Origin: Mycolicibacterium sp. TY81
GTDB taxonomy: Bacteria; Actinomycetota; Actinomycetes; Mycobacteriales; Mycobacteriaceae
NCBI RefSeq assembly: GCF_018326285.1
Contig: NZ_AP023362.1
Span: 1,426,001-1,490,000 of the forward strand
DNA length: 64,000 nucleotides
Reading direction: 5' to 3'
The notes under the pieces were generated by a model, which saw only the letters and a program-made list of their open reading frames with translations, made no database searches and was not told where the DNA came from. Below, one piece after another: positions 1 through 64,000 of this stretch (positions are counted from its first letter, which is position 1; each line of letters starts with the position of its first letter). The translations under genes and the position numbers were made by a program.

Positions 1-9
1 CTGGCAACT

Positions 10-912
10 ATGACCAGTACTTCCCATGACTCGCGCGCATGGCGACGGCCCGACGAGTCGGCCGCCAGGCCCGCGTCGGCACGCCTGGTCGATCCAGAAG
101 ACGACCTGCCCATCACGACCTACCGCGGCAGTGGCGGCGCAGAGGGCGGTGAGACCGCCGCGACCACTGCCATCCCGCGGTTCGACAACGAGTCGTCCGA
201 CGAGGCGACCGAGGTGACGCCCGCGTCGTCGACGCCGTCCTCGATGGCATTCGATCTCATGCACGAACCCGAGCCGCTGCCGTACGTGCAACCCCGGGAG
301 CGGCGTGCGGAGCAGACCTCCGATGCGTTGGGGCCCGCCGAGATCGAGCCCGACCCCGAGACCGACGCCCGGGTACGCGTCGCCAAGCGCCGCGGCACCC
401 AGGACCTGGGACTCATGGTGCTGCGTGTCGGCCTCGGCGCCTGGCTGGTGGTCCACGGACTGCAGAAGGCATTCGGCTGGTGGGGCGGCCAGGGCCTGAA
501 CGGGTACGAGCACGCGCTGGCCGCCGCCGGCTTCCAGCACGCGGGGATACTGACCTATCTCGCCACCGGGGCGCAGATCGGCGCCGGTGTCCTGCTGGTG
601 CTGGGGTTGTTCACCCCGGTCGCCGCCGCGGTCGCGGTGGGCTACCTGCTCAACGCGCTCGCCGTGGAGGTGGCCGCACAACCCGTGCACGGCTACTTCC
701 CGTATTTCCTGCCCGAGGGCCATGAGTACCTGGTGACCATGATCGTGCTCGCCGCGGCGCTGACCCTGACGGGGCCGGGTCTCTACGGCTTCGACGCCGG
801 ACGCGGCTGGGCCCGCCGGCCCTTCATCGGGTCGATCCTGTGCCTGTTGCTCGGCATCGGCGCGGGCGTCGGCGCGTGGCTGCTGCTGAACGGATCAAAC
901 CCGCTGCACTGA
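10..912 (+). CDS. DoxX-family membrane protein
   Basis: 300-residue protein. The first about 130 residues are acidic and low in complexity (Pro, Glu, Ser, Thr rich), probably a disordered cytoplasmic tail. From about residue 135 comes a DoxX-like module of four hydrophobic helices, with the characteristic run LMVLRVGLGAWLVVHGLQKA at its start and GxLLVLGLFTP in helix 2. DoxX proteins are small integral membrane proteins; some mycobacterial members act with SodA and SseA in an oxidative-stress membrane complex, but that role is not shown for this paralogue. The position next to cfp6 and ilvB matches Rv3005c of M. tuberculosis. The gene start is near the window edge, so upstream signals are not visible. 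Confidence 0.8.
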   Translation: MTSTSHDSRAWRRPDESAARPASARLVDPEDDLPITTYRGSGGAEGGETAATTAIPRFDNESSDEATEVTPASSTPSSMAFDLMHEPEPLPYVQPRERRAEQTSDALGPAEIEPDPETDARVRVAKRRGTQDLGLMVLRVGLGAWLVVHGLQKAFGWWGGQGLNGYEHALAAAGFQHAGILTYLATGAQIGAGVLLVLGLFTPVAAAVAVGYLLNALAVEVAAQPVHGYFPYFLPEGHEYLVTMIVLAAALTLTGPGLYGFDAGRGWARRPFIGSILCLLLGIGAGVGAWLLLNGSNPLH

Positions 913-935
913 GCCTGCTCGGGCGCGGCGCCGGC

Positions 936-1346
936 TCACTCGTTGTACGGATTGGGCACGACGCCGCCGCTGGCGGCGGTCAGCACCGGCAGTGACGCGA
1001 ACGTCACACCGGGCAGGCGCAGGTCGGTGCCGTCGGTCAATTCGGCCTTGGCCCACTTGGAGCGGTCGAACCGCAGTCCCTTGATGTCCTGCCACGTCAC
1101 CGTCCGGCTGCCGAGCAGCGACCGCGCCGTGACGCCCTTCTTGTCCGCCACGGTGCGGTAGCGAATCACCATCGCCGACAACACGATCGGGATGACGAGC
1201 AGCACCGCGCACCAGGCCGGGCCGGCGAACACCAGAGCCAGCAGACCGATGGCGAAGAACCCCACCGCCAGATGGGCGACCCCCGGGATCTTGATCACGA
1301 CGGGCTGGGGTGCGGTCGAAGCGGTTCTGCGGCTCACGCCATTCAT
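936..1346 (-). CDS. cfp6: Cfp6-like PH-domain membrane-associated protein
   Basis: 136 residues from an ATG at 1346, preceded by GGGAAG as ribosome site. Two adjacent hydrophobic segments (about residues 23-40 and 43-62) are followed by a bacterial PH-like domain with the run TWQDIKGLRFDRSKWAKAEL. This is the architecture of the mycobacterial Cfp6 (Rv3004) family, found in culture filtrate or membrane; molecular function is unknown. It is convergent with the doxX-like gene (24 bp apart) and divergent from the ilvB leader. A longer reading frame extends upstream to 1673 but crosses the ilvB attenuator, so the short start is preferred. Confidence 0.75.
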   Translation of the reverse strand: MNGVSRRTASTAPQPVVIKIPGVAHLAVGFFAIGLLALVFAGPAWCAVLLVIPIVLSAMVIRYRTVADKKGVTARSLLGSRTVTWQDIKGLRFDRSKWAKAELTDGTDLRLPGVTFASLPVLTAASGGVVPNPYNE

Positions 1347-1400
1347 CTTCCCAGGCGGCGGGTCGGCCGGTTGCCGGGTGTGTCCGGCAACGGAACTGAT

Positions 1401-1430
1401 TTGACCTGCGCGCGCCGCGAGGACTACCGT
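1401..1430 (+). promoter_or_regulatory. ilvBNC promoter
   Basis: TTGACC at 1401-1406 and TACCGT at 1425-1430, 18 bp apart. The -10 box ends 8 bases before the leader ATG at 1438, so transcription would begin at or one base before that ATG. Inferred from consensus only. Confidence 0.6.
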
Positions 1431-1437
1431 CACCGTT

Positions 1438-1485
1438 ATGCAGACCTCGGCATTGCTTGTAGTAACTGGGCGCGTTGGTGCGTGA
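1438..1485 (+). CDS. ilvB leader peptide (attenuation)
   Basis: A 15-codon reading frame ATG to TGA encoding MQTSALLVVTGRVGA. Consecutive Leu-Leu-Val-Val codons and a later Val fit a ribosome-stalling leader sensing branched-chain aminoacyl-tRNA. The codons themselves form half of an RNA pairing: 1454-1463 is perfectly complementary to 1503-1512. The peptide appears leaderless, lying directly at the predicted transcription start. Attenuation of ilvBNC by such a peptide is established in Corynebacterium glutamicum; here it is read from the sequence. Confidence 0.75.
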   Translation: MQTSALLVVTGRVGA

Positions 1486-1522
1486 CCAGGCTGACTAAGC
1501 CGACTACAAGCATCGACGCGCA

Positions 1523-1559
1523 ACCCTCGTACAGCAGCAGACGCTGACGGGGGTTTTTT
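1523..1559 (+). terminator. ilvB attenuator terminator
   Basis: Arm ACCCTCGT (1523-1530) pairs with ACGGGGGT (1547-1554, one T-G pair); an inner CAGC/GCTG (1532-1535, 1543-1546) extends the stem; a run of six T follows (1554-1559). It lies between the leader peptide and ilvB. Competing upstream pairings (1454-1463 with 1503-1512; 1470-1475 with 1516-1521) cannot form together as nested stems, as expected of an attenuator switch. Confidence 0.8.
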
Positions 1560-1605
1560 GTTTGCCCGGGAACGCCAAAACCGCAACACGATCAAGAGGA
1601 CAAGA

Positions 1606-5047
<3,442 letters not shown>

Positions 5048-5058
5048 TCTCTGACGCC

Positions 5059-5108
5059 CGAAAGGCCGGTTACGGCACGCGAAACAGCGTGCGGTAACCG
5101 GCCTTTCG
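5059..5108. terminator. Terminator between ilvC and the convergent gene
   Basis: 22-base arms around loop GAAACA (5059-5080 and 5087-5108) with a single G-G mismatch. No T run, like many mycobacterial terminators. It can serve ilvC and the convergent gene at 5115. Confidence 0.85.
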
Positions 5109-5114
5109 TCGTTT

Positions 5115-5444
5115 TCAGTAGACGGTGTATCCGATGCTCGCCAGCGCGCGGGCGACGTTGCGGCCGTCGGCGCTGCCGGGCAGCTTGACGGAACGGTCGA
5201 TGTCGAGGCCCTCGCCGGCCACCCCGTAGAAGTCGGTGGACACGGGATCATCGGGCTCGGGCGGTTCGATGCGGCCATCCGGGTAGATGGCCTGGGCGCG
5301 CATGGCCCACATGCTCCGCTCGGCCGCGATCACGTGATACCCGCACAACGGCGGGCGCATCTGATAGAGCTCCAGATCGCCGACGGCGAACCAGCGCTCA
5401 TTGGGTACCGCGCCCACCAGGCGGGCTGTGCCTGCGAATGTCAC
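5115..5444 (-). CDS. Conserved hypothetical protein, 109 aa
   Basis: Small soluble protein I do not recognise, with an N-terminal WFAVGDLELYQMRPPLCGYHVIA run and an acidic Pro-rich middle. The start is a leaderless-type GTG at 5444: the minus strand has TACGGT (5456-5451), which puts the first transcribed base on the GTG. No signal peptide or membrane segment. Convergent with ilvC, sharing its terminator. Function unknown. Confidence 0.6.
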   Translation of the reverse strand: MTFAGTARLVGAVPNERWFAVGDLELYQMRPPLCGYHVIAAERSMWAMRAQAIYPDGRIEPPEPDDPVSTDFYGVAGEGLDIDRSVKLPGSADGRNVARALASIGYTVY

Positions 5445-5491
5445 CCATCAACCGTAAGTCGGCCGGCAGGGGTGCCCCGACACATATTCTC

Positions 5492-6091
5492 CTAGCCACC
5501 CAACCGGTTTGCCACCGTGACGACCCGCCGCGCCAGGTGGTCCAGCGCCGCGTAGGTGTTGTCGTCGAACTGGCGGATGTTGTCGTGATTGGCCAGCAGG
5601 CTCACGCCGTAGGGGTTGCCGTCGGCGAACTTGAGTGGGTCGGTGTAGCCGGGCGGCACGATGATGCCGCCCCAGTGCATCAGCGTGATGTAGAGCGACA
5701 GCAGCGTCGTCTCCTGGCCGCCGTGTGCGGTGTTGGTGGAGGTGTAACCGGCGTACACCTTGTCCGCCAGTACGCCCTTCGACCACAGGCCGCCGAGGGA
5801 ATCGAGGAACCCCCGCAGCTGCGACGCGACCGAGCCGAAGCGGGTCGGCGAGCCGAAGATCACCGCGTCGGCCCAGACGATGTCGTCGCCCGTGGCGGCC
5901 GGAAGGTCTTTGGTCGCTTCGTAATTCGCGGTCCAGGCCGGGTTGTGCGCGAAGGACTCGGGAGTGGCGGTCTCGGCGACGGGCCGCAGCCGCACCTCGG
6001 CCCCCAGCGATTCGGCGGTGCTCGCGATGCGCTGCGCCATGGACGTGCCGTGCCCGGTCGCGGAGTAGAAGATCACAGAAAGCTTGGCCAT
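5492..6091 (-). CDS. wrbA: NAD(P)H:quinone oxidoreductase, WrbA-type flavoprotein
   Basis: 199 residues from ATG at 6091 (MAKLSVIFYSATGHG). Flavodoxin-like fold: the FMN phosphate loop is YSATGHGTSMA, followed by FGSPTRFGSVASQLRGFLD (FMN isoalloxazine loop) and YTSTNTAHGGQE, the WrbA hallmark. Reduces quinones by two electrons. A TTG five codons upstream is possible but unneeded. It lies 14 bp after the stop of the FAD oxidoreductase gene on the same strand and is probably co-transcribed with it. Confidence 0.88.
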   Translation of the reverse strand: MAKLSVIFYSATGHGTSMAQRIASTAESLGAEVRLRPVAETATPESFAHNPAWTANYEATKDLPAATGDDIVWADAVIFGSPTRFGSVASQLRGFLDSLGGLWSKGVLADKVYAGYTSTNTAHGGQETTLLSLYITLMHWGGIIVPPGYTDPLKFADGNPYGVSLLANHDNIRQFDDNTYAALDHLARRVVTVANRLGG

Positions 6092-6105
6092 GCGCCAAGC
6101 CAACA

Positions 6106-7536
6106 CTATGGCGCGAGCGACGGCAGCGTCTTCACCCCGAATTCACGACGCAGTACGGTGCGCGCGGCGTACAGGCCGGCCATCCCGTGCACGCCGGTGC
6201 CCGGCGGGGTGGCCGACGAGCAGAGGTATGCCTTGGGGATTGGCGTGGTCCACGGGTTGGCCCGCAGCGTCGGCCCGATCATCGCGGCCTTGAGCGTGGC
6301 GCCGCCGACGATGATGTCGCCGCCGACGTAATTCGCGTTGTGCTGCGACATCTCGGCCGCCGGTACCGCGCGGGCCGCCAGCACCAGATCGCGGAATCCC
6401 GGTGCGGCGTCCTCGAACAACGCGATCACGGTCTCGGTCTGGTCGACGGTCGAGCCGGCGGGCACATGGCAGTAGGTCCACAGGGGCCGGCGGCCCTGTG
6501 CGTCGATGCGCGACGGATCGGCGAGGTGCGGCAGCGCGGCCAGCGTCATGGGGTGCTCGGCGTGGCGGCCCTGCCAGATCTCGCGTTCGGCGTGCGCCAT
6601 CTGGGCCCGGGTGCCCCCGAGATGGACGGTGGGGGACGACGCCATTCGCGGGTCACGCCAGGGGATTTCACCGGACAGCACGAAGTCGATCTTGCACACG
6701 CCGGGACCGAACTTGTAGCGGCGCAACGCTTTTGCGTAGCGGCTGGGAACCGCCGGTCCGTAGATGTCGAGCAGTGCGGTCGGCGAGGTGTCATAGATGA
6801 CCACGCCGCCGGGCGGGCTCGTCACGGGGGAGCCGGTGACGAGCTCGCCGCCGTGCGCGCGCAGATCGGCGATGAGCGCATCGGTGATCGTCTGGGTGCC
6901 GCCGACGGGCACAGGCCAGCCCGCCGTGTGCGCGACGGTGCTGAGCATGATGCCCGCTCCACTGTTGACGGGCGACGGCATGGGGTGGATGGCGTGGGTG
7001 CCGACGCCGGTGAAGAGCGCCTGGGCGTCGTCCCCGCGCAGCAGGTGCCACGCGGGACTGCCCTGGGCCAGCACACGCAGTCCGGCACGCACGGTGCTGG
7101 GCAGGTCCGGCGGCAGCGACCGCTTGTCGCCGAGGAAGAACCCGAGGACGCCGTCGACGTGCTCGACCAGCGGGCCCAGCAGCCGGCGCCACGACGAGCC
7201 GTGTTCGAGCTCCGCGCACGTGCGGTCCAGCGAGTGGTAAGCGATGGCGGCTCCGCCGGAAGGCAGGGGATTGGCGTACGAGATCTCCGGCGTCACCATC
7301 TGTACCCCGCGGGCCGCGAGGTCGAACTCCGCGAAGAACGGCGATGCCACGCCCAGGGGATGCACCGCCGAGCAGACGTCGTGCAAAACGCCTGGATACT
7401 CGGGGTCCGGGGCGCTGCGGGCGCCGCCGCCGGGAGTCGGCTGACCTTCGATGACCCGGACCGACAGCCCGGCTCGCGCGCAGATGACGGCCGCGGCCAG
7501 GCCATTCGGTCCACTACCGACGACGGTGACGTCCAC
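6106..7536 (-). CDS. Phytoene dehydrogenase-like FAD oxidoreductase
   Basis: About 476 residues. N-terminal dinucleotide motif VVGSGPNGLAAAVICARAGL and an Rx-Pro-rich GGGARS segment define a CrtI/amine-oxidase-type FAD-binding fold; the C-terminal FAD motif is near GTGVHGMAGLYAAR. Matches the mycobacterial Rv2997 family in order and type. The substrate is unknown and it need not make carotenoids. Two GTG codons open the frame (7539 and 7536); the -10 box TAGGAT (7548-7543) is 7 bases before the second, so 7536 is preferred as a leaderless start. Divergent from serA, 76 bp apart; first gene of a two-gene unit with wrbA. Confidence 0.8.
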   Translation of the reverse strand: MDVTVVGSGPNGLAAAVICARAGLSVRVIEGQPTPGGGARSAPDPEYPGVLHDVCSAVHPLGVASPFFAEFDLAARGVQMVTPEISYANPLPSGGAAIAYHSLDRTCAELEHGSSWRRLLGPLVEHVDGVLGFFLGDKRSLPPDLPSTVRAGLRVLAQGSPAWHLLRGDDAQALFTGVGTHAIHPMPSPVNSGAGIMLSTVAHTAGWPVPVGGTQTITDALIADLRAHGGELVTGSPVTSPPGGVVIYDTSPTALLDIYGPAVPSRYAKALRRYKFGPGVCKIDFVLSGEIPWRDPRMASSPTVHLGGTRAQMAHAEREIWQGRHAEHPMTLAALPHLADPSRIDAQGRRPLWTYCHVPAGSTVDQTETVIALFEDAAPGFRDLVLAARAVPAAEMSQHNANYVGGDIIVGGATLKAAMIGPTLRANPWTTPIPKAYLCSSATPPGTGVHGMAGLYAARTVLRREFGVKTLPSLAP

Positions 7537-7612
7537 CACTTGATCCTAGGGAGCGGGAAGTCAAGGTAACCGCGATTGGAATGCGCGCAACCTGGACCAC
7601 TAGTCTGTGCGC

Positions 7613-9199
7613 GTGAGCCTTCCTGTCGTACTCATCGCTGACAAACTCGCCGAATCGACCGTCGCCGCCCTCGGCGACCAGGTAGAGGTCCGTTGGGTCG
7701 ACGGACCCGACCGCGAAAAGCTGCTGGCCGCCGTGCCGGAAGCCGACGCCCTGCTGGTGCGCTCGGCCACCACGGTGGACGCCGAGGTGCTGGCCGCGGC
7801 ACCCAAGCTCAAGATCGTCGCCCGCGCCGGCGTCGGCCTGGACAACGTGGACGTCGACGCCGCCACCGCGCGTGGCGTGCTGGTCGTCAACGCCCCGACC
7901 TCGAACATCCACAGCGCCGCCGAGCACGCCCTGGCGCTGCTGCTCTCGACGGCCCGCCAGATTCCGGCCGCCGACGCCACCCTGCGCGAGCACACCTGGA
8001 AGCGCTCCAAGTTCTCGGGCACCGAGATCTTCGGCAAGACCGTCGGCGTCGTGGGCATGGGCCGCATCGGCCAGCTCGTCGCGCAGCGCCTCGCCGCGTT
8101 CGGCGCGCACATCGTCGCCTACGACCCCTATGTCTCGCAGGCCCGTGCCGCCCAGCTCGGTATCGAGCTGCTGAGCCTCGATGAGCTTTTGGGCCGCGCT
8201 GATTTCATCTCGGTGCACCTGCCCAAGACCAAGGAAACCGCCGGCCTGATCAACAAGGAAGCGCTGGCCAAGACCAAGCCGGGCGTCATCATCGTCAACG
8301 CCGCCCGCGGTGGCCTGATCGACGAGCAGGCCCTGGCCGACGCGATCACCAGTGGCCACGTCCGTGGCGCCGGCCTCGACGTGTTCGCCACCGAGCCCTG
8401 CACCGACAGCCCGCTGTTCGAGCTGCCGCAGGTCGTCGTGACGCCGCACCTCGGCGCCTCCACCGAAGAGGCCCAGGACCGCGCCGGCACCGACGTCGCC
8501 GCGAGCGTGAAGCTGGCGCTGGCCGGCGAGTTCGTGCCGGACGCCGTCAACGTCGGCGGCGGTGTCGTCGGCGAAGAGGTCGCGCCGTGGCTCGACCTGG
8601 TGCGCAAGCTGGGCCTGCTGGTCGGTGCCCTGGCACCGGCGCTCCCGGCCTCGCTGAACGTCGAGGTGCTCGGCGAGCTGGCGTCGGAAGACGTTGAGAT
8701 TCTGAAGCTTTCGGCGATGCGCGGCCTGTTCTCGGCCGTCATCGAGGACCAGGTGACGTTCGTCAACGCGCCGGCGCTGGCCGCCGAGCGTGGCGTCGAG
8801 GCCGTCCTCACCAGCGAGACCGAGAGCCCCAACCACCGCAGCGTCGTCGACGTGCGCGCCGTGGCCGCCGACGGCTCGGTCGTCAACGTGTCGGGCACCT
8901 TGAGCGGCCCGCAGCTGGTCGAGAAGATCGTCCAGATCAACGGCCGCAACCTGGACCTGCGCGCCGAGGGCATCAACCTGATCCTCAACTACGGCGACCA
9001 GCCGGGCGCCCTGGGCAAGATCGGCACCCTGCTCGGTGCGGCTGAGGTCAACATCTTGGCGGCCCAGCTGTCGCAGGACGCCGACGGTTCGGGAGCGACG
9101 ATCATGCTGCGCCTGGACCGCGAGGTGCCGGCCGACGTGCTCGGCGCGATCGGCGAGGCCGTCGGCGCGACCACGCTGGAACTGGTGGATCTGTCGTGA
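7613..9199 (+). CDS. serA: D-3-phosphoglycerate dehydrogenase
   Basis: 528 residues from GTG at 7613 ([13 protein letters not shown]). First step of serine synthesis from 3-phosphoglycerate, NAD dependent. Substrate and NAD domains with GMGRIGQL, catalytic Arg in [10 protein letters not shown], Glu in ATEP and His in TPHLGAST; then the long allosteric substrate-binding (ASB) domain typical of type I enzymes, and a C-terminal ACT domain opening [12 protein letters not shown] that binds serine. Length equals mycobacterial SerA1. A longer GTG at 7607 is less likely since the -10 box TAGTCT (7601-7606) overlaps that region and is 7 bases before 7613, a leaderless start. Overlaps leuB by 4 bp. Confidence 0.96.
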
Positions 9200-10206
9200 A
9201 GCTCGCCGTCATTGCCGGTGACGGCATCGGCCCCGAGGTCATCGGCGAGGCGCTGAAGGTTCTCGACGTCGTACTGCCGGGCGTCGAGCGCACCGAGTAC
9301 AACGTCGGCGCCAAGCGCTACCACGAGACCGGCGAGACCTTGCCCGACGGCATGGTCGACGAGCTCAAGACACACGACGCGATCCTGTTGGGCGCCATCG
9401 GCGATCCGTCGGTGCCCAGCGGCGTGCTCGAGCGCGGTCTGCTGCTGACCATGCGGTTCGCGCTGGATCACCACGTGAACCTGCGGCCGTCGCGGCTGTT
9501 CGCCGGTGTCGACAGCCCGCTGGCCGGCAACCCGGACATCGATTTCGTCGTCGTCCGCGAGGGCACCGAGGGTCCGTACACCGGCACCGGTGGCGCCATC
9601 CGCGTCGGCACCCCGCACGAGGTGGCCACCGAGGTGTCCACCAACACGCGCTTCGGTGTGGAGCGGGTCGTCCGCTACGCATTCGAGAAGGCCCGGACGC
9701 GGCGTAAGCACCTGACCCTGGTGCACAAGAACAACGTGCTGGCGTTCGCCGGCTCGCTGTGGAAGCGCACGGTCGACGAGGTCGCCACCGAGTACCCGGA
9801 CGTCGAGACCGCTTACCAGCACATCGATGCCGCGACCATCCACATGGTCACCGATCCGGGCCGCTTCGACGTGATCGTCACCGACAACCTGTTCGGCGAC
9901 ATCATCACCGACCTGGCCGCGGCCGTCTCCGGCGGCATCGGCCTGGCAGCGTCGGGCAACATCGATGCGACGGGCACCAACCCGTCGATGTTCGAGCCGG
10001 TGCACGGCAGCGCGCCCGACATCGCGGGTCAGGGTCTCGCCGACCCGACCGCGGCCATCATGAGTGTGGCGCTGCTGCTCACGCACCTCGGTGAGACCGA
10101 CGCCGCGGCCCGCGTGGACAAGGCTGTCGCCGAGCACCTTTCGACGCGTGGCGACGCCAAACTGTCGACGTCGGAGACCGGCGAGCGGATTCGCAGCTTC
10201 CTGTAG
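9196..10206 (+). CDS. leuB: 3-isopropylmalate dehydrogenase
   Basis: 336 residues, GTG start overlapping the serA stop as GTGA, so translation is coupled. Oxidises and decarboxylates 3-isopropylmalate in leucine synthesis, with NAD and Mg. The N-terminus [13 protein letters not shown], the substrate loop with Arg residues near [19 protein letters not shown], the metal-binding [12 protein letters not shown] and the [14 protein letters not shown] loop are all present. leuC and leuD are about 36 kb away in this window. Confidence 0.96.
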
Positions 10207-10210
10207 TGCC

Positions 10211-10783
10211 GTGAGCGGCTTCGCCACCCTCACCAGGCAGTGTTGGCTTTTCGCCATCGGCTCGGCATTCTTCGCGCTGGCCACGGCGCCGGGGTTTCCC
10301 TCGGTGGCCGGGGCCGGCACGGCGAACGTGCTGTGCTTCATCGGATCGTGGTTCTTCACCACGGCCGCCCTGATGCAGTACCTGCTGGCCCCGCCGGGAA
10401 GCCAATGGTGGTCGGCGGCAATCCAATTCATGGGCACCGTGTTGTTCAACGTGAGCACCGGCGCGGCAGTGTGGGCGCACGCCGTGCTCGCCGAGCGCCG
10501 CTACGTGTGGGCGCCCGACGCCGCCGGGTCACTGGCCTTCCTGCTCAGTGGGCTGCTGGCCGTCATGGTGGTCGGCCTGTGGTCGCCGAAATCCGTTGCC
10601 TGGCAGGCATCGTGGATCAACATGATGGGCTGCGTCGCGTTCCAGGTCTCGGCGCTGGCGGCGTTCGTCCGCAAGACCGGTGTCACGATCGACGAGCGGA
10701 TGGCCAACTTCGGGACGTTCGTCGGAGCACTGTGCTTCCTGGTGGCCGCGCTGTTGGTGCGGCCTGGGCGGTCAGCCGTGTGA
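10211..10783 (+). CDS. YrhK-like multi-pass membrane protein
   Basis: 190 residues from GTG at 10211, 4 bp after leuB. Four or five hydrophobic helices (about residues 9-25, 33-52, 64-84, 95-115, 128-146, 162-180). The repeated pattern of a polar-flanked helix with GSxFF and FxGSWFFTTAALMQYL resembles the YrhK domain family, of unknown function. It is likely expressed from the serA-leuB transcript but need not be related to leucine synthesis. Its 3' end overlaps the convergent regulator gene by 12 bp. Confidence 0.65.
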   Translation: MSGFATLTRQCWLFAIGSAFFALATAPGFPSVAGAGTANVLCFIGSWFFTTAALMQYLLAPPGSQWWSAAIQFMGTVLFNVSTGAAVWAHAVLAERRYVWAPDAAGSLAFLLSGLLAVMVVGLWSPKSVAWQASWINMMGCVAFQVSALAAFVRKTGVTIDERMANFGTFVGALCFLVAALLVRPGRSAV

Positions 10784-11623
10784 CTGGCGCGTTGCCGCCA
10801 GGCTGCCGAGTAACTTCAGTCGTTCCGCCGTCGCTGAATTCGGTTCCGCCGTCATGACATAGAGCGTCAGACCCGGATCGGCGGCAAGTTCCAGCCCATC
10901 GAAGGTCAGATCGAGCTGGCCGACGTCGGGGTGCTTGAACGCTTTCGGGCCCGACTGGTGTGCGCGGATGATGTGGGCGCCCCAGCGGACCCGGAATTCG
11001 TCACTGCGCGTGCTCAATTCGCCGACGAGCTGGGTCAGCCGGTCGTCGTACGGATCACGGGCCGCGGCACTGCGCAGAATCGCGACGGCGTTGTCGGCCT
11101 GCTGATTCCAATCGACGAAGAATTCCTGCGCGCGGCCGTCCAAAAACACGAATCGGGCGAGGTTGGCCTGTCCGGGTCCGTCGATGGCGACGCGGTACAA
11201 CTCCGCGGCGATGACGTTGGCGGCCAGGATGTCGAGGCGGTCATTGCTGACCCAGGCCGGCACTCCGACCATCGCATCCAGGATCAGTTGGACACTCGGC
11301 CGAAGCCTGCTGCCGGCCTTGCGCGGGGTCCGCCGCGGCCCTTGGCTGACTTTGATCAGGTTGAACAGGTGCGCGCGCTCGGTCTCGTCGAGTTGCAGGA
11401 CGGTCGCCACCGAGTTGAGTACCGAGTCGGAGACGCCGGTGAGATTGCCGCGTTCGAGCCGGGTGTAGTAGTCCACGCTGACTCCGGCCAACAGAGCGAC
11501 CTCTTCGCGGCGCAGGCCGGGGACTCGTCGTTTGGCGCCGTAGTCGGGCAGGCCGGCCTGCTGGGGAGTGATGCGGGCGCGCCGGGACGTGAGGAATTCC
11601 CGGATGTCCTTGCGCTGGTCCAC
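10772..11623 (-). CDS. XRE-type regulator with MmyB-like ligand domain
   Basis: 283 residues from GTG at 11623. The N-terminal helix-turn-helix is PGLRREEVALLAGVSVDYYTRLERGNL, followed by the MmyB-like (MLTR) ligand-binding PAS-like domain with VGVPAWVSNDRLDILAAN and the acidic C-terminus GLELAADPGLTLYVMTAEPNS. This family usually represses or activates a divergent gene in response to a fatty-acid-like ligand. The -10 box TACTGT (11636-11631) supports the start at 11623; the frame extends to 11770, but that part overlaps the divergent gene's promoter. Likely controls the hydrolase starting at 11757. Confidence 0.82.
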   Translation of the reverse strand: MDQRKDIREFLTSRRARITPQQAGLPDYGAKRRVPGLRREEVALLAGVSVDYYTRLERGNLTGVSDSVLNSVATVLQLDETERAHLFNLIKVSQGPRRTPRKAGSRLRPSVQLILDAMVGVPAWVSNDRLDILAANVIAAELYRVAIDGPGQANLARFVFLDGRAQEFFVDWNQQADNAVAILRSAAARDPYDDRLTQLVGELSTRSDEFRVRWGAHIIRAHQSGPKAFKHPDVGQLDLTFDGLELAADPGLTLYVMTAEPNSATAERLKLLGSLAATRQSHG

Positions 11624-11756
11624 GTTCTCGACAGTAGTGGGCTCGGCAGCCGGGAGAGGGGGTTTGCTGGACCCCGGACAACTCGGCCCTGACTGACCGG
11701 ACCGCGCCCGGCCTACCGTCGTTTCTGACACCACCTCTCGACGGAAGGAACCGCAC

Positions 11757-12674
11757 ATGTCCGATGACACCGCAGCTCAGGAAGCGTTCGACGGCTTTGT
11801 CGCAATGTGGACCACCGGAACCACCGGCGGACGGCGCGCGCCAGTGCTACGGAGCCCAGATGAGGTCGGGCTCGACTACGAAGACGTGTTCTTCCCGTCG
11901 ATGGACGGCGTCCCGCTGGAGGGCTGGTTCATCCCGGCCGACTCCGACCGGCTCGTCATCCATAACCACTTTCTCCCCGGAAACCGCTACGGCTACCCCG
12001 GGCACCTGCCGGAGTTCGGCGGGCTCGGCGGCTTCGAGGTGAATTTCCTGCCCGAGTACAAGGCGCTGCATGACGCCGGTTACAACGTTCTCGCGTACGA
12101 CATCCGTAATCACGGCCGCAGTGGCCAGGGCAACGGCGGAATCGCGGGCATCGGTCTGACCGAATATCGCGATGTCATCGGCTCCTTGCGCTACGCCGGC
12201 GCTCGGCCGGACACGAAATCGATGAAGAAGGTGCTGCTTTCGGTGTGCCTGGGCGCTGATTCGACGGCGGTGGCCTGGTCGAAGCATCCCGAGGAGTTCG
12301 CGGAAATCCAGGCCATGGTGATGCTGCAACCGGTGTCGGGTCGCTACATCGTCGAGGAGTTCGTCAAGGCAGTCGGGATGGCCGACGGCTACGTGAAGTT
12401 CGATCAGGCCGTGCACGAACGAACGGGATTCCGGATCGCCGAGCAGTCACCGCTCGAATACGTCAAGGCCGTGACCGTGCCGACGCTCGTCGCCCAGGTC
12501 CGCGACGACACGATGACGCGCCCGCAGGATGTGCAGGACATCTACGACGCGATTCCGGTCGCCGACAAGAGCCTGCACTGGATTGAAGGAACCAACAGGC
12601 GATTCGACGGCTACAACTACCTCGGTGTCCACCCGGAAGTGGCCATCGACTGGTTCGACAAGTACATCGCCTGA
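11757..12674 (+). CDS. Alpha/beta hydrolase-fold protein with Cys at the nucleophile elbow
   Basis: 305 residues, ATG at 11757 with GGAAGGA. The fold is visible: strand/oxyanion region LVIHNHFLPGN, then VLAYDIRNHGRSG, then an elbow LLSVCLGADS in which the canonical Gly-x-Ser-x-Gly is Ser-Val-Cys164-Leu-Gly. Cys nucleophiles are known in dienelactone hydrolases. An Asp follows in VRDDTMTRP. The expected C-terminal His is not clear: the segment reads GTNRRFDGYNYLGVHPE. So activity is uncertain. Divergent from the MmyB-like regulator, which probably controls it. Confidence 0.7.
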   Translation: MSDDTAAQEAFDGFVAMWTTGTTGGRRAPVLRSPDEVGLDYEDVFFPSMDGVPLEGWFIPADSDRLVIHNHFLPGNRYGYPGHLPEFGGLGGFEVNFLPEYKALHDAGYNVLAYDIRNHGRSGQGNGGIAGIGLTEYRDVIGSLRYAGARPDTKSMKKVLLSVCLGADSTAVAWSKHPEEFAEIQAMVMLQPVSGRYIVEEFVKAVGMADGYVKFDQAVHERTGFRIAEQSPLEYVKAVTVPTLVAQVRDDTMTRPQDVQDIYDAIPVADKSLHWIEGTNRRFDGYNYLGVHPEVAIDWFDKYIA

Positions 12675-12728
12675 CGTCATCTTTGCTGACACCACGGGAT
12701 CTGTTGGGGCCCAACGCACTGCAGGCCG

Positions 12729-12753
12729 GCGGGGTGCCGGAAGGGCACCCCGC
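12729..12753 (+). terminator. Terminator after the hydrolase gene
   Basis: Perfect 10-bp stem GCGGGGTGCC / GGCACCCCGC around the 5-base loop GGAAG, 54 bp after the hydrolase stop. No T tract. Confidence 0.7.
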
Positions 12754-12790
12754 GTTGGCGTCTTTCGTCGATACATGGTTGGCTGAATAT

Positions 12791-13672
12791 GTGGGGGTAT
12801 CGCTGAGCCGACGGGATTTCATCGTCGGGTTGGCCGCGACGGGCGTGCTGGCAGGGTGCCAGCCCACCAAGGCGGACGAGCCGACCAACTTTGCCGATCT
12901 GGAAGATCGCTATCAGGCGTTAATCGGCGTCTACGCAGTTGATCTGGAGTCTTCGGCGACGGTCGAGCACCGTGCTGACGAGCGGTTCGCGATGTGCTCG
13001 ACCTTCAAAGCGTATGCGGCGGCCCGCATCTTGCAGATGGCCACGGCGGGCAAGGCGAATCTCGATGCCATGGTGCCCATCACCGCCGGTGACATCGTGG
13101 TCAACTCGCCGGTGCTGAGCGAGGCGGTGGGGGCGCGGATGGCGTTGCGAGAGATTTGTGCCGCGGCCCTGAGCCAGAGTGACAACGCGGCAGGCAACAT
13201 CATGTTGCGGACCATCGGCGGGCCCTCGGCGCTCACGGATTTCGCCCGCTCGATCGGTGATTCGCAGACCCGGCTGGATCGCTGGGAACCGGCCCTCAAC
13301 GAAGCGGCGCCCGGCGATCTCCGCGACACCACCACGCCGCGGGCGCTGTGCGGCGGGTATCGCGCCATTCTCGCCGGCGACGCGTTGTCCGGTGCGGCTC
13401 AGTTCCAACTGCGTCGGTGGATGGAGGAGACCGCGACGTCGACCCGCCGTTTTCGCGCGGGTCTGCCTGAGGGATGGACCAGCGCGGACAAGACCGGCGG
13501 CGGCGACTACGGGTCGACCAACGACGCCGGGATGCTCATCGGCCCGAAGCGGGAACGGGTCATGCTGACGGTGCTGGTCCGCACGCGCACCGTGCGGCGG
13601 GACGCCGGGCCGTTCAACGAGGCGATCGCGGAGTCGGTGCGATCGGTGCTTGCGCGCCTCGGCCACAGTTAG
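12791..13672 (+). CDS. Class A beta-lactamase, Tat-exported lipoprotein
   Basis: 293 residues from GTG at 12791. Hydrolyses beta-lactams at the cell envelope. The signal has a twin-arginine motif SRRDFI (R7, R8) and a lipobox LAGC (Cys23), so it should be a Tat substrate anchored by lipid. All class A motifs are present, and counting from this start they fall on the standard Ambler numbers: S70-x-x-K73 in CSTFK, S130-D-N132, E166-P-A-L-N170, and K234-T-G236. Similar to mycobacterial BlaC/BlaS but with canonical SDN, where M. tuberculosis BlaC has SDG. The frame opens further upstream (12683), but that would place the Tat signal internally and cross the terminator. No clear ribosome site. Confidence 0.9.
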   Translation: MGVSLSRRDFIVGLAATGVLAGCQPTKADEPTNFADLEDRYQALIGVYAVDLESSATVEHRADERFAMCSTFKAYAAARILQMATAGKANLDAMVPITAGDIVVNSPVLSEAVGARMALREICAAALSQSDNAAGNIMLRTIGGPSALTDFARSIGDSQTRLDRWEPALNEAAPGDLRDTTTPRALCGGYRAILAGDALSGAAQFQLRRWMEETATSTRRFRAGLPEGWTSADKTGGGDYGSTNDAGMLIGPKRERVMLTVLVRTRTVRRDAGPFNEAIAESVRSVLARLGHS

Positions 13673-13681
13673 TGTTGGATC

Positions 13682-14956
13682 GTGGGGATCCGGAAGCTGG
13701 CACTTGCCGTGGTTACGTGCGGGTGCGTGGTCGCGGGCTGTTCGACGACCACGACCGGCACCTCGCGGTTCGGCGGTTCACTGAGCGACCCCGAACCGGA
13801 CGTCAGCCAGCTGCGGACCGGTAACTACCAGATCAAGCCGAGCACCCCGTTCTTCAGCGCTGGACCCAACCCGCTCACGCAGTCGATCGTCGAATCGACC
13901 CGGATGGCCGAATACGTCGTGGGCCCTTGGGAAATCGACGCGTCGGTGACGAAGCCCGGGGCCATCGGGACCGGCACCATGACGTCGGAGTTCGGTGTCG
14001 ACAACATCCTCGGGGTGTCCAAAGACAATGTGATGCAGGGCATTGCCAGAGCACACGGTCTGGTCGCCGGTTTCGGGTCGTACCGGTCATCAGGGTCCCG
14101 GGACTCCGATCTGGAAATCCAGAACGCGGTCCTGATGTTTCCCGATGATGGCCAAGCAGCGGCGGCCGCGGCAGAATTCACCGCACAGTTCGGCCCCGTC
14201 GTGGCCACTCCGTTTCCGACATATCCCGTCCAGATCTCGGTCGGTACCGGCACGGTGCCGGCGGTCGGCGTGGATTACGGCACCGGGGCCAGTGGCGTCG
14301 CGGCGTACACCGCGCAGGGACGTTTCGTGCTGTACCAATTCGTGAGCGCCAAAGCCACCAAGCTGACCAAGGCACCGCTGCGGGCTCAGTTGCTGACGTC
14401 CGACCTGCTCAGCAGGCAGCAGTCGCTCATCAAGAGCTTTGTGCCCACCGATCCCGCGAAACTCGCTGACCTGCCCAAAGATCCGAGCGACGATCAGTTG
14501 CTGTCGAAGACCATCACCACTCCCGATCGGCAGCAGGGCGTACTGATCGGGACGTGGCGACCGCGGGCGTGGCTGCATTTCGAAACCGATCCGGTGAGCA
14601 TGACGACCCAGTTCGAGCGCGCCGGCGTCCAGTGGGTGACACAGCGGTGGGGCCGGGTCTACCAGGCGCCCAATGCGGATTCGGCCGCGCAGCTGCTGGA
14701 CGCCACCAGCGCTCTGATCATGAAGAATCCGGATGTGCAGATGGCCGGGCCGGTGCCGGGGTTCCCCGGTGCGCGCTGTTTCGAGCACCTCCGCGACTAT
14801 GCGCAACCGGACGCGACGGTGACATGGCGCATCCTGGGGTGGCACTACAGCTGCCTCGCCCGCACCGACAGATTTGTGTTCCAGGTCTTCGCCGACGATG
14901 AAACCGCTGTGGACCAACAGATTTCGGCGCAGTACCGGGTGCTGTCCGGGAAGTAG
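13682..14956 (+). CDS. Secreted lipoprotein, DUF7373-like
   Basis: 424 residues. The signal peptide ends in the lipobox VVAGC, so the mature protein should be lipid-anchored. The rest is a large Gly, Asp and Gln rich exported protein with the run FPDDGQAAAAAAEFTAQFG; this resembles the DUF7373 lipoproteins, which are common in mycobacteria. Function unknown. The GTG at 13682 is a leaderless start: TAGTGT (13670-13675) ends 7 bases before it. It follows the beta-lactamase stop by 9 bp but has its own promoter. Confidence 0.72.
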   Translation: MGIRKLALAVVTCGCVVAGCSTTTTGTSRFGGSLSDPEPDVSQLRTGNYQIKPSTPFFSAGPNPLTQSIVESTRMAEYVVGPWEIDASVTKPGAIGTGTMTSEFGVDNILGVSKDNVMQGIARAHGLVAGFGSYRSSGSRDSDLEIQNAVLMFPDDGQAAAAAAEFTAQFGPVVATPFPTYPVQISVGTGTVPAVGVDYGTGASGVAAYTAQGRFVLYQFVSAKATKLTKAPLRAQLLTSDLLSRQQSLIKSFVPTDPAKLADLPKDPSDDQLLSKTITTPDRQQGVLIGTWRPRAWLHFETDPVSMTTQFERAGVQWVTQRWGRVYQAPNADSAAQLLDATSALIMKNPDVQMAGPVPGFPGARCFEHLRDYAQPDATVTWRILGWHYSCLARTDRFVFQVFADDETAVDQQISAQYRVLSGK

Positions 14957-15034
14957 CCGGCCGCGCCGATGAGTTTCACCGAGTCCGCTGGTCTACCTCA
15001 TTGACACACACCACCGACTCACCAGGAGCTGGAA

Positions 15035-15661
15035 ATGGGCCAGATTCACCTCGCGTTGTTCGCCACTCTCGACCTCGTCGGGCAGGCGCCCGGCGGTCCC
15101 GGAGAAGACCCCGACGGGGGTTTTCCATTCGAAGGCTGGCAGGCACCGCTGATCGACGAGGTGTCGGGGGAGCAGGTCGGCGCCGCGTACGAAGGCACCG
15201 ACGCGCTGCTGCTCGGCCGGCGGACGTACGACATCTTCGCGGGCTACTGGCCGCACCAGGACGACGAATTCGCGGCCATGTTCAATCGCATCCCCAAGTA
15301 CGTCGCCTCCCGCGGCGAGCCCGATCTGTCGTGGTCCGGCTCGACGCAGATCGGCACGGATCTGGTCAGCGAAGTGCGGGAAATCCGTGATCGCCACGAG
15401 CACGTGAAAGTGGTCGGGAGTTTGAACTTCGTGCAGACCCTGTTGCGCGAAAAACTATTTGATCGCATCGACCTCTGGGTGCATCCTATTGTCCTGGGGG
15501 TAGGCAAGAGGGTATTCGATGGCGGTCCGGTGCCGTCGAACCTGACGCTGCTCAAGCCGCCGGTATCGAGCCCGGCCGGCATCGTGTACCTGCAGTACGG
15601 ATTGGCCGAGGGCGTACCGGCGACGGGGGACATGAGCGAACCGGATCGGGGGGACGTTTGA
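15035..15661 (+). CDS. Dihydrofolate reductase-like (RibD C-terminal family) protein
   Basis: 208 residues, ATG after CAGGAGCTGG. The fold is that of the YwjB/YyaP-type RibD C-terminal reductases: MGQIHLALFATLDLVGQ, ALLLGRRTYDIFAGYW and the terminal FVQTLLREKLFDRIDLWVHP with the VLGVGKRVF loop. NADPH-dependent reductase of unknown substrate, not the essential DHFR. The stop overlaps the start of the next small gene (TTGA). Confidence 0.8.
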   Translation: MGQIHLALFATLDLVGQAPGGPGEDPDGGFPFEGWQAPLIDEVSGEQVGAAYEGTDALLLGRRTYDIFAGYWPHQDDEFAAMFNRIPKYVASRGEPDLSWSGSTQIGTDLVSEVREIRDRHEHVKVVGSLNFVQTLLREKLFDRIDLWVHPIVLGVGKRVFDGGPVPSNLTLLKPPVSSPAGIVYLQYGLAEGVPATGDMSEPDRGDV

Positions 15662-15963
15662 TTGGTACGGACTGGACCCGCGGCGTACTCGCCGGAGCGG
15701 TCTCAGGGGGAGTCGGCTGGGGTCTGTTGGCGGTCGGGGCCATGGGCCCTGGTGATGATCCGCACCTCGACCGGGTCGCCGGAACGAATTTGACTGCAGC
15801 GGTTAGTGTTTCGCTGATATGTCGACTGATTGCAGCACTGTTGTTGCGCGCGCGGGTACTCAGCAGCGTCGCTGTGGCGCTGGTGGTCGCACCCGTGAGC
15901 GTTTGGTGCATTGTCGGTCTGCTGTACCTGCAGGCCGTTGCCACGGTGACGGTGTGTCGCTGA
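15658..15963 (+). CDS. Small membrane protein, 101 aa
   Basis: Three hydrophobic segments (about residues 10-30, 42-62 and 68-95) and few charges. TTG start at 15658 overlapping the preceding TGA, so probably translationally coupled to the DHFR-like gene. I do not recognise a family. The TTG start and Gly/Val-rich hydrophobic composition make it a weaker call. Confidence 0.45.
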   Translation: MIGTDWTRGVLAGAVSGGVGWGLLAVGAMGPGDDPHLDRVAGTNLTAAVSVSLICRLIAALLLRARVLSSVAVALVVAPVSVWCIVGLLYLQAVATVTVCR

Positions 15964-15978
15964 CCAGAGGAGGTGCGC

Positions 15979-16263
15979 ATGTCCTTCGAGCATGAGAGCA
16001 CGCTCGACCCGCGGATCGAGCGCGAGGTTGATCCGCGATATCTGTTCGGCGGCTACGCGCTCGGCCTGGTCGTGATGTCCCCGGCGCCGCTGTTGTACTA
16101 CTGGCTGTTCGCGCCGGCGGGCGCGTTGCTGGTCGCCGCGGCCGCGGTTCTGGTCGCGACGGTGCGGCCGCGGTTTGACGACGTGGCATGTGGCGCATTC
16201 TTTGCCGCCCTGTTCGGCCTGGTTGCGGTGCTCGTGCTGTTCTTCGTCGGCGCGCAGGGCTGA
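15979..16263 (+). CDS. Small membrane protein, 94 aa
   Basis: Two hydrophobic helices (about 24-46 and 50-68, then 74-92) after a charged N-terminus with DPRIEREVDPRY. The ATG at 15979 has AGGAGG at 15968-15973, five bases away, a strong Shine-Dalgarno site; the in-frame GTG at 15973 overlaps that site and is rejected. 15 bp after the preceding small membrane gene, likely one transcript. Function unknown. Confidence 0.6.
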   Translation: MSFEHESTLDPRIEREVDPRYLFGGYALGLVVMSPAPLLYYWLFAPAGALLVAAAAVLVATVRPRFDDVACGAFFAALFGLVAVLVLFFVGAQG

Positions 16264-16381
16264 TCGCCACCGACCGTCTGGCCTGCTGAAAAATACGTTG
16301 CCGGCCAAGCCTTTTCCGCTCATCATGGTTCGGGCCGAGAAACGAACGCTCGGCCGGTGCCATCAGGAGCGAGGTGAAATC

Positions 16382-16858
16382 ATGAAGTTGGCAGAAGCTT
16401 TGTCGTTGCGTGCGAACGCAGTTCGCCGTATCGAGCAGTTGCGCGTGCGCGTCGTGGGTAACGCACGGTTCCAGGAGGGCGAAGTGCCTGCCGAGGACGC
16501 CGCGGCGCTACTCGTCGAGATCGACGGCGCGCTGGACGAATACGAATCCCTGATCCGGCGGATCAACCTGACCAACGCGGCCAACTCGGTCGGGGCGGAC
16601 GGCACGCTGACCGACGCCCTCGGGCGGCGCGACGCGCTGCGCTTGCGGTACCACGTCCTGACCACGGCCGCGGATGCAGCCGCGGGTGCGGGCGCGGGCC
16701 AGTACGGCTACTCGCGGCAGCTGCGTTCGGAGCTGAAGATGTTGTCCGCCTTGTCCGTTGGCGATCTGCGGGCGCGGGCCGACCAGGTGGCGCAGGAGTT
16801 GCGCGAGCTCGACGTCCGGATCCAGAAGGCGAACTGGGAGATCGAGCTGCTGGACTGA
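16382..16858 (+). CDS. DIP1984-family protein
   Basis: 158 residues, almost entirely predicted helix, starting MKLAEALSLRANAVRRIEQLRVRV and ending DVRIQKANWEIELL. This is the DIP1984 family of small alpha-helical proteins found in actinobacteria and firmicutes, function unknown (some members are labelled septicolysin-like). ATG preceded by AGGAGCGAGG. It is the last gene before the defence island. Confidence 0.8.
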   Translation: MKLAEALSLRANAVRRIEQLRVRVVGNARFQEGEVPAEDAAALLVEIDGALDEYESLIRRINLTNAANSVGADGTLTDALGRRDALRLRYHVLTTAADAAAGAGAGQYGYSRQLRSELKMLSALSVGDLRARADQVAQELRELDVRIQKANWEIELLD

Positions 16859-16940
16859 CAGCAGCATGGTGTAGCAGGTAGTTGTCGCGGAGGCGTGCAC
16901 AAAACCGCAAACGGCTCCAACCGTTCAGGCGCACGGAGGG

Positions 16941-16972
16941 CAGTGCAACGGGTTCGATTCCCACGCGCACAC
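16941..16972 (+). other. tRNA 3'-end-like sequence in the gap before the island
   Basis: Within the 261-bp gap 16859-17119, bases 16949-16962 (CGGGTTCGATTCCC) look like a tRNA T-loop with 3-bp stem, followed by GCGCAC and ACC. The outer T-stem bases do not pair and no matching 5' half or anticodon arm is found, so this is not a working tRNA. It could be a decayed tRNA end or attachment site, or chance. The rest of the gap shows nothing I can support. Confidence 0.3.
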
Positions 16973-17119
16973 CGCAGCCCAGCAATGCGCACAGGTGACA
17001 GAGCACGAGGCACAACGCATCACCACGTGCAGATCTACGACAACGAGGGTGGGTGCGGGGTTACACCGCGATTTCAGTGCCAGGTTCTGGTCGGGCCGCG
17101 CCCGTTCGCCAAAGACAGG

Positions 17120-17545
17120 TCAGGCGCCGGCCAGCACTTCCGCGTTTACCCCGAGGGCGTCGTAGGTTGCCTTGGCTCTGGCATCGCGAGTGACCAGGAC
17201 TGCACCGTGCTCACGAGCGGCCAACGCGACCAAGCCGTCATAGGTGGCGCCGCCCGCGACGCCACAACGGGCGAATTCGTGATGGGCACCGCGTCCCGTG
17301 TCGGCACCCAGTTGAAGGGGCTCCGGGAAGTTGTCGTCGATCAACGCCACCGCGTCGGCAGGGTCGACACGAGCATCGCCGGGCAGACGCGTCAGAACCG
17401 AGTATGTCTCGGCCAGCGCATGCCCGCTGAGCCCAAGACGTCGGCCCATTGCCCATTGCGAGACCGCGACGTGCTGCGGATGCGAGGACACAAGCAAGGG
17501 CACCGCGACGCTGGTATCGATTGCCGTGACCTGCTGCGACGTCAG
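17120..17545 (-). CDS. vapC: VapC PIN-domain toxin with non-standard start
   Basis: RNase toxin of a type II pair. PIN acidic residues, counted from a CTG at 17545: Asp10 in AIDTS, Glu46 in ALAET, Asp103 in YDGL, Asp121 in TRDAR. No ATG, GTG or TTG lies between the antitoxin stop and Asp10; the first such codon (GTG at 17503) would remove Asp10. The CTG at 17545-17543 overlaps the antitoxin stop as CTGA, the same 4-bp geometry as the usual ATGA in vapBC pairs, giving 141 residues. ATC or GTC codons a little downstream are other options. Encoded after vapB on the minus strand, divergent from the Wadjet operon. Confidence 0.75.
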   Translation of the reverse strand: MTSQQVTAIDTSVAVPLLVSSHPQHVAVSQWAMGRRLGLSGHALAETYSVLTRLPGDARVDPADAVALIDDNFPEPLQLGADTGRGAHHEFARCGVAGGATYDGLVALAAREHGAVLVTRDARAKATYDALGVNAEVLAGA

Positions 17546-17781
17546 CGTCGCCCCGAATCGATGAGCGCGAACATCATTTCATCGGTGACGACTGTGTCTG
17601 CGTTGGCGACGAGGCGTCCGTCCTTGTTTCGCACGAGGCGCGCGGAGCGGCCGCCGGGGACAATCTGCAGTCCAGGGCCATATGCCGAAATATCGACCGT
17701 CGAACCGGGCGTCAGTCCCAACGCGTCGCGGAGTTGCTTGGGCACCAAGATGCGGCCGCCCGAGTCGATTACCGCTTCCAT
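17542..17781 (-). CDS. vapB: VapB antitoxin, AbrB/SpoVT type
   Basis: 79 residues from ATG at 17781 (MEAVIDSGGRILVPKQLRDALG), a swapped-hairpin AbrB DNA-binding domain with the signature SGGRILVPKQLRDALGL and ISAYG; the C-terminal tail (about 45-79) would bind and block VapC. Leaderless: the minus-strand -10 box TACCAT (17793-17788) is 7 bases before the ATG. The longer frame to 17808 would put the start inside this promoter. Stop overlaps the proposed CTG of vapC. Confidence 0.8.
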   Translation of the reverse strand: MEAVIDSGGRILVPKQLRDALGLTPGSTVDISAYGPGLQIVPGGRSARLVRNKDGRLVANADTVVTDEMMFALIDSGRR

Positions 17782-17882
17782 GGGACTATGGTACCAGTGA
17801 AATCCCATTTTTGAGTTTGCGCTGTGCAGAAACGCTCGACACTGTGGAGAGCCTTGTCAGCCCTTCCGGCTAGTCTCGCAGC

Positions 17883-19337
17883 GTGGCGATAACGTCCGCG
17901 GTCCTGCGCTTCCGGCGTCTACAGCAGGAGGCGCCGGAATGGTCGCTGCTGAGGGCCCGAAACGCCGGGCTCATCATCGCCGTGGTCCAGGACTACTTTC
18001 CGCCGGAACGTCGTATACGCCCGGCGGCCGAGGTGGTAGCCGAACTCGATCATGATCTCGAACTCCTCCGCGAGACCGGAGCTGAATTCGAATCGACGGC
18101 AACAGGATACGTCGCCGCATGGGTGCACGACGGCTACTTGGTCCGGCGTCCCGGCCAGACGCGGGGGACCGAAACGTTGGTGCCATCGGCGGCAGCATTG
18201 AACGCTGCCGCAGTGGTGAACGGAATCGATGCGCCGCAGCGCGCCGCGTCGGCGTCACGGCTGGGGTCGATTGCCGCTAACCTCATTGCACTGCAACGTG
18301 ATTCAGACCCGGTTTCGGCATCGCGGCTGGCACTGCTGCAGTCCGAACGCAAGGCCGTCGAGCAGCGCATTGAAGAAGTCGAACGCGGCGAGTTCGCTGT
18401 GCTCGACGCGGAGACGGCAAAGGAGCGGGTCGCCGAGACGCTCGGCCTGGCGCAGGAGATACCCGTGGATTTCGCCCGGGTGCGGTCGACCATCGAAGAA
18501 TTGAGCCGGGACCTCCGGGCCAAAATCCTTGACGACACCGCTGAGGGCGGTGCGACGTTGAGCAACGTTTTTCGCGGGGTTGATCTGTTGGCGGACTCAG
18601 AAGCCGGACGTTCCGTGAACGGCTTCTACGACGTGATCCTCGATGCCGAACAGTCGACCCGTCTTCAGGAAGCGATCACCGCCATCCTGTCACGGGACTT
18701 CGCAGCCGAGTTGACCCCTCAGACGCGTACGGACCTGAGCACTCTCCTCACCCGGCTGGAGAACGAAGCAGCCACGGTACGCCAGACCATGATCCTGCTA
18801 TCGCGATCGCTGCGACATTTCGTGCTCTCGCGCCAATACGAAGAACATCGGCGGCTCCGCCAACTGATTCAGCGCTGCCAGTCGCTGGCTGTTCGAGTGA
18901 GTGCACAGCACCGACCCGAGAAGTCAATGAACTTGGAACTCACCAGAATTGGCATGCAGGTTCGTTCGATCGCCGCCCTCAAGCTGCACAACCCGGGCGA
19001 AGGCCGGGTGCCTACGGAGTTCGATCGGCATGACACCGACGAGGTCGACTTCGCCGAACTCGCTGCGCAGGCACATGAATCCGACATCGATTTCGAGGAA
19101 CTCCGCAGCAACATCGTCGCCAGCCTCAGCCGGTCGGCTGGACCGGTCACCGCAGGGCAGGTCCTGGCCGAGTTCCCTGCCACCCAGGGCCTCGCCAGCA
19201 TCGTCGGCCTGATGGTTCTCGGCGCTGAGCACGGTGCCGTCTCCGCCGACACCAGCGAACGGGTCGCCATGGACCGACGCACCGTTGTGCTTCCGACCAT
19301 CACCTTCAGCCCCGATGCATTCGAGGATCACCGGTGA
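17883..19337 (+). CDS. jetA: Wadjet protein JetA (DUF3375, MukF/MksF-like)
   Basis: 484 residues. Kleisin-like subunit of the Wadjet plasmid-defence condensin; bridges the JetC heads and binds JetB. Helical protein opening with the winged-helix region RLQQEAPEWSLLRARNAGLIIAVVQDYF, then a long coiled helical part (160-340) with QSERKAVEQRIEEVERGEFAVLDAE, typical DUF3375. Leaderless GTG: TAGTCT (17871-17876) is 7 bases before it. First of four genes with 4- to 8-bp overlaps. M. smegmatis has a related system, EptABCD, known to restrict plasmids. Confidence 0.88.
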   Translation: MAITSAVLRFRRLQQEAPEWSLLRARNAGLIIAVVQDYFPPERRIRPAAEVVAELDHDLELLRETGAEFESTATGYVAAWVHDGYLVRRPGQTRGTETLVPSAAALNAAAVVNGIDAPQRAASASRLGSIAANLIALQRDSDPVSASRLALLQSERKAVEQRIEEVERGEFAVLDAETAKERVAETLGLAQEIPVDFARVRSTIEELSRDLRAKILDDTAEGGATLSNVFRGVDLLADSEAGRSVNGFYDVILDAEQSTRLQEAITAILSRDFAAELTPQTRTDLSTLLTRLENEAATVRQTMILLSRSLRHFVLSRQYEEHRRLRQLIQRCQSLAVRVSAQHRPEKSMNLELTRIGMQVRSIAALKLHNPGEGRVPTEFDRHDTDEVDFAELAAQAHESDIDFEELRSNIVASLSRSAGPVTAGQVLAEFPATQGLASIVGLMVLGAEHGAVSADTSERVAMDRRTVVLPTITFSPDAFEDHR

Positions 19338-19945
19338 ATCCCGAAGAGACCTTTCCGTTCGAGGCAAAGCGTGCGCTGGTCCAACTGCTCCGCGGTCCGG
19401 TGGTGACGCATGATGCGCATCGACAGCAATGGTCGGCAATTCTCGCCCACCGCAGCGAAATCGAACGCCGACTGGCCGACGTGTTCCTCGACCTCGTCCT
19501 CGACGAGGACGACGGCATCGCGTTCACCCGGCCGCAGCCCGCACCCGATGACCCCAAATTCGCTCCACCGCAGGTACTTCGGACAGAGACGCTGACCTTC
19601 ATGGACACGCTGGTGGTACTCGCGTTGCGCTACCAGTTGCTCGTGGCACCGCCTGGACAACGGGTGATCGTCGATTACGACGACATCGCCGCCGACATGG
19701 AGCCCTACCGCGGGCGCTACACCACCGATGCGGGCGGCTTCCGGAAGCGGATCAACGCGTCATGGGAAAAGATGAAGAAGTACTCGCTGATCGCCGCCGC
19801 TGACACCGCGGGCCGGTTCGAAGTATCGCCCGTGCTCCGTCAGTTGTTCGACGCGGACGAGGTTGCCCTGGTCGAGGCGGAGTACCAGCGGCTCTTGGAC
19901 GCCGGTAGCGACCAGGACTCCGATACCGAGGCCGACGATGAGTGA
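19334..19945 (+). CDS. jetB: Wadjet protein JetB (DUF4194, MukE/MksE-like)
   Basis: 203 residues, GTG overlapping the jetA stop (GTGA). Winged-helix accessory subunit that binds the kleisin JetA and DNA. Contains the DUF4194 features: AKRALVQLLRGPVV at the N-terminus, VVLALRYQL, the DIAADMEPYRG region, KKYSLIA and the acidic C-terminus DSDTEADDE. Its stop lies inside the jetC start, 8-bp overlap. Confidence 0.88.
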   Translation: MNPEETFPFEAKRALVQLLRGPVVTHDAHRQQWSAILAHRSEIERRLADVFLDLVLDEDDGIAFTRPQPAPDDPKFAPPQVLRTETLTFMDTLVVLALRYQLLVAPPGQRVIVDYDDIAADMEPYRGRYTTDAGGFRKRINASWEKMKKYSLIAAADTAGRFEVSPVLRQLFDADEVALVEAEYQRLLDAGSDQDSDTEADDE

Positions 19946-22900
19946 GGACGTGTTCCGGCATGGTCAGCACCGCCTGGCACGTGTTCAGCTGTTCAATTGG
20001 GGCACCTATGACGGCTATCACGACCTGTCCGTGGCGCGCCGGGGCTTCCTGATCACCGGTCCCTCGGGCTCGGGTAAGTCCACGTTGTTGGACGCGATCT
20101 CCACGGTGTTGGTGCCCCCGACGAAGCTCAGTTTCAATGCGGCCGCGCAGGGCCGCGGCCGCACCGTGGCCTCCTATATCCGAGGTGCGTATGCGCGCGG
20201 ATCCGACACGGACACCCGCGAATTGCGGTCGCGCTACCTGCGGGAAGGTGCGACCTGGAGCGCCGTCGGGTTGACGATGGCCACTGCCGATCCTGATGGG
20301 GATACCGTCACCACCTTGGTCGCGCTGTTCCACCTCAAACGCGGCAGCAATGATCTTGGCGAATCGGGCCGCGCGTTCCTGCTTTTCGACCACGACCTGG
20401 ACATCACCGAACTCAGACACGTGGTGTCTGACGGCATCGACGTCCGCGGGTTGAAGAAGCGCTGGCCCGATGTTCTCTACAACAAGAGCTACCCCCAGTT
20501 TGGTCAGCGGCTCCGTGCCCGGTTGGGAATCGCCGACGAGAACGCGCAACTGTTGCTGCACCGGGCGATGTCTGCCAAAGGGCTCGACAGCCTCGACCGG
20601 CTGTTCCGCGACTACATGCTCGACGAACCCGACACTTTTGCCGAAGCTCGTCGCGCCGTCGAGTTCTTCGCCGACCTCGACGAGGCGCATCGCAGGGTCG
20701 TGCAGACGCGTGAGCAGATCGCCGCACTGACACCGCTGGAGGAGTGGACCGAAACGCGGGACCGAGAGGCGCAACGGACTCAGGAACTCGGGGAGGAGCA
20801 GACAGCGCTCGACGGCCTCGCCGCGCGCTTCGAGCTGCACCTGGCGCAGGGTTGGCACGCCGACGCTGAGGCCGCGCTCGCTGACGCCGTCACGCGTGAC
20901 GAACACGCGAGTGCGGCCCGTCATCGTGCTGCCACCGCGCTGAAGGACGCCGAGCGTGCGCGTGACGGAAATCAGTCCCTGCGTGAGCTCACCGATGCCC
21001 TGGATAGCGCCGACGAAGCGGTCCGTCGGGTGGTCACGCAGCGCGCCCGATTAGGTGTGGCTTTGCGGTCCTGGGACACGACCGTTCCCGATACCGCCGA
21101 AGGCTTCGCCACCATGTGCTCGCAGATCGCAAGGGAGGCAGCTGAACTAGAGGCTGGAGCCGGTGCGCACGACGCCGCCCACAGCGCCCTGATCCTCGCT
21201 GCCGCGCGCGCCGACGAACAGGTTACCGACCTCAAACAGCAGATCTCTTCGCTCGCCGGGCAGAAGTCGAACCTGGACCACAAGCTGCTGGCGGCTCGTG
21301 AGCTGGTCATGCGCGCGACCGGGCTGCCGGCGCGATCGTTGCCGTTCGCCGGCGAGTTGATCGACGTCATCGATGCGAATTGGGCGGGCGCCGCCGAGCG
21401 GGTGCTCGGCGGGCTGGGCCGCACAATGCTGGTCGCCGACGAGCACGCCGCTGATGTCGCCGCTGCCGTCGATGCTGCCCATCTGGGTACGCGGCTGGTG
21501 TGGCGGCGCGTGGATGTGCATCGCACACACCGGATTTCGGCTGTCGATGCCGATTCGATCGTGAATGTGCTCCAGATCGCCGAGGGGCCATGGCAGCACT
21601 GGCTGCATTTCGAACTCGTATCCCGATTCGACTACCGCCGTGTTGCCGACGCGCGAGAACTGGGCCGGCACCACCGCGCCGTGACCCGCGCCGGACAGAC
21701 CCGCGACGGCGACCGGCATATCAAGGACGACCGGTCGGCGATCGACGACCGACGGCACTACGTGCTCGGCACCAGCAATGACAGCAAGCTCCAGGCCCTG
21801 CGCGACGCCCTGCGCAAGGCTGAATCCGATGCCGGCTCCGCACACCGTCGCGCGCGTGCCGCCCGTGCCGAATCCGAACAGCGTCGGGACCGGGTCCAGT
21901 CAGCTCCAGGGATCGTCGCTGTCGAATGGGACGAGCTCGACCTGTTGGCCGCGGAAGCCCACCGTCTCGATGTGGGTGAACGTCTTGCGGCGCTGCGGGG
22001 TGACGCTGAGATCGACCGCCTGGAAGCTGCCGTGGTGGCTGCGCGAGGCGAGGCGACTCGAGCTGAAAAGGCATACGACGACGCGCACGAGGCGCTGTAC
22101 TCAGCGCGTCAGCACGCACAGAATGTCGCATCGCGCATCGACGACCTGAAAGGAACAGCGGCGGCGAGCGACGAGCCGTCTCCCGAACTGACCGAGCGCT
22201 ACCGCGCTCGATTCGACGATGGCAAACGTGCGGCCCTGCGGCTCAACGGCTTTCCCGCTGCAGAACGGGCGGTGGCGAACCAGATTCGGGGCGAATATTC
22301 GGCGGCCGAGAAGAAGCTGCTGCAGGCGCAGCACGCTATCGAGACTGTGCTGCAGCAGTACCTCAACCGCTGGCCGCACCCCGAACTTGCTGCCGAGCAC
22401 GGATACGCCGACGATGCCGTGGCATTCCTGCGCCGGCTGCGTGCCGATGACCTGCCCAGCGTGGAAAATCGATTCTTCGATCTCAACGATCGGCAGTCGA
22501 ATCAGAACCTCGGCACGCTCGCGCTGCGAATCCGGCGCGCGCCCGGCGAGATCCGTCGCCGGATCGATGAGGTCAATTCGTCACTGGCACATTCGGAATT
22601 CGACCGTGGACGGTTCCTGAAGATCGACGTCCGCGACTCCCTGCATCCGGACGTGACGGAGTTTCTGGCGGCCATCGCACGCGTGCAGGAGGGGTCGCTG
22701 CTTGCTGACGATCGGCAAGCTCAGGAGCAACGATTCGAGCGGATGCGAGAGCTGCTCGGGCGGCTCGGATCGTCCGATCCTGGTGACGTGGTGTGGCGCA
22801 ATCGGTGTCTGGACACGCGGCGCCACGTCACGTTCGTCGGTATCGAGATGGATGCCGAGGGCACGGCGGTCAACCACCACGATTCTTCGGACGCGCTGTC

Positions 22901-23216
22901 CGGTGGGCAGGCGCAGAAGTTGGTGTTCTTCTGTCTGGCCGCGGCCCTTCGGTACCAGCTCGTCGGGTCGGATGCCGACGTGCCCAAGTACGGCACGGTG
23001 ATCCTCGACGAGGCATTCGACCGGTCCGATCCTGAATACACCCGCCGTGCGGCAGATGTGTTCGATCAGTTCGGTTTTCACCTCGTGCTCGCCACACCAC
23101 TGAAGATGATCAAGACATTGCAGGACTACGTCGGCGGGGTAGCCACTGTGTCGATCCGAGATTCGAAGGCGTCCCGGCTGGGCGTTGCGTCCATCAGCGA
23201 GGCAGCAGGTGGCTGA
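19938..23216 (+). CDS. jetC: Wadjet protein JetC (SMC-like ATPase, MukB/MksB-like)
   Basis: 1092 residues from ATG at 19938. SMC-type motor that extrudes and bends DNA loops. The N-terminal head has Walker A GPSGSGKS (about 41-48); two long coiled coils (about 270-400 and 620-820) flank a hinge near residues 470-560; the C-terminal head has the ABC signature LSGGQAQKLVFF (about 986) and Walker B TVILDEAFDRSDPEY (about 1020). All catalytic motifs are intact. The earlier in-frame start at 19863 lies in jetB and is rejected. It overlaps jetB by 8 bp and jetD by 8 bp. Confidence 0.92.
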   Translation: MSEDVFRHGQHRLARVQLFNWGTYDGYHDLSVARRGFLITGPSGSGKSTLLDAISTVLVPPTKLSFNAAAQGRGRTVASYIRGAYARGSDTDTRELRSRYLREGATWSAVGLTMATADPDGDTVTTLVALFHLKRGSNDLGESGRAFLLFDHDLDITELRHVVSDGIDVRGLKKRWPDVLYNKSYPQFGQRLRARLGIADENAQLLLHRAMSAKGLDSLDRLFRDYMLDEPDTFAEARRAVEFFADLDEAHRRVVQTREQIAALTPLEEWTETRDREAQRTQELGEEQTALDGLAARFELHLAQGWHADAEAALADAVTRDEHASAARHRAATALKDAERARDGNQSLRELTDALDSADEAVRRVVTQRARLGVALRSWDTTVPDTAEGFATMCSQIAREAAELEAGAGAHDAAHSALILAAARADEQVTDLKQQISSLAGQKSNLDHKLLAARELVMRATGLPARSLPFAGELIDVIDANWAGAAERVLGGLGRTMLVADEHAADVAAAVDAAHLGTRLVWRRVDVHRTHRISAVDADSIVNVLQIAEGPWQHWLHFELVSRFDYRRVADARELGRHHRAVTRAGQTRDGDRHIKDDRSAIDDRRHYVLGTSNDSKLQALRDALRKAESDAGSAHRRARAARAESEQRRDRVQSAPGIVAVEWDELDLLAAEAHRLDVGERLAALRGDAEIDRLEAAVVAARGEATRAEKAYDDAHEALYSARQHAQNVASRIDDLKGTAAASDEPSPELTERYRARFDDGKRAALRLNGFPAAERAVANQIRGEYSAAEKKLLQAQHAIETVLQQYLNRWPHPELAAEHGYADDAVAFLRRLRADDLPSVENRFFDLNDRQSNQNLGTLALRIRRAPGEIRRRIDEVNSSLAHSEFDRGRFLKIDVRDSLHPDVTEFLAAIARVQEGSLLADDRQAQEQRFERMRELLGRLGSSDPGDVVWRNRCLDTRRHVTFVGIEMDAEGTAVNHHDSSDALSGGQAQKLVFFCLAAALRYQLVGSDADVPKYGTVILDEAFDRSDPEYTRRAADVFDQFGFHLVLATPLKMIKTLQDYVGGVATVSIRDSKASRLGVASISEAAGG

Positions 23217-24345
23217 ACCGAAGCTGCTGATGCCCAACGACGTGACAGTCAGAGCGCGACGGACGGTGGACCGTCACCTCAAATCGTGGCTTTTCGGCGC
23301 TTCTGTCGATGCGTTGACAATAAGACTGGGTAGCCCGAGCGAGGCGGCCGTCGCCGCCCATCGTACGGTCGTCGAGAACTGGGTCCACGCCTGGCAAGCC
23401 TCGCGCCTCGATGTCCGCTGGGAGGAGCGGCGCTGGGCCAGCCTGGGTAGGCAACTGCTTCCGGTTGCGGTGACCATTGAAGGGGCTGACGCGATCGTCG
23501 CAGCCGCGGGCGAGACTCGACGCTGGCAATCTCTGCTACAGCGCTGCGCGCGGTTACGGGCGCTGGATGACGAGCCGCAGTGGCCGGCTCTGTTGTCCGA
23601 GACATTCCGTTACTGGAATTCCTTGGCCGACAACGACTTCGACCGGCTCCTGGCTACGGTTCGCTGGCTACGTCAGAATCCGAACTCCGGCCTGCTGATC
23701 CGGCAGCTCCCGATACCCGGTGTTGACACGAAATGGCTGGGTACACACCGCACTGCGGTGACCGCGCTAGCGGTGCCGCTCGGTGTGCCTGAGCATCTGG
23801 GACTGCGGGAGCGTGAACTACTGCGGGCGGTCGTCATCGCTGATCCTGCTCTGCGGCAAGGTCTTCCGCGTATCTTTGCTGCCCCGGACCGGGAGTTGGC
23901 GGGGCTTGACCTGGCGGCATCGCAGGTCGTGGTTGTCGAGAACCTACAGACCCTCGAAGCGCTACCTGACGTGCCCGGCACGGTCGCGGTGTTCGGTTGG
24001 GGCGACCATGCCACCGGGGTGGCCGGATTCCCGTGGGTTCGGAATGCGCCGCGTGTCGTGTATTGGGGCGACCTGGACACGGACGGATTCGACATTCTGG
24101 CCCGTTTCCGGGCCGAATGTCCTTGTGAGAGCTTGCTGATGGATCACGCCTCGCTGGAGCGCTGGCATGACCTTGCCGTGCCACACGCTGCGAGTGGGTC
24201 AGTCGATGTGGCGTGGTTGACCGAGACCGAGCGCGCAGCATTGGACGTGTTGCAGCGCAATGGCCTACGTCTGGAGCAGGAGCGCATTCCGATTGGCGCC
24301 GCGGTGGAGTTGTTGATGGCGGCTGGATCAGTCCGGCCGCGGTGA
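23209..24345 (+). CDS. jetD: Wadjet protein JetD (TOPRIM-like nuclease)
   Basis: 378 residues from GTG at 23209, overlapping jetC. The N-terminal DUF3322 part (about 1-190) forms the arm; the C-terminal DUF2220 part is the topoisomerase VI-like TOPRIM domain. The catalytic set is visible as Glu244 in VVVENLQTLEAL and Asp288-Leu-Asp290 in YWGDLDTDGFDIL. JetD cleaves the DNA bent by JetABC. The stop (24345) overlaps the 3' end of the convergent vapC gene by 18 bp. Confidence 0.9.
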   Translation: MAEPKLLMPNDVTVRARRTVDRHLKSWLFGASVDALTIRLGSPSEAAVAAHRTVVENWVHAWQASRLDVRWEERRWASLGRQLLPVAVTIEGADAIVAAAGETRRWQSLLQRCARLRALDDEPQWPALLSETFRYWNSLADNDFDRLLATVRWLRQNPNSGLLIRQLPIPGVDTKWLGTHRTAVTALAVPLGVPEHLGLRERELLRAVVIADPALRQGLPRIFAAPDRELAGLDLAASQVVVVENLQTLEALPDVPGTVAVFGWGDHATGVAGFPWVRNAPRVVYWGDLDTDGFDILARFRAECPCESLLMDHASLERWHDLAVPHAASGSVDVAWLTETERAALDVLQRNGLRLEQERIPIGAAVELLMAAGSVRPR

Positions 24346-24729
24346 GGTATCCAGCTGTAGCGATGTATGCCGCGCGATCGCGTCGAAGTCGCTGTCGGAG
24401 TGCAGGATTGGAATCTGTTCGCGTATGGCATGCGCGGCGATGAGGCAGTCGATCACTTTGCGTACGGTTTCACCGCGACGCCGACAGACGCGGTAAATGG
24501 TTGCGGCGTCTTCATAGTCAGTGGGGGATGTCGGTAGAGTTTGTGCGCGTGCCAACAGGCCACGAAGATCCTTGAGGTGGCGGTCGTTTCGGGCCCCGGC
24601 GAGGATTTCCATCTGGACGGGAGCGCAGATCGCGATCGGCTCGGCGAGTAGCTCGTCGACTCGCACGCACACACCGCTCCCGGTGTTCCTTAGAAACTCG
24701 ATCCAGGCTGACGTGTCAACGAGGATCAT
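24328..24729 (-). CDS. vapC: VapC PIN-domain toxin
   Basis: 133 residues from ATG at 24729, intact PIN domain: Asp5 in LVDTSAWIEFLR, Glu41 in QMEILAG, Asp94 in VIDCLIAAHA, and Asp112/Asp114 in HSDSDFD. Ribonuclease of a type II pair. It follows the antitoxin with a 4-bp ATGA overlap. Its last 18 bp overlap the jetD 3' end in opposite orientation. Confidence 0.9.
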   Translation of the reverse strand: MILVDTSAWIEFLRNTGSGVCVRVDELLAEPIAICAPVQMEILAGARNDRHLKDLRGLLARAQTLPTSPTDYEDAATIYRVCRRRGETVRKVIDCLIAAHAIREQIPILHSDSDFDAIARHTSLQLDTSPRPD

Positions 24730-24929
24730 CGGACGCGGTCGCTGCGCAATTCATCGAGATCGGCGTCCCATCCGGACCCGCGGAGTTCTCGGGCCGCTTT
24801 GAGGTCCAATGCTTCCTGGGCGAGATTGCGCAACGCGAAGTTCACCGCGTCTCGCTTGCTGGTCAAATGGAACCTTCGCATGACGACCTCGCACGCATGG
24901 TCGTCGATGTCGATGTTTGTGCGGGTCAT
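24726..24929 (-). CDS. vapB: VapB antitoxin, ribbon-helix-helix type
   Basis: 67 residues from ATG at 24929. The N-terminal strand MTRTNIDIDD and helix region VVMRRFHLTSKRDAVNFALRNLA match the VapB antitoxin family (type II VapB), with a charged C-terminus that would bind VapC. Leaderless: TATCTT (24941-24936 on the minus strand) is 7 bases before the ATG. The longer frame to 25361 is non-coding in character. Confidence 0.85.
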   Translation of the reverse strand: MTRTNIDIDDHACEVVMRRFHLTSKRDAVNFALRNLAQEALDLKAARELRGSGWDADLDELRSDRVR

Positions 24930-24939
24930 ACACCAAAGA

Positions 24940-24957
24940 TACACCAACGGTTGTGTA
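24940..24957. promoter_or_regulatory. Palindrome at the vapBC promoter
   Basis: 18-bp imperfect palindrome with arms TACAC and GTGTA (7 of 9 positions pair), overlapping the -10 box of the second vapBC pair. A likely autorepressor site. Confidence 0.45.
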
Positions 24958-25025
24958 CCTGCGCTCGAATCCTTCACTGTTCGCTGAACGATGGGGATGC
25001 AGGTTGGTGTCAACCGGTTTCGTGG

Positions 25026-25394
25026 GTGGCGCGTCAATGCGGCTGCGAGCGCGAACGGGTCGAGGTCATCAAAGGTTGGGAAGCGCTGTGTCAACAGGCG
25101 CCCGCGAACACGGCCACGGCCTGGCGCGAGCTTCGCACTCGGCCAGATCATCTCGTGCCGACCGGCCGGCACCACCAACTCAAAGGTCGCCTGGCGACGG
25201 CAGCGCATGGCGGTGTCGAGATGGACCAATGGCAGTACGAAGTGACCGGCGCGGGGCGACTTTGGTACCTCACGCCCAGCGTTTATGTAGCACGTCTGAC
25301 AGCCCGAGGGCCATGGTGGCGGTACGTCGATTACGCCCGGCGGGACAACTCCCGCGGACACCCGCGAGTCGGCAGAATGCCGTACGAGCTGTGA
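25026..25394 (+). pseudogene. Small toxin-like protein remnant
   Basis: A 122-codon frame whose central part (ERVEVIKGWEALCQQAP, HHQLKGRLATAAHGG, QWQYEVTGAGRLWYL) reads as a real protein and resembles a short actinobacterial family I associate with HigB/RelE-like plasmid-stability toxins. The N-terminus has no good start (GTG at 25026 without ribosome site or -10 box) and the C-terminus loses the expected pattern after WYL, running into unrelated sequence. I call it a decayed gene; the family assignment is weak. Confidence 0.4.
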
Positions 25395-25546
25395 AGGATT
25401 ACCTCGACTACACGGCGTTTTCCCGAACAGGCCTGATCAGGTAATTGGTTTCGGCGGAGCACTACACCGTCGACGATGCGACGTACGCCGTCGACAGCCT
25501 CGCCGTTGACTGGAACGTGCAGGCCGCGAAGTCCGCGCGAAGCTAG
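25364..25546 (+). pseudogene. Ltp-family lipoprotein fragment with stop codon
   Basis: Frame 25364-25546 reads RQNAVRAVKDYLDYTAFSRTGLIR, stop, then LVSAEHYTVDDATYAVDSLAVDWNVQAAKSARS, stop. This is one repeat of the Ltp (host cell surface-exposed lipoprotein) domain, in which Arg-Gln-Leu normally follows Gly-Leu-Ile; here TAA (25442-25444) replaces the CAA Gln codon. The lipoprotein signal and further repeats are missing. Ltp lipoproteins of phages block DNA entry; this copy cannot. It overlaps the end of the convergent ATPase gene by 4 bp. Confidence 0.6.
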
Positions 25547-28500
25547 CTCTCCTCAAACCCAGACTGATCGAACTTCAGCGTTTTGGCGTTCTCGGCGACC
25601 GTGCGAATCTTGTTCTCGTCGAACCCGTTTGAGTCGACAGCCTCGATTTCGATTCGCACCACTAGTTCAATTCCTTGGTCGCGCAGGTTTGCGATGACCT
25701 CATCCGCGATGTTCTTGAAATCGAGCGCGATCTTGTCCGAGCTGAGGGTCTTCACGCCGTAGAAGCGGGTCTTGGCCGGCGGGAACCCGACGTCGACGCC
25801 TGGTCCCTTGGCCGGCTGCGGTTTCGTTGGCGACGGACTGGGATCCCCAGATTCGGGGGCAGGCTCTTCTTCGGCACGCTGCTTGGTGGCAACATCGGGG
25901 CGCACGAGCAGGAGCGAGTCCGTGGCAACCGGTGCGGAATTGGCATCGCCAGGAATCCACAAGCCGACGTACCGGCCGTCTTGGTAGCCGGTGGCCAACG
26001 CGAAAGCATCGGTCTCCCAGATCAGGGGAAGCTCACGGACGCCTTCTTGCAACACTTTCCGATCGCGGAGGCGCGGCATATAAGGATACTGGCAGTACAG
26101 CTCCCACAGCGCGCCGAGCGTAACGTGCCCGTCTTTCCAGATCTGTGGGACCTTGTTGATGGCAAGCCGAACGGTCACGGCGGCCTGCTGTGTTGACAGA
26201 TCCCCGTCGCTGCCGAGACGACGGGACACTCGTTCGGCCAGTGACTCCGACTGTCCTTCCACCTTGGTCTCGCGCAGGATGAAAGGCGCTCCCGGATCGG
26301 GCTGTGACGGAATGAGGGCCCACGTAAATGTTTGCAGCAGACGCGATTTGACCGTCTGGTCGGCCGTTGCCTGCCGCTGGGTGGCCTGATCCTTCTGGTT
26401 CGTGGTGAGATCCAGATCGGCCTCGTTGGCCAGGACGTGGCTCCAGCCGAGGTAGTCGCGCACCGCGTTGTCGAGCTCTTCGAGTCGTGCTTCGTCGGCG
26501 GCCAGATACACCAGCATGTTGCGATTGATCCGATTGGCGTTGCCGCGCTGTTCGGTTGTTTTGTGTGCGAATGCCTTTGCCGCAGAATCGGTGCCGCGTT
26601 TGTGAGCGACCTTGGGATGCAGGATCACCAACCGCGCTTCGTCGGTATCGGGGATGTCGATATTGGATTCCGGGCACACGTGGACGCCGGCGAAGTCACC
26701 GCGGGTGTGGGCCTGGGCTTGCAGCCGCAGTGCGATTTCGGCCCAGACGTCTTCCTTGTGGAGGCGTTCGGCCTGATCCTTGGCGGCACGAGTGATGTTT
26801 GCCTGCAGGTCATACCAGTATTTGCCGGAGCCAGAGTAGAAGTAGGTCGCCCGATCACCGAGCTGAGTCAGTGCGGCATGGAAATTCCCGGGGGTGTCAT
26901 CGGGCCTCGCCGTGCCGAGAAACACCCGCTGGACCTCCAGGCCTTTGTGGGCCGAGCCGATGGTGGGAACGGCGCCGAAGAAGACAGTTCGGGCCAGACG
27001 CTTAGTCAGCGACCGCTGACCAAACAATGGTTTCGCGACGTCGACGCGGGCCGGTTCGGAGTTCGGGCCGTCGACGTCAGCGTCGATCACTGCCTTCCAT
27101 GAATCTGGAAGGTAGCTGGTCAGCTCCGAGTTCACCCGTCCTACCGACAGTGGGATCGAGCCGGGCATGATCAACGACGCAGTGTCATTTTCGATGTTCC
27201 AGAGCGCGTGGATCACGGTGCTCATCAGACGCAGGACTCCGCGGGTGCGCTGGAACCGCTCCAGTGATGACCACTCCTCATAGAGGCGGTCGAAGAGCTC
27301 GGGGTGAATGGGATAGGTCCGTTTGATGCGGTCCTCGTAGGCAGTGTCGCGGCACTCGCGGGGGAAGTCGTCGCTGTACTTGCGGTAGAAGTCGACGTAG
27401 GCGCGTGCGGTGGCCCCGATCGATGCCAGCGCAGCGGCATCGGGCTGTTGGAACAGTCGCTGCCTGACGATCTGGTACGCCTCAAGCGATGAGGCCGGGC
27501 GCCATTGGTCGGCGACGCGCCCAACGACGCGCTGCAGGCGATGTAGGGCTTCCAGTCCGTTCGAGCCGCCGACTTCCTCGGCGCTTCCGGCGATTGGCTC
27601 CGCACTGTCGATGGAATTGGAAGCCGGTATCGAAATCACCAGCAGCACACCAGACGTTCCTGTGGCGGCCTCGGTGAGCGATTGCGCGAAGGTGAACTGA
27701 TCATCGAACGTGCCACCGGCGAGGTCATCGCGTCCGACGAGTGAGCGGGCGTAGGCAACCCATTCGTCGATCAGGATGACCGCGGGGGAGTACTTCGCCA
27801 GCAGTTCGTGGAGGGCTGCGCCCGGAGGCGTTCGGTTGACATCGGCTTCGGCGACAAGTGCGTACGCCTCCGCGCCGCCCAGCTGCCAGGCCAACTCGCC
27901 CCAGAGCGTGTTGACATGAGGGCCGCCAGTCTTGGGTTCGCCGGCTGGGCTGAAATGATTGCCGACGATCGCGACGCGGTTCACCATGCCGGCTTGGTAA
28001 CCGTTGGCGGTGAGCAAGTCTGCGGTCTCCTGCGGGAAATCACCCACCGGAAGCCCGGCAGCGACATGCCACAAGGCCAGCATCGAGTGGGTCTTGCCGC
28101 CACCGAAGTTGGTCTGCAAGTTGATCACCGGTGGCGCGTTGTCGTCTCCGGCCAGGCGCCGAACGGCTCGGCCGACGAGATCGGTCAGGCCTTCGGTCAG
28201 GTAGGTACGCCGGAAGAATGTCACGGGATCGGCGTAGTCCGAATCCTGTTCTCCGCCAAAGGCGACCTTGTGCAGATCGGCCGCGAACTCGGAGGACGCG
28301 AAGTTGCCCGTCGCAACATCATCGTGCGGTGGCAGCACTTCCCGCCACGGCTTGAGTCCGGTGGCCTCAGGGTTGTCGACAGCGGCTTTGAGGACCTTCT
28401 TGTCGTCCTTATCGGCGGTGACCCGGCGCAGATTGCGCTTGATGGTTTGGACTTCGTCGGCCTCGGCGCCGCTGCCGATCAACCGGAGCAGGCGCTCGGC

Positions 28501-28875
28501 GGTGTCCAGAGTGCGGTAGGCGTCGTCGTCGCTGAATGAACCGTTGTGCGCCCAGGTGTTTCGCGCCTCCCGAAGTTCGATGGCGAAGGACTCGCCAGCC
28601 TTGCCGAGTGCTTCGTTGAACGGATACCAGCCTTTTCTGAATCCGCCGGTGATGTTGCCTTCGGTGAGCATCCGCAATTGCACCTGCGGGTCGAGCGGCT
28701 CGTATGTCTTGGTCGACGGGGCGCCGTTTTTAGAGTCCTTGTTCTGGACGAGTTTGGGCCACGCCGCGCCGAGCGCCGGGTCGCCTTGCCCGATCACCGA
28801 GGATATGAAGTCATCCAAGGCAGGCGCGATGACCTCGAACATGCGGTTGATGCGGTCGCGGTTGCTCAGCGCCAT
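25543..28875 (-). CDS. HEPN-DUF499 AAA-type ATPase of the helicase-methylase-ATPase system
   Basis: 1110 residues from ATG at 28875 (MALSNRDRINRMFEV). The first about 130 residues are a Swt1-like HEPN domain with an RX4H motif, Arg105 to His110 (RNTWAH). A DUF499-type ATPase follows: Walker A FGGGKTH (257-263) and Walker B AVILIDE (365-371), then HPELFDRLYEEWSS and a Lys/Pro-rich linker near 1030 before a small C-terminal domain. DUF499 proteins pair with DUF1156 methylases in defence loci. Last of three minus-strand genes, one base after the methylase stop. The nuclease role of the HEPN motif is inferred. Confidence 0.85.
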   Translation of the reverse strand: MALSNRDRINRMFEVIAPALDDFISSVIGQGDPALGAAWPKLVQNKDSKNGAPSTKTYEPLDPQVQLRMLTEGNITGGFRKGWYPFNEALGKAGESFAIELREARNTWAHNGSFSDDDAYRTLDTAERLLRLIGSGAEADEVQTIKRNLRRVTADKDDKKVLKAAVDNPEATGLKPWREVLPPHDDVATGNFASSEFAADLHKVAFGGEQDSDYADPVTFFRRTYLTEGLTDLVGRAVRRLAGDDNAPPVINLQTNFGGGKTHSMLALWHVAAGLPVGDFPQETADLLTANGYQAGMVNRVAIVGNHFSPAGEPKTGGPHVNTLWGELAWQLGGAEAYALVAEADVNRTPPGAALHELLAKYSPAVILIDEWVAYARSLVGRDDLAGGTFDDQFTFAQSLTEAATGTSGVLLVISIPASNSIDSAEPIAGSAEEVGGSNGLEALHRLQRVVGRVADQWRPASSLEAYQIVRQRLFQQPDAAALASIGATARAYVDFYRKYSDDFPRECRDTAYEDRIKRTYPIHPELFDRLYEEWSSLERFQRTRGVLRLMSTVIHALWNIENDTASLIMPGSIPLSVGRVNSELTSYLPDSWKAVIDADVDGPNSEPARVDVAKPLFGQRSLTKRLARTVFFGAVPTIGSAHKGLEVQRVFLGTARPDDTPGNFHAALTQLGDRATYFYSGSGKYWYDLQANITRAAKDQAERLHKEDVWAEIALRLQAQAHTRGDFAGVHVCPESNIDIPDTDEARLVILHPKVAHKRGTDSAAKAFAHKTTEQRGNANRINRNMLVYLAADEARLEELDNAVRDYLGWSHVLANEADLDLTTNQKDQATQRQATADQTVKSRLLQTFTWALIPSQPDPGAPFILRETKVEGQSESLAERVSRRLGSDGDLSTQQAAVTVRLAINKVPQIWKDGHVTLGALWELYCQYPYMPRLRDRKVLQEGVRELPLIWETDAFALATGYQDGRYVGLWIPGDANSAPVATDSLLLVRPDVATKQRAEEEPAPESGDPSPSPTKPQPAKGPGVDVGFPPAKTRFYGVKTLSSDKIALDFKNIADEVIANLRDQGIELVVRIEIEAVDSNGFDENKIRTVAENAKTLKFDQSGFEES

Positions 28876-28876
28876 G

Positions 28877-31675
28877 TCAGTCGTCCCCCTCGTCGTAGTC
28901 CAACGTGCCCTGCGCGCTGGTTGTCGGAGCATCAGCCCGTGCCACGTCAAGAATTTCGGGCCAGCTGGTGACCAGGCTGTTGAAGCTCAGCGCGTCCTTG
29001 GTCCAGCCGTTGCTCTCGGCGATCCGGAAGAGTAGGTGGGCAAGCTCTTTCACCAGATCAGCATCGATTGCGGCGTCCGGCCGGGTCAACGCAGTGCGTA
29101 GGAATTCGCCGGCGGGGGTGATGCCGTCGCCTTCCAGCTTCTTGATCAGGTGGTGCAGGACTTCCCAGTTGCTGGTGTGCAGATCGGCGAGTACGTCGTA
29201 GTCGGAAGCCAAGTCGGACGGCTTGATCAGCTGCACCTTCCCGGCTCGGCTGATCAGGATGCCATCGCGATCCATGGCGTCGACGGAGGTGTTGCGGGCG
29301 TTGGCCAGGTTATTGGCGTCGCCGAAAGTGCCTGTGTCGTAGCCATGTTGGCGATACCAGGCGATGGCGAACCGACTGGTCGAGTCGAAATCGCCTTCTT
29401 GCTCATTGAGCACCTGGTCGAGAATCTCGTTGATGCGTGCGAGCGCGGACCGCACGGACATCTTGGAGCCGTCTGGTTCGAGGACCGCCAAGTAGCGAGA
29501 GAACACGGCCATGCCAGGGCCGATTGCTGCCTGAGGCAGGTCAACCGGGGCGATCGCGCCTTGTTGCAACTCTCTGAGCGCGGAGGGCAATTCGGCCTTG
29601 AGGGCCTCGATGAACGCGCGGCGGTCGGTCTGTGGCGCCTCCTCAGGACGAGGGCGGAGCGCTAAGACGATTGACGAGGCAAGGGCATTGGTTCCCTGGG
29701 AGAGCATCCGATTGCTGAGCTCACTGCGGAGCGGCCAAGTGGCGGTGACCGCCCAACCTGAGCGGATCATTCCTTCCAGCAGGGTTTCCCAGCCGGACGA
29801 TGCTTCGCCAGCATCTGTGGTCTCGGATTGTTTGAAGGCGTAGTAGACGGTGATCGGGTAGTCGGGGAGCGCGGATTCGCGTGCCCGTCTGAAAACCTCT
29901 CGGAACCCGTCTTCAAAGAATCTATGCGCTCCCTCTCGCCCGCCGTGGCGGTAGGGGTTCGCGACAAGCTCTTCCGACTTGGGCACCAGCATCGTGCTGA
30001 GCAGCTCGGGGTGGATCGCCCGTAGCGAGCGGCGCAGCCACACGTAGAAGAAGTCCGATAGGTCCGAATAGCCGATGTTGTCGTAGTACGGCGGGTCAGT
30101 GGAGATCAGCAAGCCATCGAGAGGGCGGTCGTCAGCCGATGCTTGCCTGGCCTCTCCGATCGTGTTGCCAGCGACTTGGATGCTCTTCACGATGCTGTTC
30201 AGACTGACTGTGTATGAACCCGCTGCCTTTCCAAATGGAGTCGTATCGGGGAAGTCCCAGATCATCGGGATGGCCTGGCGAGCAAACAGATTGCGAATCT
30301 GTTCTTTGGTGTTCTCCCAGCGGCACAGCGCGTTGGCTATGTCGGCAAGTCTGCTGACACCTAGTCCGAGATACGTCGCTACCGCGTCGGCGTAGGCAGC
30401 GGCGCCGGTGCCGCCGGGTTCGAGGCGGTCGCCCTCGGGCATGCCTGCGGCGCACGCGTCCGCGAGTACGTGCTCACGTGCCTCCGTGACCAGGTCGCCG
30501 AGCGTGGTGAGCGCGGTGAGCTGTCGCGGAGTGAACAGGTCGGCAAATGTTGTCATGCCATAGTTTGGAGTCTTGAAGTCGCGCGGATTGTTCGGCAGTT
30601 CACCTCGTGGCACGTCGTCGGGACGCGGAACCTGTGCCGCAGCTTCGTGCTCAGGCGTTGGTTTCAGGTAGATGCGGGTGCGGTTGCCCTCAGCGACAGT
30701 CGTCATCAGTTGTGAACCCATCCGTCCCGCGCGGCCCTCGGCCCGAATGTATTTCAGCTCAACGGCTGATCCGCAACCGATACACGTTGCGCCGGTTCGC
30801 CCGACAGTGCCGTCGGTCTCTGTTGTCGGCGCAGTCTTCGGATCGTGGCCGATGGAGAAGCTGACCTTGCCGTCGACCACGGACGGCACGACGTACGCCT
30901 CTTTGCCTTTCTTCTTACCGAGCCACCACGACCGCACCAACGGCATCGCAATACGACACGCGGGGTTGGGGCAGGTGACGGTACGTGCCCAAATCCAGGC
31001 AATGACAGTCGCTTTCGACCCATCCGGCAGGGCTGCCTTAGGGTACAGGTGCCCGATCCGCTTTTCGGCCTCATCGCGCATCCACGCCCCATAGGCCCGC
31101 ACATCGGCGGCCAGACCTTCGGCGCCTTTCCATGAGCGGATCTCGGATTCAGCGAGGCCCGGGAACACTGGCGGCAGGTCGCGGAACTTCGGCGGAATCT
31201 CGATCAGCGCCTTATTGATCAGTACCGCAACGGGATTGAGGTCCGATGCGTGCGCCTCCAGGCCGAGCCGCTGTGCTTCGAGCGGTATCGTGCCGCCACC
31301 GGCGAACGGATCGAGGATGGGTGGGGGATTGCCACCAGTGGATTTGAGAATCTCCGCGTGTGCTTCGGCGAGTAGCTTCTCGTCGCGAATGTTCTCCCAA
31401 ACGACGAGGCGCTCGATCAGTTTGTGCAGACGGTCGCGTTCCTTGCGCTGCAATTCTTCGGTGGGGAACTCTTCGGGATTCGAGGACGGGTCATCGACGA
31501 GTTGCGCAAACAGCACGGCGCGGGCAGCAGCGAGCGGACGGCGAGCCCACCACAGGTGCAGTGTTGACGGGTGACCGTGGCGGATCGACTTCTCGCGGGC
31601 CGATTCCTTGTTGATGGCTTCCAGCGGAAGCGCAACCTCGATCAGTTTGCGCTTGGGCGCGTTGGTATCAGTCAT
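28877..31675 (-). CDS. DUF1156 adenine-specific DNA methylase
   Basis: 932 residues from ATG at 31675. N-terminal DUF1156 region has HPSTLHLWWARRPLAAARAVLFAQL, followed by the AdoMet motif DPFAGGGT (122-129) and the catalytic DPPYY (527-531), the order of an amino-methyltransferase. Four cysteines (235, 240, 298 and 301; CPNPAC and CIGC) suggest a small zinc ribbon inserted between the motifs. Likely modifies host DNA to mark it as self. ATG overlaps the helicase stop by one base (TGATG). The target sequence is unknown. Confidence 0.88.
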   Translation of the reverse strand: MTDTNAPKRKLIEVALPLEAINKESAREKSIRHGHPSTLHLWWARRPLAAARAVLFAQLVDDPSSNPEEFPTEELQRKERDRLHKLIERLVVWENIRDEKLLAEAHAEILKSTGGNPPPILDPFAGGGTIPLEAQRLGLEAHASDLNPVAVLINKALIEIPPKFRDLPPVFPGLAESEIRSWKGAEGLAADVRAYGAWMRDEAEKRIGHLYPKAALPDGSKATVIAWIWARTVTCPNPACRIAMPLVRSWWLGKKKGKEAYVVPSVVDGKVSFSIGHDPKTAPTTETDGTVGRTGATCIGCGSAVELKYIRAEGRAGRMGSQLMTTVAEGNRTRIYLKPTPEHEAAAQVPRPDDVPRGELPNNPRDFKTPNYGMTTFADLFTPRQLTALTTLGDLVTEAREHVLADACAAGMPEGDRLEPGGTGAAAYADAVATYLGLGVSRLADIANALCRWENTKEQIRNLFARQAIPMIWDFPDTTPFGKAAGSYTVSLNSIVKSIQVAGNTIGEARQASADDRPLDGLLISTDPPYYDNIGYSDLSDFFYVWLRRSLRAIHPELLSTMLVPKSEELVANPYRHGGREGAHRFFEDGFREVFRRARESALPDYPITVYYAFKQSETTDAGEASSGWETLLEGMIRSGWAVTATWPLRSELSNRMLSQGTNALASSIVLALRPRPEEAPQTDRRAFIEALKAELPSALRELQQGAIAPVDLPQAAIGPGMAVFSRYLAVLEPDGSKMSVRSALARINEILDQVLNEQEGDFDSTSRFAIAWYRQHGYDTGTFGDANNLANARNTSVDAMDRDGILISRAGKVQLIKPSDLASDYDVLADLHTSNWEVLHHLIKKLEGDGITPAGEFLRTALTRPDAAIDADLVKELAHLLFRIAESNGWTKDALSFNSLVTSWPEILDVARADAPTTSAQGTLDYDEGDD

Positions 31676-34600
31676 CAGAATGGCTCGGTTCCCTTGTCCC
31701 ACATCTTTTTCCAATCCCCACGTATGCCGGTCGCATCGAATCCGCCGAGATCCGTCGAGGCGAATGGATTGTCGAGATACCGCACTTCGTCGTGTTCGGC
31801 GCCGCGCGGGTCGACCCGCACCAGCGCCAGTCGGTACCGCGGCGCGGCATTCTTGCCGAGAATCACCTCGTTGTGGGTGACGAAGAAGTCGGTGGCGCCG
31901 TCGATGCGGGCCTTCACTTCGACGCGGTAGGTGTCGCCGTCGGCATCTGAGGACAAGATGTCAAAACCCTTGTTGTTGAAGGCTTGTTCGACCGGATCAC
32001 GTCCCAGCGCTCGTTCGACACCCAGCACCAGATCGACGCCGCGGCGCTCGACTTCCTTGGTCTCCTTGGCATGCATTGGTGCAGAGGGCGGTAGCTCGTT
32101 ATCTACCATGCCCACCGGAAGCACCAAGGCCGCGGTGACGATGCGCGGCGGCTTGGTCGACATCAATGCCTGCCGGTCCAGCAGCTCTAACCGTTTACGG
32201 AGCCGGGAATCAAGCTCGACCGCCTTGCGATTGAGGCTCTCCGACGACTCCTTGGGCTTCGCTCCGGTCTGCTCCTTCTCGGACGCCACGAGCGCCTCGA
32301 GCAGTAGCCGATCGCGTTCTTCCTCGAGGCGTTTGGTCACCAGTTCGCGGGTCTTGGCGAGTTCGGCGGCACGGCGCGGCTGTACCTCTGCCAGGTATTC
32401 GGGTAGTTGGGTGGTGATGATCCAGCTGGTGGCGCGGTCTTCGGCGTCGGCAAGCCAGGACAGTTGGCGGGCTGCGGTGACTGCCGGCGTCTCCGGCGCA
32501 GCGACACAGTCCAGGTAGGGAGCGGGTCCGGCCGGTCTGACGGCGCACTGGCTGTCCACGTATGCATAGCCGAACCGCCTGGACACCGAAGCGCCGGTAG
32601 CGTCGGTCACCTCTTCGGTGACACCCACAAGGAGCTGCGGCTCGTCCAGCGTCGCCGACACCAACACCGTCCCGTCGGTGAGAGTTTCCCCGAAGCGGCG
32701 GATCGCTTCGCTCATCACTGCGTCATGAAGCGGGTGGCCTGGGGCGAGCAGATCGGCGCGGGTGAGTTCTTCGGAATGTACGTGTCCCAGGTCGAAGGTC
32801 ACGCGGTCGTATCTGGTGGGAACGGGCCCGAACTTGCCGTCGCGTAATGGTGCTGGGACGTTGGTGATTTCGTATCGGCCGCGCTCGCGTTTGGTGATGC
32901 GTCCGCCGAGTCGGGTGAAGGCCGCCTTGAAGGCCATCTCGATGTAGTGGGGCTGCAACCGGCGTGCTCGCGCGTCGTCCATGGCCGCGCGTAACTTCTC
33001 CAGCTCGGCCTCGGCGAGATGGTCGGACGCCAGGGCACGTTCTTCGAGCAGTTCCTTGAGCCCGTCGGAGACGTTGTGATCGATGACTTGCTGCATCTTG
33101 GCGCGTGTCTCGGGCAGCTCGCCGTAGCGAATGGCCTCCAACAGCAGGTCGCGCAGCGGGGTCTCGTTGAACGCTTCGCCTAGTACATCGAAAACCTTGC
33201 CGCCGTAGGCTTCCCGCTGTTCTTCGATCTTTTCGAGCAGGCGGACGAAGACGTCACCCTCGCGGGTGTTGCTGGCCACGATGTTCCACAGCCGGCAGAC
33301 TTCCTCCTGGCCGATGCGGTGGATACGGCCGAACCTTTGTTCGATGCGATTCGGGTTCCAGGGCAGATCGTAATTGACCATCAGGTGCGCGGCCTGCAGG
33401 TTGAGTCCCTCGCCGGCGGCATCGGTCGCCAGGAGGATTTGGCAGTCTCGGTTCTTGGTGAATTCTTCGGTGATCTGGCGGCGCTCACGGCGCCGGACCC
33501 CACCATGAATGGCCTGCACGGCAGCAGGTTTCCCGAGCAGCGAGCGGATCCGGCCGGCCAGGTAGTCGAGGGTGTCGCGATGTTCGGTGAAGATGATGAG
33601 CTTGCGCGGCCATCCGTTGGTATCCGTCGTCAGTGCCTCGTCGTGAAGGATGTTGCTCAGCTCGGTCCACTTGCGATCGGTACCGGAATCGCGAACTTGT
33701 TTGGCGGCGCGGGTCAGCTCCGACAGTTCGAGCAACTCGGCGTCGAGTTCGTCCACCGTCTGCGCTGCAGTAGCGGCATCGAGCAGTTCCTCTTCGAGCG
33801 CTTCGATCTCTTCGGAGTTGTAGTCGTCGGTGTCAAGGGCATCGACATCGACGGTCGGTTCGTTCTCGACGTAGGTGCCGTTGACGATTTCCTGCTTCTT
33901 GCGCTCGAGCCGTTCGGTTCGGCGGACCAGGCTCTTGTAGATCGCCTCGGGGCTGGACGCGAGTCGTCGTTGCAGCACGGTGAGCGCGAATCCGACTGTG
34001 TTCTTGCGCTTTCCGCCCACCCGGTCGGCGCGGTTCATGCCTTCGCGGACGTAGGCGGTGACCTGCTCGTAGAGCGAATGTTCAAGGGCGGTCAGCTCAT
34101 AGGGCACTGTCTCGGCACGGCGCTCTGGGAACAGCTTCTTGCCGTCGAAGGTGAGGAGGTCCTCCTTGACCATTCGGCGCATGATGTCGGCGGTGTCGGT
34201 GGCCTTGGTGTTCCTGCCCTCGAACCGGTCACGGTCCAGCAGAGTCAGGAAGAGATTGAAGTCCTCGTTCTTGCCTGAGTGCGGCGTCGCCGTCATCAAG
34301 AGGAGATGACGCGTGATCCGGCCGAGAAGCTCGCCGAGCTGAAAACGCTTGGTCTTCTCCAGCTTTCCGCCGAAGTAGTGGGCGCCCATGCGATGCGCCT
34401 CGTCGACGATCACCAGATCCCACTCGGTCTCCGTGAGCTGAGCCTGCAGTTCCTCGTTGCGGGACAGCTGGTCCATACGGGCGATGAGCAGCGGGTTGGT
34501 CTCGAAGACGTTGAGGTCGACGTGGGCATCGATGAGCTGGTTGGTCAATAGGTTGAACCGCAGCCCGAACTTGAAGAACAGTTCGTCCTGCCACTGTTCC

Positions 34601-35100
34601 ACCAGGCCACCCGGGGCGACGATCAGGCATTGGCGGACGTCGTCACGCAGCAGGAGTTCCTTGATGTAGAGACCCGCCATGATGGTCTTGCCGGCACCGG
34701 GATCATCGGCGAGGAGGAATCGCAGCGGCGTCCGGGGGAGGAGTTGTCCGTAGACCGCGCGGATCTGATGCGGCAGTGGACGCACGTCGCTGGTGGCCAC
34801 CGCCAGCATCGGGTCGAAAAGTCCTGCGAGGCTGATTCTTTGGGCCTCGGCTACCAGTTTGTAGTCAGATGCTGATGCGTCGAATGGTCGGCTGGCCGCC
34901 GCGGCTGCACGCAGCTGGTCCTGGTCTTTCCTGAAGACGACTTGCTGACCGAGCGCACCGTTGTTGGTCCGGTACGTCAGCTCGACTGCCTCGGTGCCGT
35001 GCTGTTGGGCGGCGAGCACGGTGACGATTTCAGCGGGGATCAGTCCTTCGATGCGGAGTCCCGATTTGAGCTCTTCTAGCTGCACACGACCTCCAGGCAT
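31675..35100 (-). CDS. SNF2-type helicase with C-terminal DUF3883 nuclease-like segment
   Basis: 1141 residues from ATG at 35100 (MPGGRVQLEELKSGLRI). SNF2/DISARM DrmD-like ATPase motifs: Walker A DPGAGKT (133-139), DEAH (233-236), TATPHSGK and NRIEQRFGRIHRIGQ. An acidic insertion lies near 440-480. The last about 95 residues read GFDILSSDADG then YRVEVKA, i.e. Asp1047 with Glu1061-Val-Lys1063, the layout of DUF3883 and PDDEXK-like domains. First gene of the operon; its 5' region carries two palindromes. A start at 35175 is possible but lacks a ribosome site and adds unrelated residues. Confidence 0.87.
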   Translation of the reverse strand: MPGGRVQLEELKSGLRIEGLIPAEIVTVLAAQQHGTEAVELTYRTNNGALGQQVVFRKDQDQLRAAAAASRPFDASASDYKLVAEAQRISLAGLFDPMLAVATSDVRPLPHQIRAVYGQLLPRTPLRFLLADDPGAGKTIMAGLYIKELLLRDDVRQCLIVAPGGLVEQWQDELFFKFGLRFNLLTNQLIDAHVDLNVFETNPLLIARMDQLSRNEELQAQLTETEWDLVIVDEAHRMGAHYFGGKLEKTKRFQLGELLGRITRHLLLMTATPHSGKNEDFNLFLTLLDRDRFEGRNTKATDTADIMRRMVKEDLLTFDGKKLFPERRAETVPYELTALEHSLYEQVTAYVREGMNRADRVGGKRKNTVGFALTVLQRRLASSPEAIYKSLVRRTERLERKKQEIVNGTYVENEPTVDVDALDTDDYNSEEIEALEEELLDAATAAQTVDELDAELLELSELTRAAKQVRDSGTDRKWTELSNILHDEALTTDTNGWPRKLIIFTEHRDTLDYLAGRIRSLLGKPAAVQAIHGGVRRRERRQITEEFTKNRDCQILLATDAAGEGLNLQAAHLMVNYDLPWNPNRIEQRFGRIHRIGQEEVCRLWNIVASNTREGDVFVRLLEKIEEQREAYGGKVFDVLGEAFNETPLRDLLLEAIRYGELPETRAKMQQVIDHNVSDGLKELLEERALASDHLAEAELEKLRAAMDDARARRLQPHYIEMAFKAAFTRLGGRITKRERGRYEITNVPAPLRDGKFGPVPTRYDRVTFDLGHVHSEELTRADLLAPGHPLHDAVMSEAIRRFGETLTDGTVLVSATLDEPQLLVGVTEEVTDATGASVSRRFGYAYVDSQCAVRPAGPAPYLDCVAAPETPAVTAARQLSWLADAEDRATSWIITTQLPEYLAEVQPRRAAELAKTRELVTKRLEEERDRLLLEALVASEKEQTGAKPKESSESLNRKAVELDSRLRKRLELLDRQALMSTKPPRIVTAALVLPVGMVDNELPPSAPMHAKETKEVERRGVDLVLGVERALGRDPVEQAFNNKGFDILSSDADGDTYRVEVKARIDGATDFFVTHNEVILGKNAAPRYRLALVRVDPRGAEHDEVRYLDNPFASTDLGGFDATGIRGDWKKMWDKGTEPF

Positions 35101-35228
35101 GACTTCTTGGAGGTGTTCGCTGTCGTCTGCAAACCGGTGTCGCCCGAGAGCGCGTTGCGCGCAGGGGTATGCCAACCGTCAGACATGTCGACTGGCCACC
35201 CCGACGCTCCCTTCGTCCGTCGGGAGAG

Positions 35229-35242
35229 CCATGTATAGATGG
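35229..35242. promoter_or_regulatory. Operator palindrome 1 of the helicase operon and XRE gene
   Basis: CCATGTATAGATGG, a near-perfect 14-bp palindrome (one mismatch at the fifth base) between the divergent helicase and XRE genes. It matches the second copy at 35269-35282 in 13 of 14 bases, 40 bp apart, about four helical turns. Proposed binding site for the XRE protein. Confidence 0.6.
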
Positions 35243-35268
35243 TGCAGCCGACAAGTCGGCATATTACG

Positions 35269-35282
35269 CCATCTATAGATGG
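35269..35282. promoter_or_regulatory. Operator palindrome 2 at the XRE gene start
   Basis: CCATCTATAGATGG, a perfect 14-bp palindrome. It spans the first possible ATG of the XRE gene (35279), so the protein would directly block its own expression. Contains TATAGA in its centre, similar to a -10 box. Confidence 0.65.
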
Positions 35283-35587
35283 TCGACGCCGGAATGGCGT
35301 ATCGGCAGATTGCAGGGGTGCCGCAGTCCGAGATCGAGCGAAAGCTCGCTGGTGCTCTCGGTCGACGGTTGGCGGGGCTCCGGGAGGAGCGTGGACTCAC
35401 TCAAGAAGCCCTGGCTGAAGCCAGCGGTATCAGCCGGAATCACTACCAGCTGCTGGAAAGCGGCATCAACAACCGAAAGACCAAGCGCCCGGCCAATCCG
35501 CGGTTATCAACGTTGGTGGCGCTCAGCGATGCATTGGGTATGTCGGCAGCGGAGTTGGTGGCCGAAGTCTTGAGTGAGCGCGACTGA
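35279..35587 (+). CDS. Small XRE-family regulator
   Basis: 102 residues at most. Helix-turn-helix of the Cro/C1 type, RRLAGLREERGLTQEALAEASGISRNHYQLLESGI (about 29-63); the remainder is a short C-terminal helix AELVAEVLSERD and it has no separate ligand domain. Two starts are possible: ATG 35279, inside a palindrome, or ATG 35294; neither has a clear ribosome site. Divergent from the helicase operon with a 178-bp gap that holds both palindromes. Probable repressor of the operon and of itself. Confidence 0.8.
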   Translation: MVDAGMAYRQIAGVPQSEIERKLAGALGRRLAGLREERGLTQEALAEASGISRNHYQLLESGINNRKTKRPANPRLSTLVALSDALGMSAAELVAEVLSERD

Positions 35588-35811
35588 ACTGGGTTCATTC
35601 CATTGGGTGGGCGCCGATCGACGCCAAGTAGCGTCTCCGATGTTCCGGCGCCCGAAGATGAGCTTGTATGGGTGCCCGGTGGCCTTGACCGGCTTGGCGC
35701 CACCGTGACACCTTCCGGACCCGTGGTTTCGAGCCCGATCCGATACCAATCCGTAAGCGAGGAGCGATTCGCTCACCCTCCGTCCGTTGGCAACAACCTA
35801 CGCTGGCCGGT

Positions 35812-37557
35812 ATGTCCAAGTCCGCACGTGGCAAGCAACCCAAGCGTCACCTTCGGTCGGTGCCGACTCCGCCTTCGATCAGACCTGAGGACCAGCCGCT
35901 GTTCCAGGCGCTGCGTACTGCGTTGCGCTCCGACCAGCCTCTGGCATTGCTCGAACTCGTGAGTGGGCTGATCACTGCCACCGATCCGCGCTCTCGCAAT
36001 CCCTGGGCTCGCGATGACGATGGCCCCAGTCTCGACGCCCTGATCGAGTCGTTTATCGGTACCTCGTTCGCGCAGACCACGGCCGCGTTGTCCGTCATCC
36101 GCGAGCTGGTCCCGGACCAGGCGATGGCGGCGCGTATCGATCGCGAATTGGCCGCGCGCCGCCAACCGTTGCCGAATTGGCTTGACGCACTGGCGAATAC
36201 CCGCGCCGACCCGGAAGTGTGGTTCCTGACGCACGTTCTTGGCGACGGTGACGACTACTTTTTCGGCGCGACGCTGCCCGACGGCCGGCAGCTGACGGCG
36301 CTGGTTTATGTCGACCACAACATGGGCACGGTGGTCAAAGACGCATTCGTCGTTCCGGAACCGATTTCAGTCGTGCTGGAGCGGCTACAACCGTCGATCG
36401 AAGACGGGCAGTCACTGACACCGTTCGACCCGGCTGAGGCGCGGGCGATAGTCGAGAAGGCGATCGATTTCGGATCCCGATTGTTCCCGCCGTTGGAGTC
36501 GGAGTCCTGGCCCATGTGCCGGCCTCTCGTGGAGTGGCTGGTGCGTATGCAGCCGGCCGGAGGCGCGGTGCCGGAACGTCATGAATGGACCGACGAGGAG
36601 AGAACGGCAATCGCCGACGATTTCTTCGCCTCGCGGTTCGGTGACGCCATGGACACCGCCGATGCGCGTGGTCTGCTGGACTCGATCTTGTGGTTCGCGA
36701 CCGAATGGGGACCCGGTGATCCCTACCGGTGGAGCCCCGTCAACGTTGAAATCCTCCTCGTGGACTGGGCTCCGCGAAAGATAGTGGCGGACACGGGGTA
36801 TCTCGCACAGCTACCGAACGTGTTGCGCTCATTCATCGCCTACTGCCATCTCCGCCAAGGCATCAGCGCCACCCTCACGGCCGAGACCTTGACGTCCGTC
36901 GGTAGATGGGAAGGCGAATTTCAGCGGATGATCCGGACGGATCGTCCGCAGGGTGCGGCGGCGCTGGCCGCCCGGTTGCTGGGGGAGGGCTTCGGCGGAT
37001 TCGACGATGACGACCCAAGCCTCGCAGAGATCATGCTCGAGCGCTTGGACGCGATGGTCGGCGGCCATTTCCAGTTGCAGAATCTGACCGACGAGCCATT
37101 GGATGATGAGCCGTTTGACTGGGCGGGCATAGCCGACGACATCCGGCCCGCCGTCGAGACGGTGCTGGCCCTGTGCGACCGCTGCGCGGATGAGCTCTTC
37201 GATGTCGAGCACCGGACGGCGATGCGTCGCTTCCTGGGCCGTGCTGCGGTGGCCGATCCAGCGATCTTCCGTCGTAAGGCATCGTTGGAACGCGGAGCGG
37301 CCGCCGTGGCCTGGGTGATCTGCCGAGCCAACCACTCCATCGGCCGATTCGGCACGCCCCCGGTCACTGAACTGCTGGGGTGGTTCGGGGTCAAGGGCAG
37401 TGTTTCGCAGCGTGCCGAGCCGTTGTTACGTGCGAACGGGGTTGCCCCACATTCGGCTTACGGTGACATGAGACTCGGCGCGGCGGACTTGCTGACCGCC
37501 GCGCGACGTCGATCGATCATTCAAGTGCGAGATCGCTACCAGGGGAGTGCGGGGTGA
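35812..37557 (+). CDS. Hypothetical protein, 581 aa, unknown family
   Basis: Large soluble protein with a Lys/Arg-rich start (MSKSARGKQPKRHLRSVP), then a mixed helical body. Segments such as DPEVWFLTHVLGDGDDYFFGATLPDGRQLTALVYVDHNMGTVVKDAFV look like a real domain; I do not recognise it. No signal peptide, membrane helix or Walker motif. The start ATG at 35812 is leaderless-type: TACGCT (35799-35804) lies 8 bases before it. Downstream of the XRE gene on the same strand, 224 bp away, with separate promoter. It could belong to the defence island or be an unrelated actinobacterial gene. Confidence 0.65.
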   Translation: MSKSARGKQPKRHLRSVPTPPSIRPEDQPLFQALRTALRSDQPLALLELVSGLITATDPRSRNPWARDDDGPSLDALIESFIGTSFAQTTAALSVIRELVPDQAMAARIDRELAARRQPLPNWLDALANTRADPEVWFLTHVLGDGDDYFFGATLPDGRQLTALVYVDHNMGTVVKDAFVVPEPISVVLERLQPSIEDGQSLTPFDPAEARAIVEKAIDFGSRLFPPLESESWPMCRPLVEWLVRMQPAGGAVPERHEWTDEERTAIADDFFASRFGDAMDTADARGLLDSILWFATEWGPGDPYRWSPVNVEILLVDWAPRKIVADTGYLAQLPNVLRSFIAYCHLRQGISATLTAETLTSVGRWEGEFQRMIRTDRPQGAAALAARLLGEGFGGFDDDDPSLAEIMLERLDAMVGGHFQLQNLTDEPLDDEPFDWAGIADDIRPAVETVLALCDRCADELFDVEHRTAMRRFLGRAAVADPAIFRRKASLERGAAAVAWVICRANHSIGRFGTPPVTELLGWFGVKGSVSQRAEPLLRANGVAPHSAYGDMRLGAADLLTAARRRSIIQVRDRYQGSAG

Positions 37558-37801
37558 ACGTGGCGGTCTTCGTCTCTACACCGAGCGTGGGGGTTGCCGA
37601 GCTTCGCTTCGGCGTGTCGGCTCGTCAGGTCCCACGGTCGGCTTGAGATGGGCCGATAGCACCGGCGATACCGCATCCCAGATGGGTATGCAGCAAGCAG
37701 ACCGGGACTGGAGTGACGGCTGTGACTATTGCCGACCGGGCCGCTTTTGACTGCGCGTCAGCGCAGACAAAGTGCGAGTGGTGACCTGCGTAGACGCACA
37801 C

Positions 37802-39016
37802 TCAATGCTCGGCGGGGGCGGGAACGGGCTTGGCGCGCAACGGGTCTGCAGCCACCGGGACCAACGGCACGGCCAGCACCGGGAACAGCGCGCACACCGC
37901 GAACGCGGCCGGGAACCCGAAGGCTCCGATCAGGGCGCCGAACACCGGCGGCACGATGCCTGCCGTCAGCAATTGCGTCGTGTTCTGTACGCCCAACGCC
38001 CGCCCGCTCCAGAACGGCCCGGCGATCTCGGCGATCGCGGTGAAGGACAACCCGTTATCGGTCACGGTCACCACCGACGCCACCACCATCACGAACACCG
38101 CCACCGGCCAGTGCAGGTAGTCACACAGCGCCAGCAGGCCCATGGTGACACCGGCCAGAACCGCGATGACCCGCACCGGATGCAGCCGCGAGCCGGCCAG
38201 ATCCGACCACCGGCCGGCGCCGATTCGCCCTGCAGCACCGCATAATTGGGCCACCGTCACCATCGTGCCCGCAGCGCCGGCCGACCAGCCGTGCGCTGTC
38301 ATCAGCCACACCAACGAGAACGTCCACACCAGGCATTGCGGCACGACCAGCAGCACCGACACGGCGTGGATGCGTGCCAGCGCCGAGGAGCCGCGGTAGG
38401 GATTGGCCAGATCGGTTGCGGGAGCGGAGGATCGGGGCGGCCGGGGCGGGTCGATGACGCCAACGACGGTCACCACGGCAGCGACCAGACAGGCTATCGC
38501 GGGGAACAGCAGTGCGGCGGACACTCCGGATGACTCGGCCAGGCGCGGAATCACCAAGGCGCCCAGTCCTACTCCCAGCGGCTGCGCCGTCTGGCGGATG
38601 CCCATCACCAGCCCGCGCTGCTCCGGCGGGAACCAGCCCACGACCAACCGACCGCTGGCGGAATTGGAACTCGCGGCCGCCATGCCGCCCAGCAACAGGA
38701 AGGCCCCGACCGCCACCAGCGAGTCGGCCCAGGCCGCAGCGAACGCCGCCAACGACGTCAACAGCGACCCGACGACCAGAACGAAACGTTCACCGACCCG
38801 GTCGACGACCCAGCCCCACGCGATCAGCGTCAGCACCATGCCGAAGCTCGGCATGGCCGACACCAGGCCCGCGCGCGACAGGTCCAGTCCGCGTTCGCCG
38901 TGCAGCGTGGGGATCAGGAAGGCGGCGCCGTTGATGAAGACGTTGGCGCACATCGTCGAACCGAGCGCGATCACCAGCATCGACCAGCGGCGGACGGCTG
39001 AGACGTTGGTGACCAT
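37802..39016 (-). CDS. MFS transporter
   Basis: 404 residues with about 12 hydrophobic helices and the loop motif GWVVDRVGERFVLVVG (between helices 2 and 3). Drug/metabolite efflux type; substrate unknown. Start ATG 39016. In M. tuberculosis an integral membrane transporter (Rv2994) lies at this place between leuB and the FAH gene. The 244-bp gap before 37802 shows nothing I can support except a weak short stem near 37590-37612. Divergent from the secreted lipase with two palindromes between. Confidence 0.85.
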   Translation of the reverse strand: MVTNVSAVRRWSMLVIALGSTMCANVFINGAAFLIPTLHGERGLDLSRAGLVSAMPSFGMVLTLIAWGWVVDRVGERFVLVVGSLLTSLAAFAAAWADSLVAVGAFLLLGGMAAASSNSASGRLVVGWFPPEQRGLVMGIRQTAQPLGVGLGALVIPRLAESSGVSAALLFPAIACLVAAVVTVVGVIDPPRPPRSSAPATDLANPYRGSSALARIHAVSVLLVVPQCLVWTFSLVWLMTAHGWSAGAAGTMVTVAQLCGAAGRIGAGRWSDLAGSRLHPVRVIAVLAGVTMGLLALCDYLHWPVAVFVMVVASVVTVTDNGLSFTAIAEIAGPFWSGRALGVQNTTQLLTAGIVPPVFGALIGAFGFPAAFAVCALFPVLAVPLVPVAADPLRAKPVPAPAEH

Positions 39017-39037
39017 GGCTTCATGGTGCCACCGTGG

Positions 39038-39074
39038 TTCTCAAGATATGAATCTGTTTCTCAATATTTGAGAA
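39038..39074. promoter_or_regulatory. Pair of TTCTCA-N5-TGAGAA-type palindromes
   Basis: TTCTCA-ATATT-TGAGAA at 39058-39074 is a perfect 6-bp-arm palindrome; 20 bp upstream, 39038-39054 reads TTCTCA-AGATA-TGAATC with a weaker right arm. The spacing of 20 bp (two helical turns) and position between divergent MFS and lipase genes fits a dimeric regulator; the regulator is not in this window. Confidence 0.5.
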
Positions 39075-39090
39075 GGCTACAGTTCGGGGC

Positions 39091-40281
39091 ATGGCTCTGC
39101 GGGCGAATATCTTGCGGTTGACGGCGGCTTTCGCGGTCGGCTTGGCGCTGGTGACGGCACCGATGCCCGTGGCATCGGCCGCCGCGCCGAACTGGTCGGG
39201 CCTGGACGCCGGGGCGTTCGCCGACCGGGTGCCGCCGCCGGGCGGGCTCATCCGGTCCGTGCCGTTGAACCCCGAGCTGTCGGTCACCGCTGCGGCGCGC
39301 GCCTATCGGATCCTGTATTCGACCACCGACCAACACAATTCACCCGCGGTCAGCACCGCGGCGGTGTTCGTGCCGAAGGGTGAGGCCCCGCCGGGCGGGT
39401 GGCCCGTCATCGCCTGGGCGCACGGCACCGTCGGCCTCGGCGACGACTGCACGCCCTCGGCGCAGCCCCGCAGCGCGCGTGACAACGAATACCTGTCCCA
39501 CTGGCTGGATCAGGGTTACGTCGTCGTCGGCTCCGATTACACGGGTCTGGGCACCCCGGGCCTGATGAGCTACCTCAACAGCGTCGCCACCGCGCACGCC
39601 ATCATCGATTCGGTGATCGCCGCGCATCACCTCAACCTGCCGCTGTCGCCGAAGTGGGCGCTCGTCGGCCAGTCCCAGGGCGGCGCGGCGGCGGTCGCGA
39701 GCGCGCGGTGGGCCACCGAGTTCAGCAAGGGGAGTGGCCTCGACTACCGCGGCGTCGTGGCGACCGGCACCCCGGCGAACATCGACGACGTCATCATCAC
39801 GGCCGGTCCCGACATGGTGCTGCCGCCCGGGCTGGGTCCCATCGCGTCGGCCTATACGGCCTACATCCTTGCCGGCTTCCGGGAGCTCCGTCCCGACGTC
39901 AACAGCGTGCTCACGCCGGCCGGTCTGGCCGCTGCCGACAAGGCCGAAACGCTGTGCACGGCACCGTTGAGCGCGGCTGTGACGGGTCTGACACCGCCAG
40001 AGTTCTTCTCCGCCCCGCTGGCCTCGCTGCCGGACATGCGCAGCGCGCTGGCCGACTTCATGGGCACGCCGATCGCCGGCTACGACCGGCCGATCTTCCT
40101 GGGCGTCGGGCTCAAGGACCGTGACGTGCCGCCGTCGTCGACCCTCAAGTTCGCCGATCAGCTCAAAGCCAACGGCCAGGACGTGGCGTTGTACGTCTAT
40201 CCCGAAGACGACCACTCCAGCACCGTGCTGACCTCGATGGCCGACTCCACTCCGTTCCTCCAAGCCCAGTTCGCGGGCTGA
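39091..40281 (+). CDS. Secreted lipase/esterase, alpha/beta hydrolase
   Basis: 396 residues. A cleavable signal peptide (MALRANILRLTAAFAVGLAL...PVASA, cut about residue 30). Lipase features: HGTVGLGDDC oxyanion region, then GQSQGGAAA elbow (Gly-Gln-Ser-Gln-Gly nucleophile) and a C-terminal Asp/His pair in VGLKDRDVPP and YPEDDHSSTVL. Resembles the secretory lipase group of fungi and actinobacteria. ATG at 39091 is near leaderless: TACAGT (39078-39083) is 8 bases before it, just after the palindrome pair. Confidence 0.8.
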   Translation: MALRANILRLTAAFAVGLALVTAPMPVASAAAPNWSGLDAGAFADRVPPPGGLIRSVPLNPELSVTAAARAYRILYSTTDQHNSPAVSTAAVFVPKGEAPPGGWPVIAWAHGTVGLGDDCTPSAQPRSARDNEYLSHWLDQGYVVVGSDYTGLGTPGLMSYLNSVATAHAIIDSVIAAHHLNLPLSPKWALVGQSQGGAAAVASARWATEFSKGSGLDYRGVVATGTPANIDDVIITAGPDMVLPPGLGPIASAYTAYILAGFRELRPDVNSVLTPAGLAAADKAETLCTAPLSAAVTGLTPPEFFSAPLASLPDMRSALADFMGTPIAGYDRPIFLGVGLKDRDVPPSSTLKFADQLKANGQDVALYVYPEDDHSSTVLTSMADSTPFLQAQFAG

Positions 40282-40307
40282 CCAGCGGGCCTCACTAGGC
40301 TGGGCGG

Positions 40308-41090
40308 ATGCGCCTAGGTCGAATTGCCAGTCCAGACGGCGTCGCTTTTGTGGTGATCGAGGGCGACCCGAACTCCGATGCGGTCTGCAAAGAAATCGCT
40401 GAGCAGTACCTGTCCCGCAACCCCACCTTCACCGGGCGCTCCTGGCCGCTGGCCGACGTCCGGCTGCTGGCGCCGATCCTGGCCAGCAAGGTGGTCTGCA
40501 TGGGCAAGAACTACGCGGCCCACGCCCGCGAGATGGGCAGCGAGCCGCCCGAGGATCCGGTGATCTTCCTCAAGCCGAACACCGCGATCATCGGGCCCAA
40601 CATCCCGATCCAGCTGCCCGCCGACGCCAACCCCGTGCACCACGAGGGCGAGCTGGCGGTCGTCATCGAACGCCCGGGCAAGGACATCCCGGCCGCCAAG
40701 GCCAAGGACTACATCCTCGGCTACACGATCGCCAACGATGTCTCGGCACGTGACCAGCAGAAGAAGGACGGCCAGTGGATGCGGGCCAAGGGGCACGACA
40801 CGTTCTGCCCGGTCGGCCCGTGGATCGAGACCGCGGTGGACCCGGCCGATCTGGACATCCGCACCGAGGTGAACGGTGAGAAGCGGCAGGACAGCAACAC
40901 CGCGCTGCTGCTGCACGACGTCGGCGCCATCATCGAATGGGTCTCGGCCGTCATGACGCTGCTGCCCGGCGACATCATCCTCACCGGAACCCCCGAGGGC
41001 GTCGGCCCCATCGAGGACGGCGACACCGTCAGCATCACCGTCGAGGGTATCGGCACCCTCTCCAATCCTGTTGTGCGTAAAGGGAAATAA
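40308..41090 (+). CDS. Fumarylacetoacetate hydrolase-family enzyme
   Basis: 260 residues. FAH fold with metal-binding acidic residues ([10 protein letters not shown] and [13 protein letters not shown]) and the nucleotide loop GRS-like region; the C-terminal [10 protein letters not shown] is conserved. Family members hydrolyse or isomerise diketo acids with Mg. Equivalent of Rv2993c by position next to gltX. ATG 40308 is leaderless: TAGGCT (40296-40301) is 7 bases before. gltX follows by 1 bp. Confidence 0.88.
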
Positions 41091-41091
41091 C

Positions 41092-42549
41092 GTGACCACA
41101 CCTGTCAGGGTTCGCTTCTGTCCGTCGCCGACCGGCACGCCGCACGTCGGCCTGGTCCGCACCGCCCTCTTCAACTGGGCGTACGCGCGACACACCGGCG
41201 GCGACTTCGTCTTCCGCATCGAGGACACCGATGCCGCGCGCGACAGCGAGGAGAGCTACAACGCGATCCTCGACGCGCTGCGCTGGCTCGGGCTGAACTG
41301 GGACGAGGGTCCCGAGGTCGGCGGCCCCTACGAGCCGTACCGGCAGTCGCAGCGCGGCGATCTCTACCGTGACGTGATCGCGAAACTGCTTGCCGCGGGC
41401 GAGGTTTACGAGGCCTACTCGACGCCCGAGGAGGTCGAGGCCCGGCACCTCGCGGCGGGCCGTAACCCCAAGCTGGGCTACGACAACTACGACCGCGACC
41501 TCACCGCCGAGCAGAAGGCCGCATTCGAGGCCGAGGGCCGAAAGCCGGTGCTGCGCCTCAAGATGCCCGACGAGGACATCACCTGGGTGGACCTGGTGCG
41601 TGGCGAGACGACCTTCGCCGCCGGTGTGGTGCCGGACTTCGCGATCACGCGCGCGAGCGGAGAGCCGTTGTACACCTTGGTCAATCCGGTCGACGATGCG
41701 TTGATGAAGATCACGCACGTGCTGCGCGGCGAGGATCTGCTGCCGTCGACGCCGCGGCAGATCGCGCTGTACCAGGCGCTGATCCGGATCGGTGTCGCCG
41801 AGGCGGTGCCGCAATTCGCCCACCTGCCAAGCGTTCTCGGTGACGGCAACAAGAAGCTGTCCAAGCGCGACCCGCAGTCCAACCTGTTCCTGCACCGCGA
41901 TCGCGGATTCATCCCCGAGGGTCTGCTGAACTACCTGGCGCTGCTGGGCTGGGGCATCGCCGACGACAACGACCTCTTCAGCCTCGACGAGATGGTGGCG
42001 GCCTTCGACGTGGCCGACGTCAACTCGAACCCGGCGCGCTTCGACCAGAAGAAGGCCGACGCCATCAACGCCGAGCACATCCGCCGGCTGGCCCCGGAGG
42101 ACTTCGCCGCCCGGCTCAAGGCGTACCTCGACGCGCACGGCCATGACACCACGTTGGATGCCTTGGGTTTCGCCGCGGCGGCCGAGTTGATCCAGACCCG
42201 CATCGTCGTCCTCGGCGACGCGTGGGACCTCGTGAAGTTCTTCAACGACGACGCCTACGTGATCGACGAGAAGTCGGCGGCCAAGGAGCTCAAGCCCGAG
42301 GCTGCCGAGGTCCTGGACGCGACGCTGAGCGCCTTGGCGGGCGTCGGCGAGTGGAACACCGCCAACATCGAGGCCGCGCTCAAGGCGGCGCTGCTGGACG
42401 GCCTGGAACTCAAGCCCCGCAAGGCGTTCGGTCCCATCCGGGTGGCGGTCACCGGCGCGACGGTCAGCCCGCCGCTGTTCGAGTCGATGGAACTGCTGGG
42501 CCGTGAGCGCAGTCTGGCGCGGTTGCAGGCGGCCCGAAACGGCCTGTGA
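41092..42549 (+). CDS. gltX: Glutamyl-tRNA synthetase
   Basis: 485 residues, GTG at 41092 one base after the FAH-like stop. Class I synthetase: HIGH-type motif [14 protein letters not shown] and KLSKR at [12 protein letters not shown]; the C-terminal anticodon-binding helical domains follow. Mycobacteria lack glutaminyl-tRNA synthetase, so this enzyme also charges tRNA-Gln with glutamate for later amidation by GatCAB. It stands next to tRNA-Gln and tRNA-Glu, its own substrates. Confidence 0.95.
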
Positions 42550-42678
42550 GCGGGCGATTTAAAGGCAGGGCCATCTGTTTGGTAGTCTGCTCGTCGGCCC
42601 GGAAAGCGCAAAGCGGCGAACATCCGCTGAGGTTTTCCAGGCCGAAGATGCCCGTGATCTGCGGTGATGGGCATCAAA

Positions 42679-42750
42679 TGGGGTATGGTGTAATTGGCAA
42701 CACAGCTGATTCTGGTTCAGCCATTCTAGGTTCGAGTCCTGGTACCCCAG
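42679..42750 (+). tRNA. glnU: tRNA-Gln (CTG)
   Basis: 72 nt. Acceptor stem TGGGGTA / TACCCCA with discriminator G, anticodon stem-loop GCTGA-TTCTGGT-TCAGC (anticodon CTG), T-arm CTAGG-TTCGAGT-CCTGG. CCA is not encoded. The preceding 129 bp after gltX shows no gene. Confidence 0.93.
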
Positions 42751-42753
42751 CTG

Positions 42754-42802
42754 CCGGAGCGATTAGGTCAGCCAGCGCAACTGAGCTAAGCTATCGCTCC
42801 GG
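42754..42802. other. Long imperfect hairpin between the two tRNA genes
   Basis: Perfect 10-bp arms CCGGAGCGAT (42754-42763) and ATCGCTCCGG (42793-42802); inside, TAGGTCAG and CTGAGCTA nearly pair, leaving loop CCAGCGCAA and an AGCT bulge. Could be a processing or termination signal, or a decayed tRNA-like element. Confidence 0.6.
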
Positions 42803-42810
42803 AAGTTCTA

Positions 42811-42883
42811 GCCCCCGTCGTCTAGCGGCCTAGGACGCCGCCCTCTCACGGCGGTAGCGTGGGTTCGAATCCCATCGGGGGTA
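42811..42883 (+). tRNA. gluU: tRNA-Glu (CTC)
   Basis: 73 nt. Acceptor GCCCCCG / CGGGGGT with discriminator A, anticodon stem-loop CCGCC-CTCTCAC-GGCGG (anticodon CTC), T-arm with GTTCGAAT. CCA not encoded. Confidence 0.95.
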
Positions 42884-42889
42884 CGTACG

Positions 42890-42922
42890 AACGCCGGACC
42901 TGACAACAGGTCCGGCGTTTTG
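42890..42922 (+). terminator. Terminator after tRNA-Glu
   Basis: Perfect 13-bp stem AACGCCGGACCTG / CAGGTCCGGCGTT around loop ACAA, followed by TTTT and a T-rich stretch. Classical intrinsic terminator; also lies at the 3' end of the convergent DUF1501 gene. Confidence 0.92.
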
Positions 42923-42937
42923 TCTTTCTCGGGGTTG

Positions 42938-44152
42938 TTACCGGCCGCCGGCCAGGAACCCGAGGTCCCGCCGTCCGCGGCCGACCGACGGCTCCGGATC
43001 CGCGCCGAGGGTGCCGTGGAGCAGTTCGTGATAAACGTCACGGAAGTCGACGGTGGTCTTCAGATCGCCGTCGGTGAGATCGGTCAGGCTCGGCTCGTCG
43101 CCGTAGAAGCCGCCCCTGACGGGGGTGCCGGCGATGAACACCGGGCCGGAGGTGCCGTGGTCGGTGCCCTGTGAGGCGTTGGCCGCGACGCGCCGGCCGA
43201 ATTCGGAGTACATCAGCACCACGACGTTGCGGCCGTAGGGAGTGCCCTGGAGTTTGTGGAAGAAGGGCGTCAGCGCGTCGTCGAGGGTCTTGAGCAATGC
43301 CTGCTGAGGGGCGCGCTCGTCGGCGTGCGTGTCGAAACCCAGCAGCTGCGTCATGTAGACCTGCGTGGGCACCCCGGCGCGGATGCAGCGGGCCACCAGT
43401 TCCAGGTCACTGGCCAACTGGTTGTCGGCCTGGCCGATGGTCTGCAGGCGGCCGTTGATGACGGGCGCGAAGCGGCTGTTGGTGGCGTGGTTGGCGCGGT
43501 AGGACTCACACACCTGGCTCATGGCGGTGGTGTCGTTCGGGTCGTCGGCGCTGAGCGCGGCCAACGTGCGCGCCATGTCGGGCGGGATGGCCGGCACGAA
43601 GTCGGAAAGCGATGCCGCGACGTGCTTTTGGCCGACGGCCAGGGGCGGCAGCACGGTGCCGATGTTGACGGCCCGGATCGGGTCGTCGCCGGTGGTGTCG
43701 AGCCAGCGGCCGATCCAGCCGCTGGTGACGGCGTCGACGGGGCTGGCCGTCTGCCAGATGTCCATGGAGCGGAAGTGGCTGCGGTCGGGCTTCGGGTAGC
43801 CGACTCCGCGCACGATCGCGAGCTTGTTGGACTGCCACAGCTTCGACATCCCGGTGAGCGCGGGGTTGAGCCCGAACGCCGGGTCGAGGTGGAGCACTTC
43901 CTCGGGTTTGTAGGCGAGCTCGGGGCGGGCATCGTGGTAGGCGTTGTCGGCGTACGGGATAACGGTGTTGAGGCCGTCATTGCCGCCGTAGAGCGTGACG
44001 ATCACGAGGATGCCCTGGTTGGTCTGCAGCGGCCGGTCCTGACCTTCGCGGAGCAGGTCCGGCAGGGTCACCGCGGCGACACCGCCCAGCAGACCGGCGG
44101 CGCCGGCCCCGGCGCTGGCGATCAAGAATTTTCGGCGATTGAACTCGGGCAT
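42938..44152 (-). CDS. Tat-exported DUF1501 protein
   Basis: 404 residues, starting with the twin-arginine signal NRRKFLIASAGAGAAG. DUF1501 has an alkaline phosphatase/sulfatase-like fold: LYGGNDGLNTVIPY and GFDTHADERAPQ (His and Asp residues) near 290, YSEFGRRVAANASQGTDHG near 350. Paired with the DUF1800 gene 10 bp upstream, the usual gene pair; role unknown, expected to act outside the cytoplasm. Confidence 0.85.
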   Translation of the reverse strand: MPEFNRRKFLIASAGAGAAGLLGGVAAVTLPDLLREGQDRPLQTNQGILVIVTLYGGNDGLNTVIPYADNAYHDARPELAYKPEEVLHLDPAFGLNPALTGMSKLWQSNKLAIVRGVGYPKPDRSHFRSMDIWQTASPVDAVTSGWIGRWLDTTGDDPIRAVNIGTVLPPLAVGQKHVAASLSDFVPAIPPDMARTLAALSADDPNDTTAMSQVCESYRANHATNSRFAPVINGRLQTIGQADNQLASDLELVARCIRAGVPTQVYMTQLLGFDTHADERAPQQALLKTLDDALTPFFHKLQGTPYGRNVVVLMYSEFGRRVAANASQGTDHGTSGPVFIAGTPVRGGFYGDEPSLTDLTDGDLKTTVDFRDVYHELLHGTLGADPEPSVGRGRRDLGFLAGGR

Positions 44153-44162
44153 GGGGATCTCT

Positions 44163-45476
44163 TCAGGACGTCACGTACTCGGGGGTGATGACGGCCGCTG
44201 CCACCAGCCGGTGCGGATCGGAGACCAACGGTTTGAGCGCGGCTGCCGAGCGATCCGACCAGGCGCCGATGCCGAACAGGTAGCCCACGCCGTCGATCCG
44301 CTCGCTGGACGCCATCTGCTCGACGGCGCTGATGTCGCTGAGCGCCAGCAGCCGGTTGGCGGCCCAGACGCGTGCGGCCGCACTGTTGGTCGACAACCAG
44401 AGTTGGCCGCGGGGCCAGCCGCCGACGTCCGGCGGATAGAAGGGGCGCTGGCCCATCACCCGCAGCACCTGGTCGAGATCGGCGAGGACATGCTCGTCGT
44501 CGAGCGGAACCGCGAGCGACCGGACGATGCCCATCAGCCATTCCACCGGAGTGCTGACGACAGTGCCGGCGGCCTTGGTGAATTCGGGATCGAGCACGAC
44601 GGCCTTGGTGAGCGCCTTGAGATCTCGGTTCGGGCCGTATGCGGCGACCAGGCGGGTCATGGTGTCGGGGGCGGCCGGCTGGTCCGAAGCCAGCAGGCGC
44701 CAGAGGGTTCCGGCGACGAACGCGGCGGAGGCGGGCTGACGCAGCACGATGTTGCAGAAGTCGGAGTCGGTGAGGTTGCCGGTGACACCGAGCACGGTTT
44801 TGACGGACTCGTCGTGATGTTCGGCGTAGACGGCCGTGCTGCCGTCGGGCAACAGATGCCGGCCGGTGAGGGTCTTGGCGCCCTCTTTGACGTCGATCTC
44901 GGTGTAGCCGTTGGCATGTCCCATGGTGAACAGTTCCATGAACTCGCGGGACAGGTTCTCGTTGGGCGCTGCCGCGGTGTTCACGTCACCGTCGAGCCAG
45001 TGCAACATCGCACCGTCGGTGAGCATGGCCCAGGCGAGGCTGCCGAAGTCACCGAGCTTGAGGGTGCGCAGCTTCTCGTTCTGTTCGCCCATCAACTGCG
45101 CGGCATTGACCTTCTCTGCCGAGGTGGCAAAGTGGTTGTGCCACAACAACGTCAGCTTCTCATGGATGGGCTGTTGCACTGCGGCCATGCGGCGCAACCA
45201 CCAGCCCGACAGTTCCTGCATGCGCGCCACGAGGCCCTGGCCGAATTCGGCGATCTCGGTGGCCGAGGCGCCCGATGGCGGGTACTGCGGGATGGGGGAT
45301 TTCGGCATCGGGGTCGCGATGGCACCCGGGTCGGCGTTCGGATCGAGGCTCAGCGCCCAGTCGAGATATGCCGACCAGTCCTGCTTGACGACAGCGTCCA
45401 CCTGGGCTCCGGTGGTTCCGAAGCCGGTGCGGCGCAGCATCCGTGCGGTTGCCAGCCACTGTGGTGGCTGCGACAC
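44163..45476 (-). CDS. DUF1800 protein
   Basis: 437 residues, MSQPPQWLATARMLRRTGFGTTG, with DUF1800 landmarks WWLRRM, LLWHNHFATSAEKV and NLSREFMELFTMGH. Large helical family of unknown function, always next to DUF1501 genes. ATG at 45476. No clear signal peptide here, so it may be exported by its partner or remain inside. Confidence 0.85.
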   Translation of the reverse strand: MSQPPQWLATARMLRRTGFGTTGAQVDAVVKQDWSAYLDWALSLDPNADPGAIATPMPKSPIPQYPPSGASATEIAEFGQGLVARMQELSGWWLRRMAAVQQPIHEKLTLLWHNHFATSAEKVNAAQLMGEQNEKLRTLKLGDFGSLAWAMLTDGAMLHWLDGDVNTAAAPNENLSREFMELFTMGHANGYTEIDVKEGAKTLTGRHLLPDGSTAVYAEHHDESVKTVLGVTGNLTDSDFCNIVLRQPASAAFVAGTLWRLLASDQPAAPDTMTRLVAAYGPNRDLKALTKAVVLDPEFTKAAGTVVSTPVEWLMGIVRSLAVPLDDEHVLADLDQVLRVMGQRPFYPPDVGGWPRGQLWLSTNSAAARVWAANRLLALSDISAVEQMASSERIDGVGYLFGIGAWSDRSAAALKPLVSDPHRLVAAAVITPEYVTS

Positions 45477-45601
45477 GATGAAACCTACTTTCCTACAGCG
45501 GTACGTTCCCCGCCGGCGCTGCCGGGGCCACTTAGGAACTTAGGTGATCGGCGCCACCGTCGTCACCGTATGCGGCGGATTCAAAGGTTTGCTGGTTCGT
45601 C

Positions 45602-46303
45602 TCACAGGCGGCGGGTGAGCGCTTCGGCCGCGGCCAGCAGATCGCTCGCCCAGCGCACGCCGGGACGCCGGCCCATGCGGTCGATGGGCCCCGACACCGA
45701 CACCGCCGCGATCACCGCACCGCGGTTGTCCCGCACCGGCGCCGAGACGCTGGCCACACCGGGTTCGCGTTCGGCGGCGCTCTGTGCCCAACCGCGGCGG
45801 CGGACCTCGGCCAGTACCCGGTCGGTGAACTTCGCCGTCGGCAGCACCGCCTGCTGGGTCGCGGGATCGCTGTACGCCAGCAGCACTTTCGCGCCGGAGC
45901 CGGCGGTCATGGGCAGGCGGCTGCCGACCGGCACGGTGTCGCGCAGGCCCGAAGGCGGTTCGAGGGCCATGACGCACACCCGGGCCATGCCTTCCCGGCG
46001 GTAGAGCTGCACGCTCTCGCCGGTGATCTCGCGCAACCGGGGGAGCACTGCACCCGCCGCGCTCAGCAGCGGATCGTTGACCTGCCCGGCCAATTCGGTC
46101 AGTGCCGGGCCGAGGCGCCACCGTCCCTCGTTGTCGCGGGCCAGAAGTCGGTGGACCTCGAGGCCCGCGGCCAGTCGGTGGGCGGTCGCCCGGGGCAGTC
46201 CGGTTCGGGTGCACAGTTCGGCCAGTCCGCACGGTGACTCGGCCACTGAGTGCAGCACACCCACCGCTTTGTCGAGGACGCCGATGCCGCTATCCTGTCT
46301 CAC
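45602..46303 (-). CDS. ltbR: IclR-family regulator of leucine synthesis
   Basis: 233 residues. Winged helix-turn-helix (about 7-60: LDKAVGVLHSVAESPCGLAELCTRTGLPRATAHRLAAGL) and C-terminal IclR effector domain (PMTAGSGAKVLLAY). Divergent from leuCD, as for LtbR of corynebacteria, which represses leuCD and tryptophan genes. Leaderless GTG at 46303: TAGTAT (46315-46310) is 7 bases before it. An inverted repeat covers the start codon, so autoregulation is likely. Confidence 0.8.
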   Translation of the reverse strand: MRQDSGIGVLDKAVGVLHSVAESPCGLAELCTRTGLPRATAHRLAAGLEVHRLLARDNEGRWRLGPALTELAGQVNDPLLSAAGAVLPRLREITGESVQLYRREGMARVCVMALEPPSGLRDTVPVGSRLPMTAGSGAKVLLAYSDPATQQAVLPTAKFTDRVLAEVRRRGWAQSAAEREPGVASVSAPVRDNRGAVIAAVSVSGPIDRMGRRPGVRWASDLLAAAEALTRRL

Positions 46304-46334
46304 AGGGAGATACTAGCGTCCCGCATTGTGAGAC
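46297..46334. promoter_or_regulatory. IclR operator between the regulator and leuC
   Basis: Inverted repeat GTCTCACA (46297-46304) and TGTGAGAC (46327-46334), perfect over 8 bp with 22 bp between. The left arm covers the IclR start codon; the right lies in the leuC promoter region. Confidence 0.5.
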
Positions 46335-46378
46335 GGTAGTTCAGCCCTCCCGGGTATCGCGGAAGGAACTGCACAGTC

Positions 46379-47803
<1,425 letters not shown>

Positions 47804-47815
47804 GAGCGCACTGTA

Positions 47816-48409
47816 ATGGAGGCTTTCCACACCCACACCGGAATCGGCGTTCCGCTGCGCCGGTCGAATGTCGACACCGACCAGATCATCCCCGCGGTGT
47901 ACCTGAAGCGGGTCACCCGAACGGGTTTCGAGGACGGGCTGTTCGCCGGCTGGCGCACCGATCCGTCCTTCATCCTCAACCTCCCGCCGTTCGATCGCGG
48001 CTCGGTTCTGGTCGCCGGACCCGATTTCGGCACCGGCTCGTCGCGCGAACACGCGGTGTGGGCGTTGATGGATTACGGATTCCGGGTCGTCATCTCGTCA
48101 CGGTTCGCAGATATTTTTCGGGGAAATTCTGGCAAGGCCGGATTGCTCGCCGCGGAGGTCGCGCAGGACGATGTGGAACTGCTCTGGAAGCTCCTCGAGC
48201 AGAATCCGGGGCTGGAAATCACTGTGAATCTTCAAGATCGGAATTTGACCGCGGGAACGGTCGTGCTGCCCTTCAAGATTGACGATTACACCGCGTGGCG
48301 GCTGCTCGAAGGTCTCGACGATATAGGCCTTACGCTGCGGAAACTCCCGGAAATCGAAGCATTCGAAGCGGCTCGGCCGAGCTATAAACCCCGCACGCTG
48401 CCGGCCTGA
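47816..48409 (+). CDS. leuD: 3-isopropylmalate dehydratase, small subunit
   Basis: 197 residues, swivel domain with [25 protein letters not shown] and the substrate-specificity residues of LeuD. Forms the active heterodimer with LeuC; same operon. A terminator follows directly. Confidence 0.96.
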
Positions 48410-48416
48410 TCGGGGT

Positions 48417-48449
48417 GCTCCACAGGCCCCGTCAGCGGGTCTGTGGAGC
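48417..48449 (+). terminator. Terminator after leuD
   Basis: 13-bp stem, arms 48417-48429 and 48437-48449, with one G-T pair; loop of 7 (CGTCAGC). Followed by AATTT. Confidence 0.82.
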
Positions 48450-48581
48450 AATTTCGGCGCTCGGGCGCAGCTCGAATCCCTGCCCCCGCAACCACGTTTC
48501 GAAACCTGTTAACCACCTCCCAAGTGGGCCAACCGGATTGCCGAATTCCGCGATAGCTATGCCCGAAACTGGGCGTGGCTC

Positions 48582-48611
48582 TTGGAAATCGGCGGGTACT
48601 GGGTTTACCGT
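48582..48611 (+). promoter_or_regulatory. Probable hupB promoter
   Basis: TTGGAA (48582-48587) and TACCGT (48606-48611), 18 bp apart, 46 bp before the ATG with GGAGG. From consensus only. Confidence 0.4.
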
Positions 48612-48657
48612 GTGCATTAGTCGGTCCACCCAGGGCCACTGAAATCGGAGGTTTTGG

Positions 48658-49314
<657 letters not shown>

Positions 49315-49338
49315 GCCCTATCCGATAGGTCCGACTCG

Positions 49339-49372
49339 GACACGCCGTGGATCAACCGATCCACGGCGTGTC
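49339..49372. terminator. Terminator between hupB and convergent mutT1
   Basis: Perfect 15-bp stem, arms 49339-49353 and 49358-49372, loop AACC; downstream TGTGTG. Works for hupB, possibly for mutT1. Confidence 0.9.
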
Positions 49373-49385
49373 TGTGTGTGGAGCG

Positions 49386-50315
49386 CTAGCGCTTGGTCGG
49401 CAGCGGGCTGCCGATGTGATCCGCCGCGACGAGCGTGTCACCGTGCAGTGACATCACCCACATGCTGCCCTTGCGATTACGCGACTTGTCGGGCCGGATA
49501 CCGCTGCGCTCGCACCACCACGAAATCAGGTCCGGGATCACCTTGCCCTGCGTGCAGATGACGGGGACCGTGTCGTCGTCGCTCTTCGCGGCGATCTTCA
49601 GCAGCCGCTTCCGCGCCGCGTCGGGGTCGGCCGCGAAGGCCTCTTCGGTCAGCGTCGGCTCATCGCGAACCCGGACACCGAGTTCCTGCGCCAGCGGCTC
49701 GACGGTCTGATGGCACCGGGTCCGCGACGCCGCGTGGACGTCGCTGGCACCGAAAGCGAGCAGTTGGCCGACAAGCGATTCCGCCTGTGCCCGGCCCTTC
49801 TTGTCGAGCGGCCGCAGCCGGTCGTCACCCTTGTACCGGGCCTTGCGGCCGGCGGTGGCGTGCCGGACGATCAGCACGGTGCGGGTATCGGCGGGCCGAC
49901 GGGTGAAGCGCCGCAGAACCTTTCGATCATGCGGGTATTGCAGCCGGAGCATGGCCTCGGCCACCGGTAGCCAGTCGAGCTTGTCCACCTCTGAATTGGG
50001 GGTGAACCCGCCACCGGTCGTACGGGCCGCCCAGTAGCGGACCTTCTTGGTGCCGTACTCCAGCGGATAGCTGACGGAGGCCAGCCGGCGGCCCAGCACC
50101 GACGCGTACCCGGTCTCTTCCAGGATTTCGCGCACGGCGGTAACCGGTTCGGTCTCACCGGGATCCACCTTGCCCTTGGGCAGCGACCAGTCGTCGTAGC
50201 GCGGTCGGTGGACGACGGCGATCAGCGGCGCTCCGGACTCGCCGGGGCGCCACAACACCGCCCCGGCTGCCAGCACCGGCGTCGCGCGGGTGTCGTGCGC
50301 CGTCTTGTTCGGCAC
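49386..50315 (-). CDS. mutT1: MutT1: Nudix hydrolase fused to histidine phosphatase
   Basis: 309 residues. N-terminal Nudix domain with the box [23 protein letters not shown] (catalytic Glu residues in REILEE), and C-terminal histidine phosphatase domain opening LIVRHATAG. Cleans the nucleotide pool: removes 8-oxo-GTP, then dephosphorylates the product. Matches the two-domain mycobacterial MutT1 (Rv2985) in length and order. Next to ppk on the same strand. Confidence 0.93.
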
Positions 50316-50376
50316 CTGTGCTCCTGGATGTGGTTGTCGGGATCAGGTTTTCGCGGTGTGTGGCTACGGGCGAAAA

Positions 50377-52554
50377 CTACGGTGTGCGGTGCCGCTCCAT
50401 GATCGAAACCTGGTGATCCCGGACCTTCTCGCCTTCCCGAGGCAGCGCAGTCCAGTGTCCGTCCGGACCCAGCTCCCAGCATCGGGTGGCCGGATCCATC
50501 GCGGAATCGAACACCCCGCTCAGCTCCTCAGTCAGTCTCGGGTCCTTCACCTGCGCCATCACCTCGACGCGGCGGTCGAGATTACGATGCATCATGTCGG
50601 CGCTGCCGATCCAGAATTCATTGATGGCGTTGAAGTGAATAATTCGTGAATGCTCAAGGAAGCGGCCGAGAATCGAGCGCACCACGATGTTCTCGGAGAA
50701 GCCCTCGGCGCCCGGACGCAGCGCGCAGATACCCCGGACGACGACCTCGACCCGCACCCCGGCCTGCGACGCCCGGTACAGCGCGTCGATGACCTGCTCG
50801 TCGACCAGAGCGTTCATCTTCATCCGGATGCGGCCGTCGCCGCCCGCGCGCTTGGCTTCGATCTCGCGCTCGATGCGCTCGATGATGCCGCGCCGCACGC
50901 TGTGCGGAGCGACCAACAGGTTGCGGTACGACACCTTGCGTGAGTAACCCGTCAACGAGTTGAACAGGTCGGTGAGGTCGGCGCCGATCTCAGGCGAGGC
51001 CGTCAGCAGGCCGACGTCTTCGTACAGGCGCGCGGTTTTCGGGTTGTAGTTGCCCGTGCCCACATGGCAGTAGCGGCGAATGGTCGAACCTTCGCGACGC
51101 ACCACCAACGCCGTCTTGCAGTGGGTCTTGAGTCCGATGAGCCCGTACACCACGTGCACGCCCGCCTGCTCCAGCGCGCGGGCCCACTTGATGTTGGCCT
51201 GCTCGTCGAACCTGGCTTTGATCTCCACCAGCGCCACCACCTGCTTGCCGGCCTCGGCGGCGTCGATCAGCGCGTTGACGATCGGCGAGTCACCCGAGGT
51301 GCGGTACAGCGTCTGCTTGATGGCCAACACATTCGGGTCGGCAGCGGCCTGCTCGATGAAGCGCTGCACCGTGGTGGAGAACGAGTCGTACGGGTGGTGC
51401 ACCAGGACATCCCCATCGCGCAGCGTCGAGAAGATGCTCTTCGGCGTCTCGCGTTCGCCGAACGCCGGGGGAGTGGCCGGCACGAACGGCCGGTCCTTCA
51501 GATCGGGCCGGTCGACGCCGTAGATCTGCCACAGTGACGAAAGGTCCAGCAGTCCAGGGACTTCGATGACGTCGCCCGGGTGCACGTCCAGCTCACGCAG
51601 CAGCAGGTCGAGCATGTTCTCGGTCATGTCGGTGGCGACTTCCAGCCGCACCGGCGAGCCGAACCGGCGGCGCGCCAGCTCGCGTTCCAGTGCCTGCAGC
51701 AGATCCTCGTCGCGGTCCTCTTCGACTTCGAAGTCGGCGTTGCGGGTGATGCGGAACGCGTGATGCTCGACGATGTCCAGCCCGGGGAACAGCACCGGCA
51801 GGAATGCGGCGATGAGTTCTTCCATCGGAAGGAACCGCACGCGCGACTTCACGCCGTCGGCCGTCGTCCCCGGTTCGGGCAGTTCTACGAACCGATCCAC
51901 GTTGTCCGGCACTTTGATTCGGGCGAAGTGCTGGGTGCCGTCTTCGGGATTGCGCACGGTGATGGCGAGGTTGATGCTCAGGCCACTGACGAACGGGAAG
52001 GGGTGGGCGGGGTCGACGGCCAGCGGTGTCAGCACGGGGAACACCTGGTCGTGGAAATACGTGGAGAGCTTGGACTGCTCGTGCTCGTCCAGCTCGCTCC
52101 AGTTCACGATCGTGATGCCCTGCTCGGCCAGTGCCGGACGCACCACCTCACCGAACACGTTGGCGTGCCGCGTCGAGATCTGCTGGGTGCGTTCACCGAT
52201 CCGGCGCAGTTGTTCGCGCGGCGACAGGCCGTCCGCCGACCGGACCGACAGGCCGGTCTCGTCGCGACGCTTCAGCCCGGCCACCCGAACCATGTAGAAC
52301 TCATCGAGATTCGAAGCGAAGATCGCCAGGAACTTGGCCTGCTCCAACAGCGGCAGCGATCGGTCGGCCGCGAGCGCCAGCACGCGGGCGTTGAAGTCCA
52401 GCCAGCTCAGCTCGCGGTTGAGGTAGCGGTCATCGGGTAGGGCGCCGTCCGTCGGATCCGCGGTGGCCGCCGGCAGCGGCTCGGGGTCCGAGTCGACGGG
52501 TGTCCGGTCGGTCTGTGCGGGTCGGATGTCGGCGTCGGTCACCCCGACGATCAT
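50377..52554 (-). CDS. ppk: Polyphosphate kinase PPK1
   Basis: 725 residues. Makes polyphosphate from ATP. N-terminal helical domain ([16 protein letters not shown]), then two phospholipase D-like catalytic domains; the catalytic His is in [22 protein letters not shown], the motif that carries the phosphoenzyme. The first about 40 residues are a disordered tail. mutT1 lies 61 bp after it on the same strand. Start ATG 52554; a -10 box is not clear. Confidence 0.95.
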
Positions 52555-52600
52555 TCCCTATCGGCGGGGCGCAGGCCACATGGTTGGTCAATGCCGGTGG

Positions 52601-53287
<687 letters not shown>

Positions 53288-53300
53288 CTACTGTTGACGC

Positions 53301-54299
53301 GTGGTGGAGGCAGCGGTGATGGGTGCCGGCGCGTGGGGGACGGCACTGGCGAAAGTCCTGGCGGACGCGGGCAACAATGTGACGCTGTGGGCGCGCAGCG
53401 CCGAGGTGGCGCGCGAGATCAACGAGACCCACCGGAACTCGAAATATCTCGGTGACCGGGCGCTACCGGCGTCCATCAAGGCGACCGCGGACCCCGCCGA
53501 AGCGCTGACGGGCGCCTGCACCGTGCTGCTGGCGGTGCCGTCGCAGACGCTGCGCACCAACCTGACCGCCTGGACCGGACATCTCGGTGACGACACCACG
53601 CTCGTCAGCGTGGCCAAGGGCATCGAACTCGACAACCTGTTGCGCATGAGCCAGGTCATCGTCCAGGTGACGGGCGCCGATCCGAGTCGCGTCGCCGTCC
53701 TCAGCGGACCGAACCTGGCCAGCGAGGTGGTCGACGAGCAGCCCGCCGCGACCCTCATCGCGTGTACCGACTCGGGACGCGCGGTCGCGTTGCAGCGCGC
53801 ATTCGCCACCGGCTACTTCCGGCCGTACACCAGCGCCGACGTGATCGGCGCCGAAGTGGGCGGGGCCTGCAAGAACGTCATCGCGCTGGCGTGCGGGATG
53901 GCAGCGGGCGCCGGGTTCGGCGAGAACACCGCCGCCGCGATCATCACCCGCGGACTGGCCGAGATCATGCGACTGGGAATCGCACTCGGCGCCAAGGGCG
54001 TAACCCTTGCCGGGCTGGCCGGCGTCGGCGATCTCGTCGCCACCTGCACCTCGCCGCAGTCCCGCAACCGCAGCTTCGGTGAGCGCCTGGCGCGCGGCGG
54101 CACCATGGAGTCGGCGACCGCGGCGGCCAGCGGCAAGGTCGCCGAGGGTGTCACGTCCTGCCAGTCGGTGCTCGCCCTCGCCGAGAGCTACGACGTCGAG
54201 ATGCCGCTGACCGACGCGGTGAACCGGGTGTGCCACAAGGGTTTGTCGGTGGACCAGGCGTTCGCGTTGTTGCTCGGCCGCAGCACCAAGCCGGAGTGA
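53301..54299 (+). CDS. gpsA: Glycerol-3-phosphate dehydrogenase (NAD(P)+)
   Basis: 332 residues. Rossmann motif [15 protein letters not shown]; catalytic Lys in [12 protein letters not shown]; the C-terminal helical domain follows. Makes glycerol-3-phosphate for phospholipids. GTG at 53301 is leaderless: TACTGT (53289-53294) is 7 bases before it. 3 bp before the PLP-enzyme gene. Confidence 0.93.
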
Positions 54300-54302
54300 G
54301 TC

Positions 54303-55415
54303 GTGGACGGCCAACTCGGCGATTCGACCCGTAGCGTCAAAGCGACTGCGTCGCAACGTGTTCCGGGGCTACCGGTGGCGCCGCCGCCGGTTCCGGTGGC
54401 GGCCTACCATTTGTCCGACGACGAATCCGACGGTCTGGACTTCTACGGCCGCAACTCCAATCCGGCCTGGCGCCAACTGGAATCGGCCCTGGCCGAGCTC
54501 GAGGGCGCCACATCGGCGCTGACATTCTCCTCGGGGATGGCCGCCATCTCGTCGGCACTACGCGTGCTGGCGACCCCGGGCACCACCCTGGTCGTCCCCG
54601 CGGACGGCTACTACCAGGTGCGCCGATACGCGGCCGAGCATCTCGCGGCCCGCGGCGTCACCGTGATCGAGGCGGCCGCCGCGGACATCTGTGGCGCGGC
54701 GGCGCAGCTTTCCCGTGCCGACGTCGTGCTCGCCGAATCCCCGGTCAACCCGACGCTGGATGTCGTCGACCTGCACCGGTTGTCCACCATCTGCCGCTCC
54801 CGCGGCGCGACCCTGATGGTCGACAACACCGCCGCGACCCCGCTGGGCCAGCGGCCGCTGTCGCTCGGCGCGGATCTGGTGGTCGCGAGCGCGACGAAGG
54901 GGCTGTCCGGGCACAGTGATCTGCTGGCCGGCTACGTCGCCGGGTGCCATCGCGAGGTGATGGCCGCCATCGAACGGGACCGACTGCTGGCCGGCGCGAT
55001 CCTCGGCCACTTCGAGGCCTGGTTGGCGCTGCGGAGCCTCGGCACCGCCGGACTGCGGTTCGAAAGGCAGTGCGGCAACGCGCTCGCGCTGGCGATGACG
55101 CTCGACGCCCATCCCGCCGTGCGCGCGGTGCGTTATCCGGGCCTGCCGACCGATCCGGCGCATCCCGTCGCCCGCGATCAGATGCGACGTTTCGGCGGCC
55201 TCATCGCAATCGAACTGGCCGATGCCGACGCCGTCCGGGACCTGGTGAACCGCAGCCAACTGTTGGTCGCCGCGACCAGTTTCGGCGGCATCCACACCTC
55301 GGTCGACAGGCGCGCACGCTGGGGCGATGCGGTGGAGCCGGGCTTTGCGCGGATATCGCTCGGCATCGAGGACACCGACGACCTACTGGCGGATATCACG
55401 GCTGCGCTCGGGTAG
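54303..55415 (+). CDS. Cystathionine gamma-lyase-type PLP enzyme
   Basis: 370 residues. Cys/Met-metabolism PLP fold: the phosphate-binding region FSSGMAAISSALRVLATPG and the PLP Lys in SATKGLSGHSDLLAGYV. Family of cystathionine lyases and synthases and methionine gamma-lyase; the exact reaction cannot be told from the sequence. Between gpsA and ddlA, 3 bp after gpsA, likely co-transcribed. GTG start. Confidence 0.82.
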   Translation: MDGQLGDSTRSVKATASQRVPGLPVAPPPVPVAAYHLSDDESDGLDFYGRNSNPAWRQLESALAELEGATSALTFSSGMAAISSALRVLATPGTTLVVPADGYYQVRRYAAEHLAARGVTVIEAAAADICGAAAQLSRADVVLAESPVNPTLDVVDLHRLSTICRSRGATLMVDNTAATPLGQRPLSLGADLVVASATKGLSGHSDLLAGYVAGCHREVMAAIERDRLLAGAILGHFEAWLALRSLGTAGLRFERQCGNALALAMTLDAHPAVRAVRYPGLPTDPAHPVARDQMRRFGGLIAIELADADAVRDLVNRSQLLVAATSFGGIHTSVDRRARWGDAVEPGFARISLGIEDTDDLLADITAALG

Positions 55416-55447
55416 CCGGGTGCTCAGCCAGGTAGCCTCTCCAGATT

Positions 55448-56557
55448 GTGACTGCCCCTCAATCCTCAGGAGCCGCCGGCCGTACCCGGGTCGCCGTCGT
55501 TTACGGCGGACGCAGTTCGGAGCACGCCATCTCCTGTGTTTCGGCCGGGAGCATCCTGCGCAACCTGGATCCGGCCCGCTACGAGGTCGTCGCCGTCGGC
55601 ATCACCCCGGAGGGTTCCTGGGTGCTGGGAGACGGTCGTCCGGAGACCCTCGCCATCACCGACGGACAACTGCCGGGCGTCACCGAGGCGTCCGGCACCG
55701 CGTTGACGCTGGCCGCCGATCCGAACCGCCGTGGTGAACTGCTGTCGCTGCAGGACGGCGTCGCGCAGGTGCTGACGGCCGTCGACGTCGTCTTCCCCGT
55801 GCTGCACGGCCCGTACGGCGAGGACGGCACCATCCAGGGCCTGCTGGAACTGGCCGGGGTGCCGTACGTCGGCGCGGGCGTGCTGGCCAGCGCGGCCGGG
55901 ATGGACAAGGAATTCACCAAGAAGCTGCTGGCTGCCGATGGCCTGCCGATCGGCGACCAGGTGGTGCTGCGGCCGCGTGATGTGACGCTGAGCCTCGACG
56001 ACCGGGAGCGCCTGGGACTGCCGGTGTTCGTCAAGCCGGCCCGCGGCGGATCGTCCATCGGCGTCAGCCGGGTTGCCGCGTGGGACGAACTGGACCAGGC
56101 CATCGCCTATGCGCGCCAACATGATCCGAAGGTGATCGTCGAAGCCGCGATGCCGGGCCGCGAAGTGGAATGCGGGGTGCTGGAGTACCCGGACGGCCGT
56201 GTCGCGGCCAGTGAGCTGGGCGAGATTCGCGTGGGTGGCGGGTTCTACGACTTCGCCACCAAGTACCTCGAGGACGCCGCCGAACTCGACGTGCCCGCCA
56301 AGGTCGACGACGAAACCGCCGACGAGATCAGGCAATTGGCCATCCGCGCGTTCAAGGCACTGGACTGCCAGGGCCTGGCCCGCGTCGACTTCTTCCTGAC
56401 CGAGAACGGGCCGGTGATCAACGAGATCAACACCATGCCCGGCTTCACCACCATCTCGATGTACCCGCAGATGTGGGCGGCCAGCGGCGTCGACTACGCC
56501 ACGCTGCTCAGCGTCATGGTGGACACCGCGATCCGGCGGGGGACCGGCCTGCGCTAA
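55448..56557 (+). CDS. ddlA: D-alanine--D-alanine ligase
   Basis: 369 residues. ATP-grasp ligase for the peptidoglycan dipeptide. N-terminal [21 protein letters not shown]; Gly-rich nucleotide loop [17 protein letters not shown]; metal-binding [24 protein letters not shown] at 55448 with a -10 box TAGCCT (55433-55438) 10 bases before it. Its stop overlaps that of the convergent DUF3515 gene by 4 bp. Confidence 0.95.
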
Positions 56558-57108
56558 CGGGCCGGTGCCGGGTCCAGCGGCCGGGCCGGCATCACCTTTT
56601 CGATGAGCTCGGAGACGGTCTGGATCGGCGTCGGACCGGAGCCCTGCGGCAGCGTCAGCGCGACGTAGGTGGCAGGCGTGCCGTGGTCGACGGCGTACCA
56701 GGTGCTGGCGCTCGGACCGCTGGCTTCGAACCACGACACCGCATTCACCATCTGCAGCGGCGCGCCGACCACGAAATCGTCGGGCCGCTCGACACCGCAG
56801 CGCAGCACCACGGTGTCGATGCCGGTCGGGCCCAGCCAGGCGGCGGCCCCGGGCGGGGCGGGGTCGGCGAGCGTCGCCCGCCGGAAGTCGCCCATGGTGT
56901 CCGGCAGTGTCGCGAGGAGCGCCCGGCACTGGTCGCTGTCGGCCTGCGGTGCCGGGGCACCGGCGAGCGGGAGCGCGACGGGCTCGTCGGCAGGGGCCTG
57001 CCGCAGCGCGGCATACGCGAGCAGACCGACGATCGCGGCGACCGCCACGACGACGGCCGCGATGAGGGCGCCGCGCGGCGGGCCATCCGGATCGTCGGGT
57101 TCGGTCAT
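56554..57108 (-). CDS. DUF3515 membrane-anchored protein
   Basis: 184 residues from ATG at 57108 (-10 box TAGAGT eight bases before it). One transmembrane helix (about 14-33) then an exported DUF3515 domain with [31 protein letters not shown] and [11 protein letters not shown]. Homologue of Rv2980. Function unknown. A longer frame to 57510 overlaps thiL and is rejected. Confidence 0.82.
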
Positions 57109-57177
57109 GACGGCCACTCTAGAGCGCCCGTCGCCCGGGGCGGCCGACGGCGGTGAGCCTGCATAGACTCCACCACC

Positions 57178-58140
57178 ATGACCAGCGCGGAATCCGGGGA
57201 GACCCTGGCGGGGCTCGGCGAGTTCGCGGTGATCGGCCGGATAACCGCCCGGCGCACCCAGCCCGCCGAGGTCGTCGTCGGCCCGGGTGACGATGCCGCG
57301 CTGCTGACGGTCCCCGACGGCCGGATCGTGGTATCCACCGACATGCTGGTCGAGGGCCGGCATTTCCGGCTCGACTGGTCCACGCCGCATGACGTGGGGC
57401 GCAAGGCAATTGCGCAGAATGCCGCCGACATCGAAGCCATGGGCGGCCGGGCGTACGCGTTCGTCGTCGGTTTCGGGGCGCCGGTCGATACCGAGGTTGC
57501 GGACGCCCAACGCCTGTCCGACGGATTATGGTCGGAGGCAACGAAATTCGGTGCCGGCATCGTCGGCGGCGACCTGGTGGCCGCGCCGCAGTGGGTGATC
57601 TCGGTGACGGTTCTGGGCGATCTGGGCGGCCGCTCGCCCGTCCTGCTGTCCGGTGCGCAACCGGGCGACACCGTCGCGGTGGTCGGTGAGCTCGGCTGGT
57701 CGGGTGCCGGATACACCTTGTGGCGGGCCGGTATTCACGAGTTCGACGAGCTGCGCCGACGGCATCTGGTGCCGCAGGTGCATTACGGAGCGGGCGCGGC
57801 CGCCGCAGCGGCCGGCGCGACGGCGCTGACGGACGTGTCCGACGGCCTGGTCGCCGACCTCGGCCACATCGCGGCGGCTTCCGGTGTGGCGATCGACCTG
57901 TCGATGGCGGCGCTCGCGGCCGACGTGGCGACGTTGACGCCGGCGGCCGCGATGGTGGGTGGCGATGCCCGTGACTGGGTACTCGGCGGCGGCGAGGACC
58001 ACGTGCTGGTCGGCACCTTCGGGGGCGCGCTGCCCGCGGGCTGGCGGCCGATCGGGACGGTCGGGCCCGGAGAGCCGCGCGTGACGGTCGACGGCGCGTC
58101 GTGGCATGGAGCCGCCGGCTGGGAATCGTTCGGTCAGTAA
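57178..58140 (+). CDS. thiL: Thiamine-monophosphate kinase
   Basis: 320 residues. Phosphorylates thiamine monophosphate to the pyrophosphate. Typical GPGDDAALLTVPDGRIVVSTDMLVEGRHF, AQNAADIEAMGGRA and VGGDLVAAP with metal-binding Asp residues. ATG 57178; -10 box TAGACT (57164-57169) nine bases before. Confidence 0.94.
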   Translation: MTSAESGETLAGLGEFAVIGRITARRTQPAEVVVGPGDDAALLTVPDGRIVVSTDMLVEGRHFRLDWSTPHDVGRKAIAQNAADIEAMGGRAYAFVVGFGAPVDTEVADAQRLSDGLWSEATKFGAGIVGGDLVAAPQWVISVTVLGDLGGRSPVLLSGAQPGDTVAVVGELGWSGAGYTLWRAGIHEFDELRRRHLVPQVHYGAGAAAAAAGATALTDVSDGLVADLGHIAAASGVAIDLSMAALAADVATLTPAAAMVGGDARDWVLGGGEDHVLVGTFGGALPAGWRPIGTVGPGEPRVTVDGASWHGAAGWESFGQ

Positions 58141-58149
58141 GGTACTGGC

Positions 58150-58833
58150 GTGACTGCCCGACCCCTGCGCGAACTGATCGACCCCGGCTGGGCCGCGGCC
58201 CTGGAACCCGTCGCCCCGCAAATCGCCGCGATGGGCGAATTCCTGCGCGCCGAGAACGCGGCGGGCCACGGCTATCTGCCGGCGGGGGAGAATGTGTTGC
58301 GCGCCTTCACCTTCCCCTTCGACGAGGTGCGGGTGCTGATCGTCGGCCAGGACCCCTATCCGACCCCCGGCCATGCCGTCGGGCTGAGTTTCTCTGTGGC
58401 GCCCGACGTGCGGCCGCTGCCGCGCAGCCTGTCCAACATCTTCACCGAGTACACCGCCGACCTGGGTTACGAGCCGCCCAGTTGCGGTGACCTGAGCCCG
58501 TGGTCGAAGCAGGGCGTCATGATGCTGAACAGGGTGCTGACGGTCCGGCCGGGCAATCCCGCGTCGCACCGCGGGAAAGGCTGGGAGGCCGTCACCGAGT
58601 GCGCGATCAACGCCCTGATCGCGCGGCCGCAGCCGCTCGTGGCGGTGTTGTGGGGCCGGGACGCGCAGACCCTCAAGCCGATGCTCACCGGCGAACGCTG
58701 CGCGAGCATCGAATCGGTGCACCCGTCGCCGCTGTCGGCGTCGCGCGGGTTCTTCGGGTCCCGGCCGTTCAGCCGGGCCAACGAGCTGCTGACGCGCCTC
58801 GGCGCAGAACCCATCGACTGGCGCCTGCCTTAA
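58150..58833 (+). CDS. ung: Uracil-DNA glycosylase
   Basis: 227 residues. Family 1 [20 protein letters not shown] (catalytic Asp) and [17 protein letters not shown] (catalytic His loop). Removes uracil from DNA. Leaderless GTG: TAAGGT (58138-58143, overlapping the thiL stop) is 7 bases before. Most abundant repair partner of recG in this block. Confidence 0.95.
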
Positions 58834-58944
58834 CCACTTCCCCGCGAGCAGCCGTGTCTGCACGGCGACACGCCGATTTTGGTGTGCACGATGCGGTCGC
58901 TCGTGGCTGATGAGCGGCCGAGAACCGTCCGAAGACACACGAAA

Positions 58945-58969
58945 GCGCTGCACGGGATTCGTGCAGCGC
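58945..58969. terminator. Terminator between ung and rpmB
   Basis: Perfect 10-bp stem GCGCTGCACG / CGTGCAGCGC around loop GGATT, in the 193-bp gap between convergent ung and rpmB. Confidence 0.82.
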
Positions 58970-59026
58970 CCTGGTGTGAAGCTTTCAGTTGTCAGGCGGG
59001 ATCAAGCCGCCCGGCGGTAGCCGAAA

Positions 59027-59221
59027 CTAGCCGCGGGTGACCTTGCCGGCCTTGAGGCAGGAGGTGCAGGCGTTGACGCGCTTGCGGTTGCCGCCCGGAC
59101 GATCCACGGCACGCACGGTCTGGATGTTCGGATCCCAGCGGCGGTTGGTCCGACGGTGGGAGTGCGAGACGGACATGCCGAAGCCCGGTCCCTTTCCGCA
59201 GATGTCGCACACGGCGGCCAT
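59027..59221 (-). CDS. rpmB: Ribosomal protein L28, zinc-binding form
   Basis: 64 residues from ATG at 59221 with GAGGAG upstream. Sequence [15 protein letters not shown]..., with CDIC and CTSC cysteine pairs, the C+ (zinc) form of L28. Mycobacteria also carry C- paralogues used under zinc starvation, so this is the zinc-replete copy. Divergent from the FakA-like gene. Confidence 0.95.
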
Positions 59222-59471
59222 GAAGAACTCCTCGAAAATCAGTACTTGGGGTCTGAGTCCGACGGCCACAGGGTTGTGCGGCGCGAACAGACAACCTGAC
59301 CAGGATACCGGGCGGCCCGACGATCACCAAAATGGGTCTGGTGGCCGGTGTTTTACGGGAGCTGGTCAGGAGATTTGTCGGGGTCAGTGGCTAGGCTGGC
59401 GGGGCGCCGAGGGGCACCCGGCGGGCGACTGGAGAATCGGGGTGAACCCGGGCGGACGCGATGGAGGTCAC

Positions 59472-61163
59472 ATGTCAGCTGGCGTGGGTCGCACACCCCG
59501 TCCGCTGGATGGGATCGCCTTACGCGACTGGGCTCATACCGCGGTCCTGCACCTCATCGCCCATACCGACGAGATCAACCGGCTGAACGTCTACCCCGTC
59601 GCGGATTCCGACACCGGCACCAACATGTTGTTCACCATGCGTGCCGCCGCCGCGCAGGCCGACGAGGCCGTGAACGCGGCAGGCAACGACGTGGTGGCCG
59701 TCTCGGCCGCGTTGTCCGCCGGGGCGCTGCACGGCGCCCGCGGCAACTCGGGCGTCATCCTGTCCCAGATCCTCCGCGGCGTGGCCGACGTGGTGGCCGA
59801 GGCCGCGTTGCAACGTGGTGAGGACCGGGAGTGCGGCGAGATCACGGCGCCGGAATTCACCGCGGCCCTGCACCACGCCCAGGTATTGGCCGTCGCCTCG
59901 GTCGGGCAGACGGTGCCGGGCACCATCGTGTCGGTGCTACAGGCGGCCGCGCTGGAAGCCGAGAGCCTGGACGGCGTGACCGACCTCGCGACCATGGCGG
60001 CCGCCGTCTCGGACGCCGCCGCGGTGGCGCTCGAGCGCACCCCCGATCAGCTCGACGTGCTCGCGGAAGCGGGCGTCGTCGACGCCGGCGGGCGCGGTCT
60101 GCTGGTCCTGCTCGATGCCCTGACCGCGACGCTGTCCGGCAGCTCGACGCCCCGGCCCCAGTACCAGCCGGGCCACTCGCGGACAGCGCACGGCGACGGC
60201 CACCACGATCACGACCGTCATGACCACCACGAAATCAACGGCGCGCCACCACAATTCGAGGTGATGTACCTGCTGGGTGACTGCGACCCGGACAACGTCG
60301 AGGTGTTGCGGGCCCGGCTGGTGCGGCTCGGTGAATCCGTTGCCATCGCCACCGCCGTCGCCGGCGGCCAATACAGCGTGCACGTACACGCCGACGACGC
60401 CGGGGCCGCGATCGAGGCCGCTCTCGATCTGGGCGCTGTCAGCAGGATTCAGGTCACCGCGCTGCTCGGCGCCGCCGGGGCCCGGCCGTCGGGCGGCTGG
60501 AGCCGCGACCGCGCCGTGCTGGCGATCGTCGACGGCGACGGCGCGGGGGAGTTGTTCGGCGGCGAGGGTGCGCACGTGCTGCGGCCCGACGGCGGACCGG
60601 TCAGCGCGCAGCAGTTCCTCGCCGGGCTGGTCGGCACGGGTGCCGCGCAGATCATGGTGTTGCCCAACGGTTTTCTGGCCGCCGAGGAATTGGTGGCCGG
60701 TTGCGCCACGGCGATCAGCTGGGGCATGGACGTCGTGCCGGTACCGGCCGGATCCATGGTGCAGGGACTGGCCGCGCTGGCCGTGCACGACCCCACCCGG
60801 CAGGCCGTCGACGACGGTTACAACATGGCGCGCGCCGCGGCGGGCGCCCGGCACGGCTCGGTACGGATCGCCACCGAGGCGGCGCTGACCTGGGCCGGCC
60901 GGTGCCGCCCGGGCGACGGGCTGGGCATCGCCGGTGACGAGGTGCTGATCGTCGGGCACGACCTGGTCAGTGCCGCCAGTGGGCTCATCGACCTGCTGCT
61001 GTCGTCGGGCGGAGAACTGGTCACGGTGCTGACCGGCGCCGGCGTCGACGCCGAGGTGGGCGTCGCGCTGGCCGAGCATGTGCGCCAGGAGCACCTGGCG
61101 GCCGAGTTGGTGACCTATCACACCGGTCACCGCGGCGATGCGCTTCTGATAGGGGTGGAGTAG
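59472..61163 (+). CDS. FakA-like DhaL-domain kinase
   Basis: 563 residues from ATG at 59472 (GGAGG site). N-terminal DhaL nucleotide-binding domain with NVYPVADSDTGTNM and HGARGNSGVILSQILRG; then a histidine-rich linker (about 238-256, nine His); then FakA middle and C-terminal domains. FakA phosphorylates fatty acids held by FakB (DegV proteins) in other bacteria; that partner is not in this window. Matches Rv2974c. recG follows at 2 bp. Confidence 0.82.
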   Translation: MSAGVGRTPRPLDGIALRDWAHTAVLHLIAHTDEINRLNVYPVADSDTGTNMLFTMRAAAAQADEAVNAAGNDVVAVSAALSAGALHGARGNSGVILSQILRGVADVVAEAALQRGEDRECGEITAPEFTAALHHAQVLAVASVGQTVPGTIVSVLQAAALEAESLDGVTDLATMAAAVSDAAAVALERTPDQLDVLAEAGVVDAGGRGLLVLLDALTATLSGSSTPRPQYQPGHSRTAHGDGHHDHDRHDHHEINGAPPQFEVMYLLGDCDPDNVEVLRARLVRLGESVAIATAVAGGQYSVHVHADDAGAAIEAALDLGAVSRIQVTALLGAAGARPSGGWSRDRAVLAIVDGDGAGELFGGEGAHVLRPDGGPVSAQQFLAGLVGTGAAQIMVLPNGFLAAEELVAGCATAISWGMDVVPVPAGSMVQGLAALAVHDPTRQAVDDGYNMARAAAGARHGSVRIATEAALTWAGRCRPGDGLGIAGDEVLIVGHDLVSAASGLIDLLLSSGGELVTVLTGAGVDAEVGVALAEHVRQEHLAAELVTYHTGHRGDALLIGVE

Positions 61164-61165
61164 CG

Positions 61166-63388
61166 GTGGTCGCGCTGACCGACTCACTGGTGCACGTACT
61201 GGGCGCGAAATCGGCTGCGCCGCTGGAAGAATTCCTCGGTATCCGCACCGTCAACGATCTGTTGCGGCACTATCCGCGCAAGTACAGCCAGGGCATGACG
61301 GTGCTCGGCGAGGACACCGAGCTGCCGGAAGAAGGCGACCACGTCACGTTCGTCGACGTCATCACCAAAGCGGAGACGCGCTGGACCAACCGGGCGCCCA
61401 AGCGCGAATACCTGGTGGTCACCTTGGGCAACCGCAACCCGAAGGTCACCGCCACCTTCTTCAACGCCAAGTTCCTCAAGAAGTCACTCGTCGAGGGCAC
61501 CCGGGTGATGCTGTCGGGCGTGGTCGGATTCTACGGGCGCACAATGCAATTGACGCATCCCGCGCACCTCGTGCTGGGTTCCGGGGCCGGCCGCACGTTC
61601 GGTTCGCCGGCGCTGAAGAAGATCGCCGACGCCTCCGAGAAGATGCACGGCGAACTCCAGATGTCGGCGTTCGAGCGGGAGTTCTTCCCGATCTACTCGG
61701 CGTGCGCGAAGGTGCAGAGCTGGGACATCTACGCGTGCATCCAGCAGGTCCTCGCCGTGCTGGATCCGATAGCCGATCCGCTGCCGGAATCCATCCGGGC
61801 GCAGCGGGGCCTGATCTCGGAGGACCAGGCGCTGCGTGACATCCACCTCGGCGAGCGCGAAGCCGATCGCGAACAGGCCAGGGAGCGGCTGACTTTCGAC
61901 GAGGCCGCCGGGCTGCAGTGGGCGCTGGCCGCCCGCCGGCACGGCACCCAATCACAGTCCGGTCCGCCGGCACCGCCGATCGACACCGGTCTCGCGGCCG
62001 CCCTGCGTGACCGGTTGCCGTTCGAACTGACCGCGGGTCAACGTGACGTGCTCAAGGTGCTGTCGGCAGAGTTGTCCGAGTCGAGGCCGATGAATCGGAT
62101 GCTGCAGGGTGAGGTCGGCTCGGGCAAGACCATCGTCTCGCTGATCGCCATGCTGCAGATGGTCGACGCCGGATACCAGTGCGCGCTGCTCGCGCCGACG
62201 GAAGTGCTTGCCGTGCAACACGCGCGGTCGGTTCGCGACGTGCTAGGACCGCTCGCCATGGCGGGCCAGCTCGGTGCCCCCGATGATGCGACCTCGGTGG
62301 CGCTGCTGACCGGGTCGATGACCGCGCAGCAGAAGCGCCAGGTGCGCGAGGAAGTGTCGAGCGGGCGGGCCGGCATCGTGATCGGCACCCACGCCCTGCT
62401 GCAGGACGCCGTGGAATTCGACCGGCTCGGCATGGTGGTGGTCGACGAGCAGCACCGGTTCGGGGTGGAGCAGCGAGATCGGTTGCGTGCCAAGGCCCCC
62501 GACGGTCTGACGCCACACCTGCTGGTCATGACCGCCACCCCGATCCCGCGCACCGTGGCGCTGACGGTGTACGGGGACCTGGAGACCTCCACCATGCGGG
62601 AGCTGCCGCGCGGCCGGCAGCCGATCGACACCAAGACCATCTTCGTCACCCAGAAACCGGCGTGGCTCGACCGGGCGTGGGCCCGCATCCGTGAAGAGGT
62701 CGCGGCGGGACGGCAGGCCTACGTGGTGGCCTCCCGGATCGACGAGAACGACAAGACGGGCGACGAGAAGAATCAGGCCGGACCGCCGCCGGTGACGGTC
62801 GTCGAGCTGTACAACAAGCTGCGGGCCGGGCCACTGAAGGACCTCAAGCTGGGGCTCATGCACGGCCGGCTGCCCGGTGACGAGAAGGACGCCATCATGT
62901 CGGCCTTCCGCGCCGGACAGATCGACGTGCTGGTGTGCACCACCGTCATCGAGGTCGGCGTCGACGTGCCCAACTCGACGGTCATGGTCGTGATGGACGC
63001 GGACCGCTTCGGCATCAGCCAGCTGCACCAGCTGCGCGGCCGCATCGGCCGCGGCTCGCACGCCAGCTTGTGCCTGCTCGCGACGAAGCTGCCGCCGGGA
63101 TCGAAAGCCGGTGCCCGGCTGGAGGCGGTGGCCGGCACCCTCGATGGCTTCGAACTGGCCGATCTCGACCTGCAGGAGCGCCGCGAAGGCGACGTCCTCG
63201 GTCTCAACCAATCCGGACGGGCCGGGCATCTGCGGTTCCTGTCGCTGGCCGATCACCAGGAAGTCATCGAGTCGGCCCGCGCCTTCTGTCAGGCGGCCTA
63301 CGCGCAGAATCCGGATGATCCGGGCATGTCCGCACTCGCCGCCCAATTCGTCGACACCGATCGCGTCGAGTACCTGGACAAGGCGTGA
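61166..63388 (+). CDS. recG: ATP-dependent DNA helicase RecG
   Basis: 740 residues. Wedge/OB domain (about 60-160), then helicase: Walker A GEVGSGKTIVSL, VVVDEQHRFGVEQR (DExH), TATPIPRTVA, and QLRGRIGRG. Rescues stalled replication forks and branch-migrates Holliday junctions. GTG start at 61166. The stop overlaps the next gene (GTGA). Confidence 0.95.
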   Translation: MVALTDSLVHVLGAKSAAPLEEFLGIRTVNDLLRHYPRKYSQGMTVLGEDTELPEEGDHVTFVDVITKAETRWTNRAPKREYLVVTLGNRNPKVTATFFNAKFLKKSLVEGTRVMLSGVVGFYGRTMQLTHPAHLVLGSGAGRTFGSPALKKIADASEKMHGELQMSAFEREFFPIYSACAKVQSWDIYACIQQVLAVLDPIADPLPESIRAQRGLISEDQALRDIHLGEREADREQARERLTFDEAAGLQWALAARRHGTQSQSGPPAPPIDTGLAAALRDRLPFELTAGQRDVLKVLSAELSESRPMNRMLQGEVGSGKTIVSLIAMLQMVDAGYQCALLAPTEVLAVQHARSVRDVLGPLAMAGQLGAPDDATSVALLTGSMTAQQKRQVREEVSSGRAGIVIGTHALLQDAVEFDRLGMVVVDEQHRFGVEQRDRLRAKAPDGLTPHLLVMTATPIPRTVALTVYGDLETSTMRELPRGRQPIDTKTIFVTQKPAWLDRAWARIREEVAAGRQAYVVASRIDENDKTGDEKNQAGPPPVTVVELYNKLRAGPLKDLKLGLMHGRLPGDEKDAIMSAFRAGQIDVLVCTTVIEVGVDVPNSTVMVVMDADRFGISQLHQLRGRIGRGSHASLCLLATKLPPGSKAGARLEAVAGTLDGFELADLDLQERREGDVLGLNQSGRAGHLRFLSLADHQEVIESARAFCQAAYAQNPDDPGMSALAAQFVDTDRVEYLDKA

Positions 63389-64000
63389 AGCGCCTGCTGT
63401 GGTTGGTGGCGGCCGTGGTGCTGGCGGTGGTGGTGGCCATCCAGGTCGGCACGGCCGACGAACCGGCGGCGGTCGCCGATGGTGTCGACGGCGCCGTCGT
63501 CCCGACCATCGCTCCCGGCACCGACATCCTGGCGGGCCTGGCCGTCATCCCGCGGCGGGTGCGTGACCCGAACTACCGGCGCGCGGCGTTCGGCGAGTCC
63601 TGGACCGACGACACTTCGGCGCCCGAGGGCCACAACGGCTGCGACACCCGCAACGACATCCTGAACCGGGATCTCACCGACAAGACCGTCGTGTCGATCA
63701 AGCGCTGCCCGCAGGCGGTGAAGACCGGCGTCCTCCGCGACCCCTACACCAATGACACCATCGCCTTCACCCGGGGTAACCAGATCGGCGCTGCGGTGCA
63801 GATCGACCACATCGTGCCGCTCGCGCTGGCCTGGGACCTCGGCGCCAGGGACTGGAATGACGAACTCCGGCTGCGGTTCGCCAACGATCCGGCGAATCTG
63901 CTCGCGGTCTCGGGAAAAGCGAACCAGGACAAGGGCGACAAGCAGCCCTCGGACTGGATGCCGCCGAACCACGGCTTCTGGTGCCAGTACGCCGTGCAGT
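63385..64000 (+). CDS. Exported HNH-type nuclease (DUF1524-like), cut by window end
   Basis: Partial: starts at GTG 63385 overlapping the recG stop and runs past 64000 without a stop, so no closed frame exists here. A signal or anchor helix (about residues 4-23) is followed by a globular domain with DHIVPLALAWDLG and NLLAVSGKANQDKGDKQPSDWMPP, the DUF1524/HNH pattern (His in IDHIVP). The usual Cys residues (GHNGCDTRND, IKRCPQ) may form disulfides outside. A secreted DNase-type function is inferred. Confidence 0.75.
   Translation, partial: MKRLLWLVAAVVLAVVVAIQVGTADEPAAVADGVDGAVVPTIAPGTDILAGLAVIPRRVRDPNYRRAAFGESWTDDTSAPEGHNGCDTRNDILNRDLTDKTVVSIKRCPQAVKTGVLRDPYTNDTIAFTRGNQIGAAVQIDHIVPLALAWDLGARDWNDELRLRFANDPANLLAVSGKANQDKGDKQPSDWMPPNHGFWCQYAVQ

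Follow-up and report, generated by a model that had tools for sequence, protein, structure and literature searches.

Three long minus-strand genes, faced by a small gene for an XRE-type regulator, raise the question of which defence system they form and how it is controlled and directed to its target. They lie in a stretch of 64,000 nucleotides from Mycolicibacterium sp. TY81, the window analysed here (contig NZ_AP023362.1, positions 1,426,001 to 1,490,000). A first-pass annotation, made from the letters alone, had read them as an intact helicase-methylase-ATPase (Hma) operon. The components, in window coordinates, are:

31675..35100, minus strand: hmaA, predicted SNF2/RapA-like helicase with a C-terminal NOV_C nuclease domain (PADLOC, Pfam); its reading frame opens at 35175.
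28877..31675, minus strand: hmaB, predicted DUF1156 amino-methyltransferase (PADLOC; Pfam DUF1156, 109 bits; motif conservation).
25543..28875, minus strand: hmaC, predicted HEPN-DUF499 AAA+ ATPase (PADLOC HmaC; Pfam HEPN_Swt1 and DUF499).
35279..35587, plus strand: open reading frame of an XRE-type HTH regulator, divergent from hmaA (Pfam HTH_3, 46 bits).

The minus-strand reading frames span 25543-28950, 28877-31714 and 31675-35175, and the plus-strand frame 35279-35587. With likely starts at ATG 28875 (HmaC), ATG 31675 (HmaB) and ATG 35100 (HmaA), three intact hma genes occupy 25543-35100; the HmaA stop and the HmaB ATG have 1 base in common, and a 1-base gap separates the HmaB stop from the HmaC ATG, in agreement with the tight packing described in the annotation. 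Its domain readings are likewise matched by Pfam, with SNF2/Helicase_C in HmaA, DUF1156 in HmaB (the only match in the whole genome), and HEPN_Swt1 plus DUF499 in HmaC. The PADLOC comparison that it had proposed as a check returned the cognate models at the top in each case: HmaA at 1301 bits (DrmD 415, BrxH 350), HmaB at 1127 bits (type II methylase model 130) and HmaC at 879 bits (DUF499 132), with no other system outscoring them. These scores, and a single operon that brings together a helicase, a methylase and an ATPase, identify a complete Hma system, also termed Type-1 BREX-related (BR), and hence one of a kind already described. The closest PDB relative of HmaA by sequence is RapA; at E<=0.001 neither HmaB nor HmaC has any.

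Three other identities were considered and rejected. DISARM is disfavoured by the DrmD score of 415 against 1301 bits for HmaA, and by an NCBIfam DrmD score of 369 bits against a cut-off of 610; DpdE scored lower. As for BREX, BrxH is a weaker helicase match to HmaA, and at E<=0.001 PADLOC lists neither BrxC nor PglX among the matches of HmaC and HmaB. BREX types 1 and 2 resemble the operon in having an adenine methylase and an ATPase; unlike them, the Hma proteins have no PglZ among the matches listed for the eight proteins scanned (for HmaA, the best 25 of 56), and HmaA carries a nuclease domain of its own. The annotation mentions neither the NOV_C domain, nor the exchangeable segment of HmaB, nor the palindromes of the divergent regulator. 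Less ordinary than the Hma identity are the exchange of this HmaB segment and the occurrence of the same XRE palindromes at different defence systems.

The intergenic region holds two candidate operators:

35269..35282, unstranded: putative operator P1, perfect palindrome CCATCTATAGATGG (genome scan and genus survey).
35229..35242, unstranded: putative operator P2, CCATGTATAGATGG, 40 bp from P1.

These two palindromes, CCATSTATAGATGG, are the sole sites in the 6.47-Mb genome at <=1 mismatch, a reversed-pattern control yielding 0. Of 396 genomes in the genus, 7 contain the palindrome in exact form, and every site lies at an XRE homologue. A GTG 49 nt past the palindrome's first base, present in 10 of 10 loci, is the likely start of the XRE gene; in TY81 it stands at 35318 and gives a protein of 89 aa. 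In having a putative cognate operator at its own promoter the regulator resembles C proteins and BrxR. We rejected ATG 35279 as a leaderless start within P1, because that frame has stops in three loci (L196, L249, L250) and the GTG frame is open in all ten. Thus, the annotation was right in placing an XRE gene opposite the operon, as HTH_3 confirms, but the likely start is GTG 35318 rather than ATG 35279. The pairing can be written as XRE plus CCATSTATASATGG. A further motif, ATGTCTGACGG, is common to the hmaA side in TY81 and to brxA in G353, and is only suggestive. The palindrome with its flank was found in 0 viral contigs, and the XRE protein had no match in plasmids at E<=1e-8.

XRE genes of this type adjoin Hma, BREX type 1, BREX type 2 or type III methylase genes. 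For BREX types 1 and 2 the XRE/operator module is found in G353 and G372, and BREX also lies beside such an XRE in two other genera. Two palindrome-bearing XREs (G022, G323) stand without a recognised defence system alongside: a 460-aa neighbour in G022 has no PADLOC or Pfam match, and the neighbours in G323 were judged by eye only. Partial XREs in G049 and G103 lack the palindrome, and inspection by eye showed no system beside them; in G098, another genome of the order, the XRE lacks the palindrome. The pairing of operator and XRE is strict and is mostly located beside a defence system, of which there are several kinds. Among the hits listed from the open-licence literature, we found no report of an XRE regulator common to Hma and BREX.

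The module is uncommon, being carried by 10 of the 396 genomes in the genus, and among mapped mycobacterial Hma loci it is present only in a near-twin of the TY81 locus (L109/L143), which indicates that it is not needed for Hma. This bears on an alternative reading, namely an ordinary Hma with a private regulator, in which the likeness of the XREs would reflect common descent within a frequent family and no shared control. XRE proteins are often encoded close to defence genes, and seven other actinobacterial Hma loci have XREs only 34-46% identical with no such palindrome seen; both these points and the distribution among mycobacterial Hma loci fit a private regulator. However, the palindrome and the 49-nt spacing are kept in all ten loci although the XRE here is only 58-73% identical to those at other systems' loci in the genus, and the exact palindrome is absent elsewhere in the 396 genomes. 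We therefore hold a purely private regulator to be possible but rather doubtful, and favour a module shared among systems.

One relative carries BREX type 2 in place of Hma between flanks 96.5% and 95.9% identical. The XRE stretch of G372 is diverged (73% DNA identity), unlike its flanks, so that the regulator may simply move as one unit with its operon, a point that speaks against the shared module. We also considered whether the slot between leuB (named by eye) and an MFS gene is a general defence hotspot. In a sample of 40 of the 104 genomes carrying the MFS anchor, 39 slots were, by the coordinates of the matches, shorter than 6 kb and one (L225) was about 14 kb, and queries for Hma, BREX, Jet, type III methylase, HNH and XRE gave no match in the 40 stretches (E<=1e-10; at least 35% identity for non-XRE queries). 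The hotspot was accordingly rejected: these slots point to an occasional site rather than a busy one.

The predicted effectors were assessed from alignments of 85 HmaA, 91 HmaB and 89 HmaC sequences, from which copies that are partial or have internal stops were left out and in which duplicates were counted once. Ten HmaA matches are only 42-44% identical; nine of these, which are of partial length and possibly represent different SNF2 helicases, stand outside the alignments. The tenth (G268, L167, with an adjoining HmaB at 37%) stayed in. The two predicted effector regions are:

31810..32022, minus strand: PD-(D/E)XK-type motif region of NOV_C, HmaA residues 1027-1097 from the ATG.
28474..28845, minus strand: HEPN_Swt1 domain with R105-x4-H110 (Pfam, 103.5 bits; numbering from ATG 28875).

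The helicase, nuclease, methylase, ATPase and HEPN motifs are all conserved across the alignments, and those named in the annotation read through in TY81, in keeping with its view that the copy is intact. In the NOV_C domain (Pfam, 57 bits), D1047, E1061 and K1063 are invariant wherever a row has a letter (84-85 of 85 rows), such that HmaA combines a Swi2/Snf2 helicase with a predicted C-terminal PD-(D/E)XK nuclease. HmaC couples a DUF499 AAA+ domain, with conserved Walker-type motifs GGGKT and ILIDEW, to HEPN. In HmaB the motifs DPFAGGG (residues 122-128) and DPPYY (residues 527-531) are nearly invariant and flank a variable segment; the DPPYY motif suggests an amino (N6A/N4C) methylase, in contrast to the m5C methylase named by Payne et al.

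Conservation of the HEPN RX4H motif (R 0.99, H 1.00 in 89 HmaC rows) is also what one would expect if abortive infection through the HEPN RNase dominated, with the methylase only damping it, over restriction of DNA. We consider this unlikely: the NOV_C catalytic residues are equally conserved, and the 2026 survey of Rakesh and Krishnan, in its available text, counts the helicase-nuclease fusion in 1921 of 2446 taxa but HEPN in no more than 1370 (PMC12839542). That text treats such systems as RM-like and cites an experimental helicase-nuclease study, that of Liu et al. 2024 on an Snf2-nuclease in Halomonas. The annotation's remark that the mechanism is largely undescribed has to this extent been overtaken.

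The other less ordinary element is the variable part of the methylase:

30056..30955, minus strand: HmaB TRD-like segment, residues 241-540; the trough at residues 481-510 corresponds to 30146-30235.

This putative recognition insert lies between motif I and DPPY, as in the DUF1156 methylases of Type-1 BR systems. In the trough the mean pairwise identity is 25% in 24 close copies as against 24% in all 91, while Cys 235, 240, 298 and 301 are conserved at 82-99%. We compared 4095 HmaB pairs, with all three proteins present in 2628. For the 471 pairs with HmaA above 80% identity, the mean identities are 85 for HmaA, 82 for HmaC and 76 for the HmaB core, falling to 49 for the HmaB segment; over the 2628 pairs the Spearman correlation is 0.95 between HmaA and HmaC and 0.41 between HmaA and the segment. 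Residues 425-520 of the TY81 protein are 41% identical to those of L143, whose HmaA is 97% identical, and 78% identical to those of Gordonia asplenii, whose HmaA is only 50% identical. A quick segment tree of 48 hand-picked rows, in which 10 of the 45 inner branches are starred, separates this HmaB from that of L143 (AU p 0.013). Mycobacterium sp. ST-F2 has an HmaA and an HmaC 96-97% identical to those of TY81 but a different HmaB segment. Against ST-F2, DNA identity drops to 85.5% over a 5.9-kb block flanked by stretches at 99.1% and 99.9%, with bounds set by eye; further mosaic stretches between the two strains indicate that recombination is not limited to hmaB. Taken together, these comparisons indicate that the central segment of HmaB is exchanged between lineages, and by the same token that HmaB is probably the target-setting component. 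Fast drift or decay would agree with the broken hmaB genes of relatives such as G029 and G037 and with the quick tree on chosen rows, but is very improbable given the almost invariant flanking motifs, the 78% match to a copy with a 50% HmaA and the 5.9-kb block of lower identity against ST-F2. The AlphaFold model of HmaB is middling (pTM 0.53) and Foldseek found no match for it in the PDB at E<=0.001; hence, we make no claim on the fold of the segment.

From the gene content, the motifs, the segment exchange and the operator-XRE pairing we infer the activities, the direction of regulation and the order of events as follows. HmaB would methylate adenine in a sequence picked by its exchangeable central segment, thereby marking host DNA; the AAA+ ATPase HmaC would assemble the complex and scan; and the helicase-nuclease HmaA would destroy incoming unmarked DNA, with the HEPN RNase of HmaC as a probable second, cell-sacrificing effector. 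The XRE protein would bind the two intergenic palindromes and repress its own gene and hmaABC, or alternatively time their expression as C proteins do. The same module would serve other modification-based systems, so that defence operons could be exchanged while one control logic stays. The account that we regard as likely is an Hma cassette of RM-like type, controlled by a regulator/operator module that several modification-based defences have in common. A bolder version, to which we give an even chance, is that a portable XRE/palindrome switch in Mycobacteriaceae takes unrelated methylation-based operons (Hma, BREX-1, BREX-2, type III RM). Entire operons, for instance Hma or BREX-2, would then swap with the switch at one chromosomal slot and HmaB specificity would swap separately, a two-level change with the timing of methylation versus restriction under one logic.

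Comparable arrangements have been described in part. Hma was proposed by Payne et al. 2021 with PADLOC (PMC8565338) as a three-gene helicase-methylase-ATPase operon like the present one, the available description naming no regulator, HEPN or nuclease. Type-1 BR systems, in the available text of PMC12839542, share with TY81 the DUF499 ATPase with HEPN, the DUF1156 N6-methylase with an internal recognition insert and the Swi2/Snf2 helicase with an active REase; a helicase TUDOR domain and an RRM fold at the HmaC C-terminus are also listed as features. Its main text contains neither the string 'recombin' nor 'XRE', and no description of recognition-segment exchange or a shared operator was found in the portion available. 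BrxR/CapW and RptR are likewise small regulators adjoining defence systems (PMC9122601, PMC12255303): as far as these sources were available, BrxR is a WYL-domain protein found beside several kinds of system, whereas RptR, which recognises TAGCTA, is associated with type I RM. Unlike these, the TY81 regulator is of the XRE/HTH_3 type with a different putative operator. The C proteins of type II RM are similar in being small HTH_3 proteins with paired palindromes upstream of a modification-restriction operon. However, the TY81 XRE is divergent rather than ahead of an endonuclease gene, its PADLOC match to Control_protein is very weak (19-20 bits; capH 31 bits), and any activating role is putative.

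A putative operator recognisable at the base-pair level before four kinds of system allows a single protein and a single DNA site to be used for testing how modification-based defences spare their own cell after entering a new genome. No report of the Hma methylation target was found in the available text of the cited literature, and strains that are alike in HmaA and HmaC and unlike in the HmaB segment constitute natural pairs for reading it.

The first-pass annotation had read three long minus-strand ORFs, overlapping or abutting at 1 bp and faced by one plus-strand ORF, as an Hma operon with an XRE-family regulator. The positions of all four are exact, and the junctions comprise one 1-bp overlap and one 1-bp gap. 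Comparison with PADLOC bore out the Hma identity, the top models for the respective proteins being HmaA (1301 bits; next other kinds DrmD, 415, and BrxH, 350), HmaB (1127 bits; next other kind a type II methylase model, 130) and HmaC (879 bits; next other kind DUF499, 132). Pfam recovers SNF2, Helicase_C and NOV_C in HmaA, DUF1156 in HmaB, and HEPN_Swt1 and DUF499 in HmaC, with DUF1156 having a single match across the whole genome. The NCBIfam antiphage models fall far under their cut-offs (DUF499 172 vs 1200 bits, DUF1156 118 vs 1000 and DrmD 369 vs 610). The operon and its surroundings are laid out as follows:

17883-24345, plus strand: Wadjet type I set adjoining Hma (PADLOC JetA 542, JetC 1199 and JetD 340 bits; JetB by position only)
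24328-25361, minus strand: VapBC toxin-antitoxin pair separating the Wadjet and Hma sets (PIN, VapB_antitoxin)
Likely start ATG 28875, minus strand: hmaC, 1110 aa
Likely start ATG 31675, minus strand: hmaB, 932 aa
Likely start ATG 35100, minus strand: hmaA, 1141 aa
35229: candidate operator palindrome P2, CCATGTATAGATGG, between the likely starts of hmaA and XRE (35101-35317)
35269: candidate operator palindrome P1, CCATCTATAGATGG, in the same interval
35812-37557, plus strand: 581-aa ORF, conserved beside the slot in Mycobacterium sp. ST-F2 (in two pieces) and in the genus genome G372; no hit in PADLOC, Pfam or NCBIfam at E<=0.001

The operon belongs to a known kind, as it was described earlier in several surveys: Anantharaman 2013 reported RM-type operons in which HEPN-DUF499 fusions accompany a fusion of SNF2 helicase and a new REase domain; Bell 2020 recorded the COG1743 methylase, DUF499 and helicase-nuclease; and Payne 2021 (PMC8565338) gave the name Hma to 1,638 instances from 26 phyla. 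Rakesh and Krishnan 2026 (PMC12839542) place Hma, with the same domains, as Type-1 BR, a classification repeated in a 2026 BrxC paper; their survey finds HEPN in 1370 of 2446 taxa, and their proposed mechanism is RM-like restriction, HEPN serving as a last resort.

Motif conservation was scored on alignments of 85 HmaA, 91 HmaB and 89 HmaC sequences. Nearly invariant are GAGKT, DEAH, QRFGRIHRIGQ and the NOV_C residues D1047, E1061 and K1063 in HmaA; DPFAGGG and DPPYY (0.99) in HmaB; and GGGKT and ILIDEW in HmaC, whose HEPN domain likewise retains R105 (0.99) and H110 (1.00). A motif I ahead of DPPYY, with a variable stretch between the two, is the alpha order of amino-methylases. While Payne 2021 has HmaB as an m5C methylase, the DPPYY of the window's HmaB and the account of Rakesh and Krishnan 2026 point to an adenine methylase.

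Relatives were drawn from 396 genus genomes, 45 of which match HmaA at E<=1e-100 (with only 42-44% identity in ten), and from a named-genome scan, from which 80 of 417 loci were kept. Close copies (HmaA >=81%) number 30 HmaA, 24 HmaB and 27 HmaC, window included, and are all mycobacterial except Sinomonas humi. Averaged over 30-aa blocks, their identity is 70-99% in HmaA and, except for one block near the C-terminal end, 71-97% in HmaC; in HmaB it drops to 25-59% over aa 241-510, with a minimum at aa 481-510, and these values are near those of all 91 sequences (25% vs 24% at aa 481-510). The exceptional block of HmaC, a second variable one, is at aa 991-1020 (window ~25816-25905; 43% among close copies, 29% overall), towards the C-terminus, where Rakesh and Krishnan 2026 put a variable RRM domain.

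Pairwise comparisons (4095 pairs, 2628 complete) single out the central recognition-like segment of HmaB (aa 241-540). In the 471 pairs with HmaA >80%, mean identities are 85 for HmaA, 82 for HmaC, 76 for the HmaB core and 49 for the segment (range 30-93); the segment mean is 45 in the 1748 pairs with HmaA <60%. Spearman correlations with HmaA are 0.95 for HmaC, 0.87 for the core and 0.41 for the segment. For instance, the window and its nearest relative, ST-F2 (L143/L109), share 97% of HmaA and 96% of HmaC but only 41% of HmaB aa 425-520, where Gordonia asplenii matches the window at 78%, though its HmaA does so at 50%. In the nucleotide comparison with ST-F2, identity is 85.5% over 26501-32400 (bounds by eye), between flanks of 99.1% and 99.9%, and falls to 59.7% at 30101-30400. 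Further, shallower mosaic stretches (~81-96%) near 38-40 kb, 35.8-36.8 kb and 23.2-24.3 kb indicate that recombination extends beyond hmaB. In a quick segment tree of 48 author-chosen rows of the 91, the window falls with strong support into an eight-member set that takes in Gordonia, Frankia, Streptomonospora, Salinibacterium, two Intrasporangiaceae and one mycobacterium but not ST-F2; forcing the window beside ST-F2 was rejected (AU p 0.013, the pair having been picked after the identities were known). The AlphaFold model of HmaB is of middling quality (pTM 0.53) and had no Foldseek match in the PDB at E<=0.001, so that the segment is called recognition-like by sequence. These comparisons point to exchange of the segment between lineages, from which we infer that HmaB alone probably determines the target in Hma, like PglX in BREX.

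No fewer than three of the mycobacterial Hma operons carry a disrupted gene. A transposase-like ORF (by eye) interrupts hmaB in G029 (L022 10421-11944) and hmaC in G024 (L030 4778-7596). In G037 (L023/L024), an insertion of ~21 kb lies in hmaB exactly at the DPPYY codons: it carries a phage-integrase-type recombinase, two more large ORFs without Pfam match, BREX genes (those scanned being BrxA, PglX, PglZ and BrxL) and a SIR2-like PDC-S65 gene, such that one defense system is located within the methylase of another. Separately, a Pfam-confirmed GmrSD_N gene lies between hmaB and hmaC in L025 (6897-8795), L067 (12796-14478) and L121 (12754-14679); by eye this layout recurs in 22 loci (20 without duplicates), and the window has no GmrSD_N gene at that position.

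P1 and P2 are the sole CCATSTATAGATGG sites in the 6.47-Mb genome at up to one mismatch, the reversed-pattern control giving 0. The exact palindrome CCATCTATAGATGG is found in seven of the 396 genus genomes, at eight sites (two in G323) that all lie beside XRE homologs; its reversed control is found in two. XRE homologs at E<=1e-15 occur in ten genus genomes: these seven, G372, where P1 reads CCATGTATAGATGG, and G049 and G103, with partial XRE genes and no palindrome there. An order-wide survey with the G353 XRE as query matched six of 397 genomes, three of them outside the genus, two with CCATGTATACATGG and one (G098) with no palindrome. All ten of the palindrome-bearing loci that were examined begin the conserved XRE frame with a GTG placed exactly 49 nt past the P1 start, and three of them have stops in the frame of the upstream ATG; hence, GTG 35318 is the likely XRE start. 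A second site lies 40-41 bp ahead of P1 in six of the ten (the window, L109, L195 and L177, and L193 and L194 with one mismatch) and 55 bp ahead in L196; any candidate in L176 has at least 4 mismatches, and the search in L249 and L250 covered exact sites only. In six of the ten, a TAnnnT hexamer oriented to the defense operon lies 2-3 nt from P1, which would thus sit over the defense-operon promoter if the hexamer is that promoter.

What we observed is confined to the genes present, the conservation of their motifs, the exchange of the HmaB segment and the pairing of operator with XRE; activities are assigned from the protein families. The most likely role of XRE at P1/P2 is repression of both promoters, with relief or balancing that would place methylation ahead of restriction; alternatively, XRE may be a C-protein-like activator. 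HmaB would mark self DNA, HmaC would mediate assembly and scanning, the HmaA nuclease would cut unmarked DNA and HEPN would be a reserve effector.

Related XREs stand beside different defense systems. Divergent from XRE are Hma in the window and G244 (nearly the same cassette), BrxA-BrxB-BrxC-PglX in G353, PglW-PglX in G372 (continuing with a BrxC/PglY-like piece, a partial ORF at the edge of the stretch examined, PglZ and BrxHI), and, in G104 and G013, a ~1014-aa ORF that matches REase_III weakly and precedes a type III methylase (879 and 952 bits). Also divergent from XRE are BREX genes in G465 and G673, from two other genera, and G022 has a 460-aa neighbor without model match; the model scans covered the loci apart from G323, G049, G103 and G098, and by eye the first three show no recognized system. 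Within the genus, each of the four system kinds is represented by no more than one or two genomes. Each search sampled 396 or 397 genomes and, as close relatives share history, the loci should not be counted as independent events. The XREs of the BREX-1 and BREX-2 loci are 87% identical to each other and 70-73% identical to that of the window, all three being at the MFS slot, the chromosomal site between leuB (named by eye) and an MFS gene; to the XREs of the type III loci, which are sited elsewhere, these three are 57-69% identical. The BREX-2 cassette additionally has an HNH gene (L193 6752-7699; PADLOC HNH 73 bits) overlapping the XRE gene end. In another genus, JetC of Wadjet, XRE with its operator, and BREX genes adjoin (L250 3268-9993), much like Wadjet, Hma and XRE in the window's island.

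At the MFS slot, the window and G372 are 96.5% identical over 18945-25026 (Wadjet and VapBC, with the same VapC start) and 95.9% over 35722-37543; between these, G372 has ~20 kb of BREX type 2 in place of the window's 10 kb of Hma, and the XRE/operator stretch is only 73% identical. The window (35168-35190) and G353 (L194) show weak similarity past P2 up to a common ATGTCTGACGG, which in G353 is the likely start of brxA; this may be a relic of operon exchange. The swap of Hma and BREX type 2 between flanks of ~96%, with the XRE stretch at 73%, suggests that regulator and operon travel as one cassette.
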